In this document: one piece after another, positions 1 through 64,000 of the stretch | Layout: every line of letters starts with the position of its first letter | Position numbering within the stretch: position 1 is the first letter of the stretch | Source of the DNA: Phenylobacterium sp. | GTDB taxonomy: Bacteria > Pseudomonadota > Alphaproteobacteria > Caulobacterales > Caulobacteraceae | Assembly (NCBI RefSeq): GCF_016793225.1 | Contig: NZ_JAEUMN010000079.1 | Coordinates: 51,872 to 115,871 of the forward strand | Reading direction: 5' to 3' | Length of the DNA: 64,000 nucleotides | Made by a program: the position numbers and the translations under genes | Notes under the pieces: generated by a model | Database searches by the model: none | What the model saw: only the letters and a program-made list of their open reading frames with translations | Told to the model about the DNA's origin: nothing

Positions 1-1026
1 GCGCCCGTTGCGGTCGGTGAAGACCGCGTTGGAGGCGTAGCGCGACGCGGGCAGCCAGACCGAACCGAAGCAGCGGCTGTTGGTGGCGTGGCCCGCGGTG
101 GTCCGGCAGGCCGCGTCGCCCGACAGGGTCAGGCTGTTGTTGAAGAAGGTGTTGAACGGGCCCGTGCCCACCGTCCCCACGGGCAGCAGGGTGTTCAGCA
201 CCACGGGGACCACGGGACCGGGGGTGTTCGACGTGCGGGCGATGTCGCCGGCGAGCTCCAGGCTGACGGACGGGCTGAAGTCGAATACGAGCTTGGCGCG
301 CGCTCCCCGGACGTCGTCCTCGCCCAGCTTCACGTCGTTGTACTGGAGGGCTTTCACGAAGCCGTCCTGGTGGCGGTAGAAGGCGCTGAGGCTGGCGCGC
401 ACCGTCTCGGAGAGCGGCACGTTCACGCTGCCCGCCACCTCGGCATAGGTGTCCTCGCCGCCTGACACCCGGATCGAGCCGCCGAACTGCTCGGCGGGCG
501 ACTTGGTGACGACGCTGATCGCGCCGCCGATGGTGTTGCGGCCGAACAGGGTGTTCTGCGGGCCGCGCAGGACCTCGACGCGCTCGATCTCGACCAGGTC
601 CATGAGGGCCCCGATGGAGCGGCCGACGTAGACGCCGTCGAAGTAGACGCCGACGGCGGGGTCGATGTTGATGGTGAAGTCGCGCTGCCCGATGCCGCGG
701 ATGAACACCGCCGTCGCCCCCGAGAGGCCCGAGGTGGGCTGGTTCGCCGAGAAGTGGACGTTCGGCGCGAGCGTCTCGATCGCGGTCAGGTCCACGGCGC
801 CGCGCGCCTGCAGCTGCTCGCCGCCCACCGCAGTGATGGCGATGGGAGTTTCCTGGAGGTTCTCCTCGCGCTTGCGGGCGGTGACGACCACCTCCTCGAT
901 CGCCAGCGCGTCGCGGGTGTCCGCCGCCTGGGCCCTGGAGACCGCCGGAACCGCCGCGACCCCGCCCGAGAGGGCCATGGCGAGCGCAAACGTCAGCCGG
1001 TACGGCGACCGTGATGTGCGAGACAT
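1..1026 (-). CDS. TonB-dependent receptor, N-terminal part (cut by window edge)
   Basis: The 342 visible codons cover the signal peptide, the plug domain and the first part of the barrel of an outer-membrane TonB-dependent receptor; the rest lies left of the window. Translation shows a hydrophobic leader ending near AQA, then EEVVVTARKREENLQETP, the usual TonB-box/plug start of catecholate-type receptors in this group, and later VEVLRGPQNTLFGRNTIGG, the standard plug signature. The ATG at 1026 follows a strong GGGAGGT site four bases upstream. It is divergent from the DUF3604 gene at 1304, and the shared intergenic region carries two palindromic sites. The ligand is unknown; the neighbours suggest an organic substrate rather than a siderophore, which is inference. 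Confidence 0.9.
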   Translation of the reverse strand, partial: MSRTSRSPYRLTFALAMALSGGVAAVPAVSRAQAADTRDALAIEEVVVTARKREENLQETPIAITAVGGEQLQARGAVDLTAIETLAPNVHFSANQPTSGLSGATAVFIRGIGQRDFTINIDPAVGVYFDGVYVGRSIGALMDLVEIERVEVLRGPQNTLFGRNTIGGAISVVTKSPAEQFGGSIRVSGGEDTYAEVAGSVNVPLSETVRASLSAFYRHQDGFVKALQYNDVKLGEDDVRGARAKLVFDFSPSVSLELAGDIARTSNTPGPVVPVVLNTLLPVGTVGTGPFNTFFNNSLTLSGDAACRTTAGHATNSRCFGSVWLPASRYASNAVFTDRNGR

Positions 1027-1153
1027 TTTACCTCCCCGTATGGCCGGCGGGCCAGCTGGCCCGGTTCTCCGACGCGCCATCGCGTGATGCGACGGCTCCG
1101 GCCTGTGAACGGCCCCGAACGCCGTTCAGCGGGGATGCTACGTGGGCTCCGGG

Positions 1154-1176
1154 CTTTGTCAATTAACCTGACGAAA
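1154..1176. promoter_or_regulatory. Operator-like site 1, CTTTGTCA-N7-TGAC type
   Basis: CTTTGTCA, seven bases, then TGACGAAA. It differs at only four of 23 positions from the near-perfect palindrome at 3099-3121. It lies between the divergent TonB receptor and DUF3604 genes. A MarR protein is encoded about 3 kb away (4394-4873), and this family usually binds such palindromes; the link is inference. Confidence 0.55.
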
Positions 1177-1181
1177 TCGCG

Positions 1182-1204
1182 ATCTGTCAGGTCTGTTGAC
1201 TAAA
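1182..1204. promoter_or_regulatory. Operator-like site 2, degenerate copy
   Basis: TGTCA, seven bases, TGAC, aligned in the same register as 1154-1176 and agreeing with the 3099-3121 site at about 14 of 23 positions. The centres of the two sites are 28 bases apart, close to three helical turns, which would suit cooperative binding on one face. Confidence 0.4.
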
Positions 1205-1303
1205 TCGGCGCCAGCCCCGAGCGTGATCCGGCGCGCGTTTGCAGGGAGAGGCGGGATGTGGATCGGCAGGCTGCCCGGCGCCGGCGTCTTCCGGCGGAGC
1301 GCG

Positions 1304-3076
1304 ATGACGCGGCGGCTCCTGCCGCTTGCGCTGCTCGCCTCCCCCCTGCTCGGCTGCGCCTCGGACCCTCCCGCAGCGACGCCCGCTGCCGCCGAGCCCA
1401 TGGCTCAGGCGCGGCCCTGCCCCGGCGCGCAGCCCGGCGTGAAGCGCGTCTACTGGGGCGATCTGCACGTCCATACCGCCTATTCTCTCGACGCCTACGG
1501 CTACGGCACGATCCAGACCCCGGCCGACGCCTACCGGTTCGCCAAGGGTGAGTCGATCCGGCTCGCGGCGGGCCCCGTCCAGCTGGACCGGCCGCTCGAC
1601 TTCATGGCGGTGACCGACCACGCCGAGTGGCTGGATCTGATGTTCACCTGCACCGACCCGCGGGTCTCCGACCATCCGGTCTGCAAGGACCTGCGCGCAA
1701 AGAGCAGCCAGGCGACGGGCAGCCAGGTCTTCCGCGACTACGTGAACCCGACCATCACCCTGGACCGCCCTCAGCCCACCGAGCTCTGCAGGCAGGACCC
1801 GAAGGCCTGCGAAGCGGCGCGGGACAGCCAGTGGGCGCGCGTGCAGCAGCAGGCCAACGCCGCCAACGAACCCTGCCGCTTCACCGCCTTCATCGGCTTC
1901 GAGTGGTCGGGCACGCCCGGCGCGGCGCACAACCACCGCAACGTCATCTTCGCCAACGAGAAGACCACCGCGGTCCCGATCGACTACATCCGCTATCCAT
2001 CCGTCTCGCAGCTCTGGAACACCCTGGCGCGTCAGTGCCGGCCGCAGGACGGCTGCGACGCCATCGCGATCCCGCACAACATGAACATGGGCGACGGGCT
2101 CAGCTTCGACATCGAGACCGAGGACGAGAGCGACCTGGCCCTGCGCACCCGCTACGAGCGGCTCGTCGAGATCACCCAGGAAAAGGGCGCCAGCGAGTGC
2201 ATGGCGCCGTACGCGGATCGGCTGACCAGCAAGGACTGCGATTTCGAGCCCTACATCACCTCGCACGCACGTCCGAAGCCCCTGGCCGACTTCGCGCAGG
2301 CCGAGTGGGAGAAGGCGCGCTCCACCTACGCCCGCGGCCTCCTGCGGCGGGGCCTGATGGCCCAGGCCCAGACCCGTCGCAACCCCCTGCAGGTGGGCTT
2401 CGTCGGATCGACGGACACCCACACCGGCCTCGGCGGCTTCGTCGACGAGGCGCAGTGGCGGGGCACGGTGTTCGGCCTCGACAACTTCGAGCGCAACATG
2501 GGCCGGCTCGACTTCAACCCCGGCGGCGTCGTGGGCGTGTGGGCCGAGCAGAACACGCGCGAGTCCCTGTTCGCGGCGATGCGCCGGCGCGAGGTCTACG
2601 CCACCAGCGGTCCGCGCATCGCCCTGCGCGTCCACGCGTCGCGCGGGCGGACGCCCCTCGCCTGCGAGGGCGCGGACGGGCGCTCCCTGCAGGCCGCGGT
2701 TCCCATGGGCGGGACCCTGGAGGCCGCCGGCGCGGCTCCGGCCTTCCGGATCGAGGCCATCGCCGACCGCGCGCCTCTGGCGCGGATCGAGATCGTCAAG
2801 GGCGCGACGCGCCGCGACGGCGGCTACGACGAGCGCGTCGAGACAGTCTGGCGCGGCTCGACCGCGCCGGGCGGGCGCGTCTGCGCGACATGGCGCGACC
2901 CGGCGTTCGACGGCGGCCAGCCGGCGTACTGGTACGCCCGCGTCGTCGAGGCGCCCACTCCGCGCTGGTCGGCGCACCAGTGCCGCAAGGCGGGCCGGTG
3001 CGACGATTTCCCCGCCGCGGACCGCGCCGTGGAGGAACGCGCCTGGACCTCCCCGATCTGGTACGCGCCGAGCTAA
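1304..3076 (+). CDS. DUF3604 (PHP-like) family lipoprotein
   Basis: A 590-residue protein of the DUF3604 family, which resembles the metal-dependent PHP hydrolase fold; no reaction can be assigned. The N-terminus is a lipoprotein signal with lipobox LLGC (Cys18), so it should be membrane-anchored outside the cytoplasm. WGDLHVHTAYS (His55, His57), VTDHAEW and GSTDTHTG look like the PHP metal-binding histidines and aspartates. A C-terminal block with RRREVYATSGPRI and the final ERAWTSPIWY is shared with the paralogue at 8308. An in-frame ATG at 1256 has a better ribosome site (GGGAGAGG) but would give an unusually long n-region, so 1304 is preferred without certainty. Divergent from a TonB receptor and followed by a flavin monooxygenase. 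Confidence 0.87.
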   Translation: MTRRLLPLALLASPLLGCASDPPAATPAAAEPMAQARPCPGAQPGVKRVYWGDLHVHTAYSLDAYGYGTIQTPADAYRFAKGESIRLAAGPVQLDRPLDFMAVTDHAEWLDLMFTCTDPRVSDHPVCKDLRAKSSQATGSQVFRDYVNPTITLDRPQPTELCRQDPKACEAARDSQWARVQQQANAANEPCRFTAFIGFEWSGTPGAAHNHRNVIFANEKTTAVPIDYIRYPSVSQLWNTLARQCRPQDGCDAIAIPHNMNMGDGLSFDIETEDESDLALRTRYERLVEITQEKGASECMAPYADRLTSKDCDFEPYITSHARPKPLADFAQAEWEKARSTYARGLLRRGLMAQAQTRRNPLQVGFVGSTDTHTGLGGFVDEAQWRGTVFGLDNFERNMGRLDFNPGGVVGVWAEQNTRESLFAAMRRREVYATSGPRIALRVHASRGRTPLACEGADGRSLQAAVPMGGTLEAAGAAPAFRIEAIADRAPLARIEIVKGATRRDGGYDERVETVWRGSTAPGGRVCATWRDPAFDGGQPAYWYARVVEAPTPRWSAHQCRKAGRCDDFPAADRAVEERAWTSPIWYAPS

Positions 3077-3098
3077 AGGGAGCTTTCGGCTTGACGAG

Positions 3099-3121
3099 CT
3101 TTGTCAAGTTACCTGACAAAG
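3099..3121. promoter_or_regulatory. Operator-like palindrome, CTTTGTCA-N7-TGACAAAG
   Basis: Near-perfect palindrome: 10 of 11 base pairs match around the central T. It lies 18 bases upstream of the flavin monooxygenase start and just after the DUF3604 stop. A second, interleaved repeat TTGAC-N7-GTCAA (3091-3107) overlaps its left arm. Best copy of the motif also seen at 1154 and 1182. Confidence 0.65.
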
Positions 3122-3138
3122 TGCGCAAGGAGGCCGCA

Positions 3139-4389
3139 ATGCCCGACGACATGACCTCGCTGCAGCTCGCGGACCGCCGCATTCCCGCCGGGGGCGACTG
3201 GCTGAGCCGCGCGGCCCTGGACGCGCTCACGCCGGCCGAGCTGGTGGCCCGGGCCGAGGCGCTGAGGCCGCTGCTGGCCGCCCACGCCGCCGAGGCCGAG
3301 GCCCTGCGCCGGCCGGTGGACACCGTCTGGCAGGCGCTGCGCGACAGTGGAATCTTCTACCACTTCGTGCCCCGGGCCTACGGCGGCCTGGAATTCGATC
3401 TCGAGACCTTCATCGACGCCATGCTGCCGCTGGGCGAGGGCTGCGCCTCGACGGGCTGGGTCGCCTCGTTCTGCGTCGAGCACAACTGGATGCTGGCGCA
3501 GTTCCCGAAGGCCGCCCAGGACGAGATCTTCGGCGGCGGCTGGCCCTATGTCATCGCGCCCGGCGTGACCATGCCGCCCGGCAAGGCCGAGCCCGTGCCC
3601 GGCGGCTACAGGCTGACCGGGCGCTGGCGCTGGGGCACGGGGGTGATGCACGCCGACTGGATCCTGGCGGCGGGGATGGTCCCGGGCGAAGCGCCGCCGC
3701 GGATGCTGTTCTTCGCCTTCCCCGCGTCCGAGGCCCAGGTCATCGACACCTGGCATATGGACGGCATGGCCGGGACGGGCTCGAACGACATCGCCACCCA
3801 TGAGCTGTTCGTACCCGAGCACCGGGTGATCGACATGGGCCACATGCGCGAGGGCCGCGCGCCGGGGGCTGCGCTGCATCCCAACCCGATCTACCGCATG
3901 CCCATGCTGCCGTTCCTGGGGATCACGGCGGTGATCCCGGCGGTCGGGCTGGCGCGTTCGGCGGTCGCCGCCTTCCGCCAGCGGCTGGACGTGCGCGTTC
4001 TGCATGGAACGACCACCCGGCAGGGGGAAAAGCCTGCGGCCCAGATGCGCCTGGCGCGCGCCGACATGGAGGTCCGCTCGGCCGAGGTCCTCCTGCGCGA
4101 CGCCGCCCGCCAGGTGATGGTGGTGGCCAACCAGGGCAGCCCCTCGACCGCCGAACAGCGCATCCACCTGCGGGTCCAGATCGCCTGGGTCATGGACGCC
4201 TGCCGCAGGGCGGTCCGCGAGGTATGCGAAGCCTCGGGTTCGAGCGCCCACGCCCTGGACAACCCCCTCCAGCGGGCGCTGCGCGACGTCAACGTCATGG
4301 CCAGCCACGTGGTCTACGACCTCGACCTGGCGCTGGAGCTTCAGGGACGCGCGCTCGTGGGCCTGCCGCCCAACACCGCGCTGACCTGA
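3139..4389 (+). CDS. Acyl-CoA dehydrogenase-fold flavin-dependent monooxygenase
   Basis: A 416-residue protein of the acyl-CoA dehydrogenase fold that resembles group D two-component flavin monooxygenases (HpaB/HsaA-like), which hydroxylate aromatic rings using reduced flavin supplied by a separate reductase. Visible features are FVPRAYGGLE near residue 77, STGWVASFCVEHNWML near 104, and GRWRWGTGVMHADW at 161-174, typical of HsaA-like enzymes. The start follows a strong AAGGAGG site and a palindromic operator. No reductase is adjacent; the FMN reductase at 17164 is the only candidate in the window. The substrate cannot be read from sequence, and an acyl-CoA dehydrogenase role is less likely because the central motifs fit the monooxygenase branch better. 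Confidence 0.8.
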   Translation: MPDDMTSLQLADRRIPAGGDWLSRAALDALTPAELVARAEALRPLLAAHAAEAEALRRPVDTVWQALRDSGIFYHFVPRAYGGLEFDLETFIDAMLPLGEGCASTGWVASFCVEHNWMLAQFPKAAQDEIFGGGWPYVIAPGVTMPPGKAEPVPGGYRLTGRWRWGTGVMHADWILAAGMVPGEAPPRMLFFAFPASEAQVIDTWHMDGMAGTGSNDIATHELFVPEHRVIDMGHMREGRAPGAALHPNPIYRMPMLPFLGITAVIPAVGLARSAVAAFRQRLDVRVLHGTTTRQGEKPAAQMRLARADMEVRSAEVLLRDAARQVMVVANQGSPSTAEQRIHLRVQIAWVMDACRRAVREVCEASGSSAHALDNPLQRALRDVNVMASHVVYDLDLALELQGRALVGLPPNTALT

Positions 4390-4393
4390 CGCC

Positions 4394-4873
4394 CTATCGG
4401 ATCGGCGGGGCCGCGACCTGCGGCGGGGGGCCCCAGTCGGCGGCCAGCGCGCGGCCCAGGGCCTCGACGGCGTCGGCGCCGATGCGCGCGTCGAGCTCGG
4501 CTTCCAGATCCTGCAGAACCTTGAAGGCCGCGTCGCGCAACGGGATGGCCGCCTTGCCGAAGGTCACCACCTGCGCGCGGCGGTCCTCGGGGTCCGGGCC
4601 CACCTCCAGCAGACCGCGGGCCGCCAGCTCGCCGATCATCTGGCTCATGTACTGGCGCGTGACGCCCAGGTTCTCGGCCAGCCGCGTCGGCCTGTGGACT
4701 CCCGCCGACACGTTGGCGAACAGCAGGGACTGGCCGCGCGTGACCGGCGGCCAGCCGGCCGACTTCAGCGCGGTCTGAAGGGCTTCGTCGAACCAGTAGA
4801 CGCGCATCAGCAGCCGCGTCATCAGGAGGTCGGCCCGCGTGGCGGGCGGCTGCCGTTCCGGCCGGTCGTTCAT
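4394..4873 (-). CDS. MarR-family transcriptional regulator
   Basis: A 159-residue winged-helix regulator. The recognition region lies around residues 62-85 (TRLAENLGVTRQYMSQMIGELAARG) and the wing at about 90-103 contains DPEDRR, the MarR signature for the DNA-contacting beta hairpin. It is convergent with the flavin monooxygenase, its stop four bases beyond that gene's stop. MarR proteins usually repress genes for aromatic compound handling and are released by the compound. The palindromes at 1154, 1182 and 3099 are its most likely targets by proximity, which is not shown by the sequence itself. Confidence 0.88.
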   Translation of the reverse strand: MNDRPERQPPATRADLLMTRLLMRVYWFDEALQTALKSAGWPPVTRGQSLLFANVSAGVHRPTRLAENLGVTRQYMSQMIGELAARGLLEVGPDPEDRRAQVVTFGKAAIPLRDAAFKVLQDLEAELDARIGADAVEALGRALAADWGPPPQVAAPPIR

Positions 4874-4928
4874 CGGCCCCTACTAGCAAACCTGCGTCTC
4901 CGCGCCAGCGGCGCTCGCCTCGCAGGCG

Positions 4929-5831
4929 TCACGCCGGGCTGAGGTCGTCGGCCACCTGCCGGGCGGTCCGGAGGATCTCCTGGATCAGGGGCGAGCTGCG
5001 AGCCGCCTTCGTGGTGGTCGCCATCAGGCGGATCGTCATGCGCCAGCGCAGGGGCAACACGACCAGGCGGCCGGCTTCGATCTCGGCGGCGGCGATGTGG
5101 CGCGGGAGGAAGGCGGTGGCGAGGCCCGCCCGGGCGACGGCGATCACCGCCTGCTCGTCGCTGCACTGGATCTGCGGCTCGTCGGGCAGCGTCGGCCGGA
5201 CCTCCGTGGCCGCCCCGGGGGCGGTGAGCATCGACACGGCGCTCGCCGCCACGTGCGGATGGGCGAGGAACTCGTCCGGGGCGATCGACCGCAGAAGCGC
5301 GAGCGGATGCCCAGGCGCCGCCAGGGCGACCACCGGCTCGCGCAGGATTTCGGTGGACACCAGGTCGGGCGTCTCGAGTTCGGCGGCGCGGGCGGCGATG
5401 ACCATGTCGAAGCGCCCCGCGCGGAAGTCCTCGATCACGCGCTCGCGGCGGCCGACGTCGAGGGTCACCTTGAGCCGGGGCCAGCGCCGCACCAGCGCTT
5501 CGGCGAACGGGGGCATGAACGCGGGCCGCAGCGCCGGACCCAGCCCGATGCGCACCTCGCCCGCCTCGCCCGCCGCGGCAAGTTCGACGTCCCGCTGCAG
5601 GCGCTCGGCCTCGTCGATGATGCGACCCGCGCGGGCGACCACCACCAGGCCCATGGGCGTCGGCTCCGCGCCCGAGCCGGAACGCTCGAACAGGCGCAGA
5701 CCCAGCTGGTCCTCCAGGCGGGCGATGCTCTTCGAGAGGGTGGATTGCGCCAGCCCCAGGTCGTCGGCCGCGCGGGCGAAGCTGCCGGCCCTGTGGATCG
5801 CCAGGACGTGGCGCATCTGACGGATGTCCAG
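4929..5831 (-). CDS. LysR-family transcriptional regulator
   Basis: A LysR-type activator/repressor of about 300 residues. The N-terminal helix-turn-helix reads SFARAADDLGLAQSTLSKSIARLEDQLG and is followed by the substrate-binding domain. The frame stays open to 5918, but family comparison puts the start at DIRQMRHVLAI, here a CTG at 5831 preceded by AGGAGAAGG; a later ATG at 5816 would trim the DNA-binding domain. It is divergent from the TonB receptor at 5939, with a perfect inverted repeat between them that touches its own ribosome site, consistent with autoregulation. Likely controls the receptor and the second DUF3604 gene; the ligand is unknown. Confidence 0.87.
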   Translation of the reverse strand: MDIRQMRHVLAIHRAGSFARAADDLGLAQSTLSKSIARLEDQLGLRLFERSGSGAEPTPMGLVVVARAGRIIDEAERLQRDVELAAAGEAGEVRIGLGPALRPAFMPPFAEALVRRWPRLKVTLDVGRRERVIEDFRAGRFDMVIAARAAELETPDLVSTEILREPVVALAAPGHPLALLRSIAPDEFLAHPHVAASAVSMLTAPGAATEVRPTLPDEPQIQCSDEQAVIAVARAGLATAFLPRHIAAAEIEAGRLVVLPLRWRMTIRLMATTTKAARSSPLIQEILRTARQVADDLSPA

Positions 5832-5841
5832 GGCCCTTCTC

Positions 5842-5860
5842 CTATCGCCTTTGGCGATAG
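5842..5860. promoter_or_regulatory. Inverted repeat, probable LysR box
   Basis: CTATCGCC-TTT-GGCGATAG, perfect eight-base arms around a three-base centre, containing the T-N11-A pattern typical of LysR sites. It lies between the divergent LysR and TonB receptor genes and overlaps the edge of the LysR ribosome-binding site. Confidence 0.65.
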
Positions 5861-5938
5861 CTGTGTGCTGGTTCTTTCGCTTCCCGGCAAGGCGCCGCGC
5901 CGCTAAGCGCCCGGCCAAAGCGTATGGGGAGAGACACC

Positions 5939-8263
5939 ATGTTCGGCACGAAACGTTTCTGGCTCGCGAGTTCGATGCTGGTGCTGGCCGCCGGCGCCGC
6001 GACGGCGCAGGAGGCGGTGGGCGTCGAAGAGGTGGTGGTCACCGCCCAGAAGCGCGCCGAGAACATCCAGGACGTGCCGCTCTCGATCATGGCCGTCTCG
6101 GCCAAGGCGATGGAGTCGAAGAACGTCACCGACGTGAAGGGCCTGGAGAAGGTCGTGCCGAACCTGCGCTTCGACACCATCGCCCAGTCGGCGGGCGTGT
6201 CGATCCGGGTCCGCGGCTTCGGCGCCAGCTCCAACGCCGCCATCGACCCCAGCGTCGCGCCCTACATCGACGGCGTCTTCATCCCGCGCCCCGGCGCCAT
6301 GCTGACCACCTTCCTGGACGTGGAGAGCGCGGAGGTCCTGCGCGGGCCGCAGGGCACGCTCTTCGGCCGCAACGCCACCGTCGGCGCCGTCTCGCTGCGG
6401 ACCACCGCGCCGCAGGACAGCTTCTCGGGCAAGGCGGTCCTGGAGGCCGGCCGGTTCGGGAGCCACAAGGCCGAGGCGATCGTGAACCTGCCGGTGAACG
6501 ACCAGTTCGCCGTCCGCGTGGCGCTCACCGCGAACGACACGGATGGCTGGGCCAAGAACCTGTTCGACGGCAGGACCTACGGCGAGAGCGACACGGTCGC
6601 CGGCCGCTTCTCGGCCAAGGCGAAGCCGTCGGACAACATCACCTGGATCGGCCGCGTCGACTACGCCCGGACCAACGGCGACGGCTTCCCGCTGAACCAG
6701 ATCGACACCTCGACTCTGTCGCCGACCCAGATCGCCAACTTCGCCGCCCGCTCGGGCACGCCGCTGGCCGAGCTGACGTATCCGCCCAGCCGGACCTTCG
6801 ACTACCGCGTCAACAACCGGGACCTGAAGGACCGGCAGTACGGCCTGACCAGCGACCTCTCCATCAACCTGCCGGGCGACTACACGCTGCGCCTGATCAA
6901 CGCCTACCGCGACTGGAAGAACCTCCAGCGCGACGGCGACGTGGTCTCGACCCGCCTGGACCTCGTCAGCCGCGACTCCACCTTCAAGAGCCAGGCCCAG
7001 AGCCACGAACTGCAGCTGCTGTCGCCTGAAGGCGCGCTGCTCGACGGCCGGCTCGACTTCGTCGCGGGCCTCTACTTCTTCGAGGAAGACTACGACATCG
7101 GCGAGAACTTCAACCTCGGCAGCCAGTACTGCAGCTTCGCCGTGGCCGCGGCGGCGCCCGCGCTCGTGAACGCCTGCAACGCCGGCCCCAAGATCGGCGT
7201 CACGCCCGGGCTGTTCACCCAGAACGCCAAGAGCTACGCCGTCTACGCCCAGGCCACGTTCGCGGTGACCGACACCGTCGACCTGATCCTCGGCGCCCGC
7301 GAGACCAAGGACAAGAAGTCCGGCAGCTTCGTGCAGACCGTGCTCAACCCCGCCGCCGGCCTGCTGCGCGGCGCGGAGACCACCGCTCTCAAGTTCGACG
7401 ACAGCCAGCCGAACTGGCGCGCCAACCTCTCGTGGCACATCACCGACGACGTGATGGCGTTCGTCACCTACTCCACCGGCTACAAGTCGGGCGGCCTGAA
7501 CTCGGCCGGCGGCGCCAGCGTCCTCGGCCAGAAGCGCCTCTTCGACTCCGAGAAGTCGAAGGACTGGGAACTGGGCGTGAAGTCGGTGCTGTTCGACCGC
7601 CGCCTGCTGCTGAACGTGACCGCCTATCGCACCGACCTGGACGACTTCCAGGAGCGCTCGTTCGACGGCGTCAGCTTCATCATCCGCAACGCCGGCTCGA
7701 TACGCGCCAAGGGCGTCGAGATCGAGGGCCAGGTGAAGCCGATCGACGGGGTCTCCATCGACTTCGGCGTGGCCTACCTGGACTCGGTCTTCACCTCGAA
7801 CGTCGCCGCGCCGGGCCTGCCCGCCTGCAACAACTCGGCGACCTCGTGCCGGACCGTGCAGAACCTCACCGGCCGCCGGCCGACCTACGCGCCGAAGTGG
7901 CAGGGCAACCTCGGCGTCGAGTACACCACGCCCCCGTTCGGCGGCGGCTTCACGCTGACCGTGCGTGGCGACATGGCCTACACCGATCGCCTCTACGCCA
8001 CGCCGGACCTGAACCCGCAGGCGATCCAGGACCGCTACACGCTCTACGGCGGCCGCATCGCGCTCACGAGCCCGGACAAGAGCTGGAACGTCGCCCTGTT
8101 CGGCGACAACCTGACGAACGAGCAGTACTTCCGGGGCTCCAAGTTCGTGCAGGTCCTGGACGCGGTGTTCGGTGTTCGCGTGCCCGCCACGGGCGCCACG
8201 CTCTACCGCGGCTTCGTGGCCCCGCCTCGCACCTGGGGCGTTCGGGCCACCAAGACGTTCTGA
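5939..8263 (+). CDS. TonB-dependent receptor
   Basis: A complete 774-residue outer-membrane TonB-dependent receptor. A signal peptide of about 24 residues ends ATAQ, then the plug begins VEEVVVTAQKRAENIQDVP. VEVLRGPQGTLFGRNATVG marks the plug, and the chain ends in an aromatic residue (TKTF), as expected for barrel insertion. An upstream in-frame ATG at 5924 is rejected because the GGGGAGA site fits 5939. The DUF3604 gene follows 44 bases later and is probably co-transcribed. Substrate unknown; the pairing with an exported hydrolase suggests that the receptor imports the hydrolase's substrate or product, which is inference. Confidence 0.92.
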   Translation: MFGTKRFWLASSMLVLAAGAATAQEAVGVEEVVVTAQKRAENIQDVPLSIMAVSAKAMESKNVTDVKGLEKVVPNLRFDTIAQSAGVSIRVRGFGASSNAAIDPSVAPYIDGVFIPRPGAMLTTFLDVESAEVLRGPQGTLFGRNATVGAVSLRTTAPQDSFSGKAVLEAGRFGSHKAEAIVNLPVNDQFAVRVALTANDTDGWAKNLFDGRTYGESDTVAGRFSAKAKPSDNITWIGRVDYARTNGDGFPLNQIDTSTLSPTQIANFAARSGTPLAELTYPPSRTFDYRVNNRDLKDRQYGLTSDLSINLPGDYTLRLINAYRDWKNLQRDGDVVSTRLDLVSRDSTFKSQAQSHELQLLSPEGALLDGRLDFVAGLYFFEEDYDIGENFNLGSQYCSFAVAAAAPALVNACNAGPKIGVTPGLFTQNAKSYAVYAQATFAVTDTVDLILGARETKDKKSGSFVQTVLNPAAGLLRGAETTALKFDDSQPNWRANLSWHITDDVMAFVTYSTGYKSGGLNSAGGASVLGQKRLFDSEKSKDWELGVKSVLFDRRLLLNVTAYRTDLDDFQERSFDGVSFIIRNAGSIRAKGVEIEGQVKPIDGVSIDFGVAYLDSVFTSNVAAPGLPACNNSATSCRTVQNLTGRRPTYAPKWQGNLGVEYTTPPFGGGFTLTVRGDMAYTDRLYATPDLNPQAIQDRYTLYGGRIALTSPDKSWNVALFGDNLTNEQYFRGSKFVQVLDAVFGVRVPATGATLYRGFVAPPRTWGVRATKTF

Positions 8264-8307
8264 CCATGGCCGGGGACGCACCCCGGCCGACCAGGGGAGG
8301 AAGGCCG

Positions 8308-10236
8308 ATGGCGATCTGGAAGGCGGCGCTGCCCGCGATCCTGACGGGAGCCCTGGTGGGCGGTGGGGCGGCCCTGAGCGCCGGCCGCGACGCGCCGGCC
8401 GCGGCGGACCGGGCGGCCGTGGCCGCCGCGGCGGTCCCGGCGGCGCCCGCCCGGCTGCCGGGCTGGAACGCCGACCGGAACGCCTACTTCGGCGACCTGC
8501 ACGTCCACACCTACCTGTCCAACGACGCCTACATCTTCAACGTCCGCCGCACGCCGGACGACGCCTACCGTTTCGCCCGCGGGGAGACGATCGGCCACGC
8601 CGGCGGGTTCGAAGTCCGCCTTGCGGGCGGGCCGCTCGACTTCGTGGCGGTGACCGACCACGCCGAATACATGGCGATGATCCGCGAGGCGGGCGACCCC
8701 AACAGTCCGCTGTCGAAGCTCGAGTTCTCGCAGGGCCTGTTCAGCTCCGACCCCGACCAGATCCTGAAGGGCTTCTCCCGGCTGGTGCTGGCGCGGCAGT
8801 CCGGGACCCTGCCCCAGGCCTACACGGATCCGGCGATCGGCTCGCGCGCCTGGGCCGAGGTGCAGGCGGCCGCGGCGCGGCACAACCAGCCCGGCCGCTT
8901 CACCACCCTGATCGGCTACGAGTACACCTCCGCGCCCGACGGCCGGAACCTGCACCGCAACGTGATCTTCCGGTCGGCCAAGGTTCCCGGCGCGCCCTAT
9001 TCGGCGAGCGAGTCCACGGACCCCGAGGACCTGTGGCGCGCGATGGACGGCTGGCGCGCCAAGGGCATCGAGGCGCTGGCGATCTCGCACAACGCCAACG
9101 GCTCGGACGGGCTGATGTACGACACCACGCGGCGCAACGGGCAGCCGCTGGACCGCGCCTATGCCGAGCTCCGCGACCGGAACGAGCCGCTGACCGAGAT
9201 CACCCAGATCAAGGGCACGTCCGAAACCCATCCGACCCTGTCGCCGAACGACGAATGGGCCGGGTTCGAGCTGATGGAGACCTACATCGGGCGCCCGAAC
9301 CCGGTGACCAAGTTCGCCGGCAGCTACGTCCGCCGCGCGCTTCAGGACGGGATCATCTATCGCGAGAAGATCGGCGCGAACCCGTTCCGGATGGGCTTCA
9401 TCGGTTCGTCCGACACCCACAACGCCGCGCCCGGCAGCGTCGAGGAGCCCAACTACTTCTCCAAGGCCGGCCTGCCCGACGGTACGCCCGAGCTGCGGGG
9501 CTCGATCCCGCCGAAGGGCCAGCGCGGCTGGACCGCGGACTCGGCGGCCAGGACCGGGAACGGGACCACGCTGCCGGCCCAGACCTGGGGCGCGAGCGGC
9601 CTGGCGGGCGTCTGGGCCGAGGAGAACAGCCGCGAGGCGATCTACGCCGCGCTGCGGCGGCGCGAGACCTTCGCCACCTCGGGGCCGCGCATCAAGGTGC
9701 GGTTCTTCGCCGGCTACGAGTTCCCGGCCAACCTGCTGGGCCGCGCCGACGCGGTCCGGCAAGCCTATGCCCACGGCGTCCCCATGGGGGGCGACCTCCT
9801 GGCGGCGAAGGGCAAGGCCCCGGCCTTCGTCCTCTGGGCGGTGCGCGATCCCTCGGGCGGCTACCTCCAGCGCGCCCAGATCGTGAAAGGCTGGATCGAG
9901 AACGGCCAGGCCCGCGAGAAGGTGATCGACGTGGTCTGCTCCGACGGCCTGAAGCCCGCGGGCGGACGTTGCCCGGACAACGGCGCCGGCGTCGACCTGA
10001 AGACCTGCCGCCCGGATCCGTTCAAGGGCGACGTCGAGCTCAAGACGGTCTGGCGCGATCCCGAGTTCGATCCGCAGCAGCGCGCCTTCTACTATGTGCG
10101 GGTGCTCGAGAACCCGTCATGCCGCTGGTCGGCGTGGGACGCCCTGCGGAACGGGACGCCGGTCAACCCGAACCTCGCGCCGACGATCCTCGAGCGCGCC
10201 TGGTCCTCGCCCATCTGGTACGAACCCGCGGCCTGA
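8308..10236 (+). CDS. DUF3604 (PHP-like) family exported protein
   Basis: A 642-residue paralogue of the protein at 1304. FGDLHVHTYLS (His65, His67), VTDHAEYM and GSSDTHN correspond to the metal-binding motifs of the first copy, and RRRETFATSGPRIKV and ERAWSSPIWY repeat its C-terminal signatures. Residues 7-26 are hydrophobic and look like a signal peptide or anchor, without a lipobox Cys. ATG 8308 follows GGGGAGGAAGG; an in-frame ATG at 8266 overlaps the receptor end and lacks a site. It has an insertion relative to the first copy around the SSDTH region (PNYFSKAGLP onward). Downstream of a TonB receptor on the same strand. Reaction unknown. Confidence 0.87.
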   Translation: MAIWKAALPAILTGALVGGGAALSAGRDAPAAADRAAVAAAAVPAAPARLPGWNADRNAYFGDLHVHTYLSNDAYIFNVRRTPDDAYRFARGETIGHAGGFEVRLAGGPLDFVAVTDHAEYMAMIREAGDPNSPLSKLEFSQGLFSSDPDQILKGFSRLVLARQSGTLPQAYTDPAIGSRAWAEVQAAAARHNQPGRFTTLIGYEYTSAPDGRNLHRNVIFRSAKVPGAPYSASESTDPEDLWRAMDGWRAKGIEALAISHNANGSDGLMYDTTRRNGQPLDRAYAELRDRNEPLTEITQIKGTSETHPTLSPNDEWAGFELMETYIGRPNPVTKFAGSYVRRALQDGIIYREKIGANPFRMGFIGSSDTHNAAPGSVEEPNYFSKAGLPDGTPELRGSIPPKGQRGWTADSAARTGNGTTLPAQTWGASGLAGVWAEENSREAIYAALRRRETFATSGPRIKVRFFAGYEFPANLLGRADAVRQAYAHGVPMGGDLLAAKGKAPAFVLWAVRDPSGGYLQRAQIVKGWIENGQAREKVIDVVCSDGLKPAGGRCPDNGAGVDLKTCRPDPFKGDVELKTVWRDPEFDPQQRAFYYVRVLENPSCRWSAWDALRNGTPVNPNLAPTILERAWSSPIWYEPAA

Positions 10237-10242
10237 GGCCGC

Positions 10243-11235
10243 TCAGATCTTGAACGCCTCGAACGTCTCCGGGGCGAACAGGTCCTCAGGCGCAAGGCGG
10301 CGCGCCGACAGCCCCTGTTCGTGGTGGTAGCGCAGGAAGGTGTCGAGGACCGGCCGGTTGCGGTGGAAGCCGTAGGGCCACCAGTCGTCGCCGAGCAGAG
10401 CGCGCGCGTCCTCCACGGCGGCCACCTGCCAGGGCAGCATCGAGGTCATCGCCGACGTGACCGACAGGGCGGCGTAGGTGACGGCCTGGGCCTCGCAGAA
10501 GGCCTTGAACAGCGACTGGGCGATCCAGCGGTTCGCCTCGTAGACGGACCGGCGGATGGCGATGACGTGCATGATCGGGAACAGGCCCGTCCGCCGGTAG
10601 TAGTCCTTCTCCACCGCCACGAAGTCCGGGAACAGCCGGCGCACGTCGTCCGGTCGGCTGTAGAACGTCGAGGGCGTGCGCGCCGTGTGCAGGGCGTCGA
10701 TCTCGCCGTCCGCCAGCATGGCCGACAGGGTCTTCCCGGGCCCGATGGGCGTGACCCGGAACCGCTCGGGCAGGCTCAGCTTCAGCTTCTCGTCGCGGCC
10801 GGGCTCCTCCTCGCCGCCGGTTAAGTACTCCACCGAGGCAGGGTCGACGCCGTACTCGTCCGACAGGATGCCGCGGATCCAGACCGGCGCGGTCATCTGG
10901 TACTCGGGCACGCCGACCCGGCGGCCGACCAGGTCCTGCGGCCGCTCGATGCCGCTGCGGGCCGACACGAAGACGCACGAGTGGCGGAAGAAGCGCGACG
11001 GGAAGACGGGGATCGCGATGAAGGCCGGATCCTCGCGCATCAGCGAGACGCAGTAGGACGACAGCGACATCTCCGCGACGTCGAACTCGCGGTTCCGCAG
11101 CATCCGGAAGAAGGTCTCCTCGACCTCCAGGGGCAGGAAGTTCAGGTCGATGCCCTCGGGTCGGACGCGCCCGTCGGCGAGCGCGCGGGTGCGGTCGTAG
11201 TCCCAGCACGCCAGGGTAAGCCGCAGCCTGCTCAT
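10243..11235 (-). CDS. 4,5-dihydroxyphthalate decarboxylase-like protein
   Basis: A 330-residue protein starting MSRLRLTLACWDYDRTRALADG, the characteristic opening of the 4,5-dihydroxyphthalate decarboxylase (Pht5) family, which adopts a substrate-binding-protein-like fold. Pht5 converts 4,5-dihydroxyphthalate to protocatechuate. Supporting motifs are RVRPEGIDLNFLPLEVEETFFRM and the late GFHRNRPVLDTFLRYHHEQGL block. No signal peptide is seen, arguing against a periplasmic binding protein. The ATG overlaps the upstream dehydrogenase stop (ATGA), so the two are translationally coupled. Together with the Rieske oxygenase and the pca operon it could complete a phthalate-type route, but homologues of this family also act on other diacids or are unassigned, so the substrate is tentative. 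Confidence 0.75.
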   Translation of the reverse strand: MSRLRLTLACWDYDRTRALADGRVRPEGIDLNFLPLEVEETFFRMLRNREFDVAEMSLSSYCVSLMREDPAFIAIPVFPSRFFRHSCVFVSARSGIERPQDLVGRRVGVPEYQMTAPVWIRGILSDEYGVDPASVEYLTGGEEEPGRDEKLKLSLPERFRVTPIGPGKTLSAMLADGEIDALHTARTPSTFYSRPDDVRRLFPDFVAVEKDYYRRTGLFPIMHVIAIRRSVYEANRWIAQSLFKAFCEAQAVTYAALSVTSAMTSMLPWQVAAVEDARALLGDDWWPYGFHRNRPVLDTFLRYHHEQGLSARRLAPEDLFAPETFEAFKI

Positions 11236-12398
11236 TCTCCGCTCTCCAACGCGTCCACTTCGACTTCCCGACCCTCGGCCGACGCGCGCAGGATCGCCAG
11301 GCAGACGGCGAGGTTCTCGGCGCCCCACAGCCCGTCGTGGATGACAGGCGCCTGCTTCACCACAGCCGTCCAGAGCTCGTCGATCACCCGCTTGCGTCCA
11401 GCCGGGCCCAGCGGGAGATCCACCGTCCGCCGAGAGGTCTCGCTGTAGATCTCCACGCCCCTCGCCGTCGGACGCACGTCGGCCCGCTCGCAGGAGGCCA
11501 GCACGAAGCCGAAGTGTTCATGCCCCGCCGGCGCACCCTTCGCGGACGCGGCCGCCCCATAGGCCCGGGAGGACTTCAGCTCGGCCTCCGGCGCGGCCCC
11601 AAGCCGGCTTCGCGCGGCGGCGTAGGCGTCGACGTCGACCGCCTCGCCGGTCTCGCCGATCCCGCCCATCAGGGCGTTGCTGTCGTAGCGGCCGTAGCCC
11701 GAGTAGGTGAGCGCGGCCGACGCCCCGCCCGCGAACGTCAGGAAGGCCTGGTACGCGCCTTCGGTCGGCCGCGCCGGGTCCCAGATGCCGGTCGTGGCCC
11801 GCACGGCGACGACCCGGTCGCCGACCAGCCGGCGCGCCACGTCCACCTGATGCGCCGCCTGGCTGAACACCACGCCGCCGCCCTGGCGGGTGTCGAGTTC
11901 CGCGGGGCGCCGCGGGCGATAGATGAAGTCCGTGAAGGTGACCGACGTCACCATGCGCGGCGCGCCGACGACGCCCGAGGCGATGAAGTCGCCGGCCCAG
12001 GCGACGGGCGCGTCGAAGCCGTGGCTGGGGCCGACGACCAGGCTCACGCCCGCAGCGTCGGCGGCGGACCGCATCCGCGCGCAGTCGGCAAGGCTCAGGG
12101 CCATGGGCTTCTCGACCAGGATGTGCTTGCCCTGACGGGCGGCGGCGACGGCGAGGTCGGCGTGGGTCTCGTGGGGCGTGGCGATGTAGACCACCTCGAC
12201 GTCGGGATCTTCAAACATCGCCTCGGCGGTCGGATAGGCCGGCGCGCCGAACTCGGCCTGGAAGGCGGCGCGCGCCTCGGGCCGCGGATCGGCCGCCGCC
12301 ACGACGGCCACCCGCGCGTCGGCCTGCAAGGTCGGGCGCGTCAGGTCGAACCCCCGGCTGAGTCCGGCCACGCCGATGCGCAGCACGCGACCTGACAT
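11232..12398 (-). CDS. Gfo/Idh/MocA-family oxidoreductase (Pht4-like)
   Basis: A 388-residue NAD(P)-dependent dehydrogenase. The N-terminal Rossmann fold begins RIGVAGLSRGF near residue 7, and the family signature VEKP lies at 95-98. An AAHQVDVARRL segment later matches the conserved active-site histidine helix. In phthalate degraders the cis-4,5-dihydrodiol dehydrogenase Pht4 belongs to this family, and the coupled decarboxylase-like gene supports that role here. ATG 12398 has a GGGAGGCGGGAG site. Divergent from the Rieske oxygenase, sharing an operator at 12447-12462. The exact substrate is inferred from context. Confidence 0.8.
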   Translation of the reverse strand: MSGRVLRIGVAGLSRGFDLTRPTLQADARVAVVAAADPRPEARAAFQAEFGAPAYPTAEAMFEDPDVEVVYIATPHETHADLAVAAARQGKHILVEKPMALSLADCARMRSAADAAGVSLVVGPSHGFDAPVAWAGDFIASGVVGAPRMVTSVTFTDFIYRPRRPAELDTRQGGGVVFSQAAHQVDVARRLVGDRVVAVRATTGIWDPARPTEGAYQAFLTFAGGASAALTYSGYGRYDSNALMGGIGETGEAVDVDAYAAARSRLGAAPEAELKSSRAYGAAASAKGAPAGHEHFGFVLASCERADVRPTARGVEIYSETSRRTVDLPLGPAGRKRVIDELWTAVVKQAPVIHDGLWGAENLAVCLAILRASAEGREVEVDALESGE

Positions 12399-12420
12399 GA
12401 ACTCCCGCCTCCCCGCCGAC

Positions 12421-12449
12421 TGGACACCGCGACGCCGGAGCACGATACT
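12421..12449 (+). promoter_or_regulatory. Predicted promoter of the Rieske oxygenase gene
   Basis: TGGACA (12421-12426), 17 bases, GATACT (12444-12449): a good match to a sigma-70 type promoter. The TT(A/C)G-N4-CTAA repeat overlaps the -10 and the expected transcription start, the placement expected of a repressor site. Confidence 0.55.
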
Positions 12450-12462
12450 TCGATATCTAAGT
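12447..12462. promoter_or_regulatory. Regulon operator O1
   Basis: ACTTCGATATCTAAGT, pairing at 7 of 8 positions. It sits between the divergent Gfo/Idh/MocA and Rieske genes, 22 bases before the Rieske start. One of eight sites of form TT(A/C)G-N4-CTAA. Confidence 0.6.
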
Positions 12463-12483
12463 TTATCTCAACCGGGCGCGACG

Positions 12484-13761
12484 ATGAGACCCGCCGACAA
12501 CGAACTTCTCTGCCGTGTCGAGGGCGAGGCGCCGATGGGCCGGCTCATGCGCCAGCACTGGCTGCCGGCCTGCACGATCGAGGAGGTCGCCGAGCCCGAC
12601 GGCGCGCCGGTCCGCAGCCGCCTGCTGGGCGTCGACCTCGTGGTGTTCCGCGACTCGGAGGGCCGGATCGGCGTGCTGAACGAGCGCTGCCCGCACCGGG
12701 GGGCCTCGCTGGTCTACGGCCGCAACGAGGACTGCGGCCTGCGCTGCCTCTACCACGGCTGGAAGTTTGGCGTGGACGGGACCATCCAGGAGATGGCTTC
12801 GGAACCTCCGGACAGCCGCATGTACAACCTGAAGGCCCGCGCCTACCCCGCGCGCGAAGCCGGGGGCTTCGTCTGGGTCTGGCTGGGCGAGCCCGACGCC
12901 GTCCGGCCCTTCGAGACGCCCGCCTGGGCGCCGACGCCGGACACCCGGATCTCGATCGTGAAGATCCACGCCGAGTGCAACTGGGCCCAGGTGCTGGAGG
13001 GCTCGATCGACAGCGCCCACTCGTCCAGCCTGCACTCCACGAACATGCCGACGGCCCAGGTGGAGGGCTCGACCGCGACCGACACCGCCTGGCTGCGTCC
13101 CTCGAACGACAAGGCCCCGCGGCTGGAGGTGGAGGCCACCGACTACGGCTTCCACTACGCCGCCCTGCGCAGGCCGCTGCGCGACCCCGAGACCCACGTC
13201 TACGTCCGCACCACCGTCTTCATCGCGCCCTTCACGGTGCTGATCCCGCCGAACGACCAGTACAAGCTGGCGCAGATGCTGGTGCCGATCGATGACGTGA
13301 ACTGCATGTTCTACTGGATCGCCTGGCACGAGACGAAGGGGATCGGGCAGGACGCCTGGCGGCGCTTCTGCGCCGCCGAGGTGGGTAAGGACCTCGACAG
13401 CGACTTCCGCAAGCGCCGCAACCTGGCCAACGACTACCTGCAGGACCGCGCGAAGATGAAGGCCGGCGACTTCACCGGCATCGAGGGCATCCCGTTCCAG
13501 GACATGGCCATGTGGGAGAGCATGGGCCCGATCGCCGACCGCAGCGAAGATCACCTGGGCGCCAGCGACGCGGCCATCGTCCAGTTCCGCCGCCAGATGG
13601 TGGCGGCCGCCAAGGCCGTGGCCGCCGGCGAGCCGGCCCTCGGGACCCGCTCGGCCTCGCGCCAGGTCGATCTGGCCTCGTTCGAGGGCGTCGTGCCCAG
13701 GACGTCCGACTGGCGCGGCTTCACCGCCCGAAGCGCCTCGGCGGCGGCCGCCGCGGAGTAG
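12484..13761 (+). CDS. Rieske non-heme iron oxygenase, phthalate 4,5-dioxygenase-like
   Basis: A 425-residue large subunit of a ring-hydroxylating oxygenase. The Rieske [2Fe-2S] ligands are Cys69-Pro-His71 and Cys88-Leu-Tyr-His91. The catalytic iron motif is D176-x2-H179-x4-H184, with Asp176 as the bridging residue. The opening (NELLCRVEGEAPMGRLMRQHWLPAC) is typical of the phthalate 4,5-dioxygenase branch, which lacks a small subunit and uses a separate FMN/[2Fe-2S] reductase. No such reductase is in the window. The start lacks a clear ribosome site; ATG 12484 is chosen by homology and its place after the promoter and operator. Members of this branch also hydroxylate or demethylate other aromatic acids, so phthalate is the contextual guess. 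Confidence 0.88.
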   Translation: MRPADNELLCRVEGEAPMGRLMRQHWLPACTIEEVAEPDGAPVRSRLLGVDLVVFRDSEGRIGVLNERCPHRGASLVYGRNEDCGLRCLYHGWKFGVDGTIQEMASEPPDSRMYNLKARAYPAREAGGFVWVWLGEPDAVRPFETPAWAPTPDTRISIVKIHAECNWAQVLEGSIDSAHSSSLHSTNMPTAQVEGSTATDTAWLRPSNDKAPRLEVEATDYGFHYAALRRPLRDPETHVYVRTTVFIAPFTVLIPPNDQYKLAQMLVPIDDVNCMFYWIAWHETKGIGQDAWRRFCAAEVGKDLDSDFRKRRNLANDYLQDRAKMKAGDFTGIEGIPFQDMAMWESMGPIADRSEDHLGASDAAIVQFRRQMVAAAKAVAAGEPALGTRSASRQVDLASFEGVVPRTSDWRGFTARSASAAAAAE

Positions 13762-13804
13762 CCTGCCCGCCCCCAGCCGGTCGCCGGGACGAGCCGGGCC
13801 GCCG

Positions 13805-14299
13805 TCAGCCGATCGCGTACATGAAGTGCCGGACGCCCCAGTCCATGCGCACGCCGCAACCGACCGCCAGCACCCCGTTCAGCCAGGCGTAGCGCGGGTC
13901 GGCCGTCTCGAAGACCGGGGCGATGCGGATCGAGTAGGCGCTGGGGTCCACCTCGGGGGCGGCCGGATCGCGGAACGCCGCCGCCACGGCGTCCGGCACG
14001 ACGCTGCGGCCCGCGTACGTAAGGTGGATCAGCGCCCCGTCGTGCGTCCGCCACATCGAGCGCGCGTCGAAGGCGGCGACCTGAACGCCGGGCTCCATCT
14101 GACCGCCGTGGGACCAGTTGCCGCCGCCCGGCAGGATCTCGCCGTCAAGACGCGCGCCGCGGAACCGGCCTCCGGTGATGTAGCCGACCCTGCGGGCGCT
14201 GAACGGCGTCTGGCCCAGCGCCATGATGCCGCCCTCGACCTCGAAGTCGGCGATGCACAGGGGCGTGCTGACCAGGCCCGGGAAGGCGAGCTCGCTCAT
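13805..14299 (-). CDS. DUF3237 family protein
   Basis: A 164-residue protein of the DUF3237 family, function unknown, with no signal peptide or membrane segment. Shared family blocks are HDGALIHLTYAGR near the middle and APVFETADPRYAWLNGVLAVG near the end; both recur in the paralogue at 36271. The ATG overlaps the upstream hydrolase stop (ATGA), so it is co-translated with it. The start MSELAFPGLVSTPLC matches the paralogue's beta-strand opening. Recurrence next to aromatic catabolism genes in this window suggests a role in the pathway rather than housekeeping. Confidence 0.85.
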   Translation of the reverse strand: MSELAFPGLVSTPLCIADFEVEGGIMALGQTPFSARRVGYITGGRFRGARLDGEILPGGGNWSHGGQMEPGVQVAAFDARSMWRTHDGALIHLTYAGRSVVPDAVAAAFRDPAAPEVDPSAYSIRIAPVFETADPRYAWLNGVLAVGCGVRMDWGVRHFMYAIG

Positions 14300-15465
14300 C
14301 CGGCCTTCTTCGCGACCCACGCGCACAGGAGGTCGGCCATGTCGTCGCGGACCTGGCGGCTGTCCTCGAAGTAGTGCTGGCCCTTGATGAGCTGCAGCTC
14401 CTTGTCGGCGCACCCGATGTTGTCGAAGATCTTGTGGGCGTCGCTGGGGAAGACCCCCGTGTCGGCGAGGCCCTGGACGACCAGGCTGGGCGTGTCGAAC
14501 TTCGCCAGCTGCTCGGCGCCCTGGCACTTCGACGTCTCCAGGCTCCACATCGACAGCCAGGTCTTCAGGTTGTTGGCGCGGCCGATGCTGGGGGAGCGGT
14601 TCGCCACGGCGGGGTGGCCTCGGTAGCACATGGGCGTCTGCCGCTCGGACGGGTCGATGCTGCCGTCCATCATCCGCAGGTCGCCCCAGCAGCGGAACAG
14701 CGGGAACAGCCGGTCGGGGACGCCGGCCGCGTTCAGCCTGGCCAGCTCGGCCTTGGCCCAGTCGGTGATGCGCTGGTTGCGGGCGCGCTGGGCGGCGCGG
14801 TAGCGGGTGATGAACTCCGGCGAGTACGGCGGACCGTTCTCGGGGTTGAACGGGTTCAGGCTCTCGTCGGTGGCCACCGGGTCGTTCTCGTCGACCACCG
14901 AGGCGTCCATCCAGTCGGTGAGCACCTCCGGGCGCCCCTGGTGGGCGTTCAGCGAGATGTAGAGATCGGCCTTGGGCAGGGTGTTCAGCGCCTCGAGGCC
15001 GGGGCCGCTGAGGAGATCGCCCAGGGTCGGCGCGATGGCCTCGGCCTGATAGGCCCCCATCAGCGAGCCCCCGCCCGAGTTGCCCAGGATCACCACGCAC
15101 TCGACGCCGGCCTTCTCCTTCAGCCACCGCACGCCCACGCCGATGTCGATGACCGCATGCTCCAGCAGGAACTGGTCCTCGGCGCCGCGGTAGCGGGTGT
15201 TCCAGCCCAGGAACCCGTAGCCCCGCGAGGCCAGGTACGGGGCGATGTAGTGCTCGGAGAAGTCGACGTTGTAGTGGGTGGCGATGAAGGCGACCTTCGG
15301 GCGCTTGCCCTTCGGGGCCGTGTAGATGCCCTGGCAGGGGTGGCCGCCCGCCATGATCCGCGGCGAGGTCGGCGAGACGAACCCCAGGAACTCGCGGTCC
15401 AGCCCCGCCAGAAGGTCACTGTCGTCGATCACGCCTCGCCCCCTATGATCCGGCGAGACCTTCAC
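14296..15465 (-). CDS. Alpha/beta hydrolase-fold protein
   Basis: A 389-residue alpha/beta hydrolase. VVILGNSGGGSLMGAYQ carries the nucleophile elbow (G-N-S-G-G), with a candidate acid in LVVQGLADTGVFPSD and a His in KGQHYFED near the C-terminus. No signal peptide, so probably cytoplasmic. The frame opens with GTG 15465; a second GTG at 15432 has a better site (AGGGGGCGAGG) and would move the operator O2 clear of the coding region, so the real start may be there. It heads a two-gene operon with the DUF3237 gene, divergent from the acyl-CoA ligase. It could cleave an ester or a C-C bond of a ring-opening product; sequence does not decide. Confidence 0.8.
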   Translation of the reverse strand: MKVSPDHRGRGVIDDSDLLAGLDREFLGFVSPTSPRIMAGGHPCQGIYTAPKGKRPKVAFIATHYNVDFSEHYIAPYLASRGYGFLGWNTRYRGAEDQFLLEHAVIDIGVGVRWLKEKAGVECVVILGNSGGGSLMGAYQAEAIAPTLGDLLSGPGLEALNTLPKADLYISLNAHQGRPEVLTDWMDASVVDENDPVATDESLNPFNPENGPPYSPEFITRYRAAQRARNQRITDWAKAELARLNAAGVPDRLFPLFRCWGDLRMMDGSIDPSERQTPMCYRGHPAVANRSPSIGRANNLKTWLSMWSLETSKCQGAEQLAKFDTPSLVVQGLADTGVFPSDAHKIFDNIGCADKELQLIKGQHYFEDSRQVRDDMADLLCAWVAKKAG

Positions 15466-15477
15466 GCCCCGCTCGAT

Positions 15478-15493
15478 ACTTCGCTATCTAACC
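15478..15493. promoter_or_regulatory. Regulon operator O2
   Basis: ACTTCGCTATCTAACC, matching TT(A/C)G-N4-CTAA, between the divergent alpha/beta hydrolase and acyl-CoA ligase genes. Like O1 it is preceded by GATAC. Confidence 0.55.
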
Positions 15494-15545
15494 ATTATCG
15501 GCGAAGCGCGCGGCGCGCCACAGCGAACCGGAGGAAGCACGACAC

Positions 15546-17174
15546 ATGCGGGCCCTGATGCAGGACTGGTCCCTGACCCTGGACAAGATCCTCGACCACG
15601 CCGCCCGCTGGCACGGGGAGCGCGAGATCGTCACCCGGTCGGTCGAGGGCCCGCTGGTGCGCTCGGACTACGCGCGCCTGAAGCAGCGGGCCAAGCAGGT
15701 GTCGCACGGCCTGCTGGAGATGGGCGTCCGTCCCGGCGACCGCATCGCCACCCTGGGCTGGAACAGCGATCGCCACCTGGAGACCTGGTACGGGACGATC
15801 GGCGTCGGCGCGGTGCTGCACACCCTGAACCCGCGGCTCTTCCCGGAGCAGCTCGTCTACATCGCCAACCACGCCGGCGACACGGTGCTGTTCGCCGACC
15901 CCGCCTGCGCCGCGCTGCTGGAGGAGATCCTGCCGCAGTGTCCGACAATCCGCCGGGTGATCTTCCTGAGCGCCGAGGCGCCCGCCACGTCCTTCCCGGC
16001 GGACGCCTACGAGCCCTGGCTGGCCGACCGCCCGCAGGACACGCCGTGGGGCGGCTTCGACGAGTCCTCCGCGGCAGGCCTCTGCTACACCTCGGGCACG
16101 ACCGGCAATCCGAAGGGCGTGCTCTACGGCCACCGGTCGAACTACATCCACGCGATGATGACGCTGCAGCCCGACGCGCTGAACCTCTCGGCGCGCGACA
16201 CGGTGCTGCTCAGCGTGCCCATGTACCACGCCAACGCCTGGGGCGTGATGTACTCGGCCCCGCTGGTGGGGGCGAAGCTGGTGCTGCCGGGCCAGAAGCT
16301 GGACGGCGCCTCGCTGCACGAACTGATGGAGACCGAGGGCGTCACCTATTCCGCCGGCGTGCCGACGCTCTGGCAGATGCTGCTGGCCCACCTGAAGGAG
16401 ACGAACGGCAGGCTCACGACCCTTCAGCGGGCGACGGTCGGCGGCTCGGCCTGCCCCGAGTCGATCATCCGCACCCTGCACGACGACTACGGCGTCGACG
16501 TGATCCAGGGCTGGGGGATGACCGAGACCTCGCCGCTGGCGACCATCTCGATCCCGAAGCGGCCGGGCCTCAGCTTCGAGGAGGCCCTGCCCGGCAAGCT
16601 CAAGCAGGGCCGCCTCGTGGGCAATCTCGACCTGAAGCTGGTGGACGACGAGGGCCGGCGGCTGCCGCACGACGGCAAGACCTTCGGCCGGCTGATGATC
16701 AAGGGCCCGACGGTGGCCAGCGGCTACTACGGCAGCCCGCACAACTCGGCGGTGGACGACGAGGGCTTCTTCGACACCGGCGACGTCGCCGCCATCGACG
16801 AGCACGGCGACATGCAGATCACCGACCGGGCCAAGGACGTCATCAAGTCGGGCGGCGAGTGGATCTCCTCCATCGACGTGGAGAACATCGCCGTCGGTCA
16901 CCCCAAGGCGGCGCTCTGCGCCGTGCTGGGCGTCGTGCACCCGAAATGGGACGAGCGGCCGGTGCTGCTGGTCCAGCTGGAACCGGGAGCCGCCGCCGAG
17001 AAGCAGGAGTTCCTGGACTTCCTGGACGGCAAGATCGCCCGCTGGTGGATGCCGGACGACGTGATCTTCGTCGACGAGATCCCCATCGGCGCCACCGGCA
17101 AGATCGACAAGAAGAAGCTGCGCGAACGCCTGACCGGCTACCAGCTCCCGTTCGATCCGAACCTCAAGCGGTAG
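15546..17174 (+). CDS. AMP-dependent acid:CoA ligase
   Basis: A 542-residue acyl-adenylate-forming ligase that would activate a carboxylic acid with ATP and CoA. The P-loop-like signature [12 protein letters not shown] lies near residue 183, GWGMTETSP near 321, the hinge aspartate motif [32 protein letters not shown] around 415-445, and the catalytic lysine in [13 protein letters not shown] near 520. Length and the [16 protein letters not shown] block resemble medium-chain acyl-CoA and methylmercaptopropionate-CoA ligases (DmdB-like), but substrate specificity cannot be assigned. The ribosome site is GGAGGAAG. Its 3' end overlaps the convergent FMN reductase by 11 bases, with no terminator between. 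Confidence 0.88.
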
Positions 17175-17751
17175 GCGGCGACAGCTTCTCGGCCAGCTCG
17201 ATCACCCGGGCGGCCATCACGCCGAGCAGCTGCGCCGGCAGCGCCTCCTTCAGCTTGCCGTTCTCGTCGAACGCCGTGGCGGCGGCCGGGATCAGCACCT
17301 GTTCGGTCGCCACGACGGTCTGGATGGTGCCCAGGATCTGGCGCAGGTGGGTCACGCCGCGCAGGCCGCCGAAGGGGCTGATGGACGCGCCCATGATCCC
17401 GGCCACCTTGCCGCGGAAGCCCGCGATGATGGTCGCCGGCTGGTCCTCGAAGGGCCGCGAGGCCCAGTCGATGGCGTTCTTCAGGACGCCGCTGATCGAG
17501 CCGTTGTACTCGGGCGAGGCGATCAGGAAGCCGTGGTGCGTGAGAAAAAGCGCCCGCAGGTCCCGCGCCCCCTGCGGATAGGCCGTCCGCTCCAGGTCGG
17601 CGTCGTAGAGCGGCAGGTCGAAGTCCTTCAGGTGGATGGACGTCACCTCGGCGCCGCGGTCCCGCGCCTCGGCCACGGCCAGGTCCAGGAGCGCCTGGTT
17701 CAGCGATCCGGCGCGCGTGCTGCCGGAGAAGGCGAGGAGCTTGACGGCCAT
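17164..17751 (-). CDS. NADPH-dependent FMN reductase family protein
   Basis: A 195-residue flavodoxin-fold reductase. GSTRAGSLNQALL near residue 10 binds the FMN phosphate, and SPEYNGSISGVLKNAIDW near 79-96 is the family signature. It could supply reduced flavin to the two-component monooxygenase at 3139, or act as a quinone or azo reductase. It lies 15 bases downstream of the MarR gene on the same strand, so they are probably co-transcribed, the common layout of a MarR regulator with an oxidoreductase. Confidence 0.87.
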   Translation of the reverse strand: MAVKLLAFSGSTRAGSLNQALLDLAVAEARDRGAEVTSIHLKDFDLPLYDADLERTAYPQGARDLRALFLTHHGFLIASPEYNGSISGVLKNAIDWASRPFEDQPATIIAGFRGKVAGIMGASISPFGGLRGVTHLRQILGTIQTVVATEQVLIPAAATAFDENGKLKEALPAQLLGVMAARVIELAEKLSPPTA

Positions 17752-17766
17752 TCTGGTTTCGGTCCT

Positions 17767-18246
17767 TCAGACGGAGGAATCGGAGTTGGCGTCCTCGCCC
17801 ACGTCCTCGGCGAGGTTGCGGGCGACCTGGCTCAGGGCCTTCTTCAGGACGGCCACGTCCCGCTCGGACAGCCCCTTCAGGGCGATGGCGTTCACCTCGG
17901 CGACGGCCGGCAGCAGCAGGGGCTGCAGCGCCCTGGCCTGCGGCGTCAGGAACACGTGCACCTTGCGCCGATCCTCGTCGCTCTTGCGGCGGACGACGAA
18001 GCCGCTGCGTTCGAGGCTCTTGAGGGCGATGACGGTCGTGGGCTCGCGCATCCCTACCCGCCGGCTCAGCTCGCGCTGGGTGATCCCGTCCTCTCTCCAG
18101 AGCACGCGCAGGAACCGCCACTGCCCGCTCGAGACGCCGTGCGGCGCGGTGCGCATCTCGAGCGCCCGCGAGAACGAGCGGAAGGCGATGCGGGTCAGGT
18201 AGCCGATGCTGTTGCCGGGATCGGCGTAGACTTGGATATCCGTCAT
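17767..18246 (-). CDS. MarR-family transcriptional regulator
   Basis: A 159-residue winged-helix regulator. ITQRELSRRVGMREPTTVIALKSLERSGFV is the recognition region and KSDEDRRKVHVFLT the wing with the DxRR signature. ATG 18246 is chosen because MTDIQVYADP follows GGAAGG and an upstream extension is low in family likeness. Divergent from the MetE-like gene; a perfect TTAG-N4-CTAA repeat (18336-18351) lies in the shared region about 90 bases upstream. It is the best in-window candidate for the protein reading the eight O sites, since the other MarR gene sits beside a different palindrome. Promoter-proximal autoregulation would be expected; this is inference. Confidence 0.88.
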   Translation of the reverse strand: MTDIQVYADPGNSIGYLTRIAFRSFSRALEMRTAPHGVSSGQWRFLRVLWREDGITQRELSRRVGMREPTTVIALKSLERSGFVVRRKSDEDRRKVHVFLTPQARALQPLLLPAVAEVNAIALKGLSERDVAVLKKALSQVARNLAEDVGEDANSDSSV

Positions 18247-18335
18247 GGGCCCGAGCCTTCCACCGTCCGCGCCGCACTGCAATCCGGCCACCCACCACCC
18301 CGCGTTGACAGGCCCATCCACCGACCCTACCGATA

Positions 18336-18351
18336 CATTAGAATACTAATG
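18336..18351. promoter_or_regulatory. Regulon operator O3 (perfect copy)
   Basis: CATTAGAATACTAATG: perfect six-base arms around AATA. It lies between the MarR gene and the MetE-like gene, 14 bases upstream of the latter's ATG. TTGACA at 18305-18310 is a possible -35, though no well-spaced -10 is clear. Confidence 0.7.
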
Positions 18352-18365
18352 ATTTGGAACGTCCG

Positions 18366-19424
18366 ATGGTGCTGCCCGGCCTGCCGCTCCTGCCCACCAC
18401 GATCGTCGGCAGCTACCCGCAGCCGGACTGGCTCATCGACCGGGAGGGATTGAAGTCCCGGTTGCCGCCGCGCGTGCGCGCGCAGGAGCTGTGGCGCATC
18501 AAGGACCCGCAGCAACTGGCCGACGCCCAGGAGGCGGCGACGCTGGTGGCGGTCAGCGACCAGAAGCTGGCGGGGATCCACATCGTCGGCGACGGCGAGA
18601 TGCGCCGGGAAAGTTACTCAAATCGGTTGGCGACCTCGCTCGCGGGCATCGAGACGGATCCGCCGGGGCAGGCGATGGACCGGACGGGCAAGATGAACCC
18701 GGTGCCCCGGGTCGCGGGGCCGATCCGCCGCACCTCGCCCATCGAGTCGCAGGACGCCGCCTTTCTGAAGGCGCGCGCGGGATGCCCGGTGAAGATCACC
18801 ATCCCGGGCCCCTTCACCATGACCCAGCAGGCGCAGAACGACCACTATCCCGACATGGCCGCCCTGGCGCTGGACTACGCCGACGCCGTCAACGCCGAGG
18901 CGCGGGACCTGTTCGCCGCGGGCGTCGACATCGTGCAGCTGGACGAGCCCTACCTGCAGGCCAAGGCGGACGAGGCGCGCAGCTTCGCCATCGAGGCCAT
19001 CAACCGGGCCGTGAAGGGTGTCGGCGGCGTCACCGCCCTGCACATCTGCTTCGGCTACGCCCACGTCCACCAGGGGGCCAGCAAGCCGGGCGGCTACGCG
19101 TTCCTGGAGGAACTCGAGGACTCCCACATCGACATCATCTCGATCGAGGCGGCCCAGCCCAGACTCGACCCGTCGATCCTGCGGGAGCTGCCGACCAAGC
19201 ACATCATGTACGGCGTGATCGACCTGAACGATCCCGACGTGGAGACGCCCGAGGTGGTGGCGGACCGCATCCGCCAGGCCCTGCCCTACATCGACGCCGA
19301 GCGCCTGCTGATCGCCCCGGACTGCGGCATGAAGTACATCAGCCGCGAGACCGCCTTCGGCAAGCTGAAGGCCATGGCCGACGGCGCGGCGATCGTGCGC
19401 CGGGAGCTGACCGGCTCAGACTGA
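18366..19424 (+). CDS. MetE-family (cobalamin-independent methionine synthase C-terminal-like) protein
   Basis: A 352-residue protein of the single-domain MetE/UROD-like family. TTIVGSYPQPDW opens the barrel, and zinc ligands are visible as His226-x-Cys228 (LHICFGYAH), Glu261 and Cys320 (APDCGMKY). Relatives transfer methyl or alkyl groups between thiols: small methionine synthases and epoxyalkane:coenzyme M transferase belong here. It lacks the N-terminal half of full-length MetE (~750 residues), so folate-dependent methionine synthesis is not assured. The start is ATG 18366, just after operator O3; TTG 18354 is possible. The gene overlaps the convergent hydrolase-like gene by nine bases. 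In this setting a role in thiol or methyl chemistry of the catabolic pathway is plausible but unproven. Confidence 0.83.
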   Translation: MVLPGLPLLPTTIVGSYPQPDWLIDREGLKSRLPPRVRAQELWRIKDPQQLADAQEAATLVAVSDQKLAGIHIVGDGEMRRESYSNRLATSLAGIETDPPGQAMDRTGKMNPVPRVAGPIRRTSPIESQDAAFLKARAGCPVKITIPGPFTMTQQAQNDHYPDMAALALDYADAVNAEARDLFAAGVDIVQLDEPYLQAKADEARSFAIEAINRAVKGVGGVTALHICFGYAHVHQGASKPGGYAFLEELEDSHIDIISIEAAQPRLDPSILRELPTKHIMYGVIDLNDPDVETPEVVADRIRQALPYIDAERLLIAPDCGMKYISRETAFGKLKAMADGAAIVRRELTGSD

Positions 19425-20126
19425 GGCCTGTCCGGCCAGCCAGTCGGCCAGCAGGCGATTCGTGGCGTGGGGCCGCTCCAGCGTCGGCAGGTGGCCGCAG
19501 TCGTCGATCGTCACGCCCCGGGCGCCGGGAACGCCGCCGACGATCTCCTCGAAGTGCGCCTGCGTGGTGATCCCGTCCTGGGAGCCCCTGACCACCAGGG
19601 TGGGCGTGGTGATCGCCGGCAGTCCAGGCCGGCTGTCGGCGCGCGCCATGATCGCCCTCTGCTGGCGCAGGAAGGTCTCGGCGCCGGTGTCCGCCGCCAT
19701 GCGCCGCACGACCTCGAGCAGCGGCGCGTCCTCCCGCCGGGCCGGGTGGACGAGGATCGGAATGCGCTCCTCGACGACCTCGGCGAAGCGGCCCGCCTCC
19801 ACCAGCCGGATGTAGCCCTGCCGCCGCTCCGTCTGGGCCGGTCCGTCGTTGGGCGCGAGGGTGGCGATCAGGACCAGGCTCGCGAGCCGCTCGGGCGCGC
19901 GGCGGGCGACCTCGAAGGCCGTGAAGCCGCCCATGGCGTGGGCGACCAGGTGGAAGCGTTCGGGCGCCTCGGCGAGCAGCCGATCGGCCATGCCGCCGAT
20001 GGTCTCGTCCCGCGTGTGGTCGGACAGGCGAAGGTCGTAGTCCCGTGACAAGCCCGCGATCTGCGGGGCCCAGCATTCGGCGGTGAGCAGCTGCCCAGAG
20101 GCGAAGACGACGGCAGGACGCGGCAT
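19416..20126 (-). CDS. Alpha/beta hydrolase-fold protein lacking the nucleophile serine
   Basis: A 236-residue alpha/beta hydrolase-fold protein, last gene of the kinase operon. The elbow normally written G-H-S-M-G-G reads AHAMGG here: Ala64 (codon GCC) replaces the nucleophile Ser. The acid (GSQDGIT) and His (DDCGHLPTLERP) remain. It may be non-hydrolytic, as in hydroxynitrile-lyase-like or cofactor-free dioxygenase branches, or structural; a single-base change from TCC also allows recent loss of function. Its ATG shares one base with the preceding stop (TGATG), so it is still translated with the operon. No signal peptide. Confidence 0.8.
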   Translation of the reverse strand: MPRPAVVFASGQLLTAECWAPQIAGLSRDYDLRLSDHTRDETIGGMADRLLAEAPERFHLVAHAMGGFTAFEVARRAPERLASLVLIATLAPNDGPAQTERRQGYIRLVEAGRFAEVVEERIPILVHPARREDAPLLEVVRRMAADTGAETFLRQQRAIMARADSRPGLPAITTPTLVVRGSQDGITTQAHFEEIVGGVPGARGVTIDDCGHLPTLERPHATNRLLADWLAGQASV

Positions 20127-21073
20127 CAGACCACCTGGTGGACCAGCGGCCGGCCCGAGCCCAGCCGCGCGCAGTTGTCGAACGCGACCGTCAGGCTGCG
20201 GTCAAGCGTCTCGGGTGTCAGCCAGGCCATGTGCGGGGCCACGACGACGTTGGGCAGGGCCAGCAGCGGGTTGGTCGGATCCACCGGTTCCTGGGCGAAG
20301 ACGTCGAGCCCGGCGCCCCGCAGCCGCCCCGACTGCAGCGCTTCGAGCAGGGCCGGCTCGTCGACGAGCCCGCCGCGGGCGGTGTTCACCAGGATCGCGC
20401 CGGGTCGCATGGCGGCCAGCGCCTCGGCGTCGATCAGGTGTTCGGTCTCCGGGGTGAGCGGCAGGTGCAACGAGACGATGTCCGCCTCGGCCAGCAGTTC
20501 GGGCAGGGTGCGGAACGGCGCGGCGACCTCGGGCTTGGCGCTGCGGGCGGTGTAGATCACCCGGGCCCCCAGCGCTTCCACCACCGGCCCAAGCCGTGAC
20601 GCCGAGGCGCCGTAGCCGACAAACCCCACCGTCCGCCCGGCGATCTCGCCGGCGCCGTCCACCAGGTCGGGATCGGGCGCCCAGCCATCCCCGCGCCGGG
20701 TCAGCGGATCCAGGTAGGAGATCCGGCGCAGGACGGCGAGCATCAGGGTCAGCGCCATCTCGGCCACGGCCTGGCTGTTCGTGCCCGGCATGTTGCAGAC
20801 CGCGACGCCGGCGTGCTTGGCCGCCTCCAGGTCGATGGTGTTCACGCCGACGCCCAGCTTCTGGATCAGCCGCAGCTTCGGCGCGCCCGCGATCATCTGC
20901 GCGGTCACCGGCTTGAGCACATGCAGAAGGACGTCCGCGTCGGCGATCTCGCGCGCGAAGCCGGCGTCATCCGTCTCGTCGACGACCACGGCGTCGACGC
21001 CCGCCGCGGCCGCCTGCGCGGCGAGCGCGGCGCGGAAGCCGCGGCTGGCGCGGTAGTGGAGCACCGCCTTCAT
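20126..21073 (-). CDS. D-isomer specific 2-hydroxyacid dehydrogenase
   Basis: A 315-residue NAD-dependent dehydrogenase of the phosphoglycerate dehydrogenase family, interconverting a 2-hydroxyacid and a 2-oxoacid. The cofactor turn is GFVGYGASASRLG, where the usual third Gly of GxGxxG is Ala. Catalytic residues are Arg in NTARGGLVDE, Glu in DVFAQEPVDP and His in APHMAWLTPE. Length matches the short, regulatory-domain-free members. ATGA overlap with the enolase-like gene upstream and TGATG with the hydrolase-like gene downstream show tight coupling, so it should act in the same pathway as these two rather than in serine synthesis. Confidence 0.88.
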   Translation of the reverse strand: MKAVLHYRASRGFRAALAAQAAAAGVDAVVVDETDDAGFAREIADADVLLHVLKPVTAQMIAGAPKLRLIQKLGVGVNTIDLEAAKHAGVAVCNMPGTNSQAVAEMALTLMLAVLRRISYLDPLTRRGDGWAPDPDLVDGAGEIAGRTVGFVGYGASASRLGPVVEALGARVIYTARSAKPEVAAPFRTLPELLAEADIVSLHLPLTPETEHLIDAEALAAMRPGAILVNTARGGLVDEPALLEALQSGRLRGAGLDVFAQEPVDPTNPLLALPNVVVAPHMAWLTPETLDRSLTVAFDNCARLGSGRPLVHQVV

Positions 21074-22371
21074 GCGAGGCCCGCCGCCACCGAGGGCGCG
21101 AACGCGGAGGGGCCGGCGAACACGGCGTCCGCGCCCATGGCCTCCTCGATCCGCAGCAGCTCGTTCCACTTCGCCATCCGTTCCGAGCGCGCGAAGCTGC
21201 CGACCTTGATCTGCCCGGCGTCCCAGCCGGTGGCGAGATGGGCGATGCTGACGTCCTCGGTCTCGCCCGAGCGGGCCGAGACGATGGCCCCCCAGCCCAG
21301 GGCCCGCGCCGCATCCAGCGCCGCCTTGGCCCGCGAGACGAGCCCCGCCTGGTTCACCTTGACCAGCACCGCGTTGCCCGCGCCGGCGGCCGCGGCCCGG
21401 CGCACACGCTCGGCGCTGGTCACCAGGATGTCGTCGCCGATGAGCTGGACGCGATCGCCGTAGGCGCGGGTGGCCTGGCCGAAGCCGTCGAGGTCGTCCT
21501 GCGAGACCGGATCCTCGATGGAGAGGATGGGGTAGCGCCGCACCCAGTCGGCCACCTGTTCGACCATCTCGGCGGTGGACAGCTCGCGCGTCTCCAGGCC
21601 CAGGCGGTAGCGGCCGCCGCCCACGTCCAGTTCGTTGGCCGCGATGTCCAGCGAGATGAACACGTCCTCGCCCGGCCGGTGGCCCGAACGCTCGATGGAC
21701 TGCGTCAGCGCCTGGAGCGCGTCCTCGTTGGAGTCGAAGGCCGGCCACCAGCCGCCCTCGTCGGCGGCCCCTGCCAGGCGGCCCGTCTCGGCCATCAGCC
21801 GGCCGGCGGCGTGGAACACGTCGGCGGTCACCTCCAGCGCCTCGCGCACGCTGTCGGCCTTCGGGACCATCACCATGAAGTCCTGGACGTCGGTGCGCCG
21901 GCCCGCGTGGGCGCCGCCGCCGAAGATCTGGATCTCCGGCAGGGGCACGCGGACCTTCCGCCCCTGGGCCAGGTGCGCCCACAGCGGCAGGCCCTCGGCC
22001 GCGGCCGCGGCGTGCAGCGCCGCCAGCGAGACCGCGACGGTGGCGTTGCCGCCCAGGCGGCCAAGGTTCGGCGTGCCGTCCAGGGCCTCCAGCCGCGCGT
22101 CGAGCGCCGCCTGGTCGGCCGCGTCCGCGCCCGCGAGCGCCGCGGCGATCTCGCCGTTCACGCCGGCGACGGCGCGGTCGACGCCCAGGCCGCCGAAGCG
22201 GGCGCCCCCGTCGCGCAGTTCGTGCGCCTCGTGCGCGCCGCGCGAGGCCCCGGCGGGCGCACAGGCGCGGCCGGTCGCGCCGCCGGCCAGGGCCACCTCG
22301 GCCTCCACCGTAGGCCGCCCGCGCGAATCCCAGACCTGCCGGGCGCGCACCGCCGTGATCGTCGTCTTCAT
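21070..22371 (-). CDS. Enolase-family protein with altered active site
   Basis: A 433-residue homologue of true enolase (2-phosphoglycerate dehydratase), full length. Retained, in yeast numbering, are the metal ligands Asp246 (D242 here), Glu295 (E286) and Asp320 (D313), the base Lys345 (K338), Lys396 (K389), His159 (H155) and Glu211 (E205). Changed are His373 to Ala366 (SARSGETED instead of SHRSGETED), Glu168 to Asp164, Ser36 to Ala40 and Thr40 to Arg44 in the mobile loop, and NGG to FGG near 150. These are phosphate and substrate contacts, so a non-glycolytic substrate is likely. Overlaps the kinase gene upstream and the dehydrogenase downstream by ATGA. The housekeeping enolase would be expected elsewhere in the genome. 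Confidence 0.85.
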   Translation of the reverse strand: MKTTITAVRARQVWDSRGRPTVEAEVALAGGATGRACAPAGASRGAHEAHELRDGGARFGGLGVDRAVAGVNGEIAAALAGADAADQAALDARLEALDGTPNLGRLGGNATVAVSLAALHAAAAAEGLPLWAHLAQGRKVRVPLPEIQIFGGGAHAGRRTDVQDFMVMVPKADSVREALEVTADVFHAAGRLMAETGRLAGAADEGGWWPAFDSNEDALQALTQSIERSGHRPGEDVFISLDIAANELDVGGGRYRLGLETRELSTAEMVEQVADWVRRYPILSIEDPVSQDDLDGFGQATRAYGDRVQLIGDDILVTSAERVRRAAAAGAGNAVLVKVNQAGLVSRAKAALDAARALGWGAIVSARSGETEDVSIAHLATGWDAGQIKVGSFARSERMAKWNELLRIEEAMGADAVFAGPSAFAPSVAAGLA

Positions 22372-23366
22372 CGCGCCTCCAGCGCCCTGCCCCATTCCGC
22401 CGCCAGCCCGTCGAGCCCATCCACGTCGGCCGCGATCAGCCGCCGGGCCGTCCCGCGCACGAACGCCTTGTCGGCGTCGGCCTGGAGGTACTCGGCGGGG
22501 GACTTGCCGTCCACGCGGGCCAGCAGGATCGCCGCCGCGAGCCTCGCCGCGCGGGCGTCCAGGCCTGCGGGAGCCTCCCAGGTCACGCCGGCGAGGTAGG
22601 CGGCCTGCAGGCGCGCCAGAGCCGCCAGGTAGGCCGGCGCATGTGCGGGCTTCCACACCGTCTTCAGATGCAGATGGGCCGTGCAGAAGGCGAGATCGAA
22701 GGCCGGATCGCCATACCACGCGCACTCCGCGTCCAGCAGCACCGGGCCGGCCGGTCCGTGCAGGATGTTCTTGGGGCTCGCGTCGCCGTGCACCAGCGAG
22801 ATGCGCCGCGCCGCCGTCGTGTCCGCCAGGTCGACCAGACGCCGCGCCAGGTCCGGGTGCGCCAGCGCCGCGTGCCGGAAGAACGGCGCCAGGCGCAGCT
22901 CCTCGAAGAGCGCCGTGGTGTCGAACCGGGCCGCCAGCGCCGGGTCCCCCGCGGCGCCCGCATGCAGCGCCGCGAGCAGCGAGCCCACGCGGGCGGCGAA
23001 GTCGGCGTCCACCTCTCCCGCGGCCAGGTCGGACTTCCAGACGCTGTGCGCGGCGGGGTCGAAGAAGGTCATGACGAAGAGGTGCGCGTCGCGATCCTCG
23101 TAGATCACCTTGGGGATCGCGCCCCCGGCGAACGGCTCGGACGCGCGAAGCCATTCCACCTCGTAATGCGAACGCTCCACGGGCGCGCGCCAGTCGGCCG
23201 CCACGCGCAGCTTGGGCAGGGCCCGCTTGACGCCATAGACGCCATGGGCCGTCTCGAGCCGGAACACGTCGCTGGACACGCCGCCCGTCAGCGGCTCGAG
23301 GCGCGCGACGTCGCCGTCGGCCAGGAAGCCGCCGCGCCTCAGAGCGTCCAGGATCTCGGCCGACAT
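22368..23366 (-). CDS. Aminoglycoside phosphotransferase-fold small-molecule kinase
   Basis: A 332-residue kinase of the APH/choline-kinase fold, first gene of the four-gene operon. Brenner motif LVHGDASPKNIL (His193, Asp195) gives the catalytic aspartate, and LLDAECAWYGDPAFDLA (Asp212) the metal-binding aspartate. An N-terminal glycine-rich loop LTGGVSSDVFRL binds ATP. Such proteins phosphorylate a hydroxyl of a small molecule; with an enolase homologue and a hydroxyacid dehydrogenase next to it, a hydroxyacid or sugar-acid substrate is a reasonable guess, not a conclusion. Methylthioribose kinase is an alternative. Operator O4 lies nine bases before the ATG. Confidence 0.85.
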   Translation of the reverse strand: MSAEILDALRRGGFLADGDVARLEPLTGGVSSDVFRLETAHGVYGVKRALPKLRVAADWRAPVERSHYEVEWLRASEPFAGGAIPKVIYEDRDAHLFVMTFFDPAAHSVWKSDLAAGEVDADFAARVGSLLAALHAGAAGDPALAARFDTTALFEELRLAPFFRHAALAHPDLARRLVDLADTTAARRISLVHGDASPKNILHGPAGPVLLDAECAWYGDPAFDLAFCTAHLHLKTVWKPAHAPAYLAALARLQAAYLAGVTWEAPAGLDARAARLAAAILLARVDGKSPAEYLQADADKAFVRGTARRLIAADVDGLDGLAAEWGRALEAR

Positions 23367-23374
23367 CCCGCTTT

Positions 23375-23390
23375 CGTTAGAAGGCTAAGC
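23375..23390. promoter_or_regulatory. Regulon operator O4
   Basis: CGTTAGAAGGCTAAGC, TTAG-N4-CTAA with outer C/G pairing, directly upstream of the kinase operon start on the minus strand. Confidence 0.6.
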
Positions 23391-23407
23391 GATCGGCGTC
23401 CAGCGGC

Positions 23408-23698
23408 TCAGACCGCGTCATAGACCTCGACCACGGTCCGCTCGGCGATCAGCGGCGCCATGCGGGGGCGGTTCGCCACGATGTGGGGCGCGGCGCGATG
23501 GGCCTCCAGGGCCGCGTCGTCGTCGTAGAGCTCCATCACCACGTAGCTGTCCGGATCCTGGCGCGAGCGCACCAGCTGGTAGAGCCGGTTGGCCGGCTCG
23601 TTCGCCCGCACGCCCTTCGCCTGCTCGGCGAACGCCGCCTCGAACTCCGCGCCCTTGCCCGCCACCACCTTCACGCGGGCGATCACACCGATCGTCAC
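23408..23698 (-). CDS. Antibiotic biosynthesis monooxygenase (ABM) domain protein
   Basis: A 96-residue single ABM/dimeric alpha-beta barrel domain. It opens MTIGVIARVKVVAGKGAEFEAAF and contains ELYDDDAALEAHRAAPH, the conserved second helix with His. Such proteins are cofactor-free monooxygenases or isomerases of quinone-like rings, or binding proteins. GTG 23698 is preceded by GGGAGGAA. Last gene of a five-gene set with TonB receptor, VOC protein, MFS transporter and CMD protein. Confidence 0.82.
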   Translation of the reverse strand: MTIGVIARVKVVAGKGAEFEAAFAEQAKGVRANEPANRLYQLVRSRQDPDSYVVMELYDDDAALEAHRAAPHIVANRPRMAPLIAERTVVEVYDAV

Positions 23699-23715
23699 AG
23701 GGTTCCTCCCAAAGC

Positions 23716-24354
23716 TCACGCGCCGCCGCGTTCGGCCCAGACCGGATCGCGCCAGTCCTGCACCCCGCCCTGCTCGGGCGCAGGGATCTCGACCACGCGC
23801 TCGGGCACGTCGTCGTACTCGAGGCGCAGCGCCTTCGTGCTGGTGGCGTGCAGCGCATACATGTTCACGAAGTAGGTCAGCATCAGGATGTGGTCTTCCG
23901 GCAGCGCCTTGCGCAGCGCCGCGAACACGCAGTCGTGCACCCGTCCGCCTTCGAGGATCATCCCGTCCACATAGGCCAGCACCGCGCGCTCGGCGTCGCT
24001 GAAGACGTCCGAGATCGTCCAGTAGGGCACGGCGCGGACCTTCTCCTCGCTCACGCCCGCGCGGCGCGCCGACTTCGAGTGCTGGGAGAAGACGAAGTGG
24101 CTCCCGCGCGCGTAGCCCGTCCGCAGCACGGCCAGCTCGCGCAGCTGGGGATCGAGCGGGCAGTCGCCCGCCGGATAGGCCCGGAACGCGCGCAGGATCC
24201 CCGGCACCCGCGCCCAGGCGGTCCACCAGTTGCCCGGGGTCCCCGTGGCCGTGCCCGGCTCCTCCACCGGATCGCGGGCGCCGAAGACCTCGGCGTAGAA
24301 GGCCAGGACGTCCTCGGGCGCCTTGCTGCGGGAAAGGGGCGTTACGCGGGGCAT
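23716..24354 (-). CDS. Carboxymuconolactone decarboxylase (CMD) family protein
   Basis: A 212-residue CMD-fold protein. EPGTATGTPGNWWTAWARVP and GSHFVFSQHSKSARRAGVSEEKV carry the conserved His and downstream helix; the AhpD-type redox CxxC is absent. It is a close paralogue of the protein at 31960, which has SQHCKS at the same place. PcaC at 36834 is a separate, shorter family member, so this copy probably has another substrate. The start is ATG 24354 with a CAGGAG site. Lies between the MFS and ABM genes in one minus-strand operon. Confidence 0.83.
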   Translation of the reverse strand: MPRVTPLSRSKAPEDVLAFYAEVFGARDPVEEPGTATGTPGNWWTAWARVPGILRAFRAYPAGDCPLDPQLRELAVLRTGYARGSHFVFSQHSKSARRAGVSEEKVRAVPYWTISDVFSDAERAVLAYVDGMILEGGRVHDCVFAALRKALPEDHILMLTYFVNMYALHATSTKALRLEYDDVPERVVEIPAPEQGGVQDWRDPVWAERGGA

Positions 24355-24388
24355 CAGCGAACTCCTGACGACGTTCGGAAAATGGGTT

Positions 24389-25768
24389 TCATGCCGCCGG
24401 CGCCTCATGCTGCCGGGCGGACCGTTCGAGGCTGTCGCGCAGGCCGGGGCGGCCGACAGCGAGCAGGCCGACGACCAGCGGCGTGATCACGGCGCTGGCC
24501 GTGGCGAGGGACCAGCCCACGGCCATCTCGTCGCGGTAGAGATAGTCGGTCAGCATCGCCACCACGGTGGGGCCCGTGGCGACCCCCAGCAGGTTGGTGA
24601 CCAGCGAGAACAGCGCGGTCAGCTGGCCCCGCAGCTGGTTCGGGGCCACGGCCTGCAGCGCCGTCATGATCAGCGACACGGGGAAGCTGCTGAAGAACGT
24701 CGAGCACACCAGGAGGCCGAGGGCGATCTCGGCTGTCGGCGCGAACATGGCGCTGATGAAGAGGACCATGGTGGTGGTGGCCGAGATCATCGGCAGCAGG
24801 AAGTAGGCGTCGCGGACGCCCCGGCTTTCCATCCACTCGGCGACCCGGCCGCCCGCCAGCACGCCGGCGCCGCCCATGACCGCCAGGATCCCGCCGTAGA
24901 CGTAGCCGATGTCCTGCGGCGCCCACTCGTGCACGCGAATGAAGAAGGTGGGGGTCCAGGCGACGACGCCGAACCCCAGCATCGAGCTCATCGAGAAGCC
25001 GGCGAAGTGGCTGAAGATCATGCGCCGGTTGGCGCCCAGGAAGGCGCGCATCTCGCCCCGCCCGGCCCCGCTGGAGGTCGCCGCGCGGGTGACGCCCCGC
25101 CGCGCCGGCTCCTTCACGAAGGCCATGGGGATCAGCACCAGGAGCCCGCCCAGGCCCACCAGCACGAAGGTCATCTGCCAGGGCCGCAGCACGCCCAGGC
25201 CGGGCAGCGCGATGGGCGGCAGCTGGGCGACCAGGTGGATCGCGAGCCCGCCGATCACCAGGGCCAGGCCGGCCCCGACGTACTGCGCGCCCGTGTAGAA
25301 GCTGATCGCCCGCGTCAGCTTGTGACGCGGGAAGTAGTCGCTGATGGTCGACAGCGCGCTGGGGCCCAGCGACGCCTCGCCGATGCCCACGGAGATCCGG
25401 GCGACGAACAGCTGGATGAAGTTCTGCGCGGCGCCGCACGCCGCGGTGGCGAGGCCCCAGAACAGGGCCCCCAGCATGATGATCCGCTTGCGGTTTCCCC
25501 GGTCGGCCAGGCGGCCGAACAGGAGGCCGAACACGACGAAGAAGATCACGAAGGCGGCGCCCGCGAGCAGGCTCACCTCCGTGTCCGTCAGGTTGAAGTC
25601 CCGCTTGATGGGCGCGAACAGCAGCGTGAGGATCTGCCGCTCGACGTAGGACATCATGTTGACCAGCGACAGCGCGCCGACGACGAACCAGGCGTAGGTC
25701 GCCGGCGGATACTCTGCCGAGGCCGGCGCGGGCGACGACGAGGGTTCGGTCTGCGCCTGCGCGGTCAT
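24389..25768 (-). CDS. MFS transporter (spinster/ACS-like)
   Basis: A 459-residue inner-membrane major facilitator with about 12 hydrophobic segments. The loop 2-3 signature appears as GLLFGRLADRGNRKRIIMLG, and the first helix contains NMMSYVERQILTLLFAPIKRDF, an opening common in spinster-like and aromatic acid/organic anion carriers. It follows the VOC gene by seven bases, so it is in the same transcript. It probably moves an aromatic or organic acid across the inner membrane after TonB uptake. A similar transporter is encoded at 34950. Confidence 0.88.
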   Translation of the reverse strand: MTAQAQTEPSSSPAPASAEYPPATYAWFVVGALSLVNMMSYVERQILTLLFAPIKRDFNLTDTEVSLLAGAAFVIFFVVFGLLFGRLADRGNRKRIIMLGALFWGLATAACGAAQNFIQLFVARISVGIGEASLGPSALSTISDYFPRHKLTRAISFYTGAQYVGAGLALVIGGLAIHLVAQLPPIALPGLGVLRPWQMTFVLVGLGGLLVLIPMAFVKEPARRGVTRAATSSGAGRGEMRAFLGANRRMIFSHFAGFSMSSMLGFGVVAWTPTFFIRVHEWAPQDIGYVYGGILAVMGGAGVLAGGRVAEWMESRGVRDAYFLLPMISATTTMVLFISAMFAPTAEIALGLLVCSTFFSSFPVSLIMTALQAVAPNQLRGQLTALFSLVTNLLGVATGPTVVAMLTDYLYRDEMAVGWSLATASAVITPLVVGLLAVGRPGLRDSLERSARQHEAPAA

Positions 25769-25775
25769 CTGGGTC

Positions 25776-26351
25776 TTAGGCCGGAACCTTGCCCAGGGCG
25801 TTCAGCGGCACGCGCTCGCCCTTGGCGTTGACCGGATCGTGGGCCACGTCGCTGGGCCGGTAGTCGCGGGTCAGCGCCGCAAGCTCCATGTGGATGCCGT
25901 TCGGGTCGCGGAAGTACATCGACCGGATCCACGTGAGCGGGGTGACCTCGTCCGAACCGTGCCGGTCGGAGTCCTCGTGGTTCAGCACCCGCAGCGACAC
26001 GCCCTTCTTGCGCAGGCGATCGGCGTACTCGTCGAACTTCTCCAGCGGGATGTTGATCGCCAGGTGGTTCATCGAGGCGTGCGCCGTCTGCGAGCCCACC
26101 TTCTGGTAGTCGGGATGCATCGAGGCGACGCCGGGCGCCGCCTCCGGCGCATTGGGGAACCAGAAGAAGGCGATCGAGCCGCCGCCGCCGCAGTCGAAGA
26201 AGAAGTGCTGACCGCGCCCGTTGGGCAGGTCGATCGTCTTCACGAGCGGCATCTCCAGGACGTTGGTGTAGAAATCCACCGTCTCGGCCATGTCGCGGGC
26301 GACAAGGGCCACGTGGTTCACGCCGCTGTAGCGCATGGGCTCAGTCATCAT
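25776..26351 (-). CDS. VOC (glyoxalase/extradiol dioxygenase-fold) protein
   Basis: A 191-residue vicinal-oxygen-chelate protein. Metal ligands can be read as His in SGVNHVAL, His in ASMNHLA and Glu in IHMELAA. FYTNVLEMPLVKTIDLP and GQHFFFDCGGGGSIAFFWFP are shared with the two paralogues at 30306 and 30889. The family includes extradiol dioxygenases, glyoxalases and epimerases; length and the single complete H-H-E set allow any of these. ATG 26351 or the adjacent ATG 26348 follows AAGGAG. Located between a TonB receptor and an MFS gene. Confidence 0.84.
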   Translation of the reverse strand: MMTEPMRYSGVNHVALVARDMAETVDFYTNVLEMPLVKTIDLPNGRGQHFFFDCGGGGSIAFFWFPNAPEAAPGVASMHPDYQKVGSQTAHASMNHLAINIPLEKFDEYADRLRKKGVSLRVLNHEDSDRHGSDEVTPLTWIRSMYFRDPNGIHMELAALTRDYRPSDVAHDPVNAKGERVPLNALGKVPA

Positions 26352-26377
26352 CGTCTCCTTCTGGCGGTCCCCCGAAG

Positions 26378-28603
26378 CTATTCGCCGAGGTTGACCCGCA
26401 GCTCGACCCCGTACGTGCGGGGCTCGGCGAAGTAGAGCTGGGTCAGCACGCCGGCGGTGGGCACGGCGGAGAGCCGGTGCGCCACATTGTTCAGGTTCTT
26501 GCCCCAGAGCGACGCGCGCCAGCGGCCCTTGGGCTCGACGTAGGTCAGGCTCGCGTCCCAGACGTTGTAGGCCTTCTGGAAGCCCTGCGGCACGTTCAGG
26601 GTGTCGGTGAAGTGCGAGCCCTCGTGCGACCAGGCCACGTCGGGGGTGATGGTCCCGCCGCCCGCCAGTTCGAAGTCGTACGAGACGCTGACGCGGCTGG
26701 TGACCTCCGGCACGCGGGTCGGCACCAGCTTGCAGGGGCCGCTGAGCGAGCGGTCGCGCAGGCCGCCGCAGGGGTTGGCCGCCGTGGCCGCGCCGCCCGA
26801 GAGGTTGGCGACGAAGCTGGTGTACTCGGCGTCAAGGTAGCCGACCGACGCACTCACGGTCAGGTTCTCGATCGGCAGCGCCGTGACCTCGAACTCGATG
26901 CCGCGGGCGCGCTCGTTGGCGTTGTTGGCGACCACCTGCTCCTCGCCGGTGCCCACCGTCGCCGGCCGGAACACCGAGACCTGCAGGTCGCTGTACTTGT
27001 TCCAGAACGCCGCCACGTTCACCCGCAGCCGGTTCTCCAGCCAGTCGGATTTCAGGCCGATCTCGAACGCCTTGGCCTTCTCGGGACGGAACGGCCCGAT
27101 GGTGGCCGCCGAGGCGGCGCGCGAGTTGAAGCCGCCGCTCTTGAAGCCCGTCGAGTAGCTCGCATAGACCATCGCGTCGGCGTTGATCTGGTAGTTGGCG
27201 CCGAGGTGGTAGGTGAACCGCGACCAGTCCTCGGACGCGACCACAGCGGGCGTGGCCGCGAACGTCGCGATCGGACGCTGCAGCCGGCGCACGAAGTCCT
27301 TCTCCTGCCAGGAGTAGCGGCCGCCCGCCGTCAGCGTGAGCTGTTCGGTGACGTCGAAGTCCACCTGCGCGAAGCCGGCGGCGGTCTTCTCCTTCTGGCG
27401 CGACGCCTCGTAGGTCTGGGTCGCGAGGAAGAAGATCTGGTCGGCGTCCCACTTGGTGCGGCCGGCGTAGACGCCGGTCACGAACTGGAACGGGCCCTCC
27501 AGATCGGACTCGATCCGCAGCTCCTGCGACATCGTCTTGTGGCGCTTGCTGGCGGTGGTCTCGAAGAACGCCAGGTCGGTGACGTCGAAGTCGCTGTACG
27601 AGAAGTTCGAGCTGCGGATGATCCCGCTGACCGAGACGATCCGGTAACCCTGGCCCTGGTAGGCGAGGTTGAGGGCGCCGAAGTAGGTGTCCTGGAAGTC
27701 GCCGCTGGGGAAGTTCCGCATGGCGATGAAGGGATCGGTCGGACCGCCCGGGAAGCCGAAGCCGGGCCGCCCCGCCCGCGACAGGGCGTCGGTGGGGAAC
27801 GAGCCGTTCACGCCGCCGACCGAGTCGCTGCGGTCCTTCACGTACGAGTAGCTCGCGTTCACCTCGAGCTTCTCGGTGGCGTTCCACCGCATGGCCAGGC
27901 GGATCGACTGGACGTCGTCGCCGGCCAGCCACTCCTCGACCGGCTGCAGGCCCGCGGGCGTGCGGTAGAGGTTGTGCATGTAGCCCGACGAGTGCTGACG
28001 GGTGGCCGACAGCCGGAAGGCCAGCGAATCGCTCACCGGCAGGTCCGCCGCCATCGAGGCGTCGGCCCGCCCGTAGTTGCCCACGCGCAGCAGGCCGCTG
28101 AAGCTGTAGGCGTCGCCCGGCTTCTTGGTCGTGATGTTGATCACGCCGCCCGTGGTGTTCTTGCCGAACAGCGTGCCCTGCGGGCCCCGCAGCAGTTCGA
28201 TCTGCTGGATGTCGAAGGTGCTCTGCAGCGCGCCGATGTTGCGGGTGAAGAAGACCCCGTCGACCGCGATGCCGACGCTGGGGTCGATCGCCTGGTCCAC
28301 GCCCTGGTAGCCGATGCCCCGCGAGTAGGCGACCGAGGCGTTGCGGTGGATCGCGCCCACGCCCTCGATGGTGAAGTTCGGCGCCGCCCGGGTGAAGTCC
28401 GAGAGGTCCTGCACGAACATCTTCTCGATCTGCGCCTCGCTGACCGCGGTGACGGCCACCGGCGTCTCCTGCAGCGACTCGGCGCGCATCCGGGCCGTGA
28501 CCACCAGTTCCTCGATGGCGTTGTCGTTTTCGGCGGCGCCCGCAGGGGCCCCCACGGCGATCGCGCCCAGGCAGGCCGACGCCATCAGCAGGTTCTTGAA
28601 CAT
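26378..28603 (-). CDS. TonB-dependent receptor
   Basis: A complete 741-residue outer-membrane receptor. The signal peptide ends near APAGA, and the plug begins IEELVVTARMRAESLQETPVAV. IELLRGPQGTLFGKNTTGGVIN marks the plug; YASYSTGFKSGGFN and the final aromatic-rich ELRVNL segment belong to the barrel. ATG 28603 follows GGGGAGGAGGG. It heads a likely operon with VOC, MFS, CMD and ABM genes, the gaps being 26, 7, 34 and 17 bases. Divergent from the LysR gene at 28778. The operon content suggests uptake of an aromatic substrate. Confidence 0.92.
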   Translation of the reverse strand: MFKNLLMASACLGAIAVGAPAGAAENDNAIEELVVTARMRAESLQETPVAVTAVSEAQIEKMFVQDLSDFTRAAPNFTIEGVGAIHRNASVAYSRGIGYQGVDQAIDPSVGIAVDGVFFTRNIGALQSTFDIQQIELLRGPQGTLFGKNTTGGVINITTKKPGDAYSFSGLLRVGNYGRADASMAADLPVSDSLAFRLSATRQHSSGYMHNLYRTPAGLQPVEEWLAGDDVQSIRLAMRWNATEKLEVNASYSYVKDRSDSVGGVNGSFPTDALSRAGRPGFGFPGGPTDPFIAMRNFPSGDFQDTYFGALNLAYQGQGYRIVSVSGIIRSSNFSYSDFDVTDLAFFETTASKRHKTMSQELRIESDLEGPFQFVTGVYAGRTKWDADQIFFLATQTYEASRQKEKTAAGFAQVDFDVTEQLTLTAGGRYSWQEKDFVRRLQRPIATFAATPAVVASEDWSRFTYHLGANYQINADAMVYASYSTGFKSGGFNSRAASAATIGPFRPEKAKAFEIGLKSDWLENRLRVNVAAFWNKYSDLQVSVFRPATVGTGEEQVVANNANERARGIEFEVTALPIENLTVSASVGYLDAEYTSFVANLSGGAATAANPCGGLRDRSLSGPCKLVPTRVPEVTSRVSVSYDFELAGGGTITPDVAWSHEGSHFTDTLNVPQGFQKAYNVWDASLTYVEPKGRWRASLWGKNLNNVAHRLSAVPTAGVLTQLYFAEPRTYGVELRVNLGE

Positions 28604-28654
28604 ATCCCTCCTCCCCGCCGGCATAGCGCCGGTCATTGTCTTGCTTGGGGAGAA

Positions 28655-28670
28655 TGTTAGGTTGCGAAGC
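28655..28670. promoter_or_regulatory. Possible regulon operator O8
   Basis: On the minus strand this reads GCTTCGCAACCTAACA, matching TT(A/C)G-N4-CTAA and closest to O2. It lies 52 bases upstream of the TonB receptor start. Weakest member of the set. Confidence 0.4.
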
Positions 28671-28777
28671 ATTTTCGCCCTACGGCATAAAATTTTGGCG
28701 TTTAGACAAATCCGCTTTGTCGCCCTGCCCGACCCCCCCGCGGGCTTCCTGGCCCCGGCGAGCCCTTTGGTGACCCC

Positions 28778-29707
28778 TTGCGCCTGCCCCCCCTGACCGC
28801 GCTCCGCGCCTTCGAGGCCGTCGGCCGGCTGGGCAATGTGCGCGAGGCCGCCGACGAGCTGAACGTCACGCCCGCGGCGGTCAGCCACCAGATCCGGACG
28901 CTGGAGGACCACCTGGGCGTCGAGCTTTTCGTCCGCGGGGCCCGCGGCCTGCAGCTGACCGGTCCGGGCGCGGAGTTCCTGGCCTCGGCGACCGAGGCCT
29001 TCCAGACCCTGCACGCCGGCGTCGAGCGGCTGGCGCGCCGGTCGTGCGTCGAACGGCTGGTGGTGAACAGCCTGCCGTCGTTCGCCGCCAACTTCCTGGT
29101 GCCGCGGCTGGCCCAGTTCCACCAGGACCACCCCAACATCGAGCTCGAGATCAACACCGGCGGGCGGTTCGGGGAGGTCGTCGACCTCCGCGGCCTGGGC
29201 GCCGACATCGCCATCCGCGCCGGCCTGGACAAGAGCGCCTTCCCGGGGCTCACCGCCGAACGGCTGGTGCCCGAGGTCATGTTCCCGGTCTGCACCGCGT
29301 CCACGCGCGACGGACCCGTGGCGCTGCGGACGCCGGACGACCTGGTCAACCACACCCTGATCATCGTCTCGCGCACGCCCGAGGGGTGGCCCGAGTGGAT
29401 CGAGCGCGCGCGCGCCCTTGGCTGGGAGATGCCGGGCCTCGACCCGCACCACGGCCTGCGGTTCGACACCATCCAGCTCGCGACCACGGCGGCCCTGCAG
29501 GGCATGGGCGTGGTGATCGGCCGCCGGCCGCTGGTGGACAACTTCCTGACGTCCGGCGCCCTCGTCGCGCCCTTCGACATCGAGGTGACGAGCCGGATCG
29601 CCTACTGGCTCGTCTATTCGCCCGCGATGGCCAGCACGCCGCGCCTGCAGGCCTTCCGCACCTGGCTGCGATGGGAGCTCGGCCTCGCCGCCAGCGAGCT
29701 CGCGTGA
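28778..29707 (+). CDS. LysR-family transcriptional regulator (GcvA-like)
   Basis: A 309-residue LysR protein opening MRLPPLTALRAFEAVGRLGNVREAADELNVTPAAVSHQIRTLEDHLG, the GcvA-like helix-turn-helix, followed by a two-lobed effector domain. The start is TTG 28778 by family comparison; no strong ribosome site precedes it. It is divergent from the TonB receptor operon and in line with HbpS, VOC, SnoaL-like and CMD genes. ATTTTG/C-type half-sites lie both upstream (28670-28700) and downstream (29717-29748) of it, so it may control both flanking operons. Confidence 0.87.
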   Translation: MRLPPLTALRAFEAVGRLGNVREAADELNVTPAAVSHQIRTLEDHLGVELFVRGARGLQLTGPGAEFLASATEAFQTLHAGVERLARRSCVERLVVNSLPSFAANFLVPRLAQFHQDHPNIELEINTGGRFGEVVDLRGLGADIAIRAGLDKSAFPGLTAERLVPEVMFPVCTASTRDGPVALRTPDDLVNHTLIIVSRTPEGWPEWIERARALGWEMPGLDPHHGLRFDTIQLATTAALQGMGVVIGRRPLVDNFLTSGALVAPFDIEVTSRIAYWLVYSPAMASTPRLQAFRTWLRWELGLAASELA

Positions 29708-29825
29708 CGGCCAATTATTTTGACGCTCGCCGCAAATCATTTTGGGGCGCCGGCCCCTGCCTCACATCGGTAAACCTAGAAGCAAGGCCCCTCGAAGGGC
29801 CCGAAAAGAAGACGGTCCGGGAGAG

Positions 29826-30257
29826 ATGACGCCGATGGGTGCGCGCACCTTCACCAAGGGCTCGATCACGTCGCAGGCGGCCGCGGACGTCCTGCGCGCC
29901 GCCGAAGCCAAGGCCGCGGAGATGGGCGTGCCGATGGTCATCGCCGTGGTCGACGAATCCGGAGTCCTCAAGGCCTTCTCGCGAATGGACGGCGCGCCGC
30001 TGCTGTCGGTCGAGCTGGCGACGGACAAGGCCTACACCTCCGCGGCCTACGGCATTCCCACCCACGGGTGGCATGAGTTCATCAAGAACGACCCGCCGCT
30101 GCTGCACGGCATCATCAAGACCCCGCGGCTGATCGTGTTCGGCGGCGGCTATCCCATCGAGATCGACGGCGCGGTCGTGGGCGGCGTCGGCGTCAGCGGC
30201 GGCCACTACGAGCAGGACATGGAGGTTGCGAAGGCAGGCCTCGCGGCGCTTTCCTGA
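29826..30257 (+). CDS. GlcG/HbpS (DUF336) family protein
   Basis: A 143-residue GlcG/HbpS-family protein. MVIAVVDESGVLKAFSRMDGAPLLSVELATDKAYTSAA and the C-terminal GGYPIEIDGAVVGGVGVSGG are the family's two signatures. Members bind haem or small molecules, or accompany aromatic and glycolate catabolism genes; the catalytic role is generally unknown. ATG 29826 follows GGGAGAG; ATG 29835 is also possible. First structural gene after the LysR gene. Confidence 0.87.
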   Translation: MTPMGARTFTKGSITSQAAADVLRAAEAKAAEMGVPMVIAVVDESGVLKAFSRMDGAPLLSVELATDKAYTSAAYGIPTHGWHEFIKNDPPLLHGIIKTPRLIVFGGGYPIEIDGAVVGGVGVSGGHYEQDMEVAKAGLAALS

Positions 30258-30305
30258 TAGGATGAGGGCCCAGGCCGCCACAGGCTCCAGAGCGCGAGGC
30301 TCACG

Positions 30306-30845
30306 ATGGACAGCCGTCGAGACACGCCGAGGTTCAGCTTCCGGGGCGTCAACCACATCGCCCTGGTGGCGCGCGACATGGCGCGGACCGTCGCGTTCTA
30401 CCGCGACCTGCTGGGGATGCCGCTCGTGAAGACCCTGGAACTGCCCGACGGCAAGGGCCAGCACTTCTTCTTCGACGCCGGCGGCGGCGCGTCGATCGCG
30501 TTCTTCTGGTTTCCCGACGCGCCCGAGGCGCAGCCGGGGATCGTGCAGGCCCCGCGCGGCGGAGGCCCCTCGGCGCACGGCTCGATGAACCATCTCGCCC
30601 TGGACGTGGCGCCTGAGGAGCTGGAGGTGTTCCGCCACCGCCTCGTCGAGGCCGGAGTGGACGTTACCGACGTGGTCTCGCACCGCGACCCCTCCCCCCT
30701 GGTGGGCGACGACCCCACCTTCATCCGCTCGATCTATTTCCACGATCCCGACGGGATCCGGCTCGAGTTCGCGGCCTGGGCCCGCGAGCTTACGCCGCTC
30801 GACGTTTCCCACGCGCCGCGGTCCGCCGCCGCGCTCCAGCCGTGA
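30306..30845 (+). CDS. VOC-family protein
   Basis: A 179-residue VOC-fold protein. RGVNHIALVARDMARTVAFYRDLLGMPLVKT opens the fold; His in VNHIAL, His in SMNHLAL and Glu in IRLEFAAWA are the candidate metal ligands. GQHFFFDAGGGASIAFFWFP is almost identical to the protein at 25776. An adjacent second copy follows 43 bases downstream. A glyoxalase or extradiol dioxygenase reaction is possible. Confidence 0.84.
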   Translation: MDSRRDTPRFSFRGVNHIALVARDMARTVAFYRDLLGMPLVKTLELPDGKGQHFFFDAGGGASIAFFWFPDAPEAQPGIVQAPRGGGPSAHGSMNHLALDVAPEELEVFRHRLVEAGVDVTDVVSHRDPSPLVGDDPTFIRSIYFHDPDGIRLEFAAWARELTPLDVSHAPRSAAALQP

Positions 30846-30888
30846 ACGAGACCGCGGCGCGCAACGGGCGCCGCAGAAGGAGGTAGTG

Positions 30889-31509
30889 ATGAACAGGAAC
30901 CGCGAGTTCGAGATCCGGGGCGTCAACCACGTCGCCCTTGTGTGCAAGGACATGGCGCGCACGGTGGAGTTCTACCGCGACGTGCTGGGCATGCCCCTCA
31001 CCAAGACCATCGACCTGCCCAACAACATGGGCCAGCACTTCTTCTTCGACATCGGCAACGGCGACTCGCTCGCGTTCTTCTGGTTCCCGGACGCCCAGGA
31101 AGGCATCCCCGGGGTCTCGGCCCCGACCACGCTGCCCGGCCAGGGCGGGCTCGCCTCGGCGCACGGCTCGATGAACCACCTCGCCTTCGACGTCCCGCCC
31201 GAGAAGTTCGACGAGTACTGCGAGCGGCTGAAGGCGAAGGGCGTCGCGGTGTCCGCGATCTCGAACCACGACAACTCGCCCCGCCAGATCTCGCCCACGG
31301 TCACCGACGACGTGTTCGTGCGCTCGATCTACTTCTTCGACCCCGACGGCGCGCTGCTCGAGTTCGCCGCCTGGACGAAGCCGCTGGGGCCGCAGGACAT
31401 CGCGCACGAGGCGGCGCGGGCGGACGGCACCCGCAGCGTCAATCTGGTCCTGAACCCCGACGGCACGCCGCGCGAGCCCGGCCGTCGCGTGGCCGAGCCG
31501 GCCGAGTAG
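30889..31509 (+). CDS. VOC-family protein
   Basis: A 206-residue third VOC paralogue. Metal ligands are His in VNHVALV, His in SMNHLAFD and Glu in ALLEFAAW. It differs from its neighbours by about 25 extra C-terminal residues (NLVLNPDGTPREPGRR) and GNGDSLAFFWFP in place of GGGxSIAFFWFP. ATG 30889 has a strong AAGGAGG site five bases upstream, better than the adjacent GTG 30886. The divergence suggests a related but distinct substrate from the first copy. Confidence 0.84.
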   Translation: MNRNREFEIRGVNHVALVCKDMARTVEFYRDVLGMPLTKTIDLPNNMGQHFFFDIGNGDSLAFFWFPDAQEGIPGVSAPTTLPGQGGLASAHGSMNHLAFDVPPEKFDEYCERLKAKGVAVSAISNHDNSPRQISPTVTDDVFVRSIYFFDPDGALLEFAAWTKPLGPQDIAHEAARADGTRSVNLVLNPDGTPREPGRRVAEPAE

Positions 31510-31532
31510 ACGCTCCGTCCAGACCCGAGGCG

Positions 31533-31925
31533 ATGGTGATGACCGACGAGGCCATGCGCGCGCTGGCCAAGCGCTTCTTCGACTGCGTGGAAGCCGGCGA
31601 CGTGGACGGCCTCGTCGCCTGCTACGCGCCGGACGCCCGCATCTGGCACAACACCGACCGCCTCGAGCAGACGCCGGCCGAGAACGAGGCCACGCTCAAG
31701 GGCATGGTCAAGCGGATACTGGAGCGGGAGTACGCCGACCGACGGCTCCAGGTCTTCCCGGGCGGCTTCGTCCAGCAGCATGTGCTGAAGGGCGTGCGGG
31801 CCCATGACGGAGTCCGCCTCGAACTGCCGGCCTGCATCGTCTGCGCGGTCGAGGACGGCCGGATCACCCGCCTCGACGAGTACTTCGACTCCGCCGCGGT
31901 GGCGGAGTTCCGGAAGTTCGCCTGA
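31533..31925 (+). CDS. SnoaL-like/NTF2-fold protein
   Basis: A 130-residue NTF2-like protein (MRALAKRFFDCVEAGDVDGLVACYAPDARIWHN), the fold used by SnoaL cyclases, ketosteroid isomerase-like enzymes and dehydratases. RITRLDEYFDS near the C-terminus is the typical last strand. ATG 31533 opens the frame, but GAGG at 31527 sits too close to it; GTG 31536 or ATG 31539 has normal spacing and may be used. Lies between a VOC and a CMD gene in a probable operon. Confidence 0.82.
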   Translation: MVMTDEAMRALAKRFFDCVEAGDVDGLVACYAPDARIWHNTDRLEQTPAENEATLKGMVKRILEREYADRRLQVFPGGFVQQHVLKGVRAHDGVRLELPACIVCAVEDGRITRLDEYFDSAAVAEFRKFA

Positions 31926-31959
31926 CCCACCCAGATCCCATCCCTACCGGAGTCCGCTA

Positions 31960-32601
31960 ATGCCCGTCCTGCGCCAGGTCCCCCGCTCGGAAGTCACCGC
32001 CGAGGTGGTGAACCGCTACTACGACCGCCTGTTCGGCCCGGGCCGCGATCCGGTCGCGGAGCCCGGCACGGCCACGGGCACCCCGGGCGACTGGTGGACC
32101 GTCTTCGCCATCTGCCCCGACATCTTCCAGCACGCCGTCGACGGGTTCGCCGTCTATCGCCATCCGGACCGCAAGCTGGACCCGGTGCTGCGCGAGCTGG
32201 GCCAGACCCGCGCCGGCTGGGTGAAGGGCAGCCAGTTCGTCTTCTCGCAGCACTGCAAGTCGCTGCGCAGCCTGGGCGTGTCGGAGGAGAAGATCGCCGC
32301 CGTGCCGCATTGGCAGGTGTCGGACGTGTTCGACGAAAAGGAGCGCGCGGTCCTGGCCTATGCCGACTGCCTGACCGCCGGGGACGGCCGCACGCCGCTC
32401 GAGGTGTTCGAGAAGCTGCGCACCTTCTGGGGCGACGAGGAGATCTTCGAGTTCACCTACATCACCACGCTCTACGCGATGCATGCGGTGATCACGCGCG
32501 CGCTGCGCATGGAGTTCGACAACCGCCCCGAGCCGATCGTCGAGGTGGCCGCGCCCGAGGGCTTCAACGCCCAGGAATTCCTGGCGCCGCGGCAGTCCTG
32601 A
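31960..32601 (+). CDS. Carboxymuconolactone decarboxylase (CMD) family protein
   Basis: A 213-residue CMD-fold protein, paralogous to 23716-24354 across its length (EPGTATGTPGDWWTVF, GSQFVFSQHCKSLRSLGVSEEKI, ALRMEFDNRPEPIVEV). It has Cys next to the conserved His where the first copy has Ser; neither has the AhpD redox CxxC. It is too long and divergent to be PcaC. Last gene of the LysR-HbpS-VOC-VOC-SnoaL set; a strong hairpin follows its stop. Confidence 0.83.
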   Translation: MPVLRQVPRSEVTAEVVNRYYDRLFGPGRDPVAEPGTATGTPGDWWTVFAICPDIFQHAVDGFAVYRHPDRKLDPVLRELGQTRAGWVKGSQFVFSQHCKSLRSLGVSEEKIAAVPHWQVSDVFDEKERAVLAYADCLTAGDGRTPLEVFEKLRTFWGDEEIFEFTYITTLYAMHAVITRALRMEFDNRPEPIVEVAAPEGFNAQEFLAPRQS

Positions 32602-32622
32602 TAGCCCCGGCCTCGAGCGCCC

Positions 32623-32655
32623 GGGCGGCGCGGGCCCGGAGGCCCGGCGCCGCCC
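32623..32655. terminator. Bidirectional hairpin between convergent genes
   Basis: GGGCGGCGC (32623-32631) pairs with GCGCCGCCC (32647-32655), enclosing a second stem GGGCC-CGGA-GGCCC. It lies between the CMD stop (32601) and the TonB receptor stop (32665). No T-run, so strength is uncertain. Confidence 0.6.
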
Positions 32656-32664
32656 TTCGCTCTC

Positions 32665-34839
32665 CTACATCTTCCAGACCAGCGTCACGCCGTAGGTCTT
32701 CGGCGGCGCGTAGGGCACCAGCACCTGGCGGTAGGGCGCGAAGGCGGTCACGTAGGTGGCCACCAGTTCGTCCGTCAGGTTCTTGCCCCACACGGCCACT
32801 TCCCAGCGCTTGTCGGGGGAGGTCAGGGACAGGCGGGCGTCGACGTTGATGTAGCCCTCCTGCTTCTGCGCCGGGATGTTCGAGGCCTCGAAGTACATGT
32901 GCGACTGGTTGGTGTAGTCCACCCGCGCCAGGGCGCCCCAGCCGTTGAACTCGGTGGCGTACTGCGCGCCCACGTGGACCTTGTGCTTGGGCGAGCGGGG
33001 AAGGTCGTTGCCGGTGAAGTTCGCCGTGGCCCCGTTGGCGAAGCTGGTGAACTTCGCGTCGAGGTAGGCGAAGCCGCCATCGATCTGCAGCCCGCGGACC
33101 GGCTGGATCACCCACTCCAGCTCCACGCCCTCGATCTCGGCCGTGGCGGCGTTGCCCACCACGACGCAGCACAGCGGCACCAGCTGCGAGACCTGCAGGT
33201 CCTTGTAGTCGGTGTGGAAGGCCGACAGGTTCAGCCGCAGGCGGCCGTCCAGCCACTGGGTCTTCGCGCCGCCCTCGTAGCTCCAGGCGAACTCGGGATC
33301 GTACGGCGTCGACTGGCTGACGCCGCTGCCGGCGATCCCCTGGAAACCCCCGCTCTTGAAGCCGCGGGTGGCCGAGGCATACAGCAGCACGTCCGGCGTC
33401 GCCTGCCAGTCGAGCGCGAAGCGCGGCGTCAGGGCGTCCCACGACTTGCGGCCGCGCACGTCGTAGTTCGCGGCCAGCGGCGGCGGCAGCCCCGGTCCCG
33501 AGACCTTCTGCCCGATGAAGCGACCGCTCTTGCGTTCCCACGTCTGCCGCAGTCCGGCGGTGGCGGTGATCGTGTCGGTGAAGGCGTAGCTGACCTGCCC
33601 GAACAGGGCCCAGCTGCGGCTCTTCACCATCTGGGGATAGGTGGCGATCCCCGTCTGGGCCGGCGCGGGGAAGTCCTGCCGCAGGTCCTCGATGCGGGTG
33701 TTGTCCTCGTTCAGGTAGTAGACGCCGACCTGGCCGCGCAGGCGCGAGTCGAAGGCGTCGAACGCCAGCCGCACTTCCTGGCTGAACTGCTCGTTGTCCT
33801 CGTGGTCGGTCTGGGTCGACTCGATCTGGTTCGGCGGATTGACCGGGTTGGCGAAGAACACGGTGCGGAAGTTCAGCGTCACCGCCCGGAAGGCCGTGAT
33901 CGACGTCAGCGTGCCGTACGGCGTCGTCCAGTTCACCTCGCCGCGGTAGGTCTGCAGCCAGCGCCGCAGGTAGCCGTCGGTGTAGGCGTTGACGATGCGC
34001 GGGTCGGGATTGATGCCGACGCAGTGGACGCCGCCGCGCAGGGTGGCGTCGCAGATGTTGTCGCGGGGGTTGCCCTTCTGGTCCTGGTCGGTCAGGTCGA
34101 CGCCCAGGACGATGTCCAGGTCCTCGCTCGGCAGGAAGCGCACGGCCAGGGCGGCGCTGCGCAGGTCCTGGTCGTTCACGTCGTTGCCGGTGGTCTGGTT
34201 GAACTCGTAGCCGTCCCGCAGCTTGATGGAGCCGCCCAGCGACACGAAGATCTTGTCCGAGATGGGCATGTTGCCCCGCGCGCTCAGCGTGCGGCGGTCG
34301 TAGTTGCCGAGCTGCCCTTCGATGCGCAGCGACGGATCGGCCGACGGCTTGCGGCTCACGAACTGGATCAGGCCGCCCACCGCGTTCTTGCCGAACAGCG
34401 TGCCCTGCGGGCCCCGCAGCACTTCCACGCGCTCCAGGTTCAGGGCGTCGATGTCGGGCGTCCCGCCGCGTCCGGCGTAGACGCCGTCCACGAAGACCAC
34501 CACCGAGGCGTCCCCGCCAGCGTTCTGGCTGATGCCGAAGGCCGAGCCGATGCCGCGGATCGCGAAGTTCGTCTGGATGGGATCGACCTGGCCGGCGCTG
34601 AAGCCGGGGGTCTTGATCGCGATATCCTGCAGGGTCTCGACCGACTGCCGCTCGAGCGCCGCGGCCGAGAAGGCGGTGACCGCGATGGGGACCTTCTGGA
34701 CGTTCTCCTCCACCCGCTGGGCGGTGACGACCAGTTCTGAAATCTCGTTGTCGCCGCTCTGGGCCGCCGCCGGCGCCGCGATGGCGAGGGCCAGGCCCAG
34801 CGCGGCCCAGGACGCATGGTTGCTGAGGTACGTGCGCAT
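32665..34839 (-). CDS. TonB-dependent receptor
   Basis: A complete 724-residue outer-membrane receptor. The signal peptide ends AAAQSG, and the plug opens ISELVVTAQRVEENVQKVPIAVTAF. VEVLRGPQGTLFGKNAVGGLIQ is the plug signature; the barrel ends with an aromatic-containing TLVWKM strand. ATG 34839 follows GGGGGAGA. Operator O5 lies about 65 bases upstream, tying this receptor to the pca and dioxygenase genes. The ligand is probably an aromatic or organic acid, by context. Confidence 0.92.
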   Translation of the reverse strand: MRTYLSNHASWAALGLALAIAAPAAAQSGDNEISELVVTAQRVEENVQKVPIAVTAFSAAALERQSVETLQDIAIKTPGFSAGQVDPIQTNFAIRGIGSAFGISQNAGGDASVVVFVDGVYAGRGGTPDIDALNLERVEVLRGPQGTLFGKNAVGGLIQFVSRKPSADPSLRIEGQLGNYDRRTLSARGNMPISDKIFVSLGGSIKLRDGYEFNQTTGNDVNDQDLRSAALAVRFLPSEDLDIVLGVDLTDQDQKGNPRDNICDATLRGGVHCVGINPDPRIVNAYTDGYLRRWLQTYRGEVNWTTPYGTLTSITAFRAVTLNFRTVFFANPVNPPNQIESTQTDHEDNEQFSQEVRLAFDAFDSRLRGQVGVYYLNEDNTRIEDLRQDFPAPAQTGIATYPQMVKSRSWALFGQVSYAFTDTITATAGLRQTWERKSGRFIGQKVSGPGLPPPLAANYDVRGRKSWDALTPRFALDWQATPDVLLYASATRGFKSGGFQGIAGSGVSQSTPYDPEFAWSYEGGAKTQWLDGRLRLNLSAFHTDYKDLQVSQLVPLCCVVVGNAATAEIEGVELEWVIQPVRGLQIDGGFAYLDAKFTSFANGATANFTGNDLPRSPKHKVHVGAQYATEFNGWGALARVDYTNQSHMYFEASNIPAQKQEGYINVDARLSLTSPDKRWEVAVWGKNLTDELVATYVTAFAPYRQVLVPYAPPKTYGVTLVWKM

Positions 34840-34902
34840 TCGGGATCTCCCCCTTCGGCCCCGTCTCGTGCGCGGGGACTCGGGTGCAGCCTACACCAAA
34901 AT

Positions 34903-34918
34903 AGATAGAATGCTAAGT
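34903..34918. promoter_or_regulatory. Regulon operator O5
   Basis: AGATAGAATGCTAAGT; on the minus strand GATACTTAGCATTCTATC, which resembles O1 and O2 including the GATACT prefix. Upstream of the TonB receptor at 34839. Confidence 0.6.
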
Positions 34919-34949
34919 ATCTGGTGACGCTTGCGCCGGGCGGGCGAGG

Positions 34950-36278
34950 TCACTGGGCTTCGGCGCGGTCGGCCGCCTCCGCCGCCGCCGCGAAAGGCTT
35001 CAGTCCGGCGGTCAGGATCAGCGCCGAGAGCGGCAGGGCGACCGCCGTGACCACGGCGATCCCGTAGCGGAGGGCGGCGTCGTCCCGGAAGACGAAGTCC
35101 GTGACCATCGCCATGGCCGTGGGGCCCAGCCCCAGCCCGACCAGGTTGGCCACCAGGAAGTACAGGGCCACCGTCCGCGCGCGGAGTCTGTTCGGCGAGA
35201 TCAGCTGCAGCCCCGCCCCGGCGACCCCGCCGTGGATCGTGCCCAGCAGCATGCTGAGGATCATCAGGCCCAGCGCCAGTTCGCGGCTGGGCGCCAGCGC
35301 CATGCCCACGAACAGCGGCAGCAGGATCACGGCGTTGAGGCGGATCACCCGGAGATGGGCGTCCTTGAGGCCGCGGCGGTACATCCGGTCGGCCAGCCAG
35401 CCGCCCAGCAGCAGGCCCGCCGCGCCGCAGAGCGCCGTCGCGGCGCCGAACCAGAGGCCGGCCTCGGCGACGGGCATGGCGTAGGTGCGGTGCAGGAACT
35501 GCGGGATCCAGGCCATGGCGCCGTACATCACCAGCGCCACCAGCGACATGCCGCCGAAGTGCGACGCCAGCGCCGCCCGGCGCAGCTTGAGGAACGCCGC
35601 GAACTCGCCGGGCGCCGGTTCCGCCACGGCGCGGCCCCCGCCCCGCGCGGGCTCGCGCACCGTCAGGGCGATCAGCGCCGCCACCAGCAGTCCGGGAAGC
35701 CCCACGATCAGGAAGGCCAGCCGCCAGGGTTCCAGCGCGCCCACCGCCGGCAGGACGACGGGATCCCCCTCGGTCACGAACCGCACCACGACGGATCCGG
35801 CGACCAGCGCGATGCCCGACCCCAGCGGCACGCCGATCGAGTAGACGGCCATCGCGCGTCCCAGCCGCTCGCGCGGGAAATAGTCGCCCAGCATCGAATA
35901 GGCCGCCGGCGACAGCGTCGCCTCGCCTACCCCGACGCCCACGCGGGCCAGGAACAGCCCCATGTAGCTGCGCGCCAGTCCGCAGACGGCCGTCATCAGG
36001 CTCCACGCCGCGATCCCGGCGACGATCAGGGTCTTGCGGCTCCCGCGGTCGGCCAGCCAGCCCAGCGGAATCCCCAGCAGGCTGTAGAAGATCGCGAAGG
36101 CGAACCCCATCAGCAGGCTCATCTGGGTGTCGGAGATGCCCAGGTCGGCGCGGATGGGCCCCACGAGCAGGCTCAGGATCATCCGGTCGATGAACGACAG
36201 GGTGTAGGCGACCAGCAGAGCGCCCACGACATACCAGGCGTAGGTCGGCGAGGGGGTCGGGTCCGGCCGGCTACTCAA
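34950..36278 (-). CDS. MFS transporter (spinster/ACS-like)
   Basis: A 442-residue, 12-segment major facilitator, paralogous to 24389-25768. TYAWYVVGALLVAYTLSFIDRMILSLLVGPIRADL opens the first helix, and GIPLGWLADRGSRKTLIVAG is the loop 2-3 signature. The start is TTG 36278, overlapping the DUF3237 stop, so it is translated by coupling from that gene and lacks its own ribosome site. Likely the inner-membrane partner for the nearby TonB receptor; substrate unknown. Confidence 0.85.
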   Translation of the reverse strand: MSSRPDPTPSPTYAWYVVGALLVAYTLSFIDRMILSLLVGPIRADLGISDTQMSLLMGFAFAIFYSLLGIPLGWLADRGSRKTLIVAGIAAWSLMTAVCGLARSYMGLFLARVGVGVGEATLSPAAYSMLGDYFPRERLGRAMAVYSIGVPLGSGIALVAGSVVVRFVTEGDPVVLPAVGALEPWRLAFLIVGLPGLLVAALIALTVREPARGGGRAVAEPAPGEFAAFLKLRRAALASHFGGMSLVALVMYGAMAWIPQFLHRTYAMPVAEAGLWFGAATALCGAAGLLLGGWLADRMYRRGLKDAHLRVIRLNAVILLPLFVGMALAPSRELALGLMILSMLLGTIHGGVAGAGLQLISPNRLRARTVALYFLVANLVGLGLGPTAMAMVTDFVFRDDAALRYGIAVVTAVALPLSALILTAGLKPFAAAAEAADRAEAQ

Positions 36279-36777
36279 CGGCGAAGATCCGATAGCGGAC
36301 GCCGGCGGCGGTGCGCTTGCCCACGCCGACCGCGACCAGGGCGTTCAGCCAGGCATAGCGCTCGTCCCCGGTCTCGAAGACGGGCTGGATGCGGAAGTAG
36401 TAGGCGTCCTCGGCCAGCGCCTCGACCCTGGCGGGGTCGCGGAAGTCGGCCAGCGCCTCCGGCGGAATCACCAGCCGCCCGCCGTAGGTCACGTGGATCA
36501 GGGCCCCGTCGTGCGTCTTCCAGAGCGACCGGACGTCGATCAGCGTCACCGCCGCGCCGTCGGACGCCGCGCCCAGTTCCGACCAGTCGCCGCCGGCGGC
36601 CATCACCTCGCCGCGCAGCCGCTCGCCCTCGATGGTCCCGCCCGCGATCGGGCTGAGGCGGCGGTTGCGCCAAGGGGATCGGCCCAGCAGGAGCGGCGAC
36701 TCCGCCGTGAGCTGGATGTCGACAGTGCAGAGGAAGCGTGTCCGCAACGGCTCGCTAGCGTCCAAACCGCCCCCCAT
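36271..36777 (-). CDS. DUF3237 family protein
   Basis: A 168-residue paralogue of 13805-14299, sharing HDGALIHVTYGGR, QPVFETGDERYAWLN and the C-terminal VGVGKRTAAGVRYRIFAVE. Function unknown. ATG 36777 (MGGGLDASEPLRTRF) is used; operator O6 lies 16 bases upstream. It is first in a two-gene operon with the MFS transporter and sits just downstream of pcaC on the same strand, but with its own operator. Confidence 0.84.
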   Translation of the reverse strand: MGGGLDASEPLRTRFLCTVDIQLTAESPLLLGRSPWRNRRLSPIAGGTIEGERLRGEVMAAGGDWSELGAASDGAAVTLIDVRSLWKTHDGALIHVTYGGRLVIPPEALADFRDPARVEALAEDAYYFRIQPVFETGDERYAWLNALVAVGVGKRTAAGVRYRIFAVE

Positions 36778-36792
36778 TACCGACCACAGAAT

Positions 36793-36808
36793 AGTTAGAT
36801 ATCTACAC
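36793..36808. promoter_or_regulatory. Regulon operator O6
   Basis: AGTTAGATATCTACAC, TTAG-N4-CTAC, one mismatch to the TTAG-N4-CTAA core. Between the pcaC stop and the DUF3237 start. Confidence 0.5.
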
Positions 36809-36833
36809 AATCCGGGCCGCGAGGAAAGACGCG

Positions 36834-37217
36834 TCAGAGGACCCCCAGGTCCCGCAGCACCTCGCCCGCCACGTGGAAGGCCGCGTTCGCCGCCGGAACG
36901 CCGCAGTAGACGGCGCTCTGCAGGATGGTCTCCTTCACCCGCTCCACGGGGACGCCGGCCTCGAAGGCCGCGCGCAGATGCAGCCGAAGCTCGCCTTCCC
37001 GCCCGAGCGCGATGGTCATCGCGATCACCAGCAGGCGGCGCGTCTCGTGGTCGAGGCCCGGCCGCTCCCAGATCTCGCCCCAGGCGTAGCGCGTGATGAA
37101 GTCCTGGAACTCGGCGGTGAACGGGGTGGCCGAGGCCGCGGCGCGGTCCACATATGCGTCCCCCAGGACCGCCCTGCGGTTGGCGGCGCCGCGCGCCCGG
37201 CGCTCTTCGTCGTCCAT
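36834..37217 (-). CDS. pcaC: 4-carboxymuconolactone decarboxylase
   Basis: A 127-residue protein, the usual length of PcaC, which decarboxylates 4-carboxymuconolactone to 3-oxoadipate enol-lactone in the protocatechuate branch. PFTAEFQDFITRYAWGEIWERPGLDHETRRLLVIAMTIALGRE and the closing CGVPAANAAFHVAGEV are typical. Its ATG shares one base with the pcaD stop (TGATG). Position in pcaHGBDC makes the assignment firm, and separates it from the two longer CMD proteins in this window. Confidence 0.93.
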   Translation of the reverse strand: MDDEERRARGAANRRAVLGDAYVDRAAASATPFTAEFQDFITRYAWGEIWERPGLDHETRRLLVIAMTIALGREGELRLHLRAAFEAGVPVERVKETILQSAVYCGVPAANAAFHVAGEVLRDLGVL

Positions 37218-37999
37218 CAGAGGTCCTCCAGGAAGGCGCGCAGCAGATCGCTGAAGGCCTGCGGCTGTTCGACGTTCGACAGATGGCCGGCGTCGACTTC
37301 GCGATAGGCGGCGCCGCGAATGGCGTGCGCGACGCCGCGCACCTGATCCGGCGGGGTGGAGACGTCGGCCAGCCCGGCGACGACCAGGCAGGGCGCGGCG
37401 ATCTCGCCCAGCCGTGCGGTGAGGTCGGCGTCGCGCAGGGCCGCGCAGCAGCCCGCATAGCCCTGGGGCGAGCTGGCCTCGAGCCGGGACCGATACGCCG
37501 CGACCACATCGGGCCGCGCGTCGCGGAACGGATCGGAGAAGAACCGCGCCATGGCCATGTCCGAGATCGCCGCCAGCCCCCCGGCGCGGACCGCGGCGGC
37601 GCGGTCCCGCCAGGCCTCTGGCGCGCCGATCCGCGGCGCCGTGCTGGCCAGCACCAGTCCGGCGACCCGGTGGGGCGCCGTCAGCGCCAGCGCCTGGGCG
37701 ACGAGCCCGCCCAGGGAGAGGCCGCAGACGACCGCCGGCGTTGCGCTGGCCGCGTCCAGCACCGCGACGGCGTCGGCCACGAGCCGGTCGAGCGGATAGT
37801 CGCCGGGCGGCGCCGCCGAGCGTCCGTGCCCGCGAAGGTCCGGTCGGATGACGCGGTACGCGTTCAGCGCCCCGGCTTGTGCGTCCCACAGCCGGTGGTC
37901 GCAACCGATCGAGTGGAGGAACAGGATCGGCGGCGCCGTGGCCGGCCCGTCGACGCGGACGAAGAGCTCGGCGCCGTCGTCGGCCGCGACCGTGCTCAT
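37217..37999 (-). CDS. pcaD: 3-oxoadipate enol-lactonase
   Basis: A 260-residue alpha/beta hydrolase that opens 3-oxoadipate enol-lactone to 3-oxoadipate. Nucleophile Ser95 lies in CGLSLGG, the oxyanion region in LFLHSIGCDHRLWDAQ, the acid in GLADVSTPPDQV and the His in DAGHLSNVEQPQAF, which is the enol-lactonase-specific end. ATG 37999 overlaps the pcaB stop (ATGA); an upstream extension of the frame is rejected. Not fused to pcaC, unlike in some actinobacteria. Confidence 0.94.
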   Translation of the reverse strand: MSTVAADDGAELFVRVDGPATAPPILFLHSIGCDHRLWDAQAGALNAYRVIRPDLRGHGRSAAPPGDYPLDRLVADAVAVLDAASATPAVVCGLSLGGLVAQALALTAPHRVAGLVLASTAPRIGAPEAWRDRAAAVRAGGLAAISDMAMARFFSDPFRDARPDVVAAYRSRLEASSPQGYAGCCAALRDADLTARLGEIAAPCLVVAGLADVSTPPDQVRGVAHAIRGAAYREVDAGHLSNVEQPQAFSDLLRAFLEDL

Positions 38000-39141
38000 G
38001 GCGCATCCTGCAGCAATCGGCGCGTGAGGGCCTCGGCCTCGCCGAGATCCTGCCCCACCCCCGCGCGGTCGAGGTTGCGCGCCATCGCCGCGGCGTCGAC
38101 CTGGAGGCCCTCGGTCACCGCCGCCATGGCCCCCACCGCTCCGTGTGCGGCTTCGAACAGGGCCGCCAGCGCCGGCGCCTCGGCCTGCCACGCGCCCAGG
38201 CTGCGTTCGTGCTGGCCCGGGATCGCCGACATCAGCGTGGCCGCAAGGTGCGGCGCGCGGACCGCGGCCGACAGCGCGATCTGGCAGCCGGTGGGGTTGC
38301 GCTTGTGCGGCATGGCCGACGAGCCGCCGCGGCCTGGCGTCTGGGGTTCGAAGGCCTCCCCCACCTCGCCCTGCGCCATCAGCGCCACGTCGCCCGCGAT
38401 CTTCGCCACGGCGCCGGTGAGGATCGACAGCGCGGCGCCCAGCCCCGCGACGCGCTCGCGGCTGGCGTGCCAGGGCGCAGCTGCGCCGAGGCCCAGGTCG
38501 GCCGCGATCCGTGCGGCGACCGCCTCGCCCCGGTTCCCGAGCCCCGCCCGCGTCCCCACCGCCCCGCCGAACTGCAGCACGATGGCCTGCGCGCCCTCAC
38601 GCCCCAGGCGGTCGAGGGCGCCGACGACGCCCGCGCGCCACTGGGCCGCCTTGAGGCCGAAGCTGGTCGGCGCGGCCGGCTGCAGCAGCGTGCGCGCCAG
38701 CATTGGCGTGGCCGCGTGCGCCGTGGCGAGGCGGCCGAGGGCGTCCACGACGCGCCCGCCGTCGCGCCTCAGCAGCGCCAGGCCCGCCTGCGCCTGCAGC
38801 ATCAGGGCAGTGTCGGCCACGTCCTGGCTGGTCGCTCCGCGGTGCGCCGCCGCGCCGGCCCCCGCGCGCCGGAGGTCGGCCCGGGCCCGCAAGGCCGCCA
38901 CGAGCGGGATGGCCAGCGTGCCGGCGTGCGCGGCCGCCGTGGCCAGGGCGCCGAGGTCGAAGGCCTCGCCGCAGGCGGCCTCGATGGCGGCGGCGGCGGC
39001 CGGGTCGATCAGCCCCTCGGCCGCCGAGGCGCGTGCGAGCGCCGCCTCGAACGCCAGGGCGTGGCCGACCAGCGAGGCGTCGCCGAACACGGCCAGCATC
39101 TCCGGCGTCGAGGCGGCGAGGTCGTGGATCCGCGCGGGCAT
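37996..39141 (-). CDS. pcaB: 3-carboxy-cis,cis-muconate cycloisomerase
   Basis: A 381-residue member of the fumarase/aspartase superfamily that lactonises 3-carboxy-cis,cis-muconate. The superfamily loop is GGSSAMPHKRNPTG, with GATSQDVADTALMLQAQ carrying the second conserved region (HRGATSQD). It is shorter than the ~450-residue Pseudomonas enzyme, like other alphaproteobacterial PcaB proteins. ATG shares one base with the pcaG stop. Confidence 0.93.
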   Translation of the reverse strand: MPARIHDLAASTPEMLAVFGDASLVGHALAFEAALARASAAEGLIDPAAAAAIEAACGEAFDLGALATAAAHAGTLAIPLVAALRARADLRRAGAGAAAHRGATSQDVADTALMLQAQAGLALLRRDGGRVVDALGRLATAHAATPMLARTLLQPAAPTSFGLKAAQWRAGVVGALDRLGREGAQAIVLQFGGAVGTRAGLGNRGEAVAARIAADLGLGAAAPWHASRERVAGLGAALSILTGAVAKIAGDVALMAQGEVGEAFEPQTPGRGGSSAMPHKRNPTGCQIALSAAVRAPHLAATLMSAIPGQHERSLGAWQAEAPALAALFEAAHGAVGAMAAVTEGLQVDAAAMARNLDRAGVGQDLGEAEALTRRLLQDAP

Positions 39142-39737
39142 CAGATGTCGAAGAACACCGTCTCGCCCGGCCCCTGCAGGACAAGGTCGAGGCGGTATCC
39201 CCCGGCGCCGTCCGCCGCCGCCAGGAGCGTTCCGCGCCGCTCCGGCGGCACGAGGGCGAGGATCGGATCCTCGTCCAGCGACGGGTCGTCGGCGAAGTAG
39301 ATGCGGGTCACCAGCCGGCGCAGAAGGCCGCGGCCCATGACGCCCACGGCGATGTGCGGCGCCTGAAGGCTGTTGCCGGGGCCCGGCGTCCGGCCGGGCC
39401 GGATCGTCCGGAACAGGTAGCTCCCGTCGTCGCCGGTCGCGCAGCGCCCGAAGTGGCGGCCGCCGGCGAAGCCGCCTTGCGCATCGGCCTGCCAGATCTC
39501 GACCAGGGCGTCGGGCACGGGGGCGCCGGCGCCGTCGACCACGCGGCCCTGGACCACGATCGCCTCGCCCCCCGCCGTCGCCGCGGACAGCCCGGGCAGC
39601 GGCGCGTGGCCCGGCGCGACCAGGTCAGGCCGCGCGCCCGCCTCGGACGGCGCCGTCAGGTCCGCGCCGCCAGGGTGCGGCAAGGCGTAGTGGAAGAACG
39701 GCCCGACCGTCTGCCAAGGCGTCTGGCCCAGCCGCAC
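39141..39737 (-). CDS. pcaG: Protocatechuate 3,4-dioxygenase alpha subunit
   Basis: A 198-residue alpha subunit. LGQTPWQTVGPFFHYALP is the standard opening, and the DALVEIWQADAQGGF and GRTPGPGNSLQAPHIAVGVMGRGL blocks follow the dioxygenase fold while the iron-binding tyrosines and histidines of the beta subunit are not kept. The start is GTG 39737, one base after the pcaH stop, with GGAGG upstream; the open frame extends to 39791 but homology stops here. It pairs with pcaH to build the Fe(III) intradiol enzyme cleaving protocatechuate. Confidence 0.93.
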   Translation of the reverse strand: MRLGQTPWQTVGPFFHYALPHPGGADLTAPSEAGARPDLVAPGHAPLPGLSAATAGGEAIVVQGRVVDGAGAPVPDALVEIWQADAQGGFAGGRHFGRCATGDDGSYLFRTIRPGRTPGPGNSLQAPHIAVGVMGRGLLRRLVTRIYFADDPSLDEDPILALVPPERRGTLLAAADGAGGYRLDLVLQGPGETVFFDI

Positions 39738-39738
39738 C

Positions 39739-40440
39739 TCAGGCCTCCGTGGGCGTGGCGGCAGGACCGCGCAGGACGATGTCGAACACATAGCCCAGGG
39801 CGTAGCTCGGACGCGTCAGCCCCAGGTCGAACCGCGCCACGAGCCGGTCGCGCGCGGCGGCGGGCACGGACTGGGCGATCGGGTCCAGCGCAATCAGCGG
39901 GTCGCCCTCGAAGTACATCTGGGTGACCAGCCGCGTGGCGAACGCCGGGCCGAACAGCGAGAAGTGGATGTGGGCGGGCCGCCACGCGTTCTCGTGGTTC
40001 CCCCAGGGATAGGCGCCCGGCCGGATCGACTCGAAGGCGTAGCGGCCGTCGTCGTCCGTCACCACCTGCCCCGCCCCCGTGAAGTTCGGGTCCAGCGGCG
40101 CGTCCCACTGGTCGCGCGCATGGGCGTAGCGGCCCGCGGCATTGGCCTGCCAGACCTCCACCAGCGTGCGGGGCACGGGCCGGCCGGCCTCGTCCAGGAC
40201 GCGTCCCGCCACGAGGATGCGCTGGCCGATCGCCTCCCCGCCCGCCGTCCGCGTCAGGTCGGCGGACCCGACCGCGCAGGCCTGGGACCAGTCGGTGAAG
40301 CCCGAGGTCTCGGTGAGGGTCTGGGGAATGCGGATCGGGCGATGGCCCGGCGAGCGCAGGGCGGTCGACCGGTAGGCCTCCGACAGGCTGGCCGGGTGGG
40401 CCGCGTCGTCCTCGCGGGCAAAGAGGTCGGGCTCGATCAT
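39739..40440 (-). CDS. pcaH: Protocatechuate 3,4-dioxygenase beta subunit
   Basis: A 233-residue catalytic subunit of the intradiol dioxygenase that opens protocatechuate to 3-carboxy-cis,cis-muconate. The four Fe(III) ligands are visible: Tyr105 (GRYAHARDQW), Tyr144 (GAYPW), His157 and His159 (RPAHIHF). ATG 40440 (MIEPDLFARED) is chosen by homology. Operator O7 overlaps the start codon itself, so the transcript may have a very short leader or the true start may be a little downstream. First gene of pcaHGBDC; the CoA-transferase and thiolase genes (pcaIJ, pcaF) are not in the window. Confidence 0.95.
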   Translation of the reverse strand: MIEPDLFAREDDAAHPASLSEAYRSTALRSPGHRPIRIPQTLTETSGFTDWSQACAVGSADLTRTAGGEAIGQRILVAGRVLDEAGRPVPRTLVEVWQANAAGRYAHARDQWDAPLDPNFTGAGQVVTDDDGRYAFESIRPGAYPWGNHENAWRPAHIHFSLFGPAFATRLVTQMYFEGDPLIALDPIAQSVPAAARDRLVARFDLGLTRPSYALGYVFDIVLRGPAATPTEA

Positions 40441-40453
40441 TCGAATGCTAAGG
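40438..40453. promoter_or_regulatory. Regulon operator O7, over the pcaH start
   Basis: CATTCGAATGCTAAGG; its first three bases are the complement of the pcaH ATG. TTCG-AATG-CTAA matches the regulon consensus and is close to O5. Confidence 0.6.
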
Positions 40454-40593
40454 ATGTGGGAGGCCAGCGGGCAAGGCAAGCGCGCCGCCGGTCGTCCGTC
40501 CGGCCCCACCCGCAGCTCCGCGGCCGACAGGGCTTGGCGAAAGGCCCCAAGCCCTGCTTTACCGAGCGTCAGCAACCCCATTCGGAGTCATCC

Positions 40594-42144
40594 ATGCGTC
40601 TCCTGTCCGCAGTCCTCGTCCTCGCGCTCGGCGCGACGGCCGCCGACGCGCGTCCGATCGAGTTCTCCACCGACGCCCCGGCCCGGGCCGGCGCCCTGGT
40701 CCTGCCGCTCGCCTCCGCGGCCGACCTGGAAGCCCGGGGCCGAAGCCTCGACCCTGCCGTCCGGGCCGCCGTGGCCCGCGCCCTCGCCAGCGCGCGCTTC
40801 GACTACAAGGCCGGCGCGTCGCTCAGCCTGCGCGGCCTGTCCGCCCACGACGAGATCGTCGTCCTCGGCGTCCAGCCGGAGCGTCCGGGCGCGCTCACCG
40901 CCGTCGATCTCCGCAGGCTCGGCGGCGCGGCGGCCGGCGCGACCGCGAAGGCCGAGGGCCGCGTCGCCCTGCTGACCGAGGGGCTGGGCGATCCCGCAGA
41001 GGTGGCAGTCGGCGCCGCTCTCGGGTCCTACCGCTTCGCCGACTACAAGGCCGCGCCGCGCCCGCAGCGCCCGGAGCCCCTGGTGGTGGTGGCGCCGACG
41101 GCCGCCGGCGCGCGCGAGGCCTTCCAGGCGCGCGGCGCGGCCGTCGCCGAGGCCGTGGCCTTCACCCGCGACCTCGTCACCGAGCCCGCGAACATCCTCT
41201 ATCCAGAGGTGTTCGTGGAGCGCACCCGGGCGGCGTTCCGCGGCGTGGCGAACACGACCGTCGAGGCGCTCGACGCGCCGGCGATGCAGAAGCTCGGGAT
41301 GAACGCCATCCTCTCCGTGGGCCAGGGCTCGCCCCGGCCGCCGCGCATGCTGGTGGTCGAGTACAAGGCCCCGGGCGCCAAGGGCCCGCCGATCGTCTTC
41401 ACCGGCAAGGGCATCACCTTCGACAGCGGCGGCGTCTCCATCAAGCCCGGCTCGGGCATGTGGCGGATGAAGACGGACATGGCCGGCGCGGCCGCGGCGG
41501 TGGGCGGCGTGCTGTCGCTCGCGAAGTCCGGCGCCCCCGTCCATGTGGTGGCCATCGCGGCCCTGGCCGAGAACATGCCGGACGGCGCCGCGGCGCGGCC
41601 GGGCGACGTGGTCCGGGCCATGAACGGCAAGTCGATCGAGCGCCTCAACACCGACGCCGAGGGCCGCATCGTCCTGGCCGACGCGACGGCGTACGCGCAG
41701 AGCCGGTTCAAGCCCGCCGCCATCGTGAACCTCGCCACCCTCACCGGCGCGGTGGGACAGGCGCTGGGCGACGAGTACGCCGGTCTCTTCACGCGGCACG
41801 AGGGCCTCGCCAGTCAGATCGAGGCCGCCGCGCGCCAGAGCGGCGAGCCGGTCTGGCGGCTGCCGCTGCACCCCAGCTACGCCAAGGACACCGAGAGCCC
41901 GATCGCCGACATCCGCGACATCGCCGAGGGGACGGGCTCGGCCGGCGCCGGCGTCGGCGCCCACGTGATCGCGTTCTTCGCCGATCCCGAGACCCCCTGG
42001 GCGCACCTCGACATCGCGTCGGTGGCCTGGATCGACCGGGACAGCCCGACCGCGCCCAGGGGCGCGCAAGGCTGGGGCGTCCAGCTGCTCGACACCTTCG
42101 CCCGCGCCTTCGACGCCGGCGCCGCCGCGTCGCGCGGCGACTGA
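40594..42144 (+). CDS. M17 leucyl aminopeptidase with signal peptide
   Basis: A 516-residue dinuclear-metal aminopeptidase. GKGITFDSGGVSIKPG, MAGAAAAVGG, ENMPDGAAARPGDVV and the catalytic NTDAEGRIVLADA are the M17 signatures. Unlike typical cytosolic PepA, it begins MRLLSAVLVLALGATAADA, a convincing Sec signal peptide, so it should act in the periplasm or outside. ATG 40594 follows GGAG. Divergent from pcaH; otherwise it belongs to the peptide-handling right half of the window. Confidence 0.9.
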   Translation: MRLLSAVLVLALGATAADARPIEFSTDAPARAGALVLPLASAADLEARGRSLDPAVRAAVARALASARFDYKAGASLSLRGLSAHDEIVVLGVQPERPGALTAVDLRRLGGAAAGATAKAEGRVALLTEGLGDPAEVAVGAALGSYRFADYKAAPRPQRPEPLVVVAPTAAGAREAFQARGAAVAEAVAFTRDLVTEPANILYPEVFVERTRAAFRGVANTTVEALDAPAMQKLGMNAILSVGQGSPRPPRMLVVEYKAPGAKGPPIVFTGKGITFDSGGVSIKPGSGMWRMKTDMAGAAAAVGGVLSLAKSGAPVHVVAIAALAENMPDGAAARPGDVVRAMNGKSIERLNTDAEGRIVLADATAYAQSRFKPAAIVNLATLTGAVGQALGDEYAGLFTRHEGLASQIEAAARQSGEPVWRLPLHPSYAKDTESPIADIRDIAEGTGSAGAGVGAHVIAFFADPETPWAHLDIASVAWIDRDSPTAPRGAQGWGVQLLDTFARAFDAGAAASRGD

Positions 42145-42198
42145 CCCGGCCGGCGGTCGGCCGCGCCAAGCGCGCCGACCGCCGCTATGCTGTGCGCC

Positions 42199-44004
<1,806 letters not shown>

Positions 44005-44071
44005 ACGCTTCCGCCAGGACGCAATGTATGCGAGAGCGCCGGAGCGCGCTCGGGCGCGGGCAAGGGCCACG

Positions 44072-45847
44072 ATGAAGCAGTTCCTGTTTACGATGGCCGG
44101 GGTCTTCGCGGGCCTCGTTCTCTTCATGGTCTTCGTGCCGGTCGTGCTCGTCACCATGGCGCTTTCGGCCACCGCGCCCGAACCGATCCCCGGCCGGACG
44201 GTCCTCGAGCTGGACCTGCGCGGGCCGCTCACCGACCAGGCGCCGCACAACCCGCTCTGGGGCATCGGGCGCAACTCGACCTCGGTCATGTCGATCGTCG
44301 AGACCCTCCGCCGCGCCGAGCGCGACGACCGGGTCAAGGGCGTCCTGGTGCGGCTGCCCGAAGGCGGCCTCGAGCCCGGCATGGCCGACGAGATCCGCCT
44401 CGGCCTCAACCACTTCCGGGCGTCGGGCAAGCCCGTCTATGCGCACAGCCAGGGGATCTACCCCGCCGGCATCGGCACCACGGCCTACATGCTCGGGCGC
44501 GCCGCCGACCAGTTCTGGATGCAGCCCGGCGCGTCCCTCCAGGTGACCGGGCTGGCCACCGAGGAGCTGTTCCTGAAGCGCTTCTTCGACAAGTACGGCG
44601 TCGTCCCGCAGTTCGAGCAGCGCTACGAGTACAAGAACGCCGTCAACGGCTACATGCAGTCGGACTTCACCCCGGCGCATCGCGAGGCGACGCTGTCCTG
44701 GATGGGGTCGGTGTACGCGTCGAACCTCGCGTTCGCGGCGGCCGACCGCAAGGCCGACCCCGCCGTCCTGCGCCGGAACCTCGAGGCCGGCCCCCACGGC
44801 GCGCAGGAGGCGCTGCGGCTGCGCCTCATCGACGGCGTGGGCCAGGTCCGCGAAGTCCAGCAGGCGCTCCTCGACAAGGCCGGCGACGGCGCGCGGCTCA
44901 TCGACTTCGACGACTACGCCGAGGATCCGAGCGACCGGCGGCCCGTCGGCGACGCGATCGGCCTGATCGAGGCCGAAGGCCCGATCGTGACCGGCCGCGA
45001 CCGTGGCTCGAACCCCTTCACCGGCGGGGCGACGATCTACTCGGACGACATCGCCAAGGCCGTGGTCCGCGCGGCGAAGGCCGATTCCGTGAAGGCGATC
45101 GTCCTGCGCCTGAACTCTCCCGGCGGCTCCGACACGGCCTCCGAGCAGATCCTCGACGCCATCCGCTTCGCCAAGTCGAAGGGCAAGCCCGTGGTCGTGT
45201 CCATGAGCACCTACGGCGCATCGGGCGGCTACTGGATCGCGTCCGAGGCTTCGTCCATCGTCGCCCAGCCGACCACCCTCACCGGCTCGATCGGCGTCTT
45301 CGGCGGCAAGTTCGCCCTGGGCGAGGCGGCGGCCCGCTTCGGCGTCGACATACGTCCCCTGGGCGTGGGCGGCGAGTACGCCGGGGCGTTCGGCGTGAGC
45401 CAGCCTTTCACCGCCGACCAGCGCGCCGCCTTCTCGGGCTGGATGGATCGCATCTACGAGAGCTTCGTCGCGCGTGTGGCGGCGGGGCGGAAGTTGCCCG
45501 TCCAGCGCGTCCGCGAGATCGCCAAGGGCCGGGTGTGGACCGGCGCCCAGGCCCGGAGCCTCGGCCTCGTGGACGAGGTCGGCGGCTTCTACCAGGCGGT
45601 CGACAAGGCCAAGCAGCTGGCCCGCCTGGAGGGCGACGTGCCGATCCGGCGGATGACGCCCACCGAGGGCGCCTTCGAGGCGCTGCAGAAGGCCCTCGGG
45701 GTCTCCGCCGCGTCCGCCCGGACCCTGGCCGCCGCCGCCTGGATCTTCGGCGACCCCCGCGCGCAGGCGGTCCTGGACCAGGTCGCCGAGGCCAGGCTCA
45801 GGAGCGAAGGCGGCGGGACGGTGCTGGCGCCCATGCCGATCCGGTAG
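44072..45847 (+). CDS. sppA: Signal peptide peptidase SppA, 67-kDa type
   Basis: A 591-residue inner-membrane serine protease that degrades cleaved signal peptides. A single membrane segment lies at about residues 4-35. The two S49 domains carry the Ser/Lys dyad: Lys in FEQRYEYKNAVNGYM of the first half, and Ser in LTGSIGVFGGK of the second, preceded by LRLNSPGGSDTASE. ATG 44072 is taken as the start because it precedes the hydrophobic segment directly; a longer frame from 44024 lacks this. Upstream of a convergent retropepsin-like gene. Confidence 0.92.
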   Translation: MKQFLFTMAGVFAGLVLFMVFVPVVLVTMALSATAPEPIPGRTVLELDLRGPLTDQAPHNPLWGIGRNSTSVMSIVETLRRAERDDRVKGVLVRLPEGGLEPGMADEIRLGLNHFRASGKPVYAHSQGIYPAGIGTTAYMLGRAADQFWMQPGASLQVTGLATEELFLKRFFDKYGVVPQFEQRYEYKNAVNGYMQSDFTPAHREATLSWMGSVYASNLAFAAADRKADPAVLRRNLEAGPHGAQEALRLRLIDGVGQVREVQQALLDKAGDGARLIDFDDYAEDPSDRRPVGDAIGLIEAEGPIVTGRDRGSNPFTGGATIYSDDIAKAVVRAAKADSVKAIVLRLNSPGGSDTASEQILDAIRFAKSKGKPVVVSMSTYGASGGYWIASEASSIVAQPTTLTGSIGVFGGKFALGEAAARFGVDIRPLGVGGEYAGAFGVSQPFTADQRAAFSGWMDRIYESFVARVAAGRKLPVQRVREIAKGRVWTGAQARSLGLVDEVGGFYQAVDKAKQLARLEGDVPIRRMTPTEGAFEALQKALGVSAASARTLAAAAWIFGDPRAQAVLDQVAEARLRSEGGGTVLAPMPIR

Positions 45848-45868
45848 GCCCGGCGGGACGCGCTCCGG

Positions 45869-46864
45869 TCAGGCCGACCGCCGGCGCACGCGGACGAAGG
45901 TCACCTCGCGCCGGCTGAAATCCAGGGTCACCTCCTCGAAGTGGCGCAGCACGTCGATGCCGACCAGCATCGCCGGCCGGTCGTTCAGCCCCCACAGGCT
46001 GAAGATGTGCAGCGGCGCGAAGGCGGCGCGGATGTTGTCGAGCGCCATGCCGCCCAGCCGCAGCCGCGGCAGCACGGCGAGCGACGCGGGCGCCCGCTGT
46101 CCGGTCGCGCTGATCAGCTCGGTCCGCGCCATGCGCGCGGCCAGCTCCGGCCGCTGCCGCGCCAGGACGTCGCGCAGCACGTCGTTGCCGCAGGTGATCT
46201 GGGCCCCGGAGTCGAGGAAGGCCCGGACCGGCACGCCGGCCACGTCGGCGTCGAAGATCACCAGCTGCCCCGAGCGGTACTGGGCCGGAACGATGACGCC
46301 CTTGCTGGGGTCGGGGATCCGGGTGTCCGAGCCGCGGCCGACCTCGGCGCCGACCCCCGACGGGCCGATCTCGAAGGTGTTGCCGCGGAAGTTCAGCCGC
46401 ATGCGCCGGTTCTTCAGCACGTCGATGCCCAGCAGGCCGTCGGCCCCCAGGGCCTCGCGGGGCAGCACGGGCAGGCTCAGCCGCCGCGAATGGACCTGCC
46501 CCACGCGCAGCAGCGGCACCCTCACCAGTCGCGCCGGCTGCGCCCCGGCGATCCCGTGCACCTGCGCCTCCCCGTCGCTCGCCAGGCCGCAGCGGGCGGC
46601 CGTCTCGACGCCGATGACCGTGCGGTTCGCGCCGGTGTCGACCACGAAGCTGAAGGGGCCCCGCCGGTCCAGGCGCACCGGCACCGTCATCCGCAGCGCC
46701 TGGTCGAACGCCGTCTCCAGCCGTGTGCCCGTGGCCGGGGGCTCGGGCTGGGCGTGCGCCAGGTTGATCGAAAGGACCGGCTCGCGCCGGGGCGCGCCCG
46801 CGCACGCCGCCGCCAGCCCGCCCGCCAGGACGGTCTGGACCGCGCGGCGCCGCGACAGCGTCAT
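45869..46864 (-). CDS. Retropepsin-like aspartic protease with two catalytic motifs
   Basis: A 331-residue exported protein with two retropepsin-type domains in one chain: FVVDTGANRTVIG (D-T-G) and AFLDSGAQITCGND (D-S-G), each followed by a LLGIDVL or LVGIDVL segment. A single polypeptide can thus form the two-aspartate site that retroviral proteases make by dimerising. The N-terminus SRRRAVQTVLAGGLAAACAG has a twin-arginine-like start and a possible lipobox (AAAC). ATG 46864 overlaps the sulfotransferase stop (ATGA). Proteolysis in the periplasm is likely; the substrate is unknown. Confidence 0.85.
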   Translation of the reverse strand: MTLSRRRAVQTVLAGGLAAACAGAPRREPVLSINLAHAQPEPPATGTRLETAFDQALRMTVPVRLDRRGPFSFVVDTGANRTVIGVETAARCGLASDGEAQVHGIAGAQPARLVRVPLLRVGQVHSRRLSLPVLPREALGADGLLGIDVLKNRRMRLNFRGNTFEIGPSGVGAEVGRGSDTRIPDPSKGVIVPAQYRSGQLVIFDADVAGVPVRAFLDSGAQITCGNDVLRDVLARQRPELAARMARTELISATGQRAPASLAVLPRLRLGGMALDNIRAAFAPLHIFSLWGLNDRPAMLVGIDVLRHFEEVTLDFSRREVTFVRVRRRSA

Positions 46865-48588
46865 TCGTCGGGGTACCCGTACGCCTCCACCCACGGCTTC
46901 AGCACCGGAAGGATGGGCGAGAGCTGCTCGCGGTAGCGGCGCCAGGAGCCGACGCCCTCGGCCGAGAGCCCGCGCGCGAGCTGGGCCCCGCTGGGCGTGG
47001 CGACCGCGCGGTCGCGCGCCTTGTCGGCGAAGTTGCGCATCTCGTCCGTCCACGCCAGGCCCAGGAACGCGCACACGTCCCGGACGGCGGCGTCGAAGTC
47101 CTCGACCAGCGCCTCGTGGCGCACGATGCGGGTGCGCGGCGCCATGGCCGGCTCCAGCCGGTCCGCCATCTTCATGGCCGCGTCGTAGTATCCCGCCGCG
47201 CCGGGCAGCGTCAGCAGCTGGTAGGCCGGCGCGCTCATGCTGAAGCGGCGCCGGTAGCACGAAAGGACCACGTCGCGCGGGTCGCGGCGGGCGAAGAGGA
47301 TCCGCGCGTCCGGGAACAGCTTCAGGATCAGCGGCAGGCGCAGCGTGTTGAAGGGGTGCTTGTCGACGAAGACCTTCCCCGCCGGGTTGGCGCCCTCGGC
47401 CCGTACGCGCTCCCAGTAGGCCGCCCGCAGCGGCGCGAGCTCGGCCTCACCGGCCTTGGCCAGCCGGGCGAGGTCCTGCGGCGTCTGCAGGAACGCCCGC
47501 TGCGCCGCCTCGAGCGTTTCCCGCTCCTCCAGCGCCTCGACGTCCGGGTGACTGGCCAGGACCTGCTCCAGCAGCGTCGTGCCAGAGCGCGGGAAGCCCA
47601 GCAGGAAGACGTGCGTCGTCGGCCCGTCGGCGGCCGCCTCCGGCGCCGTCCCGCTCCAGCTCTCCGGCGGGATGAGGTCCAGCTCGGCCAGCATGCCTCG
47701 CGCGAAGTCAAGCGCGGTCACGCCCTCGCCGTGCAGCGGCGCATAGGCCCGCCACAGCGCCATGTTGCAGGCGGCATAGGCCTGGAAGGCCTCGGCCGTG
47801 AGGTTCTGCGCGTCGAGCACGTCGCCCAGCAGGCCGTGCGCCAGGGCGCGCTGCTGCACCGTCAGCCGCTCGTCGCCCACCAGCAGCTCGAGCCGCCGCT
47901 GCGCCCGCTCGCCCGCGCCTTCGGCGGCGTCGGCGGCGGCCAGGACCATCACCGCGTCCGGGAAGTTGGGCTCGGCCTCAAGCACTTCCTCGGCCAGCGG
48001 CCGGGCTTCGGCGTGCGCGCCGCGCCGCGAGAGGAGGTTGGCGAGGCCCTGCATGGCTCCGAGGTTGTCGGGCTGCAGCTCGAGCGCGTGCTTGTAGGCC
48101 GCCTCGGCCTCCTTCAGCCGGCCCAGCGCCTCCAGCGAGGCGCCGCGCGCGCAGTGCGACCCGGCGAAGTCCGGGGCCATGGCGCAGACGCCCTCGAAGA
48201 CCGCCAGGGCCTCGCGGTAGCGTTCGATCCGCGTCAGGACCAGCCCCATCGCATTGCGCGCGCCGATGTCCTGCGGCGCCAGTTCCACGGCGCGGCCGAG
48301 CACCTTCAGCGCGTCGTCGAAGCGGCCTTCCTGCTCGTACTTCAGCGCCGCCAGGTTGAGGACCATCGGGTGCTCCAGGCCGCCCTGCAGCGCCTGGTCG
48401 GCCAGGGTGGCGGCGCGGGCGAAGTCACGCCCCTGGGCGGCGGCCTGGATCTGCTGAAGCATCGCCTGGTCGGCGATGGGGTTTCGCGCGCCGGGGCTCG
48501 GCGGCGGCGCAGCGGGCTGCCCCGTCCTGGCGGCGGGCGTGTAGCCGCCCACCTTCACCTTGATCTTCCCGACTTTCCACTCGCTCAC
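46861..48588 (-). CDS. TPR-repeat sulfotransferase family protein
   Basis: A 575-residue protein with tetratricopeptide repeats in the first ~270 residues (for example AVELAPQDIGARNAMGLVLTRIERYREALAVFE) and a PAPS-dependent sulfotransferase domain after it. The 5'-phosphosulfate loop is FLLGFPRSGTTLLEQVLASHPDVEALEE near residue 330, and ARRDPRDVVLSCYRRRF fits the 3'-phosphate-binding region. It opens MSEWKVGKIKVKVGG, a motif repeated in the neighbour. GTG 48588 start, weak ribosome site. The acceptor could be a protein or surface glycan; not determinable. Confidence 0.87.
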   Translation of the reverse strand: MSEWKVGKIKVKVGGYTPAARTGQPAAPPPSPGARNPIADQAMLQQIQAAAQGRDFARAATLADQALQGGLEHPMVLNLAALKYEQEGRFDDALKVLGRAVELAPQDIGARNAMGLVLTRIERYREALAVFEGVCAMAPDFAGSHCARGASLEALGRLKEAEAAYKHALELQPDNLGAMQGLANLLSRRGAHAEARPLAEEVLEAEPNFPDAVMVLAAADAAEGAGERAQRRLELLVGDERLTVQQRALAHGLLGDVLDAQNLTAEAFQAYAACNMALWRAYAPLHGEGVTALDFARGMLAELDLIPPESWSGTAPEAAADGPTTHVFLLGFPRSGTTLLEQVLASHPDVEALEERETLEAAQRAFLQTPQDLARLAKAGEAELAPLRAAYWERVRAEGANPAGKVFVDKHPFNTLRLPLILKLFPDARILFARRDPRDVVLSCYRRRFSMSAPAYQLLTLPGAAGYYDAAMKMADRLEPAMAPRTRIVRHEALVEDFDAAVRDVCAFLGLAWTDEMRNFADKARDRAVATPSGAQLARGLSAEGVGSWRRYREQLSPILPVLKPWVEAYGYPDE

Positions 48589-48696
48589 TGTGCAACCCCG
48601 CAGCTTCCGCCGTGCGCGCTAGCCTACCAGCCGGCGGCGCGCAACGCGCGCCTTGCAGCAAGATTCGCGCAAGCGGCTGAATTCAGTGACGAACGA

Positions 48697-50484
48697 TCAC
48701 GGCCGCTGCGGCGGCGCGGGCGCCTCGGGGTAGGCGTCCAGCACCGCGCCGAGGGCCCCCTTCAGCGGTCCGAGCCAGGTCTCGAAATGGCGCCAGTGCT
48801 CGGCCGCGTCGGTGAAGATCGGCTGCCGCACCTGTTCGGAACTCGCCGTGCGGACGGCGCGGTCGTTCTCGTAGAACCTGAGGCACGCGGGCTCGAACGG
48901 CAGGCCGCAGTAGTCCAGCAGCCTCCGCACCTCGGCCTCGGGGTCGGCGACCATCCGCTCGTAGATCACCCGGTGCACGCGTCCCGGCAGCACGGCGTCG
49001 AAGTGGGCCATCAGCTCCACGTAGTCGCGGTAGTAGCGGCCGAGGTCCGCCTGGTCGTAGCTGAAGGCCTGGCCCACCGCGAAATGCTGCTTGTAGGCCG
49101 AGAAGCAGCAGCCCAGGGGGTGGCGCCGCGCGTCGATGATCCTGGCGTTCGGCAGGATGAGCTGGATCAGACCGACATGGGCCCAGTTGTTCGGCAGCTT
49201 GTCGATGAACCGGGGACGGGCGAGCTTCCGGTGGATCTGCGCCCGCGCCAGATAGTCCTCGCCCAGCCCGCTCAGCTCGGCCGGCGACAGCGCGGCCAGC
49301 ACGTCGGGATAGGCGCCCTCGATCTCGCGGCGCGCCGGGCCGGCGAGCTGAGCGGCGATGTTGGGCAGGTGCGGCAGTTCGTGCGTGCCCTCGACCTGGC
49401 TGTGGCTGGCCAGGATCTGCTCGACGAGGGTCGATCCCGAGCGCGGCAGCCCGACGATGAAGATCGGATCCGGCCGGCGGCTCCCCTGCCCCGCGCGCGC
49501 CGCGAAAAAGGCCTGTCCCATCAGGGCCTTCGTCCTGCGCATCTGGGCCGTGGTCTCGTCGGCCGCGTAGTCCACCCGGGGCCGTTGCAGCGCGTTTCCG
49601 GCCTCGTAGTGCGCGAAGGCCGCCTCGTAGCGGCCGGCGTCCTCGTGCGCCTTGCCGAGCGCGAAGTGCAGCTGCAGGCGGTCGGGGACCGACAGCTCGC
49701 GGCCGAGGGTGGCCTCCATGGCGGCGACGTCCTCGGGGGCGAACCTGACCGTCTTCAGGTTGGCGAGGCTCCACCAGGCCTCGCCGAGTCCGGGATCGAG
49801 CGCCAGCGCGCGGCGGTAGGCGGCCACGGCCTCGCCCTGGCGGCCGATGGTCTTCAGGACGTGGCCGTAGCTCATCAGGGTGAGCGGCTGGTCCGGTTCG
49901 GCGTCGAGGACGGCGGCATAGGCGGCCGCAGCGCCCGCGTCGTCGCCCAGCCGCAGGAGGGAAGAGGCCTTCAGGTGGCGATAGACGGGGTTCTCCGGCG
50001 CGATCGCCAGCAGGCGCTCGGCCTGCGCCAGGCAGGCCTCCACCTTGTTCCGCCAGTTCAGCACCATGGCGTAGGCGTAGCGCGCCGAGGTCAGGTCCGG
50101 CGCGAGCGCGACACACCGGGCCAGCAGGTCCTCGGCCTCGCCGTTGCGGCCCGCCCGCGAGCAAAGATCGCCCAGCATCCAGAGCGCGTGCGCGTCGCGC
50201 GGCCGCGCGGCCAGGCGCGCCCGCAGCACGGCGTCCGCCTCGGCATACCGGCCGGCCACCAGGGCGTCGGCCGCCCGGACCAGATCCGGGTCCGAGACGG
50301 TGGCGCGCATCTCGCGTGCGTAGGCGGCGTCGGCGCCCTTGATGTCGCCGGCAAGCCTGAGCCGGTCGCCCTCGGCCCGGTGGCGGGCCGCCGCCCCGGC
50401 GTCGGCGACGGGGGCCGGCGGCGCCGCGGGCGCCGGGACGCCGCCGACGCGAACGGTGAAGCGGCCGCTCGTCCAGTTGCTCAT
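48697..50484 (-). CDS. TPR-repeat sulfotransferase family protein
   Basis: A 595-residue paralogue of the preceding protein: N-terminal TPR units (VLDAEPDQPLTLMSYGHVLKTIGRQGEAVAAYRRAL), then FIVGLPRSGSTLVEQILASHSQVEG as the phosphosulfate loop and DARRHPLGCCFSAYKQHF as the second site. ATG 50484 gives MSNWTSGRFTVRVGG, matching the MSEWKVGKIKVKVGG start of the other copy, and follows AGAGGG. Transcribed in the same direction 108 bases upstream, so the pair may be an operon. Tandem copies imply divided acceptor specificity. Confidence 0.87.
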   Translation of the reverse strand: MSNWTSGRFTVRVGGVPAPAAPPAPVADAGAAARHRAEGDRLRLAGDIKGADAAYAREMRATVSDPDLVRAADALVAGRYAEADAVLRARLAARPRDAHALWMLGDLCSRAGRNGEAEDLLARCVALAPDLTSARYAYAMVLNWRNKVEACLAQAERLLAIAPENPVYRHLKASSLLRLGDDAGAAAAYAAVLDAEPDQPLTLMSYGHVLKTIGRQGEAVAAYRRALALDPGLGEAWWSLANLKTVRFAPEDVAAMEATLGRELSVPDRLQLHFALGKAHEDAGRYEAAFAHYEAGNALQRPRVDYAADETTAQMRRTKALMGQAFFAARAGQGSRRPDPIFIVGLPRSGSTLVEQILASHSQVEGTHELPHLPNIAAQLAGPARREIEGAYPDVLAALSPAELSGLGEDYLARAQIHRKLARPRFIDKLPNNWAHVGLIQLILPNARIIDARRHPLGCCFSAYKQHFAVGQAFSYDQADLGRYYRDYVELMAHFDAVLPGRVHRVIYERMVADPEAEVRRLLDYCGLPFEPACLRFYENDRAVRTASSEQVRQPIFTDAAEHWRHFETWLGPLKGALGAVLDAYPEAPAPPQRP

Positions 50485-50535
50485 GCGCCCTCTTACCAGG
50501 GGCCCGGCCAAAGGAAACCGGCGGCGCAAATGAAT

Positions 50536-50561
50536 GGGGCGGCGGATTGCTCCGCCGCCCC
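50536..50561 (-). terminator. Intrinsic terminator of the TonB receptor at 50588
   Basis: Perfect 11-base stem GGGGCGGCGGA / TCCGCCGCCCC with loop TTGC. On the minus strand it is followed by ATTCATTTGC, moderately T-rich. It lies 27 bases past the receptor stop. Confidence 0.75.
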
Positions 50562-50587
50562 AAGGCCGTCTCTTGGTCTGTCGCGGA

Positions 50588-53500
50588 CTAGAAGTCGGCG
50601 GACAGGCCCAGGAACACGTAACGACCGAAGGAGTCGTACACTTGCGGCCAGGTGTTCCCGTTGCAGGGCCCGGTCGGGCAGTTCGACGAACCCGTCAGCG
50701 GCGGATCCACGTCGAACACGTTGTTGACGCCGAAGCGGAAGTTCAGGTTGTCGCGCACGGTCCACGTCGCCGTCAGGTCGATGTAGTCGCGCGAGCCCAG
50801 GACACGGTCCGACTCGTACTGGATGCCCGTGTTGTTCAGCTGCGGGTCGTTCGAGTAGGCGTCGAGCGTGGCCTTGTTGAAGTGACGCCATTGGACCGAG
50901 AGGTTCAGGCTCTTGATCCAGTCGCCGTACTCGAACGGGGTGTTCCAGGTCAGGCGGAGCTTGTGGCGCCATTCCGGACCCGGGACGCCGCAGACGGTGC
51001 CGTACAGGCCGGCGCAGTCGTAGTAGGCGTCGCCCGGCAGCGGCTTGGTCTGCAGCTTGTCGAGGTAGGTTCCGACGAACGACATGGTCAGGCCGCCCAT
51101 GTTCTCGAGGCCGAGGGTCTCGAGGTCGGTGCGGTAGCCCGCGTTGAAGTCGATGCCGCGAGTGCGGAGCGCACCGGTGTTCAGCGTGGTGTTCTGCACG
51201 AAGCCCTGCGGCGACAGCCAGATCGAGCCCTGCGCGTCACGCTTCACGAGCGTGCAGAAGAACGGATCGAGCGTGTTGACGCAGCGGGTGATGATGATGT
51301 CGGCCCCGATGCCGGCGATGTAGTCCTTCACCTTGATGTCGAACCAGTCGGCCGAGAAGTTGAAGCCCGGCAGGAAGGTCGGGGTCAGCACCACGCCGAA
51401 CGAGATCGTGTCCGACTTCTCGGGATCGAGGTTCGGGTTACCGCCGTTCAGGCCGTTGTACTGGTTGGCCGGGTTCGCCTCGATGGCCAGGACCTGGGCG
51501 GTCGTCAGACCGAAGGCCTGGGCGCAGCGGGCGACCAGCGGGTTGGCCGCCGTCAGGCCGGCGCAGGGATCCTGCGTGCCGTCCAGGACAACGTTCTGCG
51601 GGCTGAACAGCTCGAGCACGTGCGGCGCACGCACCGCGCGCTGGTAGCTGGCGCGCAGGCGCACGTTGTCGTCGAACTGCCAGTCGCCGGCCACCTTGTA
51701 GGTGTCGGTCGTGACGCCCGTCGAATAGTCCGAGTAGCGGTAGGCCAGCTCGATCTGGACGCGCTTGGCGAAGTCCATGTCCGTGATGACCGGGATACGG
51801 GCTTCGGCGAAGGCTTCATAGACGTCGAACGAGCCGTTCACCGGCGGCGAGGCGCCGCCCGAGCCGTTCAGGGCGCCCGACGACGACACGAAGTCGGCGG
51901 CGAAGTCCAGCTGCTCACGACGGTATTCGGCGCCGGCCGAGATGCCCACGCCCTCTTCCGACCAGGGGCTCTTCACGCCGTAGTCGGTGAGGTCGCCGCC
52001 GATCGAGAAGTTCACGACGCGCTCGTAGGTGTTGCCCTGCTGCGTCGAGGGGGTCTCGAGGTAGTCGAGCTGGGCGCGGGTGATCTGGCCGAGCTGGAAG
52101 ATGTTGTAGGGCACGCAGGCCGTGTCGGTGCCGTTCACCGCCGAGACGCAGCGCGGACCCTGCGGCGTCTGGACGACGTTCAGGGCGTTCTGGATGGCGG
52201 TGGTGCGGAAGAAGCCGGTCTGGACCTGGTTAAAGGACACCCGGCCGTACTGCATGTAGAAGTCGTAGTTGAAGTTGTCGTTCAGGTCGCCGCGCAGGCC
52301 GATCACGTAGCGGTACTGCGTGTGCTGCGTCTTGCCCTGACGGCCGCCGCCTTCGACGTTCCGGCGCGCCACGATGCCCGTGAAGGTGCCGGCCGGGTTG
52401 GTGGCGCAGGTGCCGCCGCCCGAAGCCGCCGTGGCCGCGAGCAGGCCGCGCTGTTGCGCGGAGAGCAGCGGGTTGGCGCAGTTGATCGAGAAGTTGCCGG
52501 CGAAGATGCCGCCCGGCGCGATCTGGTACGTGGACGTGTCGTCCATGAACATCAGGTCGGCGTAGGCCGTGGCCCAGGGCGCGATCTCATACTGGGCGAA
52601 GGCGCCCATGACGTAGCGGTCGTCGGGACGCTGGTAGTAGTTCGACGGACCAAAGTTGTAGGTGTCGCGGGCCGCCACGCGCGGGCGGAAGGTGTTGCCC
52701 GGGCCGGTGACGTCGACCACGAAGCCGCCGACGCGGGCCGGGAAGGCCGTGCCCGAGCCGCCGCAGGTGGCGAAGTCCGGCGAGGCCGAGTTGAGGGTGC
52801 ACGACGAGAAGTCGCGGTTGCCCTGCAGGATCGGCTCGACGTGACGGTAGCCGGCGTAGGCCGTGACGTTGCCCTTGCCGTCCGGCGCGTTGACGCCGAT
52901 CACCAGGGTCACTTCCGAGCTCTCGCCGTCGCGGACGTTGTCCTTCGGCAGGGCGAAGAACTGCGGGCTGGCCGAGGCCGCCTGCGCACGGCTCACGACG
53001 TCGGCGACGTCGTTGTGCTGGTTGTGCTGGTAGAGGCCGTACTGCGCGTCGACGCGCACGCCCTCGAAGTTCTTCTGCATGATGAAGTTGACGACGCCGG
53101 CCACGGCGTCGGCGCCGTACACGGCCGAGGCGCCGCCGGTCAGCACGTCCACGCGCTGCACGAGGGCCGCGGGGATGAAGTTGATGTCGGCGGCCAGCGC
53201 GCCGCCGTTGGTGTTCGGCGTGCCGGGCATCAGGCGGCGGCCGTCAACCAGCACGAGGGTCCGGGTCGCGCCCAGGCCACGCAGGTTGATGGTGGCGGTG
53301 CCGGTCGAGCCGTTGGAGAGCGCCGCGCCCTGGGCCGCGAAGGCTTGCGGCAGGGTGTTGATCATGTCCTCGACGCGGGTCACGCCCTGAGCCTTCAGCT
53401 CCTGCGCGCCGATGGCGGTCACGGGGCTGACGCTCTCGAGGTTCGGCGACGGAATACGCGTACCCGTCACGACCACTTCGGAGACTTCCTCCCCGGTGTC

Positions 53501-53596
53501 GGTCTGGGCCATCGCTTGCGACGACAGGCCGAGCAGCGCCGCGCCACAGATCATAGAAGACGCCAGAAGGCGTTCCCGCATGGACTTGAATTTCAC
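50588..53596 (-). CDS. TonB-dependent receptor, large class (~1000 residues)
   Basis: A 1002-residue outer-membrane receptor. GTG 53596 (VKFKSMRERLLASSMICGAALLG) is the start, with GGAGG nine bases upstream; this leader is common among Caulobacterales receptors of this class. The plug opens VSEVVVTGTRIPSPNLESVSPV, and RVDVLTGGASAVYGADAVAGVVNFI replaces the VLRGPQGTLFG form seen in the receptors of the left half, marking a different receptor lineage often associated with peptides or carbohydrates. It ends FLGLSADF. A second receptor of the same class lies upstream; nothing shows that they share a transcript. Confidence 0.92.
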   Translation of the reverse strand: MKFKSMRERLLASSMICGAALLGLSSQAMAQTDTGEEVSEVVVTGTRIPSPNLESVSPVTAIGAQELKAQGVTRVEDMINTLPQAFAAQGAALSNGSTGTATINLRGLGATRTLVLVDGRRLMPGTPNTNGGALAADINFIPAALVQRVDVLTGGASAVYGADAVAGVVNFIMQKNFEGVRVDAQYGLYQHNQHNDVADVVSRAQAASASPQFFALPKDNVRDGESSEVTLVIGVNAPDGKGNVTAYAGYRHVEPILQGNRDFSSCTLNSASPDFATCGGSGTAFPARVGGFVVDVTGPGNTFRPRVAARDTYNFGPSNYYQRPDDRYVMGAFAQYEIAPWATAYADLMFMDDTSTYQIAPGGIFAGNFSINCANPLLSAQQRGLLAATAASGGGTCATNPAGTFTGIVARRNVEGGGRQGKTQHTQYRYVIGLRGDLNDNFNYDFYMQYGRVSFNQVQTGFFRTTAIQNALNVVQTPQGPRCVSAVNGTDTACVPYNIFQLGQITRAQLDYLETPSTQQGNTYERVVNFSIGGDLTDYGVKSPWSEEGVGISAGAEYRREQLDFAADFVSSSGALNGSGGASPPVNGSFDVYEAFAEARIPVITDMDFAKRVQIELAYRYSDYSTGVTTDTYKVAGDWQFDDNVRLRASYQRAVRAPHVLELFSPQNVVLDGTQDPCAGLTAANPLVARCAQAFGLTTAQVLAIEANPANQYNGLNGGNPNLDPEKSDTISFGVVLTPTFLPGFNFSADWFDIKVKDYIAGIGADIIITRCVNTLDPFFCTLVKRDAQGSIWLSPQGFVQNTTLNTGALRTRGIDFNAGYRTDLETLGLENMGGLTMSFVGTYLDKLQTKPLPGDAYYDCAGLYGTVCGVPGPEWRHKLRLTWNTPFEYGDWIKSLNLSVQWRHFNKATLDAYSNDPQLNNTGIQYESDRVLGSRDYIDLTATWTVRDNLNFRFGVNNVFDVDPPLTGSSNCPTGPCNGNTWPQVYDSFGRYVFLGLSADF

Positions 53597-53760
53597 GGTC
53601 TGGATCCTCCAGCGGACCCGCCCCTCGGGACGGCCGCTCCCCACAAAAAGAGATCGGTCCCGGAGGCGGAGCCGCCGCCGGTTACGGCCGAGTTACGGGT
53701 GGAGGGTGACGGCGGTCAACGAACATTAGCGATCGGCAATGTTTCGGGCGCCCACCTGTC

Positions 53761-53780
53761 GCATTCTGGTCACAGAATGC
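53761..53780. repeat. Perfect inverted repeat in the leader region of the 50588 receptor
   Basis: GCATTCTGGTCACAGAATGC, eight-base arms around GTCA. GAATGC recurs just downstream (53792-53797). It lies 165 bases upstream of the receptor start and about 100 bases after the other receptor's stop; operator or hairpin are both possible. Confidence 0.5.
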
Positions 53781-53848
53781 CGCACTCCAGCAGGAATGCG
53801 GCAAGGATTCGTCAAGGAACGTGAACTGCGGGGACGGGTCGCTCGGGA

Positions 53849-53866
53849 CGGCGCCTGTCTGCGCCG
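53849..53866 (-). terminator. Weak hairpin after the receptor at 53883
   Basis: CGGCGC / GCGCCG with a six-base loop, 17 bases past the receptor stop on the minus strand. Short stem and no T-run, so only a possible terminator. Confidence 0.35.
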
Positions 53867-53882
53867 CCCCGATTCCTGACCG

Positions 53883-56800
53883 TTAGAATCGCATGCGGGC
53901 CCCAGCGTAGAACCGCCGGCCCACGGCGTCATAGACGTCGGGATAGGTCGTCCATCCCGTCGTCTGGCCGGGCACCAGGCCCGAGGTGCCGCCCACGAAC
54001 TGGTAGTTGTCGAAGATGTTGTCCACGCCGGCGTAGATGCTGGCCTTCTCCGTCACATCGTAACGGACCTGGGCGTTGTGGAACGTCTTCGAGCTCAGCG
54101 GGACGTTGTAGTAGAAGTCGTTGACGTCCTTGGTCACCACCACGTCGCCGATGAACTGGGTGTTCCAGGCCAGCTGCAGCGGACCGCGCCGGTAGAGCAG
54201 GTCCAGCGTCCACTCGTTGGTCGGCGCGCCCACCGTTCCGGCGTCGTAGATGAAGTCCGCGCGATCGGCGCCCTTGAACGGCGTGGTCTGCAGCTTCTCA
54301 AGGTAGCCGTAGGCCAGGCTCATCGTGAGGGCGCCCTTCTCGCCGCCGTAGAGGCCGTCGAGGAAGCCCAGGTCGTTGAGGTCCTGGCGATAGCTCACCT
54401 GCACGTCCCAGCCGCGCGTGTCCGTCTCGGCGAAGTTGTCGTTCACCTGGTTGACGAAGTTCAGCGCGCCCACGGAGGGACCGGATCCGAAGCGGCCGAC
54501 GGCCGAACAGAACGCGTTGCCCGTGTTGAAGCCGGCCGGCCCGTAGCAGCCCGTCAGCAGCTTGTCCTCGCTGATGGTCGCGATGCGGTCCTTGATTTTG
54601 ATGACGTAGTAGTCGACCGACAGCGACAGGTTGTCGAGGAAGCCCATGCCCTTCGGGTTGATGAGCAGCCCGACGGTGTAGCTGTCGCCCTTCTCGGCCC
54701 GAAGGTTCGCGTTGCCGCCGTCGAAGCCGGTGACGCCCTGCTGCTCGATCTGGGTCAGCGCAAAGCCGCCGTCACGCGCGACGCGGGCCGCCACCGCCGG
54801 GTCGGCGAGGCAGGCGGTCGCGACCGCGTTGCCGACCGTCGCCGCGTTGACGCCGCTGCCCAGCACCGCCGAGGGGTCCCCGATGTTGGTGCGGGTGTTG
54901 AAGAAGGCCGCCTGGCCGCCCGCGGTCCGCGTGACGCCCGCGCAGGGATCATTGACGGTCGGGAAGTCCTGCGAGGCCGGCGAGTAGAGCTCCGAGATGT
55001 TCGGCGCCCGCACCGCCCGCGCGAACTGGCCGCGCAGCTTCAGCCACGAGGCGGGCTGGTACTCCACCGAAGCGGCCCACGCCTCGGTCACGCCGACGGT
55101 CGAGTAGTTCGAGTATCGGCCCGCCAGGTTCAGGTCGAGCGACTGGACGAACGGCAGGTCGGCCAGGATGGGCACGCGCAGCTCGCCGAACAGCTCGGTC
55201 ACGTCGAACCGGCCGCGGGTGGGCGGCGTCGCGTTGCCCGAGGTCTGGCCGGTCTGGGTGAGCAGGTCCGGGACGTCCGCCGCACGCTCGCGGCGGTATT
55301 CGGCGCCGGCGGCGTAGCCCACCGTGCCCGCGGGCAGCTCGAACAGGTCGCCGCGCAGGAAGCCGTTGACCACGAGCTGCTCGACGAACGCGTCGCGGCT
55401 GGTCGGCACGCGCACGTAGTCGGCCGCCTGCGGGGTGATCGAGCCCGCGCCGAAGATGTTGATGGGCACGCAGCCGGCGGCCCGGGCGGCGGGGTCGCGG
55501 CACACCGCCGAGCCGTTCACGACCACCGCGTCCAGCGCGTTGCGGAACCGCACCGCGTCGATGTCGCCCGAGGACGTCTGCTCGTCGTCGGTACGGCCGT
55601 AGTTGATCGACAACTCGTAGTGGTGGGCCGGGTTGATGTCGCCCTCGATGCCGGCCACGAAGCGGAAGGTCTGGCGGTCGATGTCGTTGCCGCGGTCGCC
55701 CACTTCGGTCAGTCGGCGGCGGAAGCCCACCACCAGGTTGTCGTCGCTGACGCCCGGGTTGGCGGCGCGCGCGGCGTTGCGCACGGCCTCCGGCACCACG
55801 GCCGACAGGATCGGCACGCCGCTCTGGCAGACGCCGGTGTCGCAGAAGGCGAAGGCGCCGTAGATCTGGTCCGACCCCAGCGGCGTCGCCTCGATGTTCG
55901 AGGTCAGCTTCGAGGAGACGAAGTTCACCTCGGTGAACAGGCGGGCCTTCTCGTTGAACTCGTACGAGCCATAGGTGGCGAAGTTCCACTGCTTGAGCGG
56001 CACCTGCAGCAGGCGCGAACCCTGGCGGTTGAAGCCCAGGGCGCCGCTGTAGGGGACCAGCGTCCCCGAGGCGTCATAGGTGCGCAGCAGGCTCGACGCG
56101 CCCTCGCGCGGCAGCTCGAACACCCCCGTCGGCGTGTAGGACGAGAACAGGCCCGCCGTCTGGCTGTGGATCAGCTTGTAGTTCGCGGGATCGCCGTCGT
56201 AGTCGTCCACCGCGTCGAGGTCGAGACCCTGGTCCTTGCGGTCCTTGGCGTAGATCGAGCCGATCTGGTTGTAGCCGAGCGACGCGGTGATCGAGCCCTT
56301 GCCGTCGGCGAAGGTCTTGCCGGCGGTGACCGACACCTTGATCCGCTCGTCGTCCTCACGCTCGGAGAGGCCGTACTGGCCCGCGACGATCACGCCGTCG
56401 ATGTTGCGCTTGGTGATGATGTTGACGACGCCAGCCAGCGCGTCCGATCCGTAGGTCGCCGAGGCGCCGCCGGTGACCACGTCCACGCGATCCACCAGCT
56501 CGGTGGGGATGGTGTTGAAGTCGACCACCTGCGTGCCCACCAGCCCGGCCACGAAGCGGCGGCCGTTCACCAGCACCAGCGTGCGGTCCTCGCCCAGGTT
56601 GCGCAGGTCCACGGTCGTGATGCCGTTGGCGGCGGTCTGGAAGCCGGAGTTGGTCGGGGTGATCGACGACACGCCGGCGGCCGGCAGGGTGCGGATCACG
56701 TCGCCCGTGTTGATGGCGCCGCGGGCCTCGATGGTGCGCGTGTCGATCACCGAAACCGGCGTGGGCGCGTCGAGGTTGGGACGCGCGATGCGCGAGCCCG

Positions 56801-56918
56801 TCACCACGATCTCGCCAACATCCACCGCGTCTTGCGCAAGAACAGGGGTCGCCGAGACCGCAGAAAGAACCGCGGTAGCCATAGTAGAGGTCAGCAAGGA
56901 CTGACGCGAAAATTTCAT
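53883..56918 (-). CDS. TonB-dependent receptor, large class (~1000 residues)
   Basis: A 1011-residue receptor of the same lineage as the one at 50588. The signal peptide ends PVLAQDA, the plug opens VGEIVVTGSRIARPNLDAPTPVSV, and RVDVVTGGASATYGSDALAGVVNII is the lineage signature. It ends with the aromatic FYAGARMRF. ATG 56918 has only a weak ribosome site (TAGGCG). Substrate unknown; the surrounding exported peptidase, ABC peptide permeases and proteases make peptide uptake a fair hypothesis. Confidence 0.92.
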   Translation of the reverse strand: MKFSRQSLLTSTMATAVLSAVSATPVLAQDAVDVGEIVVTGSRIARPNLDAPTPVSVIDTRTIEARGAINTGDVIRTLPAAGVSSITPTNSGFQTAANGITTVDLRNLGEDRTLVLVNGRRFVAGLVGTQVVDFNTIPTELVDRVDVVTGGASATYGSDALAGVVNIITKRNIDGVIVAGQYGLSEREDDERIKVSVTAGKTFADGKGSITASLGYNQIGSIYAKDRKDQGLDLDAVDDYDGDPANYKLIHSQTAGLFSSYTPTGVFELPREGASSLLRTYDASGTLVPYSGALGFNRQGSRLLQVPLKQWNFATYGSYEFNEKARLFTEVNFVSSKLTSNIEATPLGSDQIYGAFAFCDTGVCQSGVPILSAVVPEAVRNAARAANPGVSDDNLVVGFRRRLTEVGDRGNDIDRQTFRFVAGIEGDINPAHHYELSINYGRTDDEQTSSGDIDAVRFRNALDAVVVNGSAVCRDPAARAAGCVPINIFGAGSITPQAADYVRVPTSRDAFVEQLVVNGFLRGDLFELPAGTVGYAAGAEYRRERAADVPDLLTQTGQTSGNATPPTRGRFDVTELFGELRVPILADLPFVQSLDLNLAGRYSNYSTVGVTEAWAASVEYQPASWLKLRGQFARAVRAPNISELYSPASQDFPTVNDPCAGVTRTAGGQAAFFNTRTNIGDPSAVLGSGVNAATVGNAVATACLADPAVAARVARDGGFALTQIEQQGVTGFDGGNANLRAEKGDSYTVGLLINPKGMGFLDNLSLSVDYYVIKIKDRIATISEDKLLTGCYGPAGFNTGNAFCSAVGRFGSGPSVGALNFVNQVNDNFAETDTRGWDVQVSYRQDLNDLGFLDGLYGGEKGALTMSLAYGYLEKLQTTPFKGADRADFIYDAGTVGAPTNEWTLDLLYRRGPLQLAWNTQFIGDVVVTKDVNDFYYNVPLSSKTFHNAQVRYDVTEKASIYAGVDNIFDNYQFVGGTSGLVPGQTTGWTTYPDVYDAVGRRFYAGARMRF

Positions 56919-57168
56919 CTGCTACGCCTAAGCTTCTTGAGGATTGGGGGAGGATTTGGCTCGGGCTTGCCGACGACCTTCTCTCCGCGTCAATTGGAAG
57001 CGAATTGCCAAGCTTTATTTGCGACGGCGTATGTCACCTCGATGTCACACATGCGCCGCGGCGCGGGACGTCGCCCCCCCGCTCCGGAAGCCGCCGTTCG
57101 GCCGCGGGCGTTGCGCGACGCGGCGGCCGTCGCGTATTGGAAGGGATGCGTCCTCGGGGTGTTCGGCG

Positions 57169-57696
57169 ATGAGATGGGTGCTAGCGGCCGCGTTCGGCCT
57201 CAGCCTTGCGGGCGTCGCCGCGACGGCCTCCGCCCAGCCGAAGGGCGAGGCTCGCGCCGCCATCGTCCAGAAGCTGGTGGACTGCCGCAAGATCGCCGAC
57301 GGCGCGGCCCGCCTCGCCTGCTACGACGACACCGCCGCGGCGCTGGACCAGGCCGAGGCCAAGGGCGACATCGTCGTCGTCGACCGCGACCAGGCCCGCA
57401 AGGTCCGCCGCCAGGCCTTCGGCTTCTCGCTCCCCTCGATCTCCCTCTTCGAGAAGGGCGAGACCCAGGAGGAGCTGGAAAACGTCTCGGGCGTCGTCCA
57501 GGCCGCCCGCCAGAACGGCATGGGCCAGTGGATCATCAAGCTGGAGGACGGCGCCGTCTGGGCGCAGATCGACAGCAACGAGGTCTCGCGGACGCCCAAG
57601 CCCGGCATGCCGGTGAAGATCCGCCGCGCCTCGCTCGGCAGCTTCCTGATGACGGTCGGCAATCAGCGGGCGTTCCGCGCGCGGCGCACGGAATAG
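57169..57696 (+). CDS. Exported hypothetical protein
   Basis: A 175-residue protein with a clear signal peptide (MRWVLAAAFGLSLAGVAATASAQ). The mature N-terminus has VDCRKIADGAARLACYDDTAAAL, a C-x9-C-Y-D pattern common in periplasmic proteins of unknown function in Proteobacteria. The C-terminal half (QNGMGQWIIKLEDGAVWAQIDSNEV, KIRRASLGSFLMTVGNQRAFRARR) looks like a small beta-barrel-like domain. ATG 57169 is chosen because the signal peptide starts there; the frame extends upstream to 56944 without coding character. Confidence 0.75.
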   Translation: MRWVLAAAFGLSLAGVAATASAQPKGEARAAIVQKLVDCRKIADGAARLACYDDTAAALDQAEAKGDIVVVDRDQARKVRRQAFGFSLPSISLFEKGETQEELENVSGVVQAARQNGMGQWIIKLEDGAVWAQIDSNEVSRTPKPGMPVKIRRASLGSFLMTVGNQRAFRARRTE

Positions 57697-57702
57697 TCCC
57701 GC

Positions 57703-58875
57703 TCAGCTTCCGTAGAACGCGTTCCGCGCGGCCATCATGGCGTTGATCCGCTCGCGCTCGCCCGGCTCCAGGTAGGGATTCCAGACGTCGAAGATCAGGA
57801 TGACGCGCAGTTCGTCGGCGTCGTTCCAGGCCTCGTGCTCGATCGTGTCGTCGAAGACCCAGGCCTGGCCCATCGCCCAGGACCGCGTCTCGTTGCCCAC
57901 CCGGAAGCGCGCCGGCCCGGGCAATACGAGCGGCAGGTGGCAGAGCAGGCGCACGTTGGTCGAGCCCGTGTGCGGCGGGATGCGCGTATGCGCATCGAGC
58001 GCCGAGAACATGGCGGTGGGCGCAAAGCCCGGCTGGTGCGCCATCGGCAGGCGGTCCAGGAGCGCGGCGGTCTTCGGGCAGGCGGCGCACACCGCCTCGT
58101 TGCGGACGCCGTCCTTCCAGAGGAACAGCGAGCTCCAGCGGCGCGAGTGGTTGAGCTCCTCCCACTGGTTCACCGGCGCGTCCGGCGGGTACTGGATGTA
58201 GGGCGCGAAGGCGTCCATCCGGGTGGCGAGCGCCGCCCGAAGCTCGCCCTGGATCGCCTCGGTCGCCGCCTCCAGCTCGGGCAGCCATGGGAACAGCTCG
58301 CGGGGGTAGAACGGGATCGCCGGCAGGCGCGGGTAGTGCAGCAGCAGCGGCTCGTGCTGATAGACCTTCCGCACCCCGGCGTAGACGCCGATCGCCTCCT
58401 CCAGCCGCTTCTGGGCCAGCTCGCTGCCGGCGCCGTCGATCGCGCCCACCTGGTCGGCCAGGTACTTCGCCAGGGCCTGCCGCGTCTCCTCCACCACCTG
58501 CCGCGCGCGGGCCAGCGGGCTCCTCAGGTTGGGCGGGAGCTGCGCCTCGGCCGGCGCCAGCTTGATGGCGTTCTCGTAGATGCGCGCCGCCACCCGCGCG
58601 CCCTCCAGCCTCTCGACCACCGCGCCCTTCGAGAGCAGGGCCAGGAAGTTGTACGGGTCCAGAGACAGCGCTTCGTCGAGCGCGGCCAGCGCCGCGGGCA
58701 GCGCGCCGCTCACGCGATGGATCAGCGCCTTCTGCATCTTCACGTGCGGGTCGAACGGCGCGGCGCGCTCGGCTTCCTCGACGCTGCGCAGGGCGCCGGT
58801 CGGGTCCCCGCGCTGCATGGCCGCCACCGCGTCGGCCAGGTGTTGCTGCGGTGATGTGGACTGCCCCCCGGCCAT
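57703..58875 (-). CDS. Aspartyl/asparaginyl beta-hydroxylase-like protein with TPR N-terminus
   Basis: A 390-residue protein: helical TPR-like repeats in the first ~130 residues (GDPTGALRSVEEAERAAPFDPHVKMQKALIHRVSGALPAALAALDEAL), then an Fe(II)/2-oxoglutarate beta-hydroxylase domain. Iron ligands are the His in IPPHTGSTNVRLLCHLPL and the His in FDDTIEHEAWN. These enzymes hydroxylate Asp or Asn side chains or, in bacteria, lipid or small-molecule substrates. The ATG lies two bases after the oppC-like stop, with AGGTGAGG inside the end of that gene, so translation is coupled. A link to imported peptides is possible. Confidence 0.87.
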   Translation of the reverse strand: MAGGQSTSPQQHLADAVAAMQRGDPTGALRSVEEAERAAPFDPHVKMQKALIHRVSGALPAALAALDEALSLDPYNFLALLSKGAVVERLEGARVAARIYENAIKLAPAEAQLPPNLRSPLARARQVVEETRQALAKYLADQVGAIDGAGSELAQKRLEEAIGVYAGVRKVYQHEPLLLHYPRLPAIPFYPRELFPWLPELEAATEAIQGELRAALATRMDAFAPYIQYPPDAPVNQWEELNHSRRWSSLFLWKDGVRNEAVCAACPKTAALLDRLPMAHQPGFAPTAMFSALDAHTRIPPHTGSTNVRLLCHLPLVLPGPARFRVGNETRSWAMGQAWVFDDTIEHEAWNDADELRVILIFDVWNPYLEPGERERINAMMAARNAFYGS

Positions 58876-58877
58876 CC

Positions 58878-59753
58878 TCACCTGTCCTTGGGATCGATGG
58901 CGTCGCGCAATCCGTCGCCGATGAAGTTGAAGCACATGAGCGTCACGATCATGACCAGGGACGGGAACACCAGCAGCCAGGGCGCGAGCTCCATGTCCGA
59001 GGCGCCCCCCGCGATCAGGACGCCCAGCGACGCCATCGGCGGCTGCACGCCCAAGCCGAGGAAGCTCAGGAAGCTCTCGGCGAGGATGACAGCGGGAATG
59101 GTCAAGGTCACGTAGACGACCACCGGTCCCAGCAGGTTCGGGACGATATGCCGCGCAACGATCGCCGTTCGGCCAAGACCGGCGGCGCGGGCGGCCTCGA
59201 TGAACTCCTTGTGCTTCAGCGTCAGGGTCTGGCCCCGCACGATGCGGCTCATGGTCAGCCACTCGACCGCGCCGATGGCCACGAAGATCAGCACGATGTT
59301 GGACCCGAAGGTCACCATCAGCAGGATGACGAAGAAGATGAAGGGCAGCGAATAGAGGACGTCCACCGCCCGCATCATGACCTCGTCCAGCTTGCCGCCG
59401 ACGTAGCCGGCGGTCGCGCCCCAGGCGACGCCGATGACCAGCGAGACCAGGGTGGCCACGGCGCCGATGGCCAGCGACACCCTCAGCCCCGTCAGCAGCC
59501 GCGCCAGCAGGTCGCGGCCCAGGGCGTCGGTGCCCAGCAGGTGGCCGTTCGTCAGCGGCGGCAGCCAGACGTCCTCCTTGTTCACCTGGTCGTAGGTGAA
59601 GGGCGTCAGGGCCGGCCCGACCGCGGCGGCCAGGACCAGCAGGGCCAGCACGACCATGCTCGCGACCGCAGCCCGGTTGCGGAAGAGCCGCCGGCGCGCG
59701 TCATCCCACAGGCTGCGGCCCTTGATGGCCGGCGCGGTCACCGAGGCCGTCAC
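58878..59753 (-). CDS. Peptide-type ABC transporter permease (OppC/DppC-like)
   Basis: A 291-residue inner-membrane permease with about six helices. The EAA loop reads EFIEAARAAGLGRTAIVARHIVPNLLGPVVVYVT, and the protein opens with an OppC-type N-terminal segment (SLWDDARRRLFRNRAAVASMVVLALLVLAAAVGPALTPF). GTG 59753 follows GGGAG. Coupled to the beta-hydroxylase gene downstream, and separated from the oppB-like gene upstream by a 349-base repeat region. Confidence 0.93.
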   Translation of the reverse strand: MTASVTAPAIKGRSLWDDARRRLFRNRAAVASMVVLALLVLAAAVGPALTPFTYDQVNKEDVWLPPLTNGHLLGTDALGRDLLARLLTGLRVSLAIGAVATLVSLVIGVAWGATAGYVGGKLDEVMMRAVDVLYSLPFIFFVILLMVTFGSNIVLIFVAIGAVEWLTMSRIVRGQTLTLKHKEFIEAARAAGLGRTAIVARHIVPNLLGPVVVYVTLTIPAVILAESFLSFLGLGVQPPMASLGVLIAGGASDMELAPWLLVFPSLVMIVTLMCFNFIGDGLRDAIDPKDR

Positions 59754-60102
59754 GCTGAAGCTCCCGCGCCGGCGCGGCGCGCCGAAGACGTCATCGGCCG
59801 GCCGGTCGAGCCGCCCTCCACAGTCCTCCCCCGCAGGGGGAGGGGGACCGCCGAAGGTGGTGGAGGGGGGCTGTCCGCGGCGCCAGCGACCCCTCCACCC
59901 TGCGGCGCAGGGTCCCCCTCCCCTTGCAGGGGAGGACCAGGGCGATGGTCGGCCACGATCCGGGTCGGCGCTGGATTTCCCCAGGTCCTCCCCCGCAGGG
60001 GGAGGGGGACCGCCGAAGGCGGTGGAGGGGGTCTATCCGCGACGGAAGGACCTCTCCACGCGCGGCCCTCGGACATCGCAGCCGTTCGAGGGAGCGAAGG
60101 CC
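59754..60102. other. Gene-free interval between the two permease genes
   Basis: This 349-base stretch contains no convincing gene. It is filled mainly by three copies of a GC-rich palindromic repeat (two direct, one inverted) described separately; between them lies sequence without recognisable motifs. Confidence 0.75.
59824..60031. repeat. Cluster of three palindromic intergenic repeats (REP-like)
   Basis: Copy A (59824-59870) and copy C (59985-60031) are nearly identical: CTCCCCC-GCA-GGGGGAG stem, then ACCGCCGAAGG(C/T)GGTGGAGGGGG. Copy B (59891-59938) is the inverted form with a diverged middle. A and B can pair into one large hairpin. Each copy contains two small stems. Resembles REP/BIME elements; could end or stabilise the oppB transcript. 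Confidence 0.8.
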
Positions 60103-61026
60103 TCATGCCAGCCTCACCCGCGGGTCCAGGGCCGCGTAGAGCAGATCGGCGAGGAGGTTCAGGACCAGGATCAGGGCGGCGTAGAAGATGACCATGCCCA
60201 TCACGACCGTGTAGTCCCGCTGCAGGCCGCTGATGACGAAGAACTTCCCGAGGCCCGGCAGGTTGAAGATCTTCTCCACCACCAGCGAGCCGGTGATCAG
60301 CCCGGCGCACGCCGGACCCAGGTAGCTCACGAGCGGCAGGATCGCCGCCCGCAGCGCGTGCTTGCGGACGATCAGGCTCTCGGGCAGGCCCTTGGCGCGC
60401 GCGGTGCGGATGTAGTTCGCGCTCAGCACCTCGATCATCCCGGCCCGCGTGAGCCGCGAAATGATGGCGATCTGCGGCAGCGCCAGCACGGTGACCGGCA
60501 GGACCAGGTTCGCCAGCGCCCCGTCGTTCCAGCCCGCCGTGGGGAACCACCCCAGCTTCGACGCCAGGGCCAGCACCAGCAGCGGCGCGGTCACGAAGGT
60601 GGGGATGCAGACGCCCAGGATCGCCACCGCCATCACCAGGTTGTCCGCCGTCCGGTTCTGCCGCAGCGCCGCGATGACGCCCAGGCTGATCCCGATGATC
60701 GAGGCCAGGGTAATCGCCGCCACCCCCAGCTTCAGCGAGGGCTCGTAGTTCTCCTTCAGGATGTCGAGGACGCTCTTGTCGCGGTACTTCAGCGAAGGAC
60801 CCAGGTCGCCGCGCGCGACGCCGGCCAGGTAGTCCAGGTACTGCTCGCCCAGCGGCTTGTTCATGCCGTACTGCGCCAGCACGTTTGCCTCGATCTCGGG
60901 CAGCAGCTTGCGGTCGGAATCGAAGGGACTGCCGGGGGCGGCGCGCATCATGAAGAAGGCGGCCGTGATCACCAGGAACAGCGTCGGGATCGCCACGAGG
61001 AGCCGCCGGCCGATGTATCGCAGCAT
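60103..61026 (-). CDS. Peptide-type ABC transporter permease (OppB/DppB-like)
   Basis: A 307-residue inner-membrane permease. MLRYIGRRLLVAIPTLFLVITAAFFMMRAAPGSPFD is the standard OppB/DppB opening, and the EAA loop is YIRTARAKGLPESLIVRKHALRAAILPLVSYLGP. About six helices. No binding-protein gene is adjacent, and the only peptide-type ATPase in the window is at 42199. ATG 61026. The next gene upstream, a small phosphatase, is divergent. Confidence 0.93.
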   Translation of the reverse strand: MLRYIGRRLLVAIPTLFLVITAAFFMMRAAPGSPFDSDRKLLPEIEANVLAQYGMNKPLGEQYLDYLAGVARGDLGPSLKYRDKSVLDILKENYEPSLKLGVAAITLASIIGISLGVIAALRQNRTADNLVMAVAILGVCIPTFVTAPLLVLALASKLGWFPTAGWNDGALANLVLPVTVLALPQIAIISRLTRAGMIEVLSANYIRTARAKGLPESLIVRKHALRAAILPLVSYLGPACAGLITGSLVVEKIFNLPGLGKFFVISGLQRDYTVVMGMVIFYAALILVLNLLADLLYAALDPRVRLA

Positions 61027-61136
61027 GGCGCTCGAGAAGCCTTACCCCGGAAGAGCCACGCGGCCCGGACGTTGCGAAACTTCCACCCACCCCCGATGAT
61101 GTCAACGAACCCCTGTTCTCCGGTAAGGCCATCCGC

Positions 61137-61547
61137 ATGAGCGACTTCCGACGCGTCACCGACGACTTCACCACCGCCCCCCAGATCAGCGTCGCCGACG
61201 TCGACGAGGCCGCCCGGCTGGGCTTCCGCACGATCATCAACAACCGCCCCGACGGCGAGGCGCCCGGCCAGCCCCCCAGCGCCGAGATCGAGGCCGCCGC
61301 CAAGGCCGCCGGGCTCGCGTACTTCCACGTCCCGGTGGTCGGCGGCCCGACCCAGCCGCAGGTCGAGGCCGTCGGCCGCATCCTCGAGACGGCGGAACGG
61401 CCGGTGCTCGCTTTCTGCCGCTCGGGCACGCGCTCGATCGTCACCTGGTCGCTGGTCCAGGCGCAGTCCGGCGCCCGTCCCCGCGACGAACTGGTGCGCC
61501 TGGGGCGCGACGCCGGCTACGACCTCTCCGGGGTCCTGGGCGGATGA
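61137..61547 (+). CDS. TIGR01244-type (Blh-like) dual-specificity phosphatase-fold protein
   Basis: A 136-residue member of the small beta-lactamase-hydrolase-like phosphatase family. The P-loop Cys-x5-Arg is CRSGTRS, and FRTIINNRPDGEAPGQP is the family opening. In some bacteria this domain is fused to a metallo-beta-lactamase-fold sulfur dioxygenase; here the following gene is an MBL-fold protein overlapping by ATGA, the same pair split in two. ATG 61137 follows TAAGG. Confidence 0.87.
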   Translation: MSDFRRVTDDFTTAPQISVADVDEAARLGFRTIINNRPDGEAPGQPPSAEIEAAAKAAGLAYFHVPVVGGPTQPQVEAVGRILETAERPVLAFCRSGTRSIVTWSLVQAQSGARPRDELVRLGRDAGYDLSGVLGG

Positions 61548-62446
61548 GCATCCCCTACGTCCGCGAGATCGACATCGAGTACGGCCGCTGCGACCAGGTC
61601 TCGCCGCTGATCCGGCGCGTCACGGCGAACAACCCCGGCCCGTTCACCTTTCGGGGGACCGGCACGTACATCGTGGGCAAGGGCCAGGTCGCGGTGATCG
61701 ACCCGGGCCCCGACGACCCGGCCCACCTCGAGGCCATCCTGAAGGCGGTGGAGGGCGAGACGGTCAGCCACATCCTCATCACCCACCACCATTCCGACCA
61801 CTCGCCCCTGGCCGGGCCGCTGAAGGCCCGCACCGGCGCGCCGGTCTACGGCTGCGCGGTGGCGGCCCACGACGCCGACGATGGGGGCGTGAAGATGGAG
61901 GCCGGCCACGACCTCGCCTTCTCGCCCGATGTCAGCCTCTGCGGGGGCGGCCAGGTCATCGAGGGCGCCGGCTGGACGATGGAGGCCATCGCCACCCCCG
62001 GCCACACCTCCAACCACATCTGCTTCGCCCTGCGCGAAGAGAACGCCTGCTTCACCGGCGACCACATCATGGGCTGGTCGACGACCGTCATCACGCCGCC
62101 CGACGGGGACATGACCGACTACCTGGCGAGCCTCGCGGACATCCGCCGCCGGAGGTTCGATGTCATGTGGCCCACCCACGGCCCGCCGATCCGCGACGTG
62201 GACGCCTTCATCCAGGCCTATGCCGACCATCGCCAGGAGCGTCTGGACCAGCTCACGACCGCGCTTGCGGCGGGCCCGGCGCGCATCAACGAGCTCGTCC
62301 CGCGCCTCTACGCCGACGTCGATGCGCGCCTGCATCCGGCCGCCGCCCGCTCGATGCTGGCCGGGATGATCCACCTGGTGCGCGCGGGCGTCCTGGCGGC
62401 CGAAGGCGCGCCCGGGCCGGACAGCGTCTACCGCCTCGCCAAATGA
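61544..62446 (+). CDS. Metallo-beta-lactamase-fold hydrolase (LACTB2-like)
   Basis: A 300-residue MBL-fold enzyme. THHHSDHSPLAGP is the HxHxDH metal motif, further ligands lie in ATPGHTSNHICF and FTGDHIMGWST, and PTHGPPI closes the site. A C-terminal winged-helix-like segment (INELVPRLYADVDARLHPAAARSMLAGMIHLVRAGVLAAEG) matches LACTB2-like proteins, some of which are endoribonucleases. Overlaps the phosphatase-fold gene by four bases. A strong terminator hairpin follows. Confidence 0.88.
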   Translation: MSIPYVREIDIEYGRCDQVSPLIRRVTANNPGPFTFRGTGTYIVGKGQVAVIDPGPDDPAHLEAILKAVEGETVSHILITHHHSDHSPLAGPLKARTGAPVYGCAVAAHDADDGGVKMEAGHDLAFSPDVSLCGGGQVIEGAGWTMEAIATPGHTSNHICFALREENACFTGDHIMGWSTTVITPPDGDMTDYLASLADIRRRRFDVMWPTHGPPIRDVDAFIQAYADHRQERLDQLTTALAAGPARINELVPRLYADVDARLHPAAARSMLAGMIHLVRAGVLAAEGAPGPDSVYRLAK

Positions 62447-62448
62447 AA

Positions 62449-62472
62449 ACGCCGGCCCGCGAGGGCCGGCGT
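62449..62472. terminator. Strong bidirectional terminator
   Basis: Perfect ten-base stem ACGCCGGCCC / GGGCCGGCGT with GCGA tetraloop, directly after the MBL stop. On the minus strand the stem runs into TTTTCATTT, a good terminator for the PEP-CTERM gene; on the plus strand it is followed by CTC. Confidence 0.85.
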
Positions 62473-62498
62473 CTCACAGTCTCGGTTGTCGCCGGCCG

Positions 62499-63167
62499 TC
62501 AGGCCGTGACGGCCCGGCGCCGCCGCAGCGAGGCGCCGGCCAGGCCGAAGCCGCCGATCATCAGCGCCCAGGTCGCCGGTTCCGGCACCGCGCCGCCGCC
62601 GTCGCCCGTGTAGGTGAAGATCACCTTCTCGTAGTCGCTCGAGCTGTTGAGGAAGTCGATCGCGCCGATCCGCCAGCCGCCGTTCATGGCGCCGCCGCCG
62701 GTGTGCCAGCACAGGCGCTGGTTCACGGTCGGGCCGGTGCCGAACGAGGTGCTGTCCTGGATGTCGCAGCTGTTGAGCGAGACGGACGAGCCGCCCGGCG
62801 CGAAGCCCCAGGAGTAGTTGTTGCTGAAGTACCACTCCACGCCGTTGGCGTTGTGCGTGTTGTTGCTGCCGCCCGTGTTGAACGTCACGTCGGACGTGGC
62901 CGCCTGGGCCAGGACCAGCAGCGTGTCGCTGCCCGTGGCGCGACCGGCCAGCATCAGCCGCGAGCCGGCCGAGCACCCGCTGAGGATCGAGCTGATCGAC
63001 GTGCCGTTGGCGCCGTAGGCCTCGGAGTAGCATTCGCTCCAGCCGCCGCCGAGGACGGTGGATTCGTTCACGTTGTTCTGCACGCCGAACGGCAGATAGT
63101 CGGCGGCCTGCGCCGCGGACGAAATCGCCGCGAGCCCCGCAGCGATGGCCAAAGCCTTGAACTTCAT
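62499..63167 (-). CDS. PEP-CTERM anchor protein
   Basis: A 222-residue exported protein with signal peptide MKFKALAIAAGLAAISSAAQA. The C-terminus has VPEPATWALMIGGFGLAGASLRRRRAVTA: PEP motif, hydrophobic helix and basic tail, the sorting signal cut by exosortase. The mature part is rich in Gly, Ser, Asn and Thr and holds cysteines (ECYSEAYGANG, NSCDIQDS, RLCWHTGG). Its role is unknown, typically exopolysaccharide- or biofilm-related. No exosortase gene is visible. ATG 63167 follows GGGGG. Confidence 0.88.
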   Translation of the reverse strand: MKFKALAIAAGLAAISSAAQAADYLPFGVQNNVNESTVLGGGWSECYSEAYGANGTSISSILSGCSAGSRLMLAGRATGSDTLLVLAQAATSDVTFNTGGSNNTHNANGVEWYFSNNYSWGFAPGGSSVSLNSCDIQDSTSFGTGPTVNQRLCWHTGGGAMNGGWRIGAIDFLNSSSDYEKVIFTYTGDGGGAVPEPATWALMIGGFGLAGASLRRRRAVTA

Positions 63168-63363
63168 TGGATTACCCCCTGTCTCACCCCGATCCGAACC
63201 TATTTCGAGATCAACGTTCGCGGAACTTTATTCTCCCGTTGAGGGAAATTGCCGCGGACGCGCACGCCTGAGAGGCAACTAATGCGCCAGCGTTCAGGTC
63301 CGGGCCGGCGGGTCGACGTGCTGGTGGGCGTGCGTAGCCAGGGGAGATCTGCGGACCCCGCCT

Positions 63364-63897
63364 TCATCCCCCCGCCCGAGCCAGCGCCTTCTCCAGCACC
63401 AGGAACCTCAGGTCGTCGCGCGTGGGCCGTCCGAAACGGGCGTCGCCGTAGGGGAACGGCTTCTCCTCGCCCGTCGGCGCATAGCCGCGGCGGCTGTACC
63501 AGGCGATCAGCTCGTCGCGCTGACGCAGCACCGACATCTGCATGCGCGCGCCGCCGCGGGCCGTCGCCCAGGCCTCGGCCGCGCCCAGGATCTCGCGCCC
63601 CAGGCCGCCGTCCTGCCGCGCGGGGTCCACCGTCAGCATCGACAGGTACCAGACGCCGTCGCCCTGATCGTCCAGCCGCACGTGCCCCACCCGTGCGCCC
63701 GCGCCGTCGCGCGCGACCAGCAGCACCGCGCCGGGCGCGGCGAGATCCTCGGCGAGGAGCGAGGCGTCGATCCGCTGGCCCGCCACCAGCGACTCCACCT
63801 TCCACCCGGTCTGGCCCTCGGCCTGGCGATACGCACGGTTGGTCAGCGCGATGACCTCCCCGTGCTCTTCGGTCGTGGCCTCGGTCAGTCGGATCAC
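63364..63897 (-). CDS. GNAT-family N-acetyltransferase
   Basis: A 177-residue acetyltransferase. The acetyl-CoA loop is DPARQDGGLGREILGAAEAWA and GYAPTGEEKPFPYGD is the C-terminal part of the fold. GTG 63897 (MIRLTEATTEEH) is chosen because the frame before it, open to ATG 63942, runs through a palindromic repeat. The substrate is unknown; this family modifies amines on small molecules or proteins. Confidence 0.82.
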   Translation of the reverse strand: MIRLTEATTEEHGEVIALTNRAYRQAEGQTGWKVESLVAGQRIDASLLAEDLAAPGAVLLVARDGAGARVGHVRLDDQGDGVWYLSMLTVDPARQDGGLGREILGAAEAWATARGGARMQMSVLRQRDELIAWYSRRGYAPTGEEKPFPYGDARFGRPTRDDLRFLVLEKALARAGG

Positions 63898-63914
63898 TCT
63901 GGAGCCCCGCCCCT

Positions 63915-63930
63915 CCCGGCGAAGGCCGGG
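63915..63930. repeat. Short GC palindrome CCCGGC-GAAG-GCCGGG
   Basis: Perfect six-base stem with four-base loop immediately upstream of the acetyltransferase start. It looks like a fragment of the GC-rich palindromic repeats found between genes in this DNA. Confidence 0.5.
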
Positions 63931-63955
63931 ATCCAGATGCACACGGAGGTCGGCC

Positions 63956-64000
63956 CTAAGCCTTTTCCGCCACCTGCGCGGTCGGCAGGACGTAGTCCTT
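63956..64000 (-). CDS. C-terminal fragment of a gene running off the window
   Basis: The last 14 codons of a minus-strand frame are visible (KDYVLPTAQVAEKA, then TAG at 63956-63958). Too short to assign; kept because the frame is open to the edge and reads like a protein end. Confidence 0.35.
   Translation of the reverse strand, partial: KDYVLPTAQVAEKA

What the first reader, a model, noticed from the sequence alone, without database searches (positions are those of the whole stretch)
21070..22371. Enolase homologue without His373, in a kinase operon
Metal ligands and the Lys345/Lys396 pair of enolase are intact, but the positions of His373, Glu168, Ser36 and Thr40 (yeast numbering) are Ala366, Asp164, Ala40 and Arg44, and NGG is FGG. 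In known enolase these residues contact the substrate or close the loop over it, so 2-phosphoglycerate is unlikely to be the substrate. The gene overlaps a small-molecule kinase and a 2-hydroxyacid dehydrogenase, unlike a glycolytic enolase. This suggests an enolase-derived dehydratase or enolising enzyme for another acid.
Basis: partly seen in the sequence, partly recalled or inferred. Interest (0 to 1): 0.75.

Follow-up and report, generated by a model that had tools for sequence, protein, structure and literature searches.

The report
Kinase-paired enolase paralogue, non-glycolytic
The gene belongs to a widespread but apparently undescribed side-branch of the glycolysis enzyme enolase, whose members have swapped the two residues that hold the departing water and usually sit near one particular kinase gene, so they probably dehydrate a different phosphorylated acid although databases call them ordinary enolase.

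Summary
The window genome has a second, canonical enolase, and 28 of 28 other carrier genomes tested have a second enolase too. The substitution marks a family: of 118 non-redundant sequences with His373→Ala, all 118 have Glu168→Asp; 33 of 33 canonical ones have His/Glu. Metal ligands, Lys345, Lys396, Glu211, Arg374 and Ser375 are kept in 146 of 146. The swapped pair hydrogen-bonds the water near C3 of PEP in a solved enolase (PMC8996150, passages). With those columns masked, the variants form one side of one branch (SH-aLRT 98). A kinase related to methylthioribose kinase lies within 200 nt in 61 of 80 loci with flanks, and within about 9 kb in 20 of 21 variant against 0 of 20 canonical loci. 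FAH hydrolases or HpcH/HpaI aldolases, which act on 2-oxo acids, lie near 13 of 21 against 0 of 20. Best reading: a kinase-enolase module dehydrating a 2-phospho-3-hydroxy acid other than 2-phosphoglycerate. Substrate unknown; nothing assayed. Ten paper searches showed no description.

The parts
21070..22371 (-). ENO: enolase paralogue with Ala366/Asp164 (His373Ala, Glu168Asp)
22368..23366 (-). KIN: APH-fold small-molecule kinase, distant relative of methylthioribose kinase; overlaps ENO by 4 nt
20126..21073 (-). HDH: D-2-hydroxyacid dehydrogenase family; overlaps ENO by 4 nt
19416..20126 (-). ABH2: alpha/beta hydrolase, distant to 3-oxoadipate enol-lactonase; overlaps HDH by 1 nt
18354..19424 (+). 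METE: short cobalamin-independent methionine synthase-like protein, conserved in the cluster
17767..18321 (-). MarR-family regulator
17164..17751 (-). NADPH-dependent FMN reductase family
15546..17174 (+). AMP-binding acyl-CoA synthetase-like
14296..15465 (-). ABH1: alpha/beta hydrolase-like (Pfam Hydrolase_4 just at threshold)
13805..14293 (-). DUF3237 protein (start not fixed)
23408..23701 (-). Antibiotic biosynthesis monooxygenase (ABM) domain
23716..24408 (-). Carboxymuconolactone decarboxylase family
24389..25768 (-). MFS transporter
25776..26351 (-). VOC/glyoxalase-family protein
26378..28660 (-). TonB-dependent receptor (named from its sequence and from blast to relatives, not from a family search; upstream end approximate)

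Best explanation
ENO is a non-glycolytic enolase paralogue that works as the second half of a kinase-enolase module. KIN phosphorylates a hydroxyl of a hydroxy acid, most likely the 2-OH of a 2,3-dihydroxy acid larger than glycerate. ENO binds that 2-phospho acid with the unchanged enolase apparatus: two Mg2+ on carboxylate and phosphate, Arg367/Ser368 on phosphate, Lys389 beside the carboxylate. Lys338 removes the C2 proton and Glu205 helps the C3 group leave. The pocket around C3 is rebuilt (His to Ala, Glu to Asp, Asn to Gly or Ser, often Phe at 150) for a bulkier C3 substituent. The product would be a PEP analogue that yields a 2-oxo acid. HDH or SDR enzymes reduce or oxidise it, and in other genomes FAH-type hydrolases or HpcH/HpaI aldolases cleave it. 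In this window the module sits in a catabolic cluster conserved in related Caulobacteraceae. Shown by computation: residues, gene order, kinase linkage, second enolase, single clade, neighbour families. Inferred: the reaction, the site of phosphorylation, the order of steps and the substrate class.
For: Ala366 and Asp164 occur together 118 of 118 times while metal, base and phosphate residues are invariant. The swapped pair holds the water next to PEP C3 in S. elongatus enolase (PMC8996150, passages). Canonical second enolase in the genome and a second enolase in 28 of 28 carriers. Single split on the tree with trait columns masked. KIN within 200 nt in 61 of 80 loci and somewhere in the locus in 68 of 80 (recount on 81 distinct proteins: 59 and 70); 20 of 21 against 0 of 20 canonical neighbourhoods. 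KIN and ENO distances correlate, Mantel r 0.88, 0 of 2000 permutations, 52 pairs, at least one place counted twice. FAH or HpcH/HpaI near 13 of 21 against 0 of 20.
Against: No assay. No KIN was found in 12 of 80 loci (11 of 81 in the recount), among them three Caulobacteraceae orthologues (L038, L040, L041). FAH or HpcH/HpaI is absent near 8 of 21 and neither was recognised in the window genes scanned. The contexts differ so much that one substrate is unlikely. A PEP analogue would need dephosphorylation and no general phosphatase was identified; a true PEP carboxylase lies beside the Rhizobium copies, which could mean that PEP itself is a product there. PMC10619443 gives the counterpart of Glu168 a contact to the carboxylate, so Asp164 may not concern the leaving group alone. 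No ligand model was made.
Confidence: 0.55

Rival explanations
1. ATP-primed phosphate elimination: KIN phosphorylates the beta hydroxyl, and ENO takes the alpha proton and expels phosphate rather than water, giving a 2-oxo-3-deoxy or unsaturated acid directly.
For: The water-binding pair at C3 is lost, as expected if water does not leave. KIN's Foldseek matches include LxmK of the lexapeptide dehydratase complex and 25-hydroxysteroid kinase, which I recall as kinases of kinase-plus-lyase eliminations.
Against: Arg367, Ser368, His155 and Ser43, which serve a C2 phosphate in canonical enolase, are invariant or nearly so in the variant group (Ser43 145 of 146 with one gap, the others 146 of 146), and this model leaves that site without a ligand.
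Confidence: 0.15
2. The group leaving from C3 is not water but an alkoxide or phenol (ether cleavage), for example 3-aryloxy-2-phospho-propionate giving PEP and a phenol.
For: Loss of the water pair; aromatic-cleavage genes near five of 21 copies examined (VOC mark) and PEP carboxylase beside the Rhizobium copies.
Against: PEP carboxylase was not recognised in the other aromatic-type clusters. The sugar- and aldolase-type contexts do not need it.
Confidence: 0.08
3. It enolises, epimerises or isomerises an acid without elimination; the kinase belongs to a parallel step.
For: Both lysines (Lys338, Lys389) are intact; proton-transfer-only chemistry is common in the wider enolase superfamily (recalled).
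Against: Glu205 (Glu211), which serves the leaving group in canonical enolase, is invariant (146 of 146); kinase linkage and co-divergence are strong.
Confidence: 0.12
4. It is still an ordinary, perhaps slower, enolase isozyme serving 2-phosphoglycerate made inside catabolic clusters.
For: NCBIfam TIGR01060 accepts it well over its cut-off. Fold and most ligands are unchanged.
Against: Fixed paired change at the C3 water site; Glu163Ala of M. tuberculosis enolase, the same position, is among mutants reported as non-functional (PMC10619443, passages), though that is Ala, not Asp. Own kinase partner.
Confidence: 0.1

Closest known systems
Enolase (phosphopyruvate hydratase, EC 4.2.1.11; PF03952 + PF00113, TIGR01060)
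   Same: Fold (4z17, TM 0.94, 49% identity), both domains, metal ligands, Lys345, Lys396, Glu211, Arg374, Ser375
   Different: His373 is Ala, Glu168 is Asp, Asn152 is Gly or Ser; kinase neighbour; extra copy beside a canonical enolase
Methylthioribose kinase (MtnK), for KIN
   Same: Closest solved fold of KIN (2pyw, TM 0.86, 16% identity); profile match 2olc E 6.9e-19
   Different: 56.8 bits against the MTRK cut-off of 275; no methionine-salvage gene was recognised in the neighbourhoods that I annotated
Kinase-plus-lyase eliminations (class V lanthipeptide LxmK/LxmY; 25-hydroxysteroid kinase and its lyase), roles recalled
   Same: An APH-fold kinase primes an elimination; both kinases appear in the Foldseek list of KIN
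   Different: There the phosphate itself is the leaving group and the lyase is not an enolase (recalled)
Carboxyphosphonoenolpyruvate synthase of phosphinothricin biosynthesis (recalled enolase homologue)
   Same: An enolase-family protein with a substrate other than 2-phosphoglycerate (recalled)

Membership tests
Enolase protein family (PF03952/PF00113) | Both Pfam domains over their cut-offs and the enolase fold | tested here: met
   155.2 and 274.5 bits against 35 and 21.5; model TM 0.94 to 4z17
Enolase protein family (PF03952/PF00113) | Metal ligands and general-base lysine | tested here: met
   D242, E286, D313, K338, 146 of 146 in the variant group
Phosphopyruvate hydratase (glycolytic enolase) | Curated NCBIfam equivalog score TIGR01060 | tested here: met
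   460.5 against 300; the model does not look at single residues
Phosphopyruvate hydratase (glycolytic enolase) | His373 and Glu168 that bind the C3 water | tested here: not met
   Ala366 and Asp164
Phosphopyruvate hydratase (glycolytic enolase) | Conversion of 2-phosphoglycerate to PEP | not testable with these tools
   needs an assay
S-methyl-5-thioribose kinase (for KIN) | NCBIfam TIGR01767 cut-off | tested here: not met
   56.8 against 275 bits
APH phosphotransferase superfamily (for KIN) | PF01636 over its cut-off and the HGD catalytic motif | tested here: met
   63.5 against 23.2 bits; D195 and N200 invariant, H193 and G194 at 96-98%
D-2-hydroxyacid dehydrogenase (for HDH) | PF02826 and PF00389 over their cut-offs | tested here: met
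   186.5 and 85.5 bits against 25.1 and 24.6; no NCBIfam equivalog cut-off reached among the 21 listed
Carboxyphosphonoenolpyruvate synthase | Sequence relation to the phosphinothricin enzyme and phosphonate gene context | not tested
   no reference sequence at hand; no phosphonate gene was recognised among the window genes scanned

The most novel reading that the evidence does not exclude
A general, unrecognised kinase-enolase dehydration module: a dedicated kinase makes 2-phospho derivatives of 2,3-dihydroxy acids and a re-tooled enolase turns them into PEP analogues. It is spread as a two-gene unit over many bacterial phyla and joined to different downstream routes (FAH hydrolase, HpaI aldolase, aromatic ring cleavage), so enolase-fold proteins would carry several non-glycolytic functions that databases label as glycolysis.
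Probability: 0.4. Interest if true: 0.82.

Novelty: new variant of a known kind. Interest (0 to 1): 0.64.

Why it matters
The true enolases are usually treated as one enzyme with one substrate (recalled). A large clade with a fixed pair of active-site changes, its own kinase partner and catabolic gene sets would be a clear exception, and public plasmid records name members phosphopyruvate hydratase and file them under glycolysis. It gives a signature (Ser-Ala-Arg-Ser-Gly-Glu together with Gln-Asp) for correcting annotation. It is also a natural experiment on how enolase specificity is set: the same metal and base machinery with a new leaving-group side. It points to unknown catabolic routes for acids in plant-associated, marine and soil bacteria among others.

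Tried and rejected
Pseudogene or decayed copy: rejected (open frame, dN 0.119 against dS 0.451, catalytic residues fixed). Alignment artefact for His373: rejected (motif SARSGETED against SHRSGETED without gaps). Only enolase of the genome: rejected. Methylthioribose salvage: KIN is only a distant relative and no salvage gene was recognised. PEP carboxylase as a general partner: full-length beside the Rhizobium copies (one scanned; three annotated), divergent in Sphingobium, not recognised in the other aromatic-type clusters. Naming one substrate: tried through neighbours (pectinase GH28, TcuC-type symporter, mannonate-dehydratase-like and lactonase genes, HpaD-like dioxygenase) and given up because the contexts disagree. 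Papers: ten searches listed no paper that looked like a description of this subfamily; only open-licence PMC papers are held and listings were capped. Passages only were read of PMC8996150, PMC10619443, PMC13302981 and PMC12288639; all other papers were seen only as listings.

The Caulobacteraceae and plasmid sets were found by similarity alone. In one search, 15 of 177 sequences shorter than 380 aa were dropped; one search dropped rows under 390 aa or with stops and kept 151 of the remaining 201 after a redundancy filter; the tree used 91 of 151. Some loci are one place fetched twice (L048/L057, L035/L081, L065/L231); one search recounts the kinase linkage on distinct proteins. Most canonical-looking hits, the family-search list itself (cut at the end), and 1,107 of the 1,116 matching plasmid records were not checked residue by residue.
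Full report
1. The gene. Window 21070-22371 (-) encodes a 433-aa protein with both enolase domains. The NCBIfam equivalog model for phosphopyruvate hydratase accepts it (460.5 bits, cut-off 300). It overlaps the kinase upstream (22368-23366) and the 2-hydroxyacid dehydrogenase downstream (20126-21073) by 4 nt each, and the dehydrogenase overlaps an alpha/beta hydrolase (19416-20126) by 1 nt. The four genes look like one translationally coupled run. The genus appears to be Phenylobacterium: contig 1 of same-genus genome G108 has the same length, 235,854 bases, as the Phenylobacterium deserti contig of L081 and holds the same gene. This is an inference.

2. The residues. Yeast numbering is recalled and transferred by motif. 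Metal ligands, Lys345, Lys396, Glu211, His159, Ser39, Arg374 and Ser375 are present as D242/E286/D313, K338, K389, E205, H155, S43, R367 and S368. His373, Glu168, Ser36 and Thr40 are A366, D164, A40 and R44.

3. A second enolase. The window genome has two enolases; the other, at C136, has canonical residues.

4. The family. Of 149 Caulobacteraceae-group genomes searched, 14 including the window's own hold a relative at 63-100% identity, and six more a relative at about 50-55% (list cut at the end). All 20 extracted have Ala/Asp. A plasmid search gave 15 records at 60-80% identity; of nine plasmid loci opened (Rhizobium, Roseibium, Paracoccus, Sphingobium, Cupriavidus, Rhodococcus, Azospirillum) eight are Ala/Asp and one, Azospirillum L176, is canonical. 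Over all full-length sequences 146 of 146 with Ala366 have Asp164, and 16 of 16 with His have Glu. After removing near-copies and adding second copies from carrier genomes the split is 118 Ala/Asp to 33 His/Glu, with no mixed case. Other columns that separate the groups at over 90% are 203, 226, 239, 276 and 397.

5. One clade. With columns 366 and 164 masked, 58 Ala/Asp and 33 canonical sequences lie on two sides of one branch (SH-aLRT 98) and the label needs one change. The variant rows come from Pseudomonadota, Planctomycetota, Verrucomicrobiota, Acidobacteriota, Bacteroidota, Spirochaetota, Chloroflexota, Armatimonadota and Actinomycetota. Many are metagenome bins, but isolates such as Singulisphaera sp. 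GP187, Streptomyces aurantiogriseus, Arenibacter troitsensis and Enterobacter sp. BIGb0383 are among them. All 28 carrier genomes tested have a second enolase; I fetched 20 of these second copies, 19 stayed after the redundancy filter, and all 19 are canonical. In 299 Pseudomonadota genomes, 9 (the window's own and one of its genus among them) have a match of at least 54% identity; more distant members would be missed by that cut.

6. What the changed residues do. In the S. elongatus enolase-PEP structure the water 3.5 A from C3 is hydrogen-bonded to His367 and Glu168, while Arg368 and Ser369 hold the phosphate (PMC8996150, passages; another passage names Glu209 with Glu168). His367 is the residue before Arg368-Ser369, the place of Ala366 here. 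In M. tuberculosis enolase, Glu163Ala belongs to the mutants called non-functional, and the same paper gives Glu163 a contact to the carboxylate (PMC10619443, passages). So the clade kept the alpha side of the active site and jointly changed two residues next to C3. This argues for a different group at C3 rather than a dead enzyme. The AlphaFold2 model (mean pLDDT 94) has the enolase fold; its best solved match is 4z17, TM 0.94, 49% identity.

7. The kinase. Of 80 variant loci with at least 1.2 kb on each side, 61 have a KIN homologue within 200 nt, 7 further off in the same locus and 12 none. A recount on 81 distinct proteins, with longer neighbourhoods added, gives 59, 11 and 11. None of 16 canonical loci has one, though most of those were only about 4 kb long. 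With neighbourhoods of mostly 19 kb the contrast is 20 of 21 against 0 of 20. Against the reading: three Caulobacteraceae orthologues (L038, L040, L041) show no KIN. KIN keeps D195, N200 and D212, and the basic residues K47, R65, K111, R158, K235 and R284 are invariant in 51 sequences. Its nearest solved relatives are methylthioribose kinases (profile E 6.9e-19; Foldseek TM 0.86, 16% identity). KIN and ENO distances correlate over 52 pairs (Mantel r 0.88, 0 of 2000 permutations), as expected of a unit inherited or transferred together; it does not by itself prove joint function.

8. The surroundings. Three kinds of context recur. (a) Rhizobium, Cupriavidus, Variovorax, Trinickia, Streptomyces, Paraburkholderia: cupin, HpaD-like dioxygenase, HpaG-like FAH, zinc alcohol dehydrogenase, mostly with KIN and HDH as a separate pair (none seen in Paraburkholderia). 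(b) Roseibium, Paracoccus, Halocynthiibacter, Ruegeria, Pelagimonas, Arenibacter: FAH and SDR genes, with sugar transporters in several; the FAH proteins scanned in Roseibium and Arenibacter score 342 and 320 bits against the 2,4-didehydro-3-deoxy-L-rhamnonate hydrolase model, below its cut-off of 500. (c) Enterobacter, Verrucomicrobiaceae, Spirochaetaceae: HpcH/HpaI-family aldolase; in Enterobacter also a TcuC-type symporter (525 bits against 445), HDH, a 2-keto-4-pentenoate-hydratase-like protein and a GH28 pectinase upstream. FAH or HpcH/HpaI genes lie near 13 of 21 variant and 0 of 20 canonical enolases; HDH 9 against 0, SDR 7 against 1, LacI 8 against 1. Both cleaving families act on 2-oxo acids (recalled), which fits a module whose output is a 2-oxo acid. 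The window cluster (ABH1, acyl-CoA synthetase-like, FMN reductase, MarR, MetE-like, ABH2, HDH, ENO, KIN, CMD, MFS, VOC, TonB receptor) is conserved in large part among related genomes; no FAH or HpcH/HpaI gene was recognised in it.

9. How it probably works. KIN phosphorylates a hydroxy acid, ENO dehydrates the 2-phospho acid by the usual proton abstraction and beta-elimination in a pocket changed at C3, and dehydrogenases and C-C-cleaving enzymes use the 2-oxo product. Residues, linkage and neighbours are shown; the reaction, the phosphorylated position and the substrate are inferred. The main rival is loss of phosphate from C3; KIN's structural matches include kinases of two elimination systems (roles recalled). 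Invariance of the C2-phosphate residues argues against it.

10. Known or new. By family it is an enolase. By the residues that hold the C3 water it fails the test for phosphopyruvate hydratase, although TIGR01060 accepts it. Ten searches of the held papers showed no description of this subfamily or of the kinase pairing; most subscription papers are not held, so a description may exist. I rate it a new variant of a known kind.

Noticed in passing
L172:12709-15453: Sphingobium sp. TomTYG74 has, beside its variant enolase and kinase, a 914-aa protein annotated hypothetical that is a very divergent PEP carboxylase relative (PEPcase 65 bits); the Rhizobium clusters hold a normal-scoring PEP carboxylase near the same genes.
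   Followed up: partly
L046-L051 (same family as the window): A second, more distant variant group (50-55% identity, NILSGG motif) occurs in other Caulobacteraceae-group genomes, four of six with a VOC or MarR gene nearby and one with KIN.
   Followed up: partly
plasmid collection: 681 Escherichia and 117 Klebsiella plasmid records carry some enolase match under 60% identity to the window protein; whether these are canonical enolase copies was not looked at.
   Followed up: no
L091, L093, L152: Metagenome bins titled Akkermansia muciniphila or Bordetella parapertussis carry the variant; the species titles of such bins look doubtful and were not checked.
   Followed up: no
L110, L167, L157, L105, L108, L153: Chloroflexota and some Planctomycetota carriers show no recognisable KIN in their 8-kb loci, so the variant may work with another partner there.
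   Followed up: no
window 18354-19424: A short MetE-like protein is kept at 73-89% identity beside the cluster in 9 of 13 fetched close orthologue loci (one only partly covered); its role in a catabolic cluster is unexplained.
   Followed up: no
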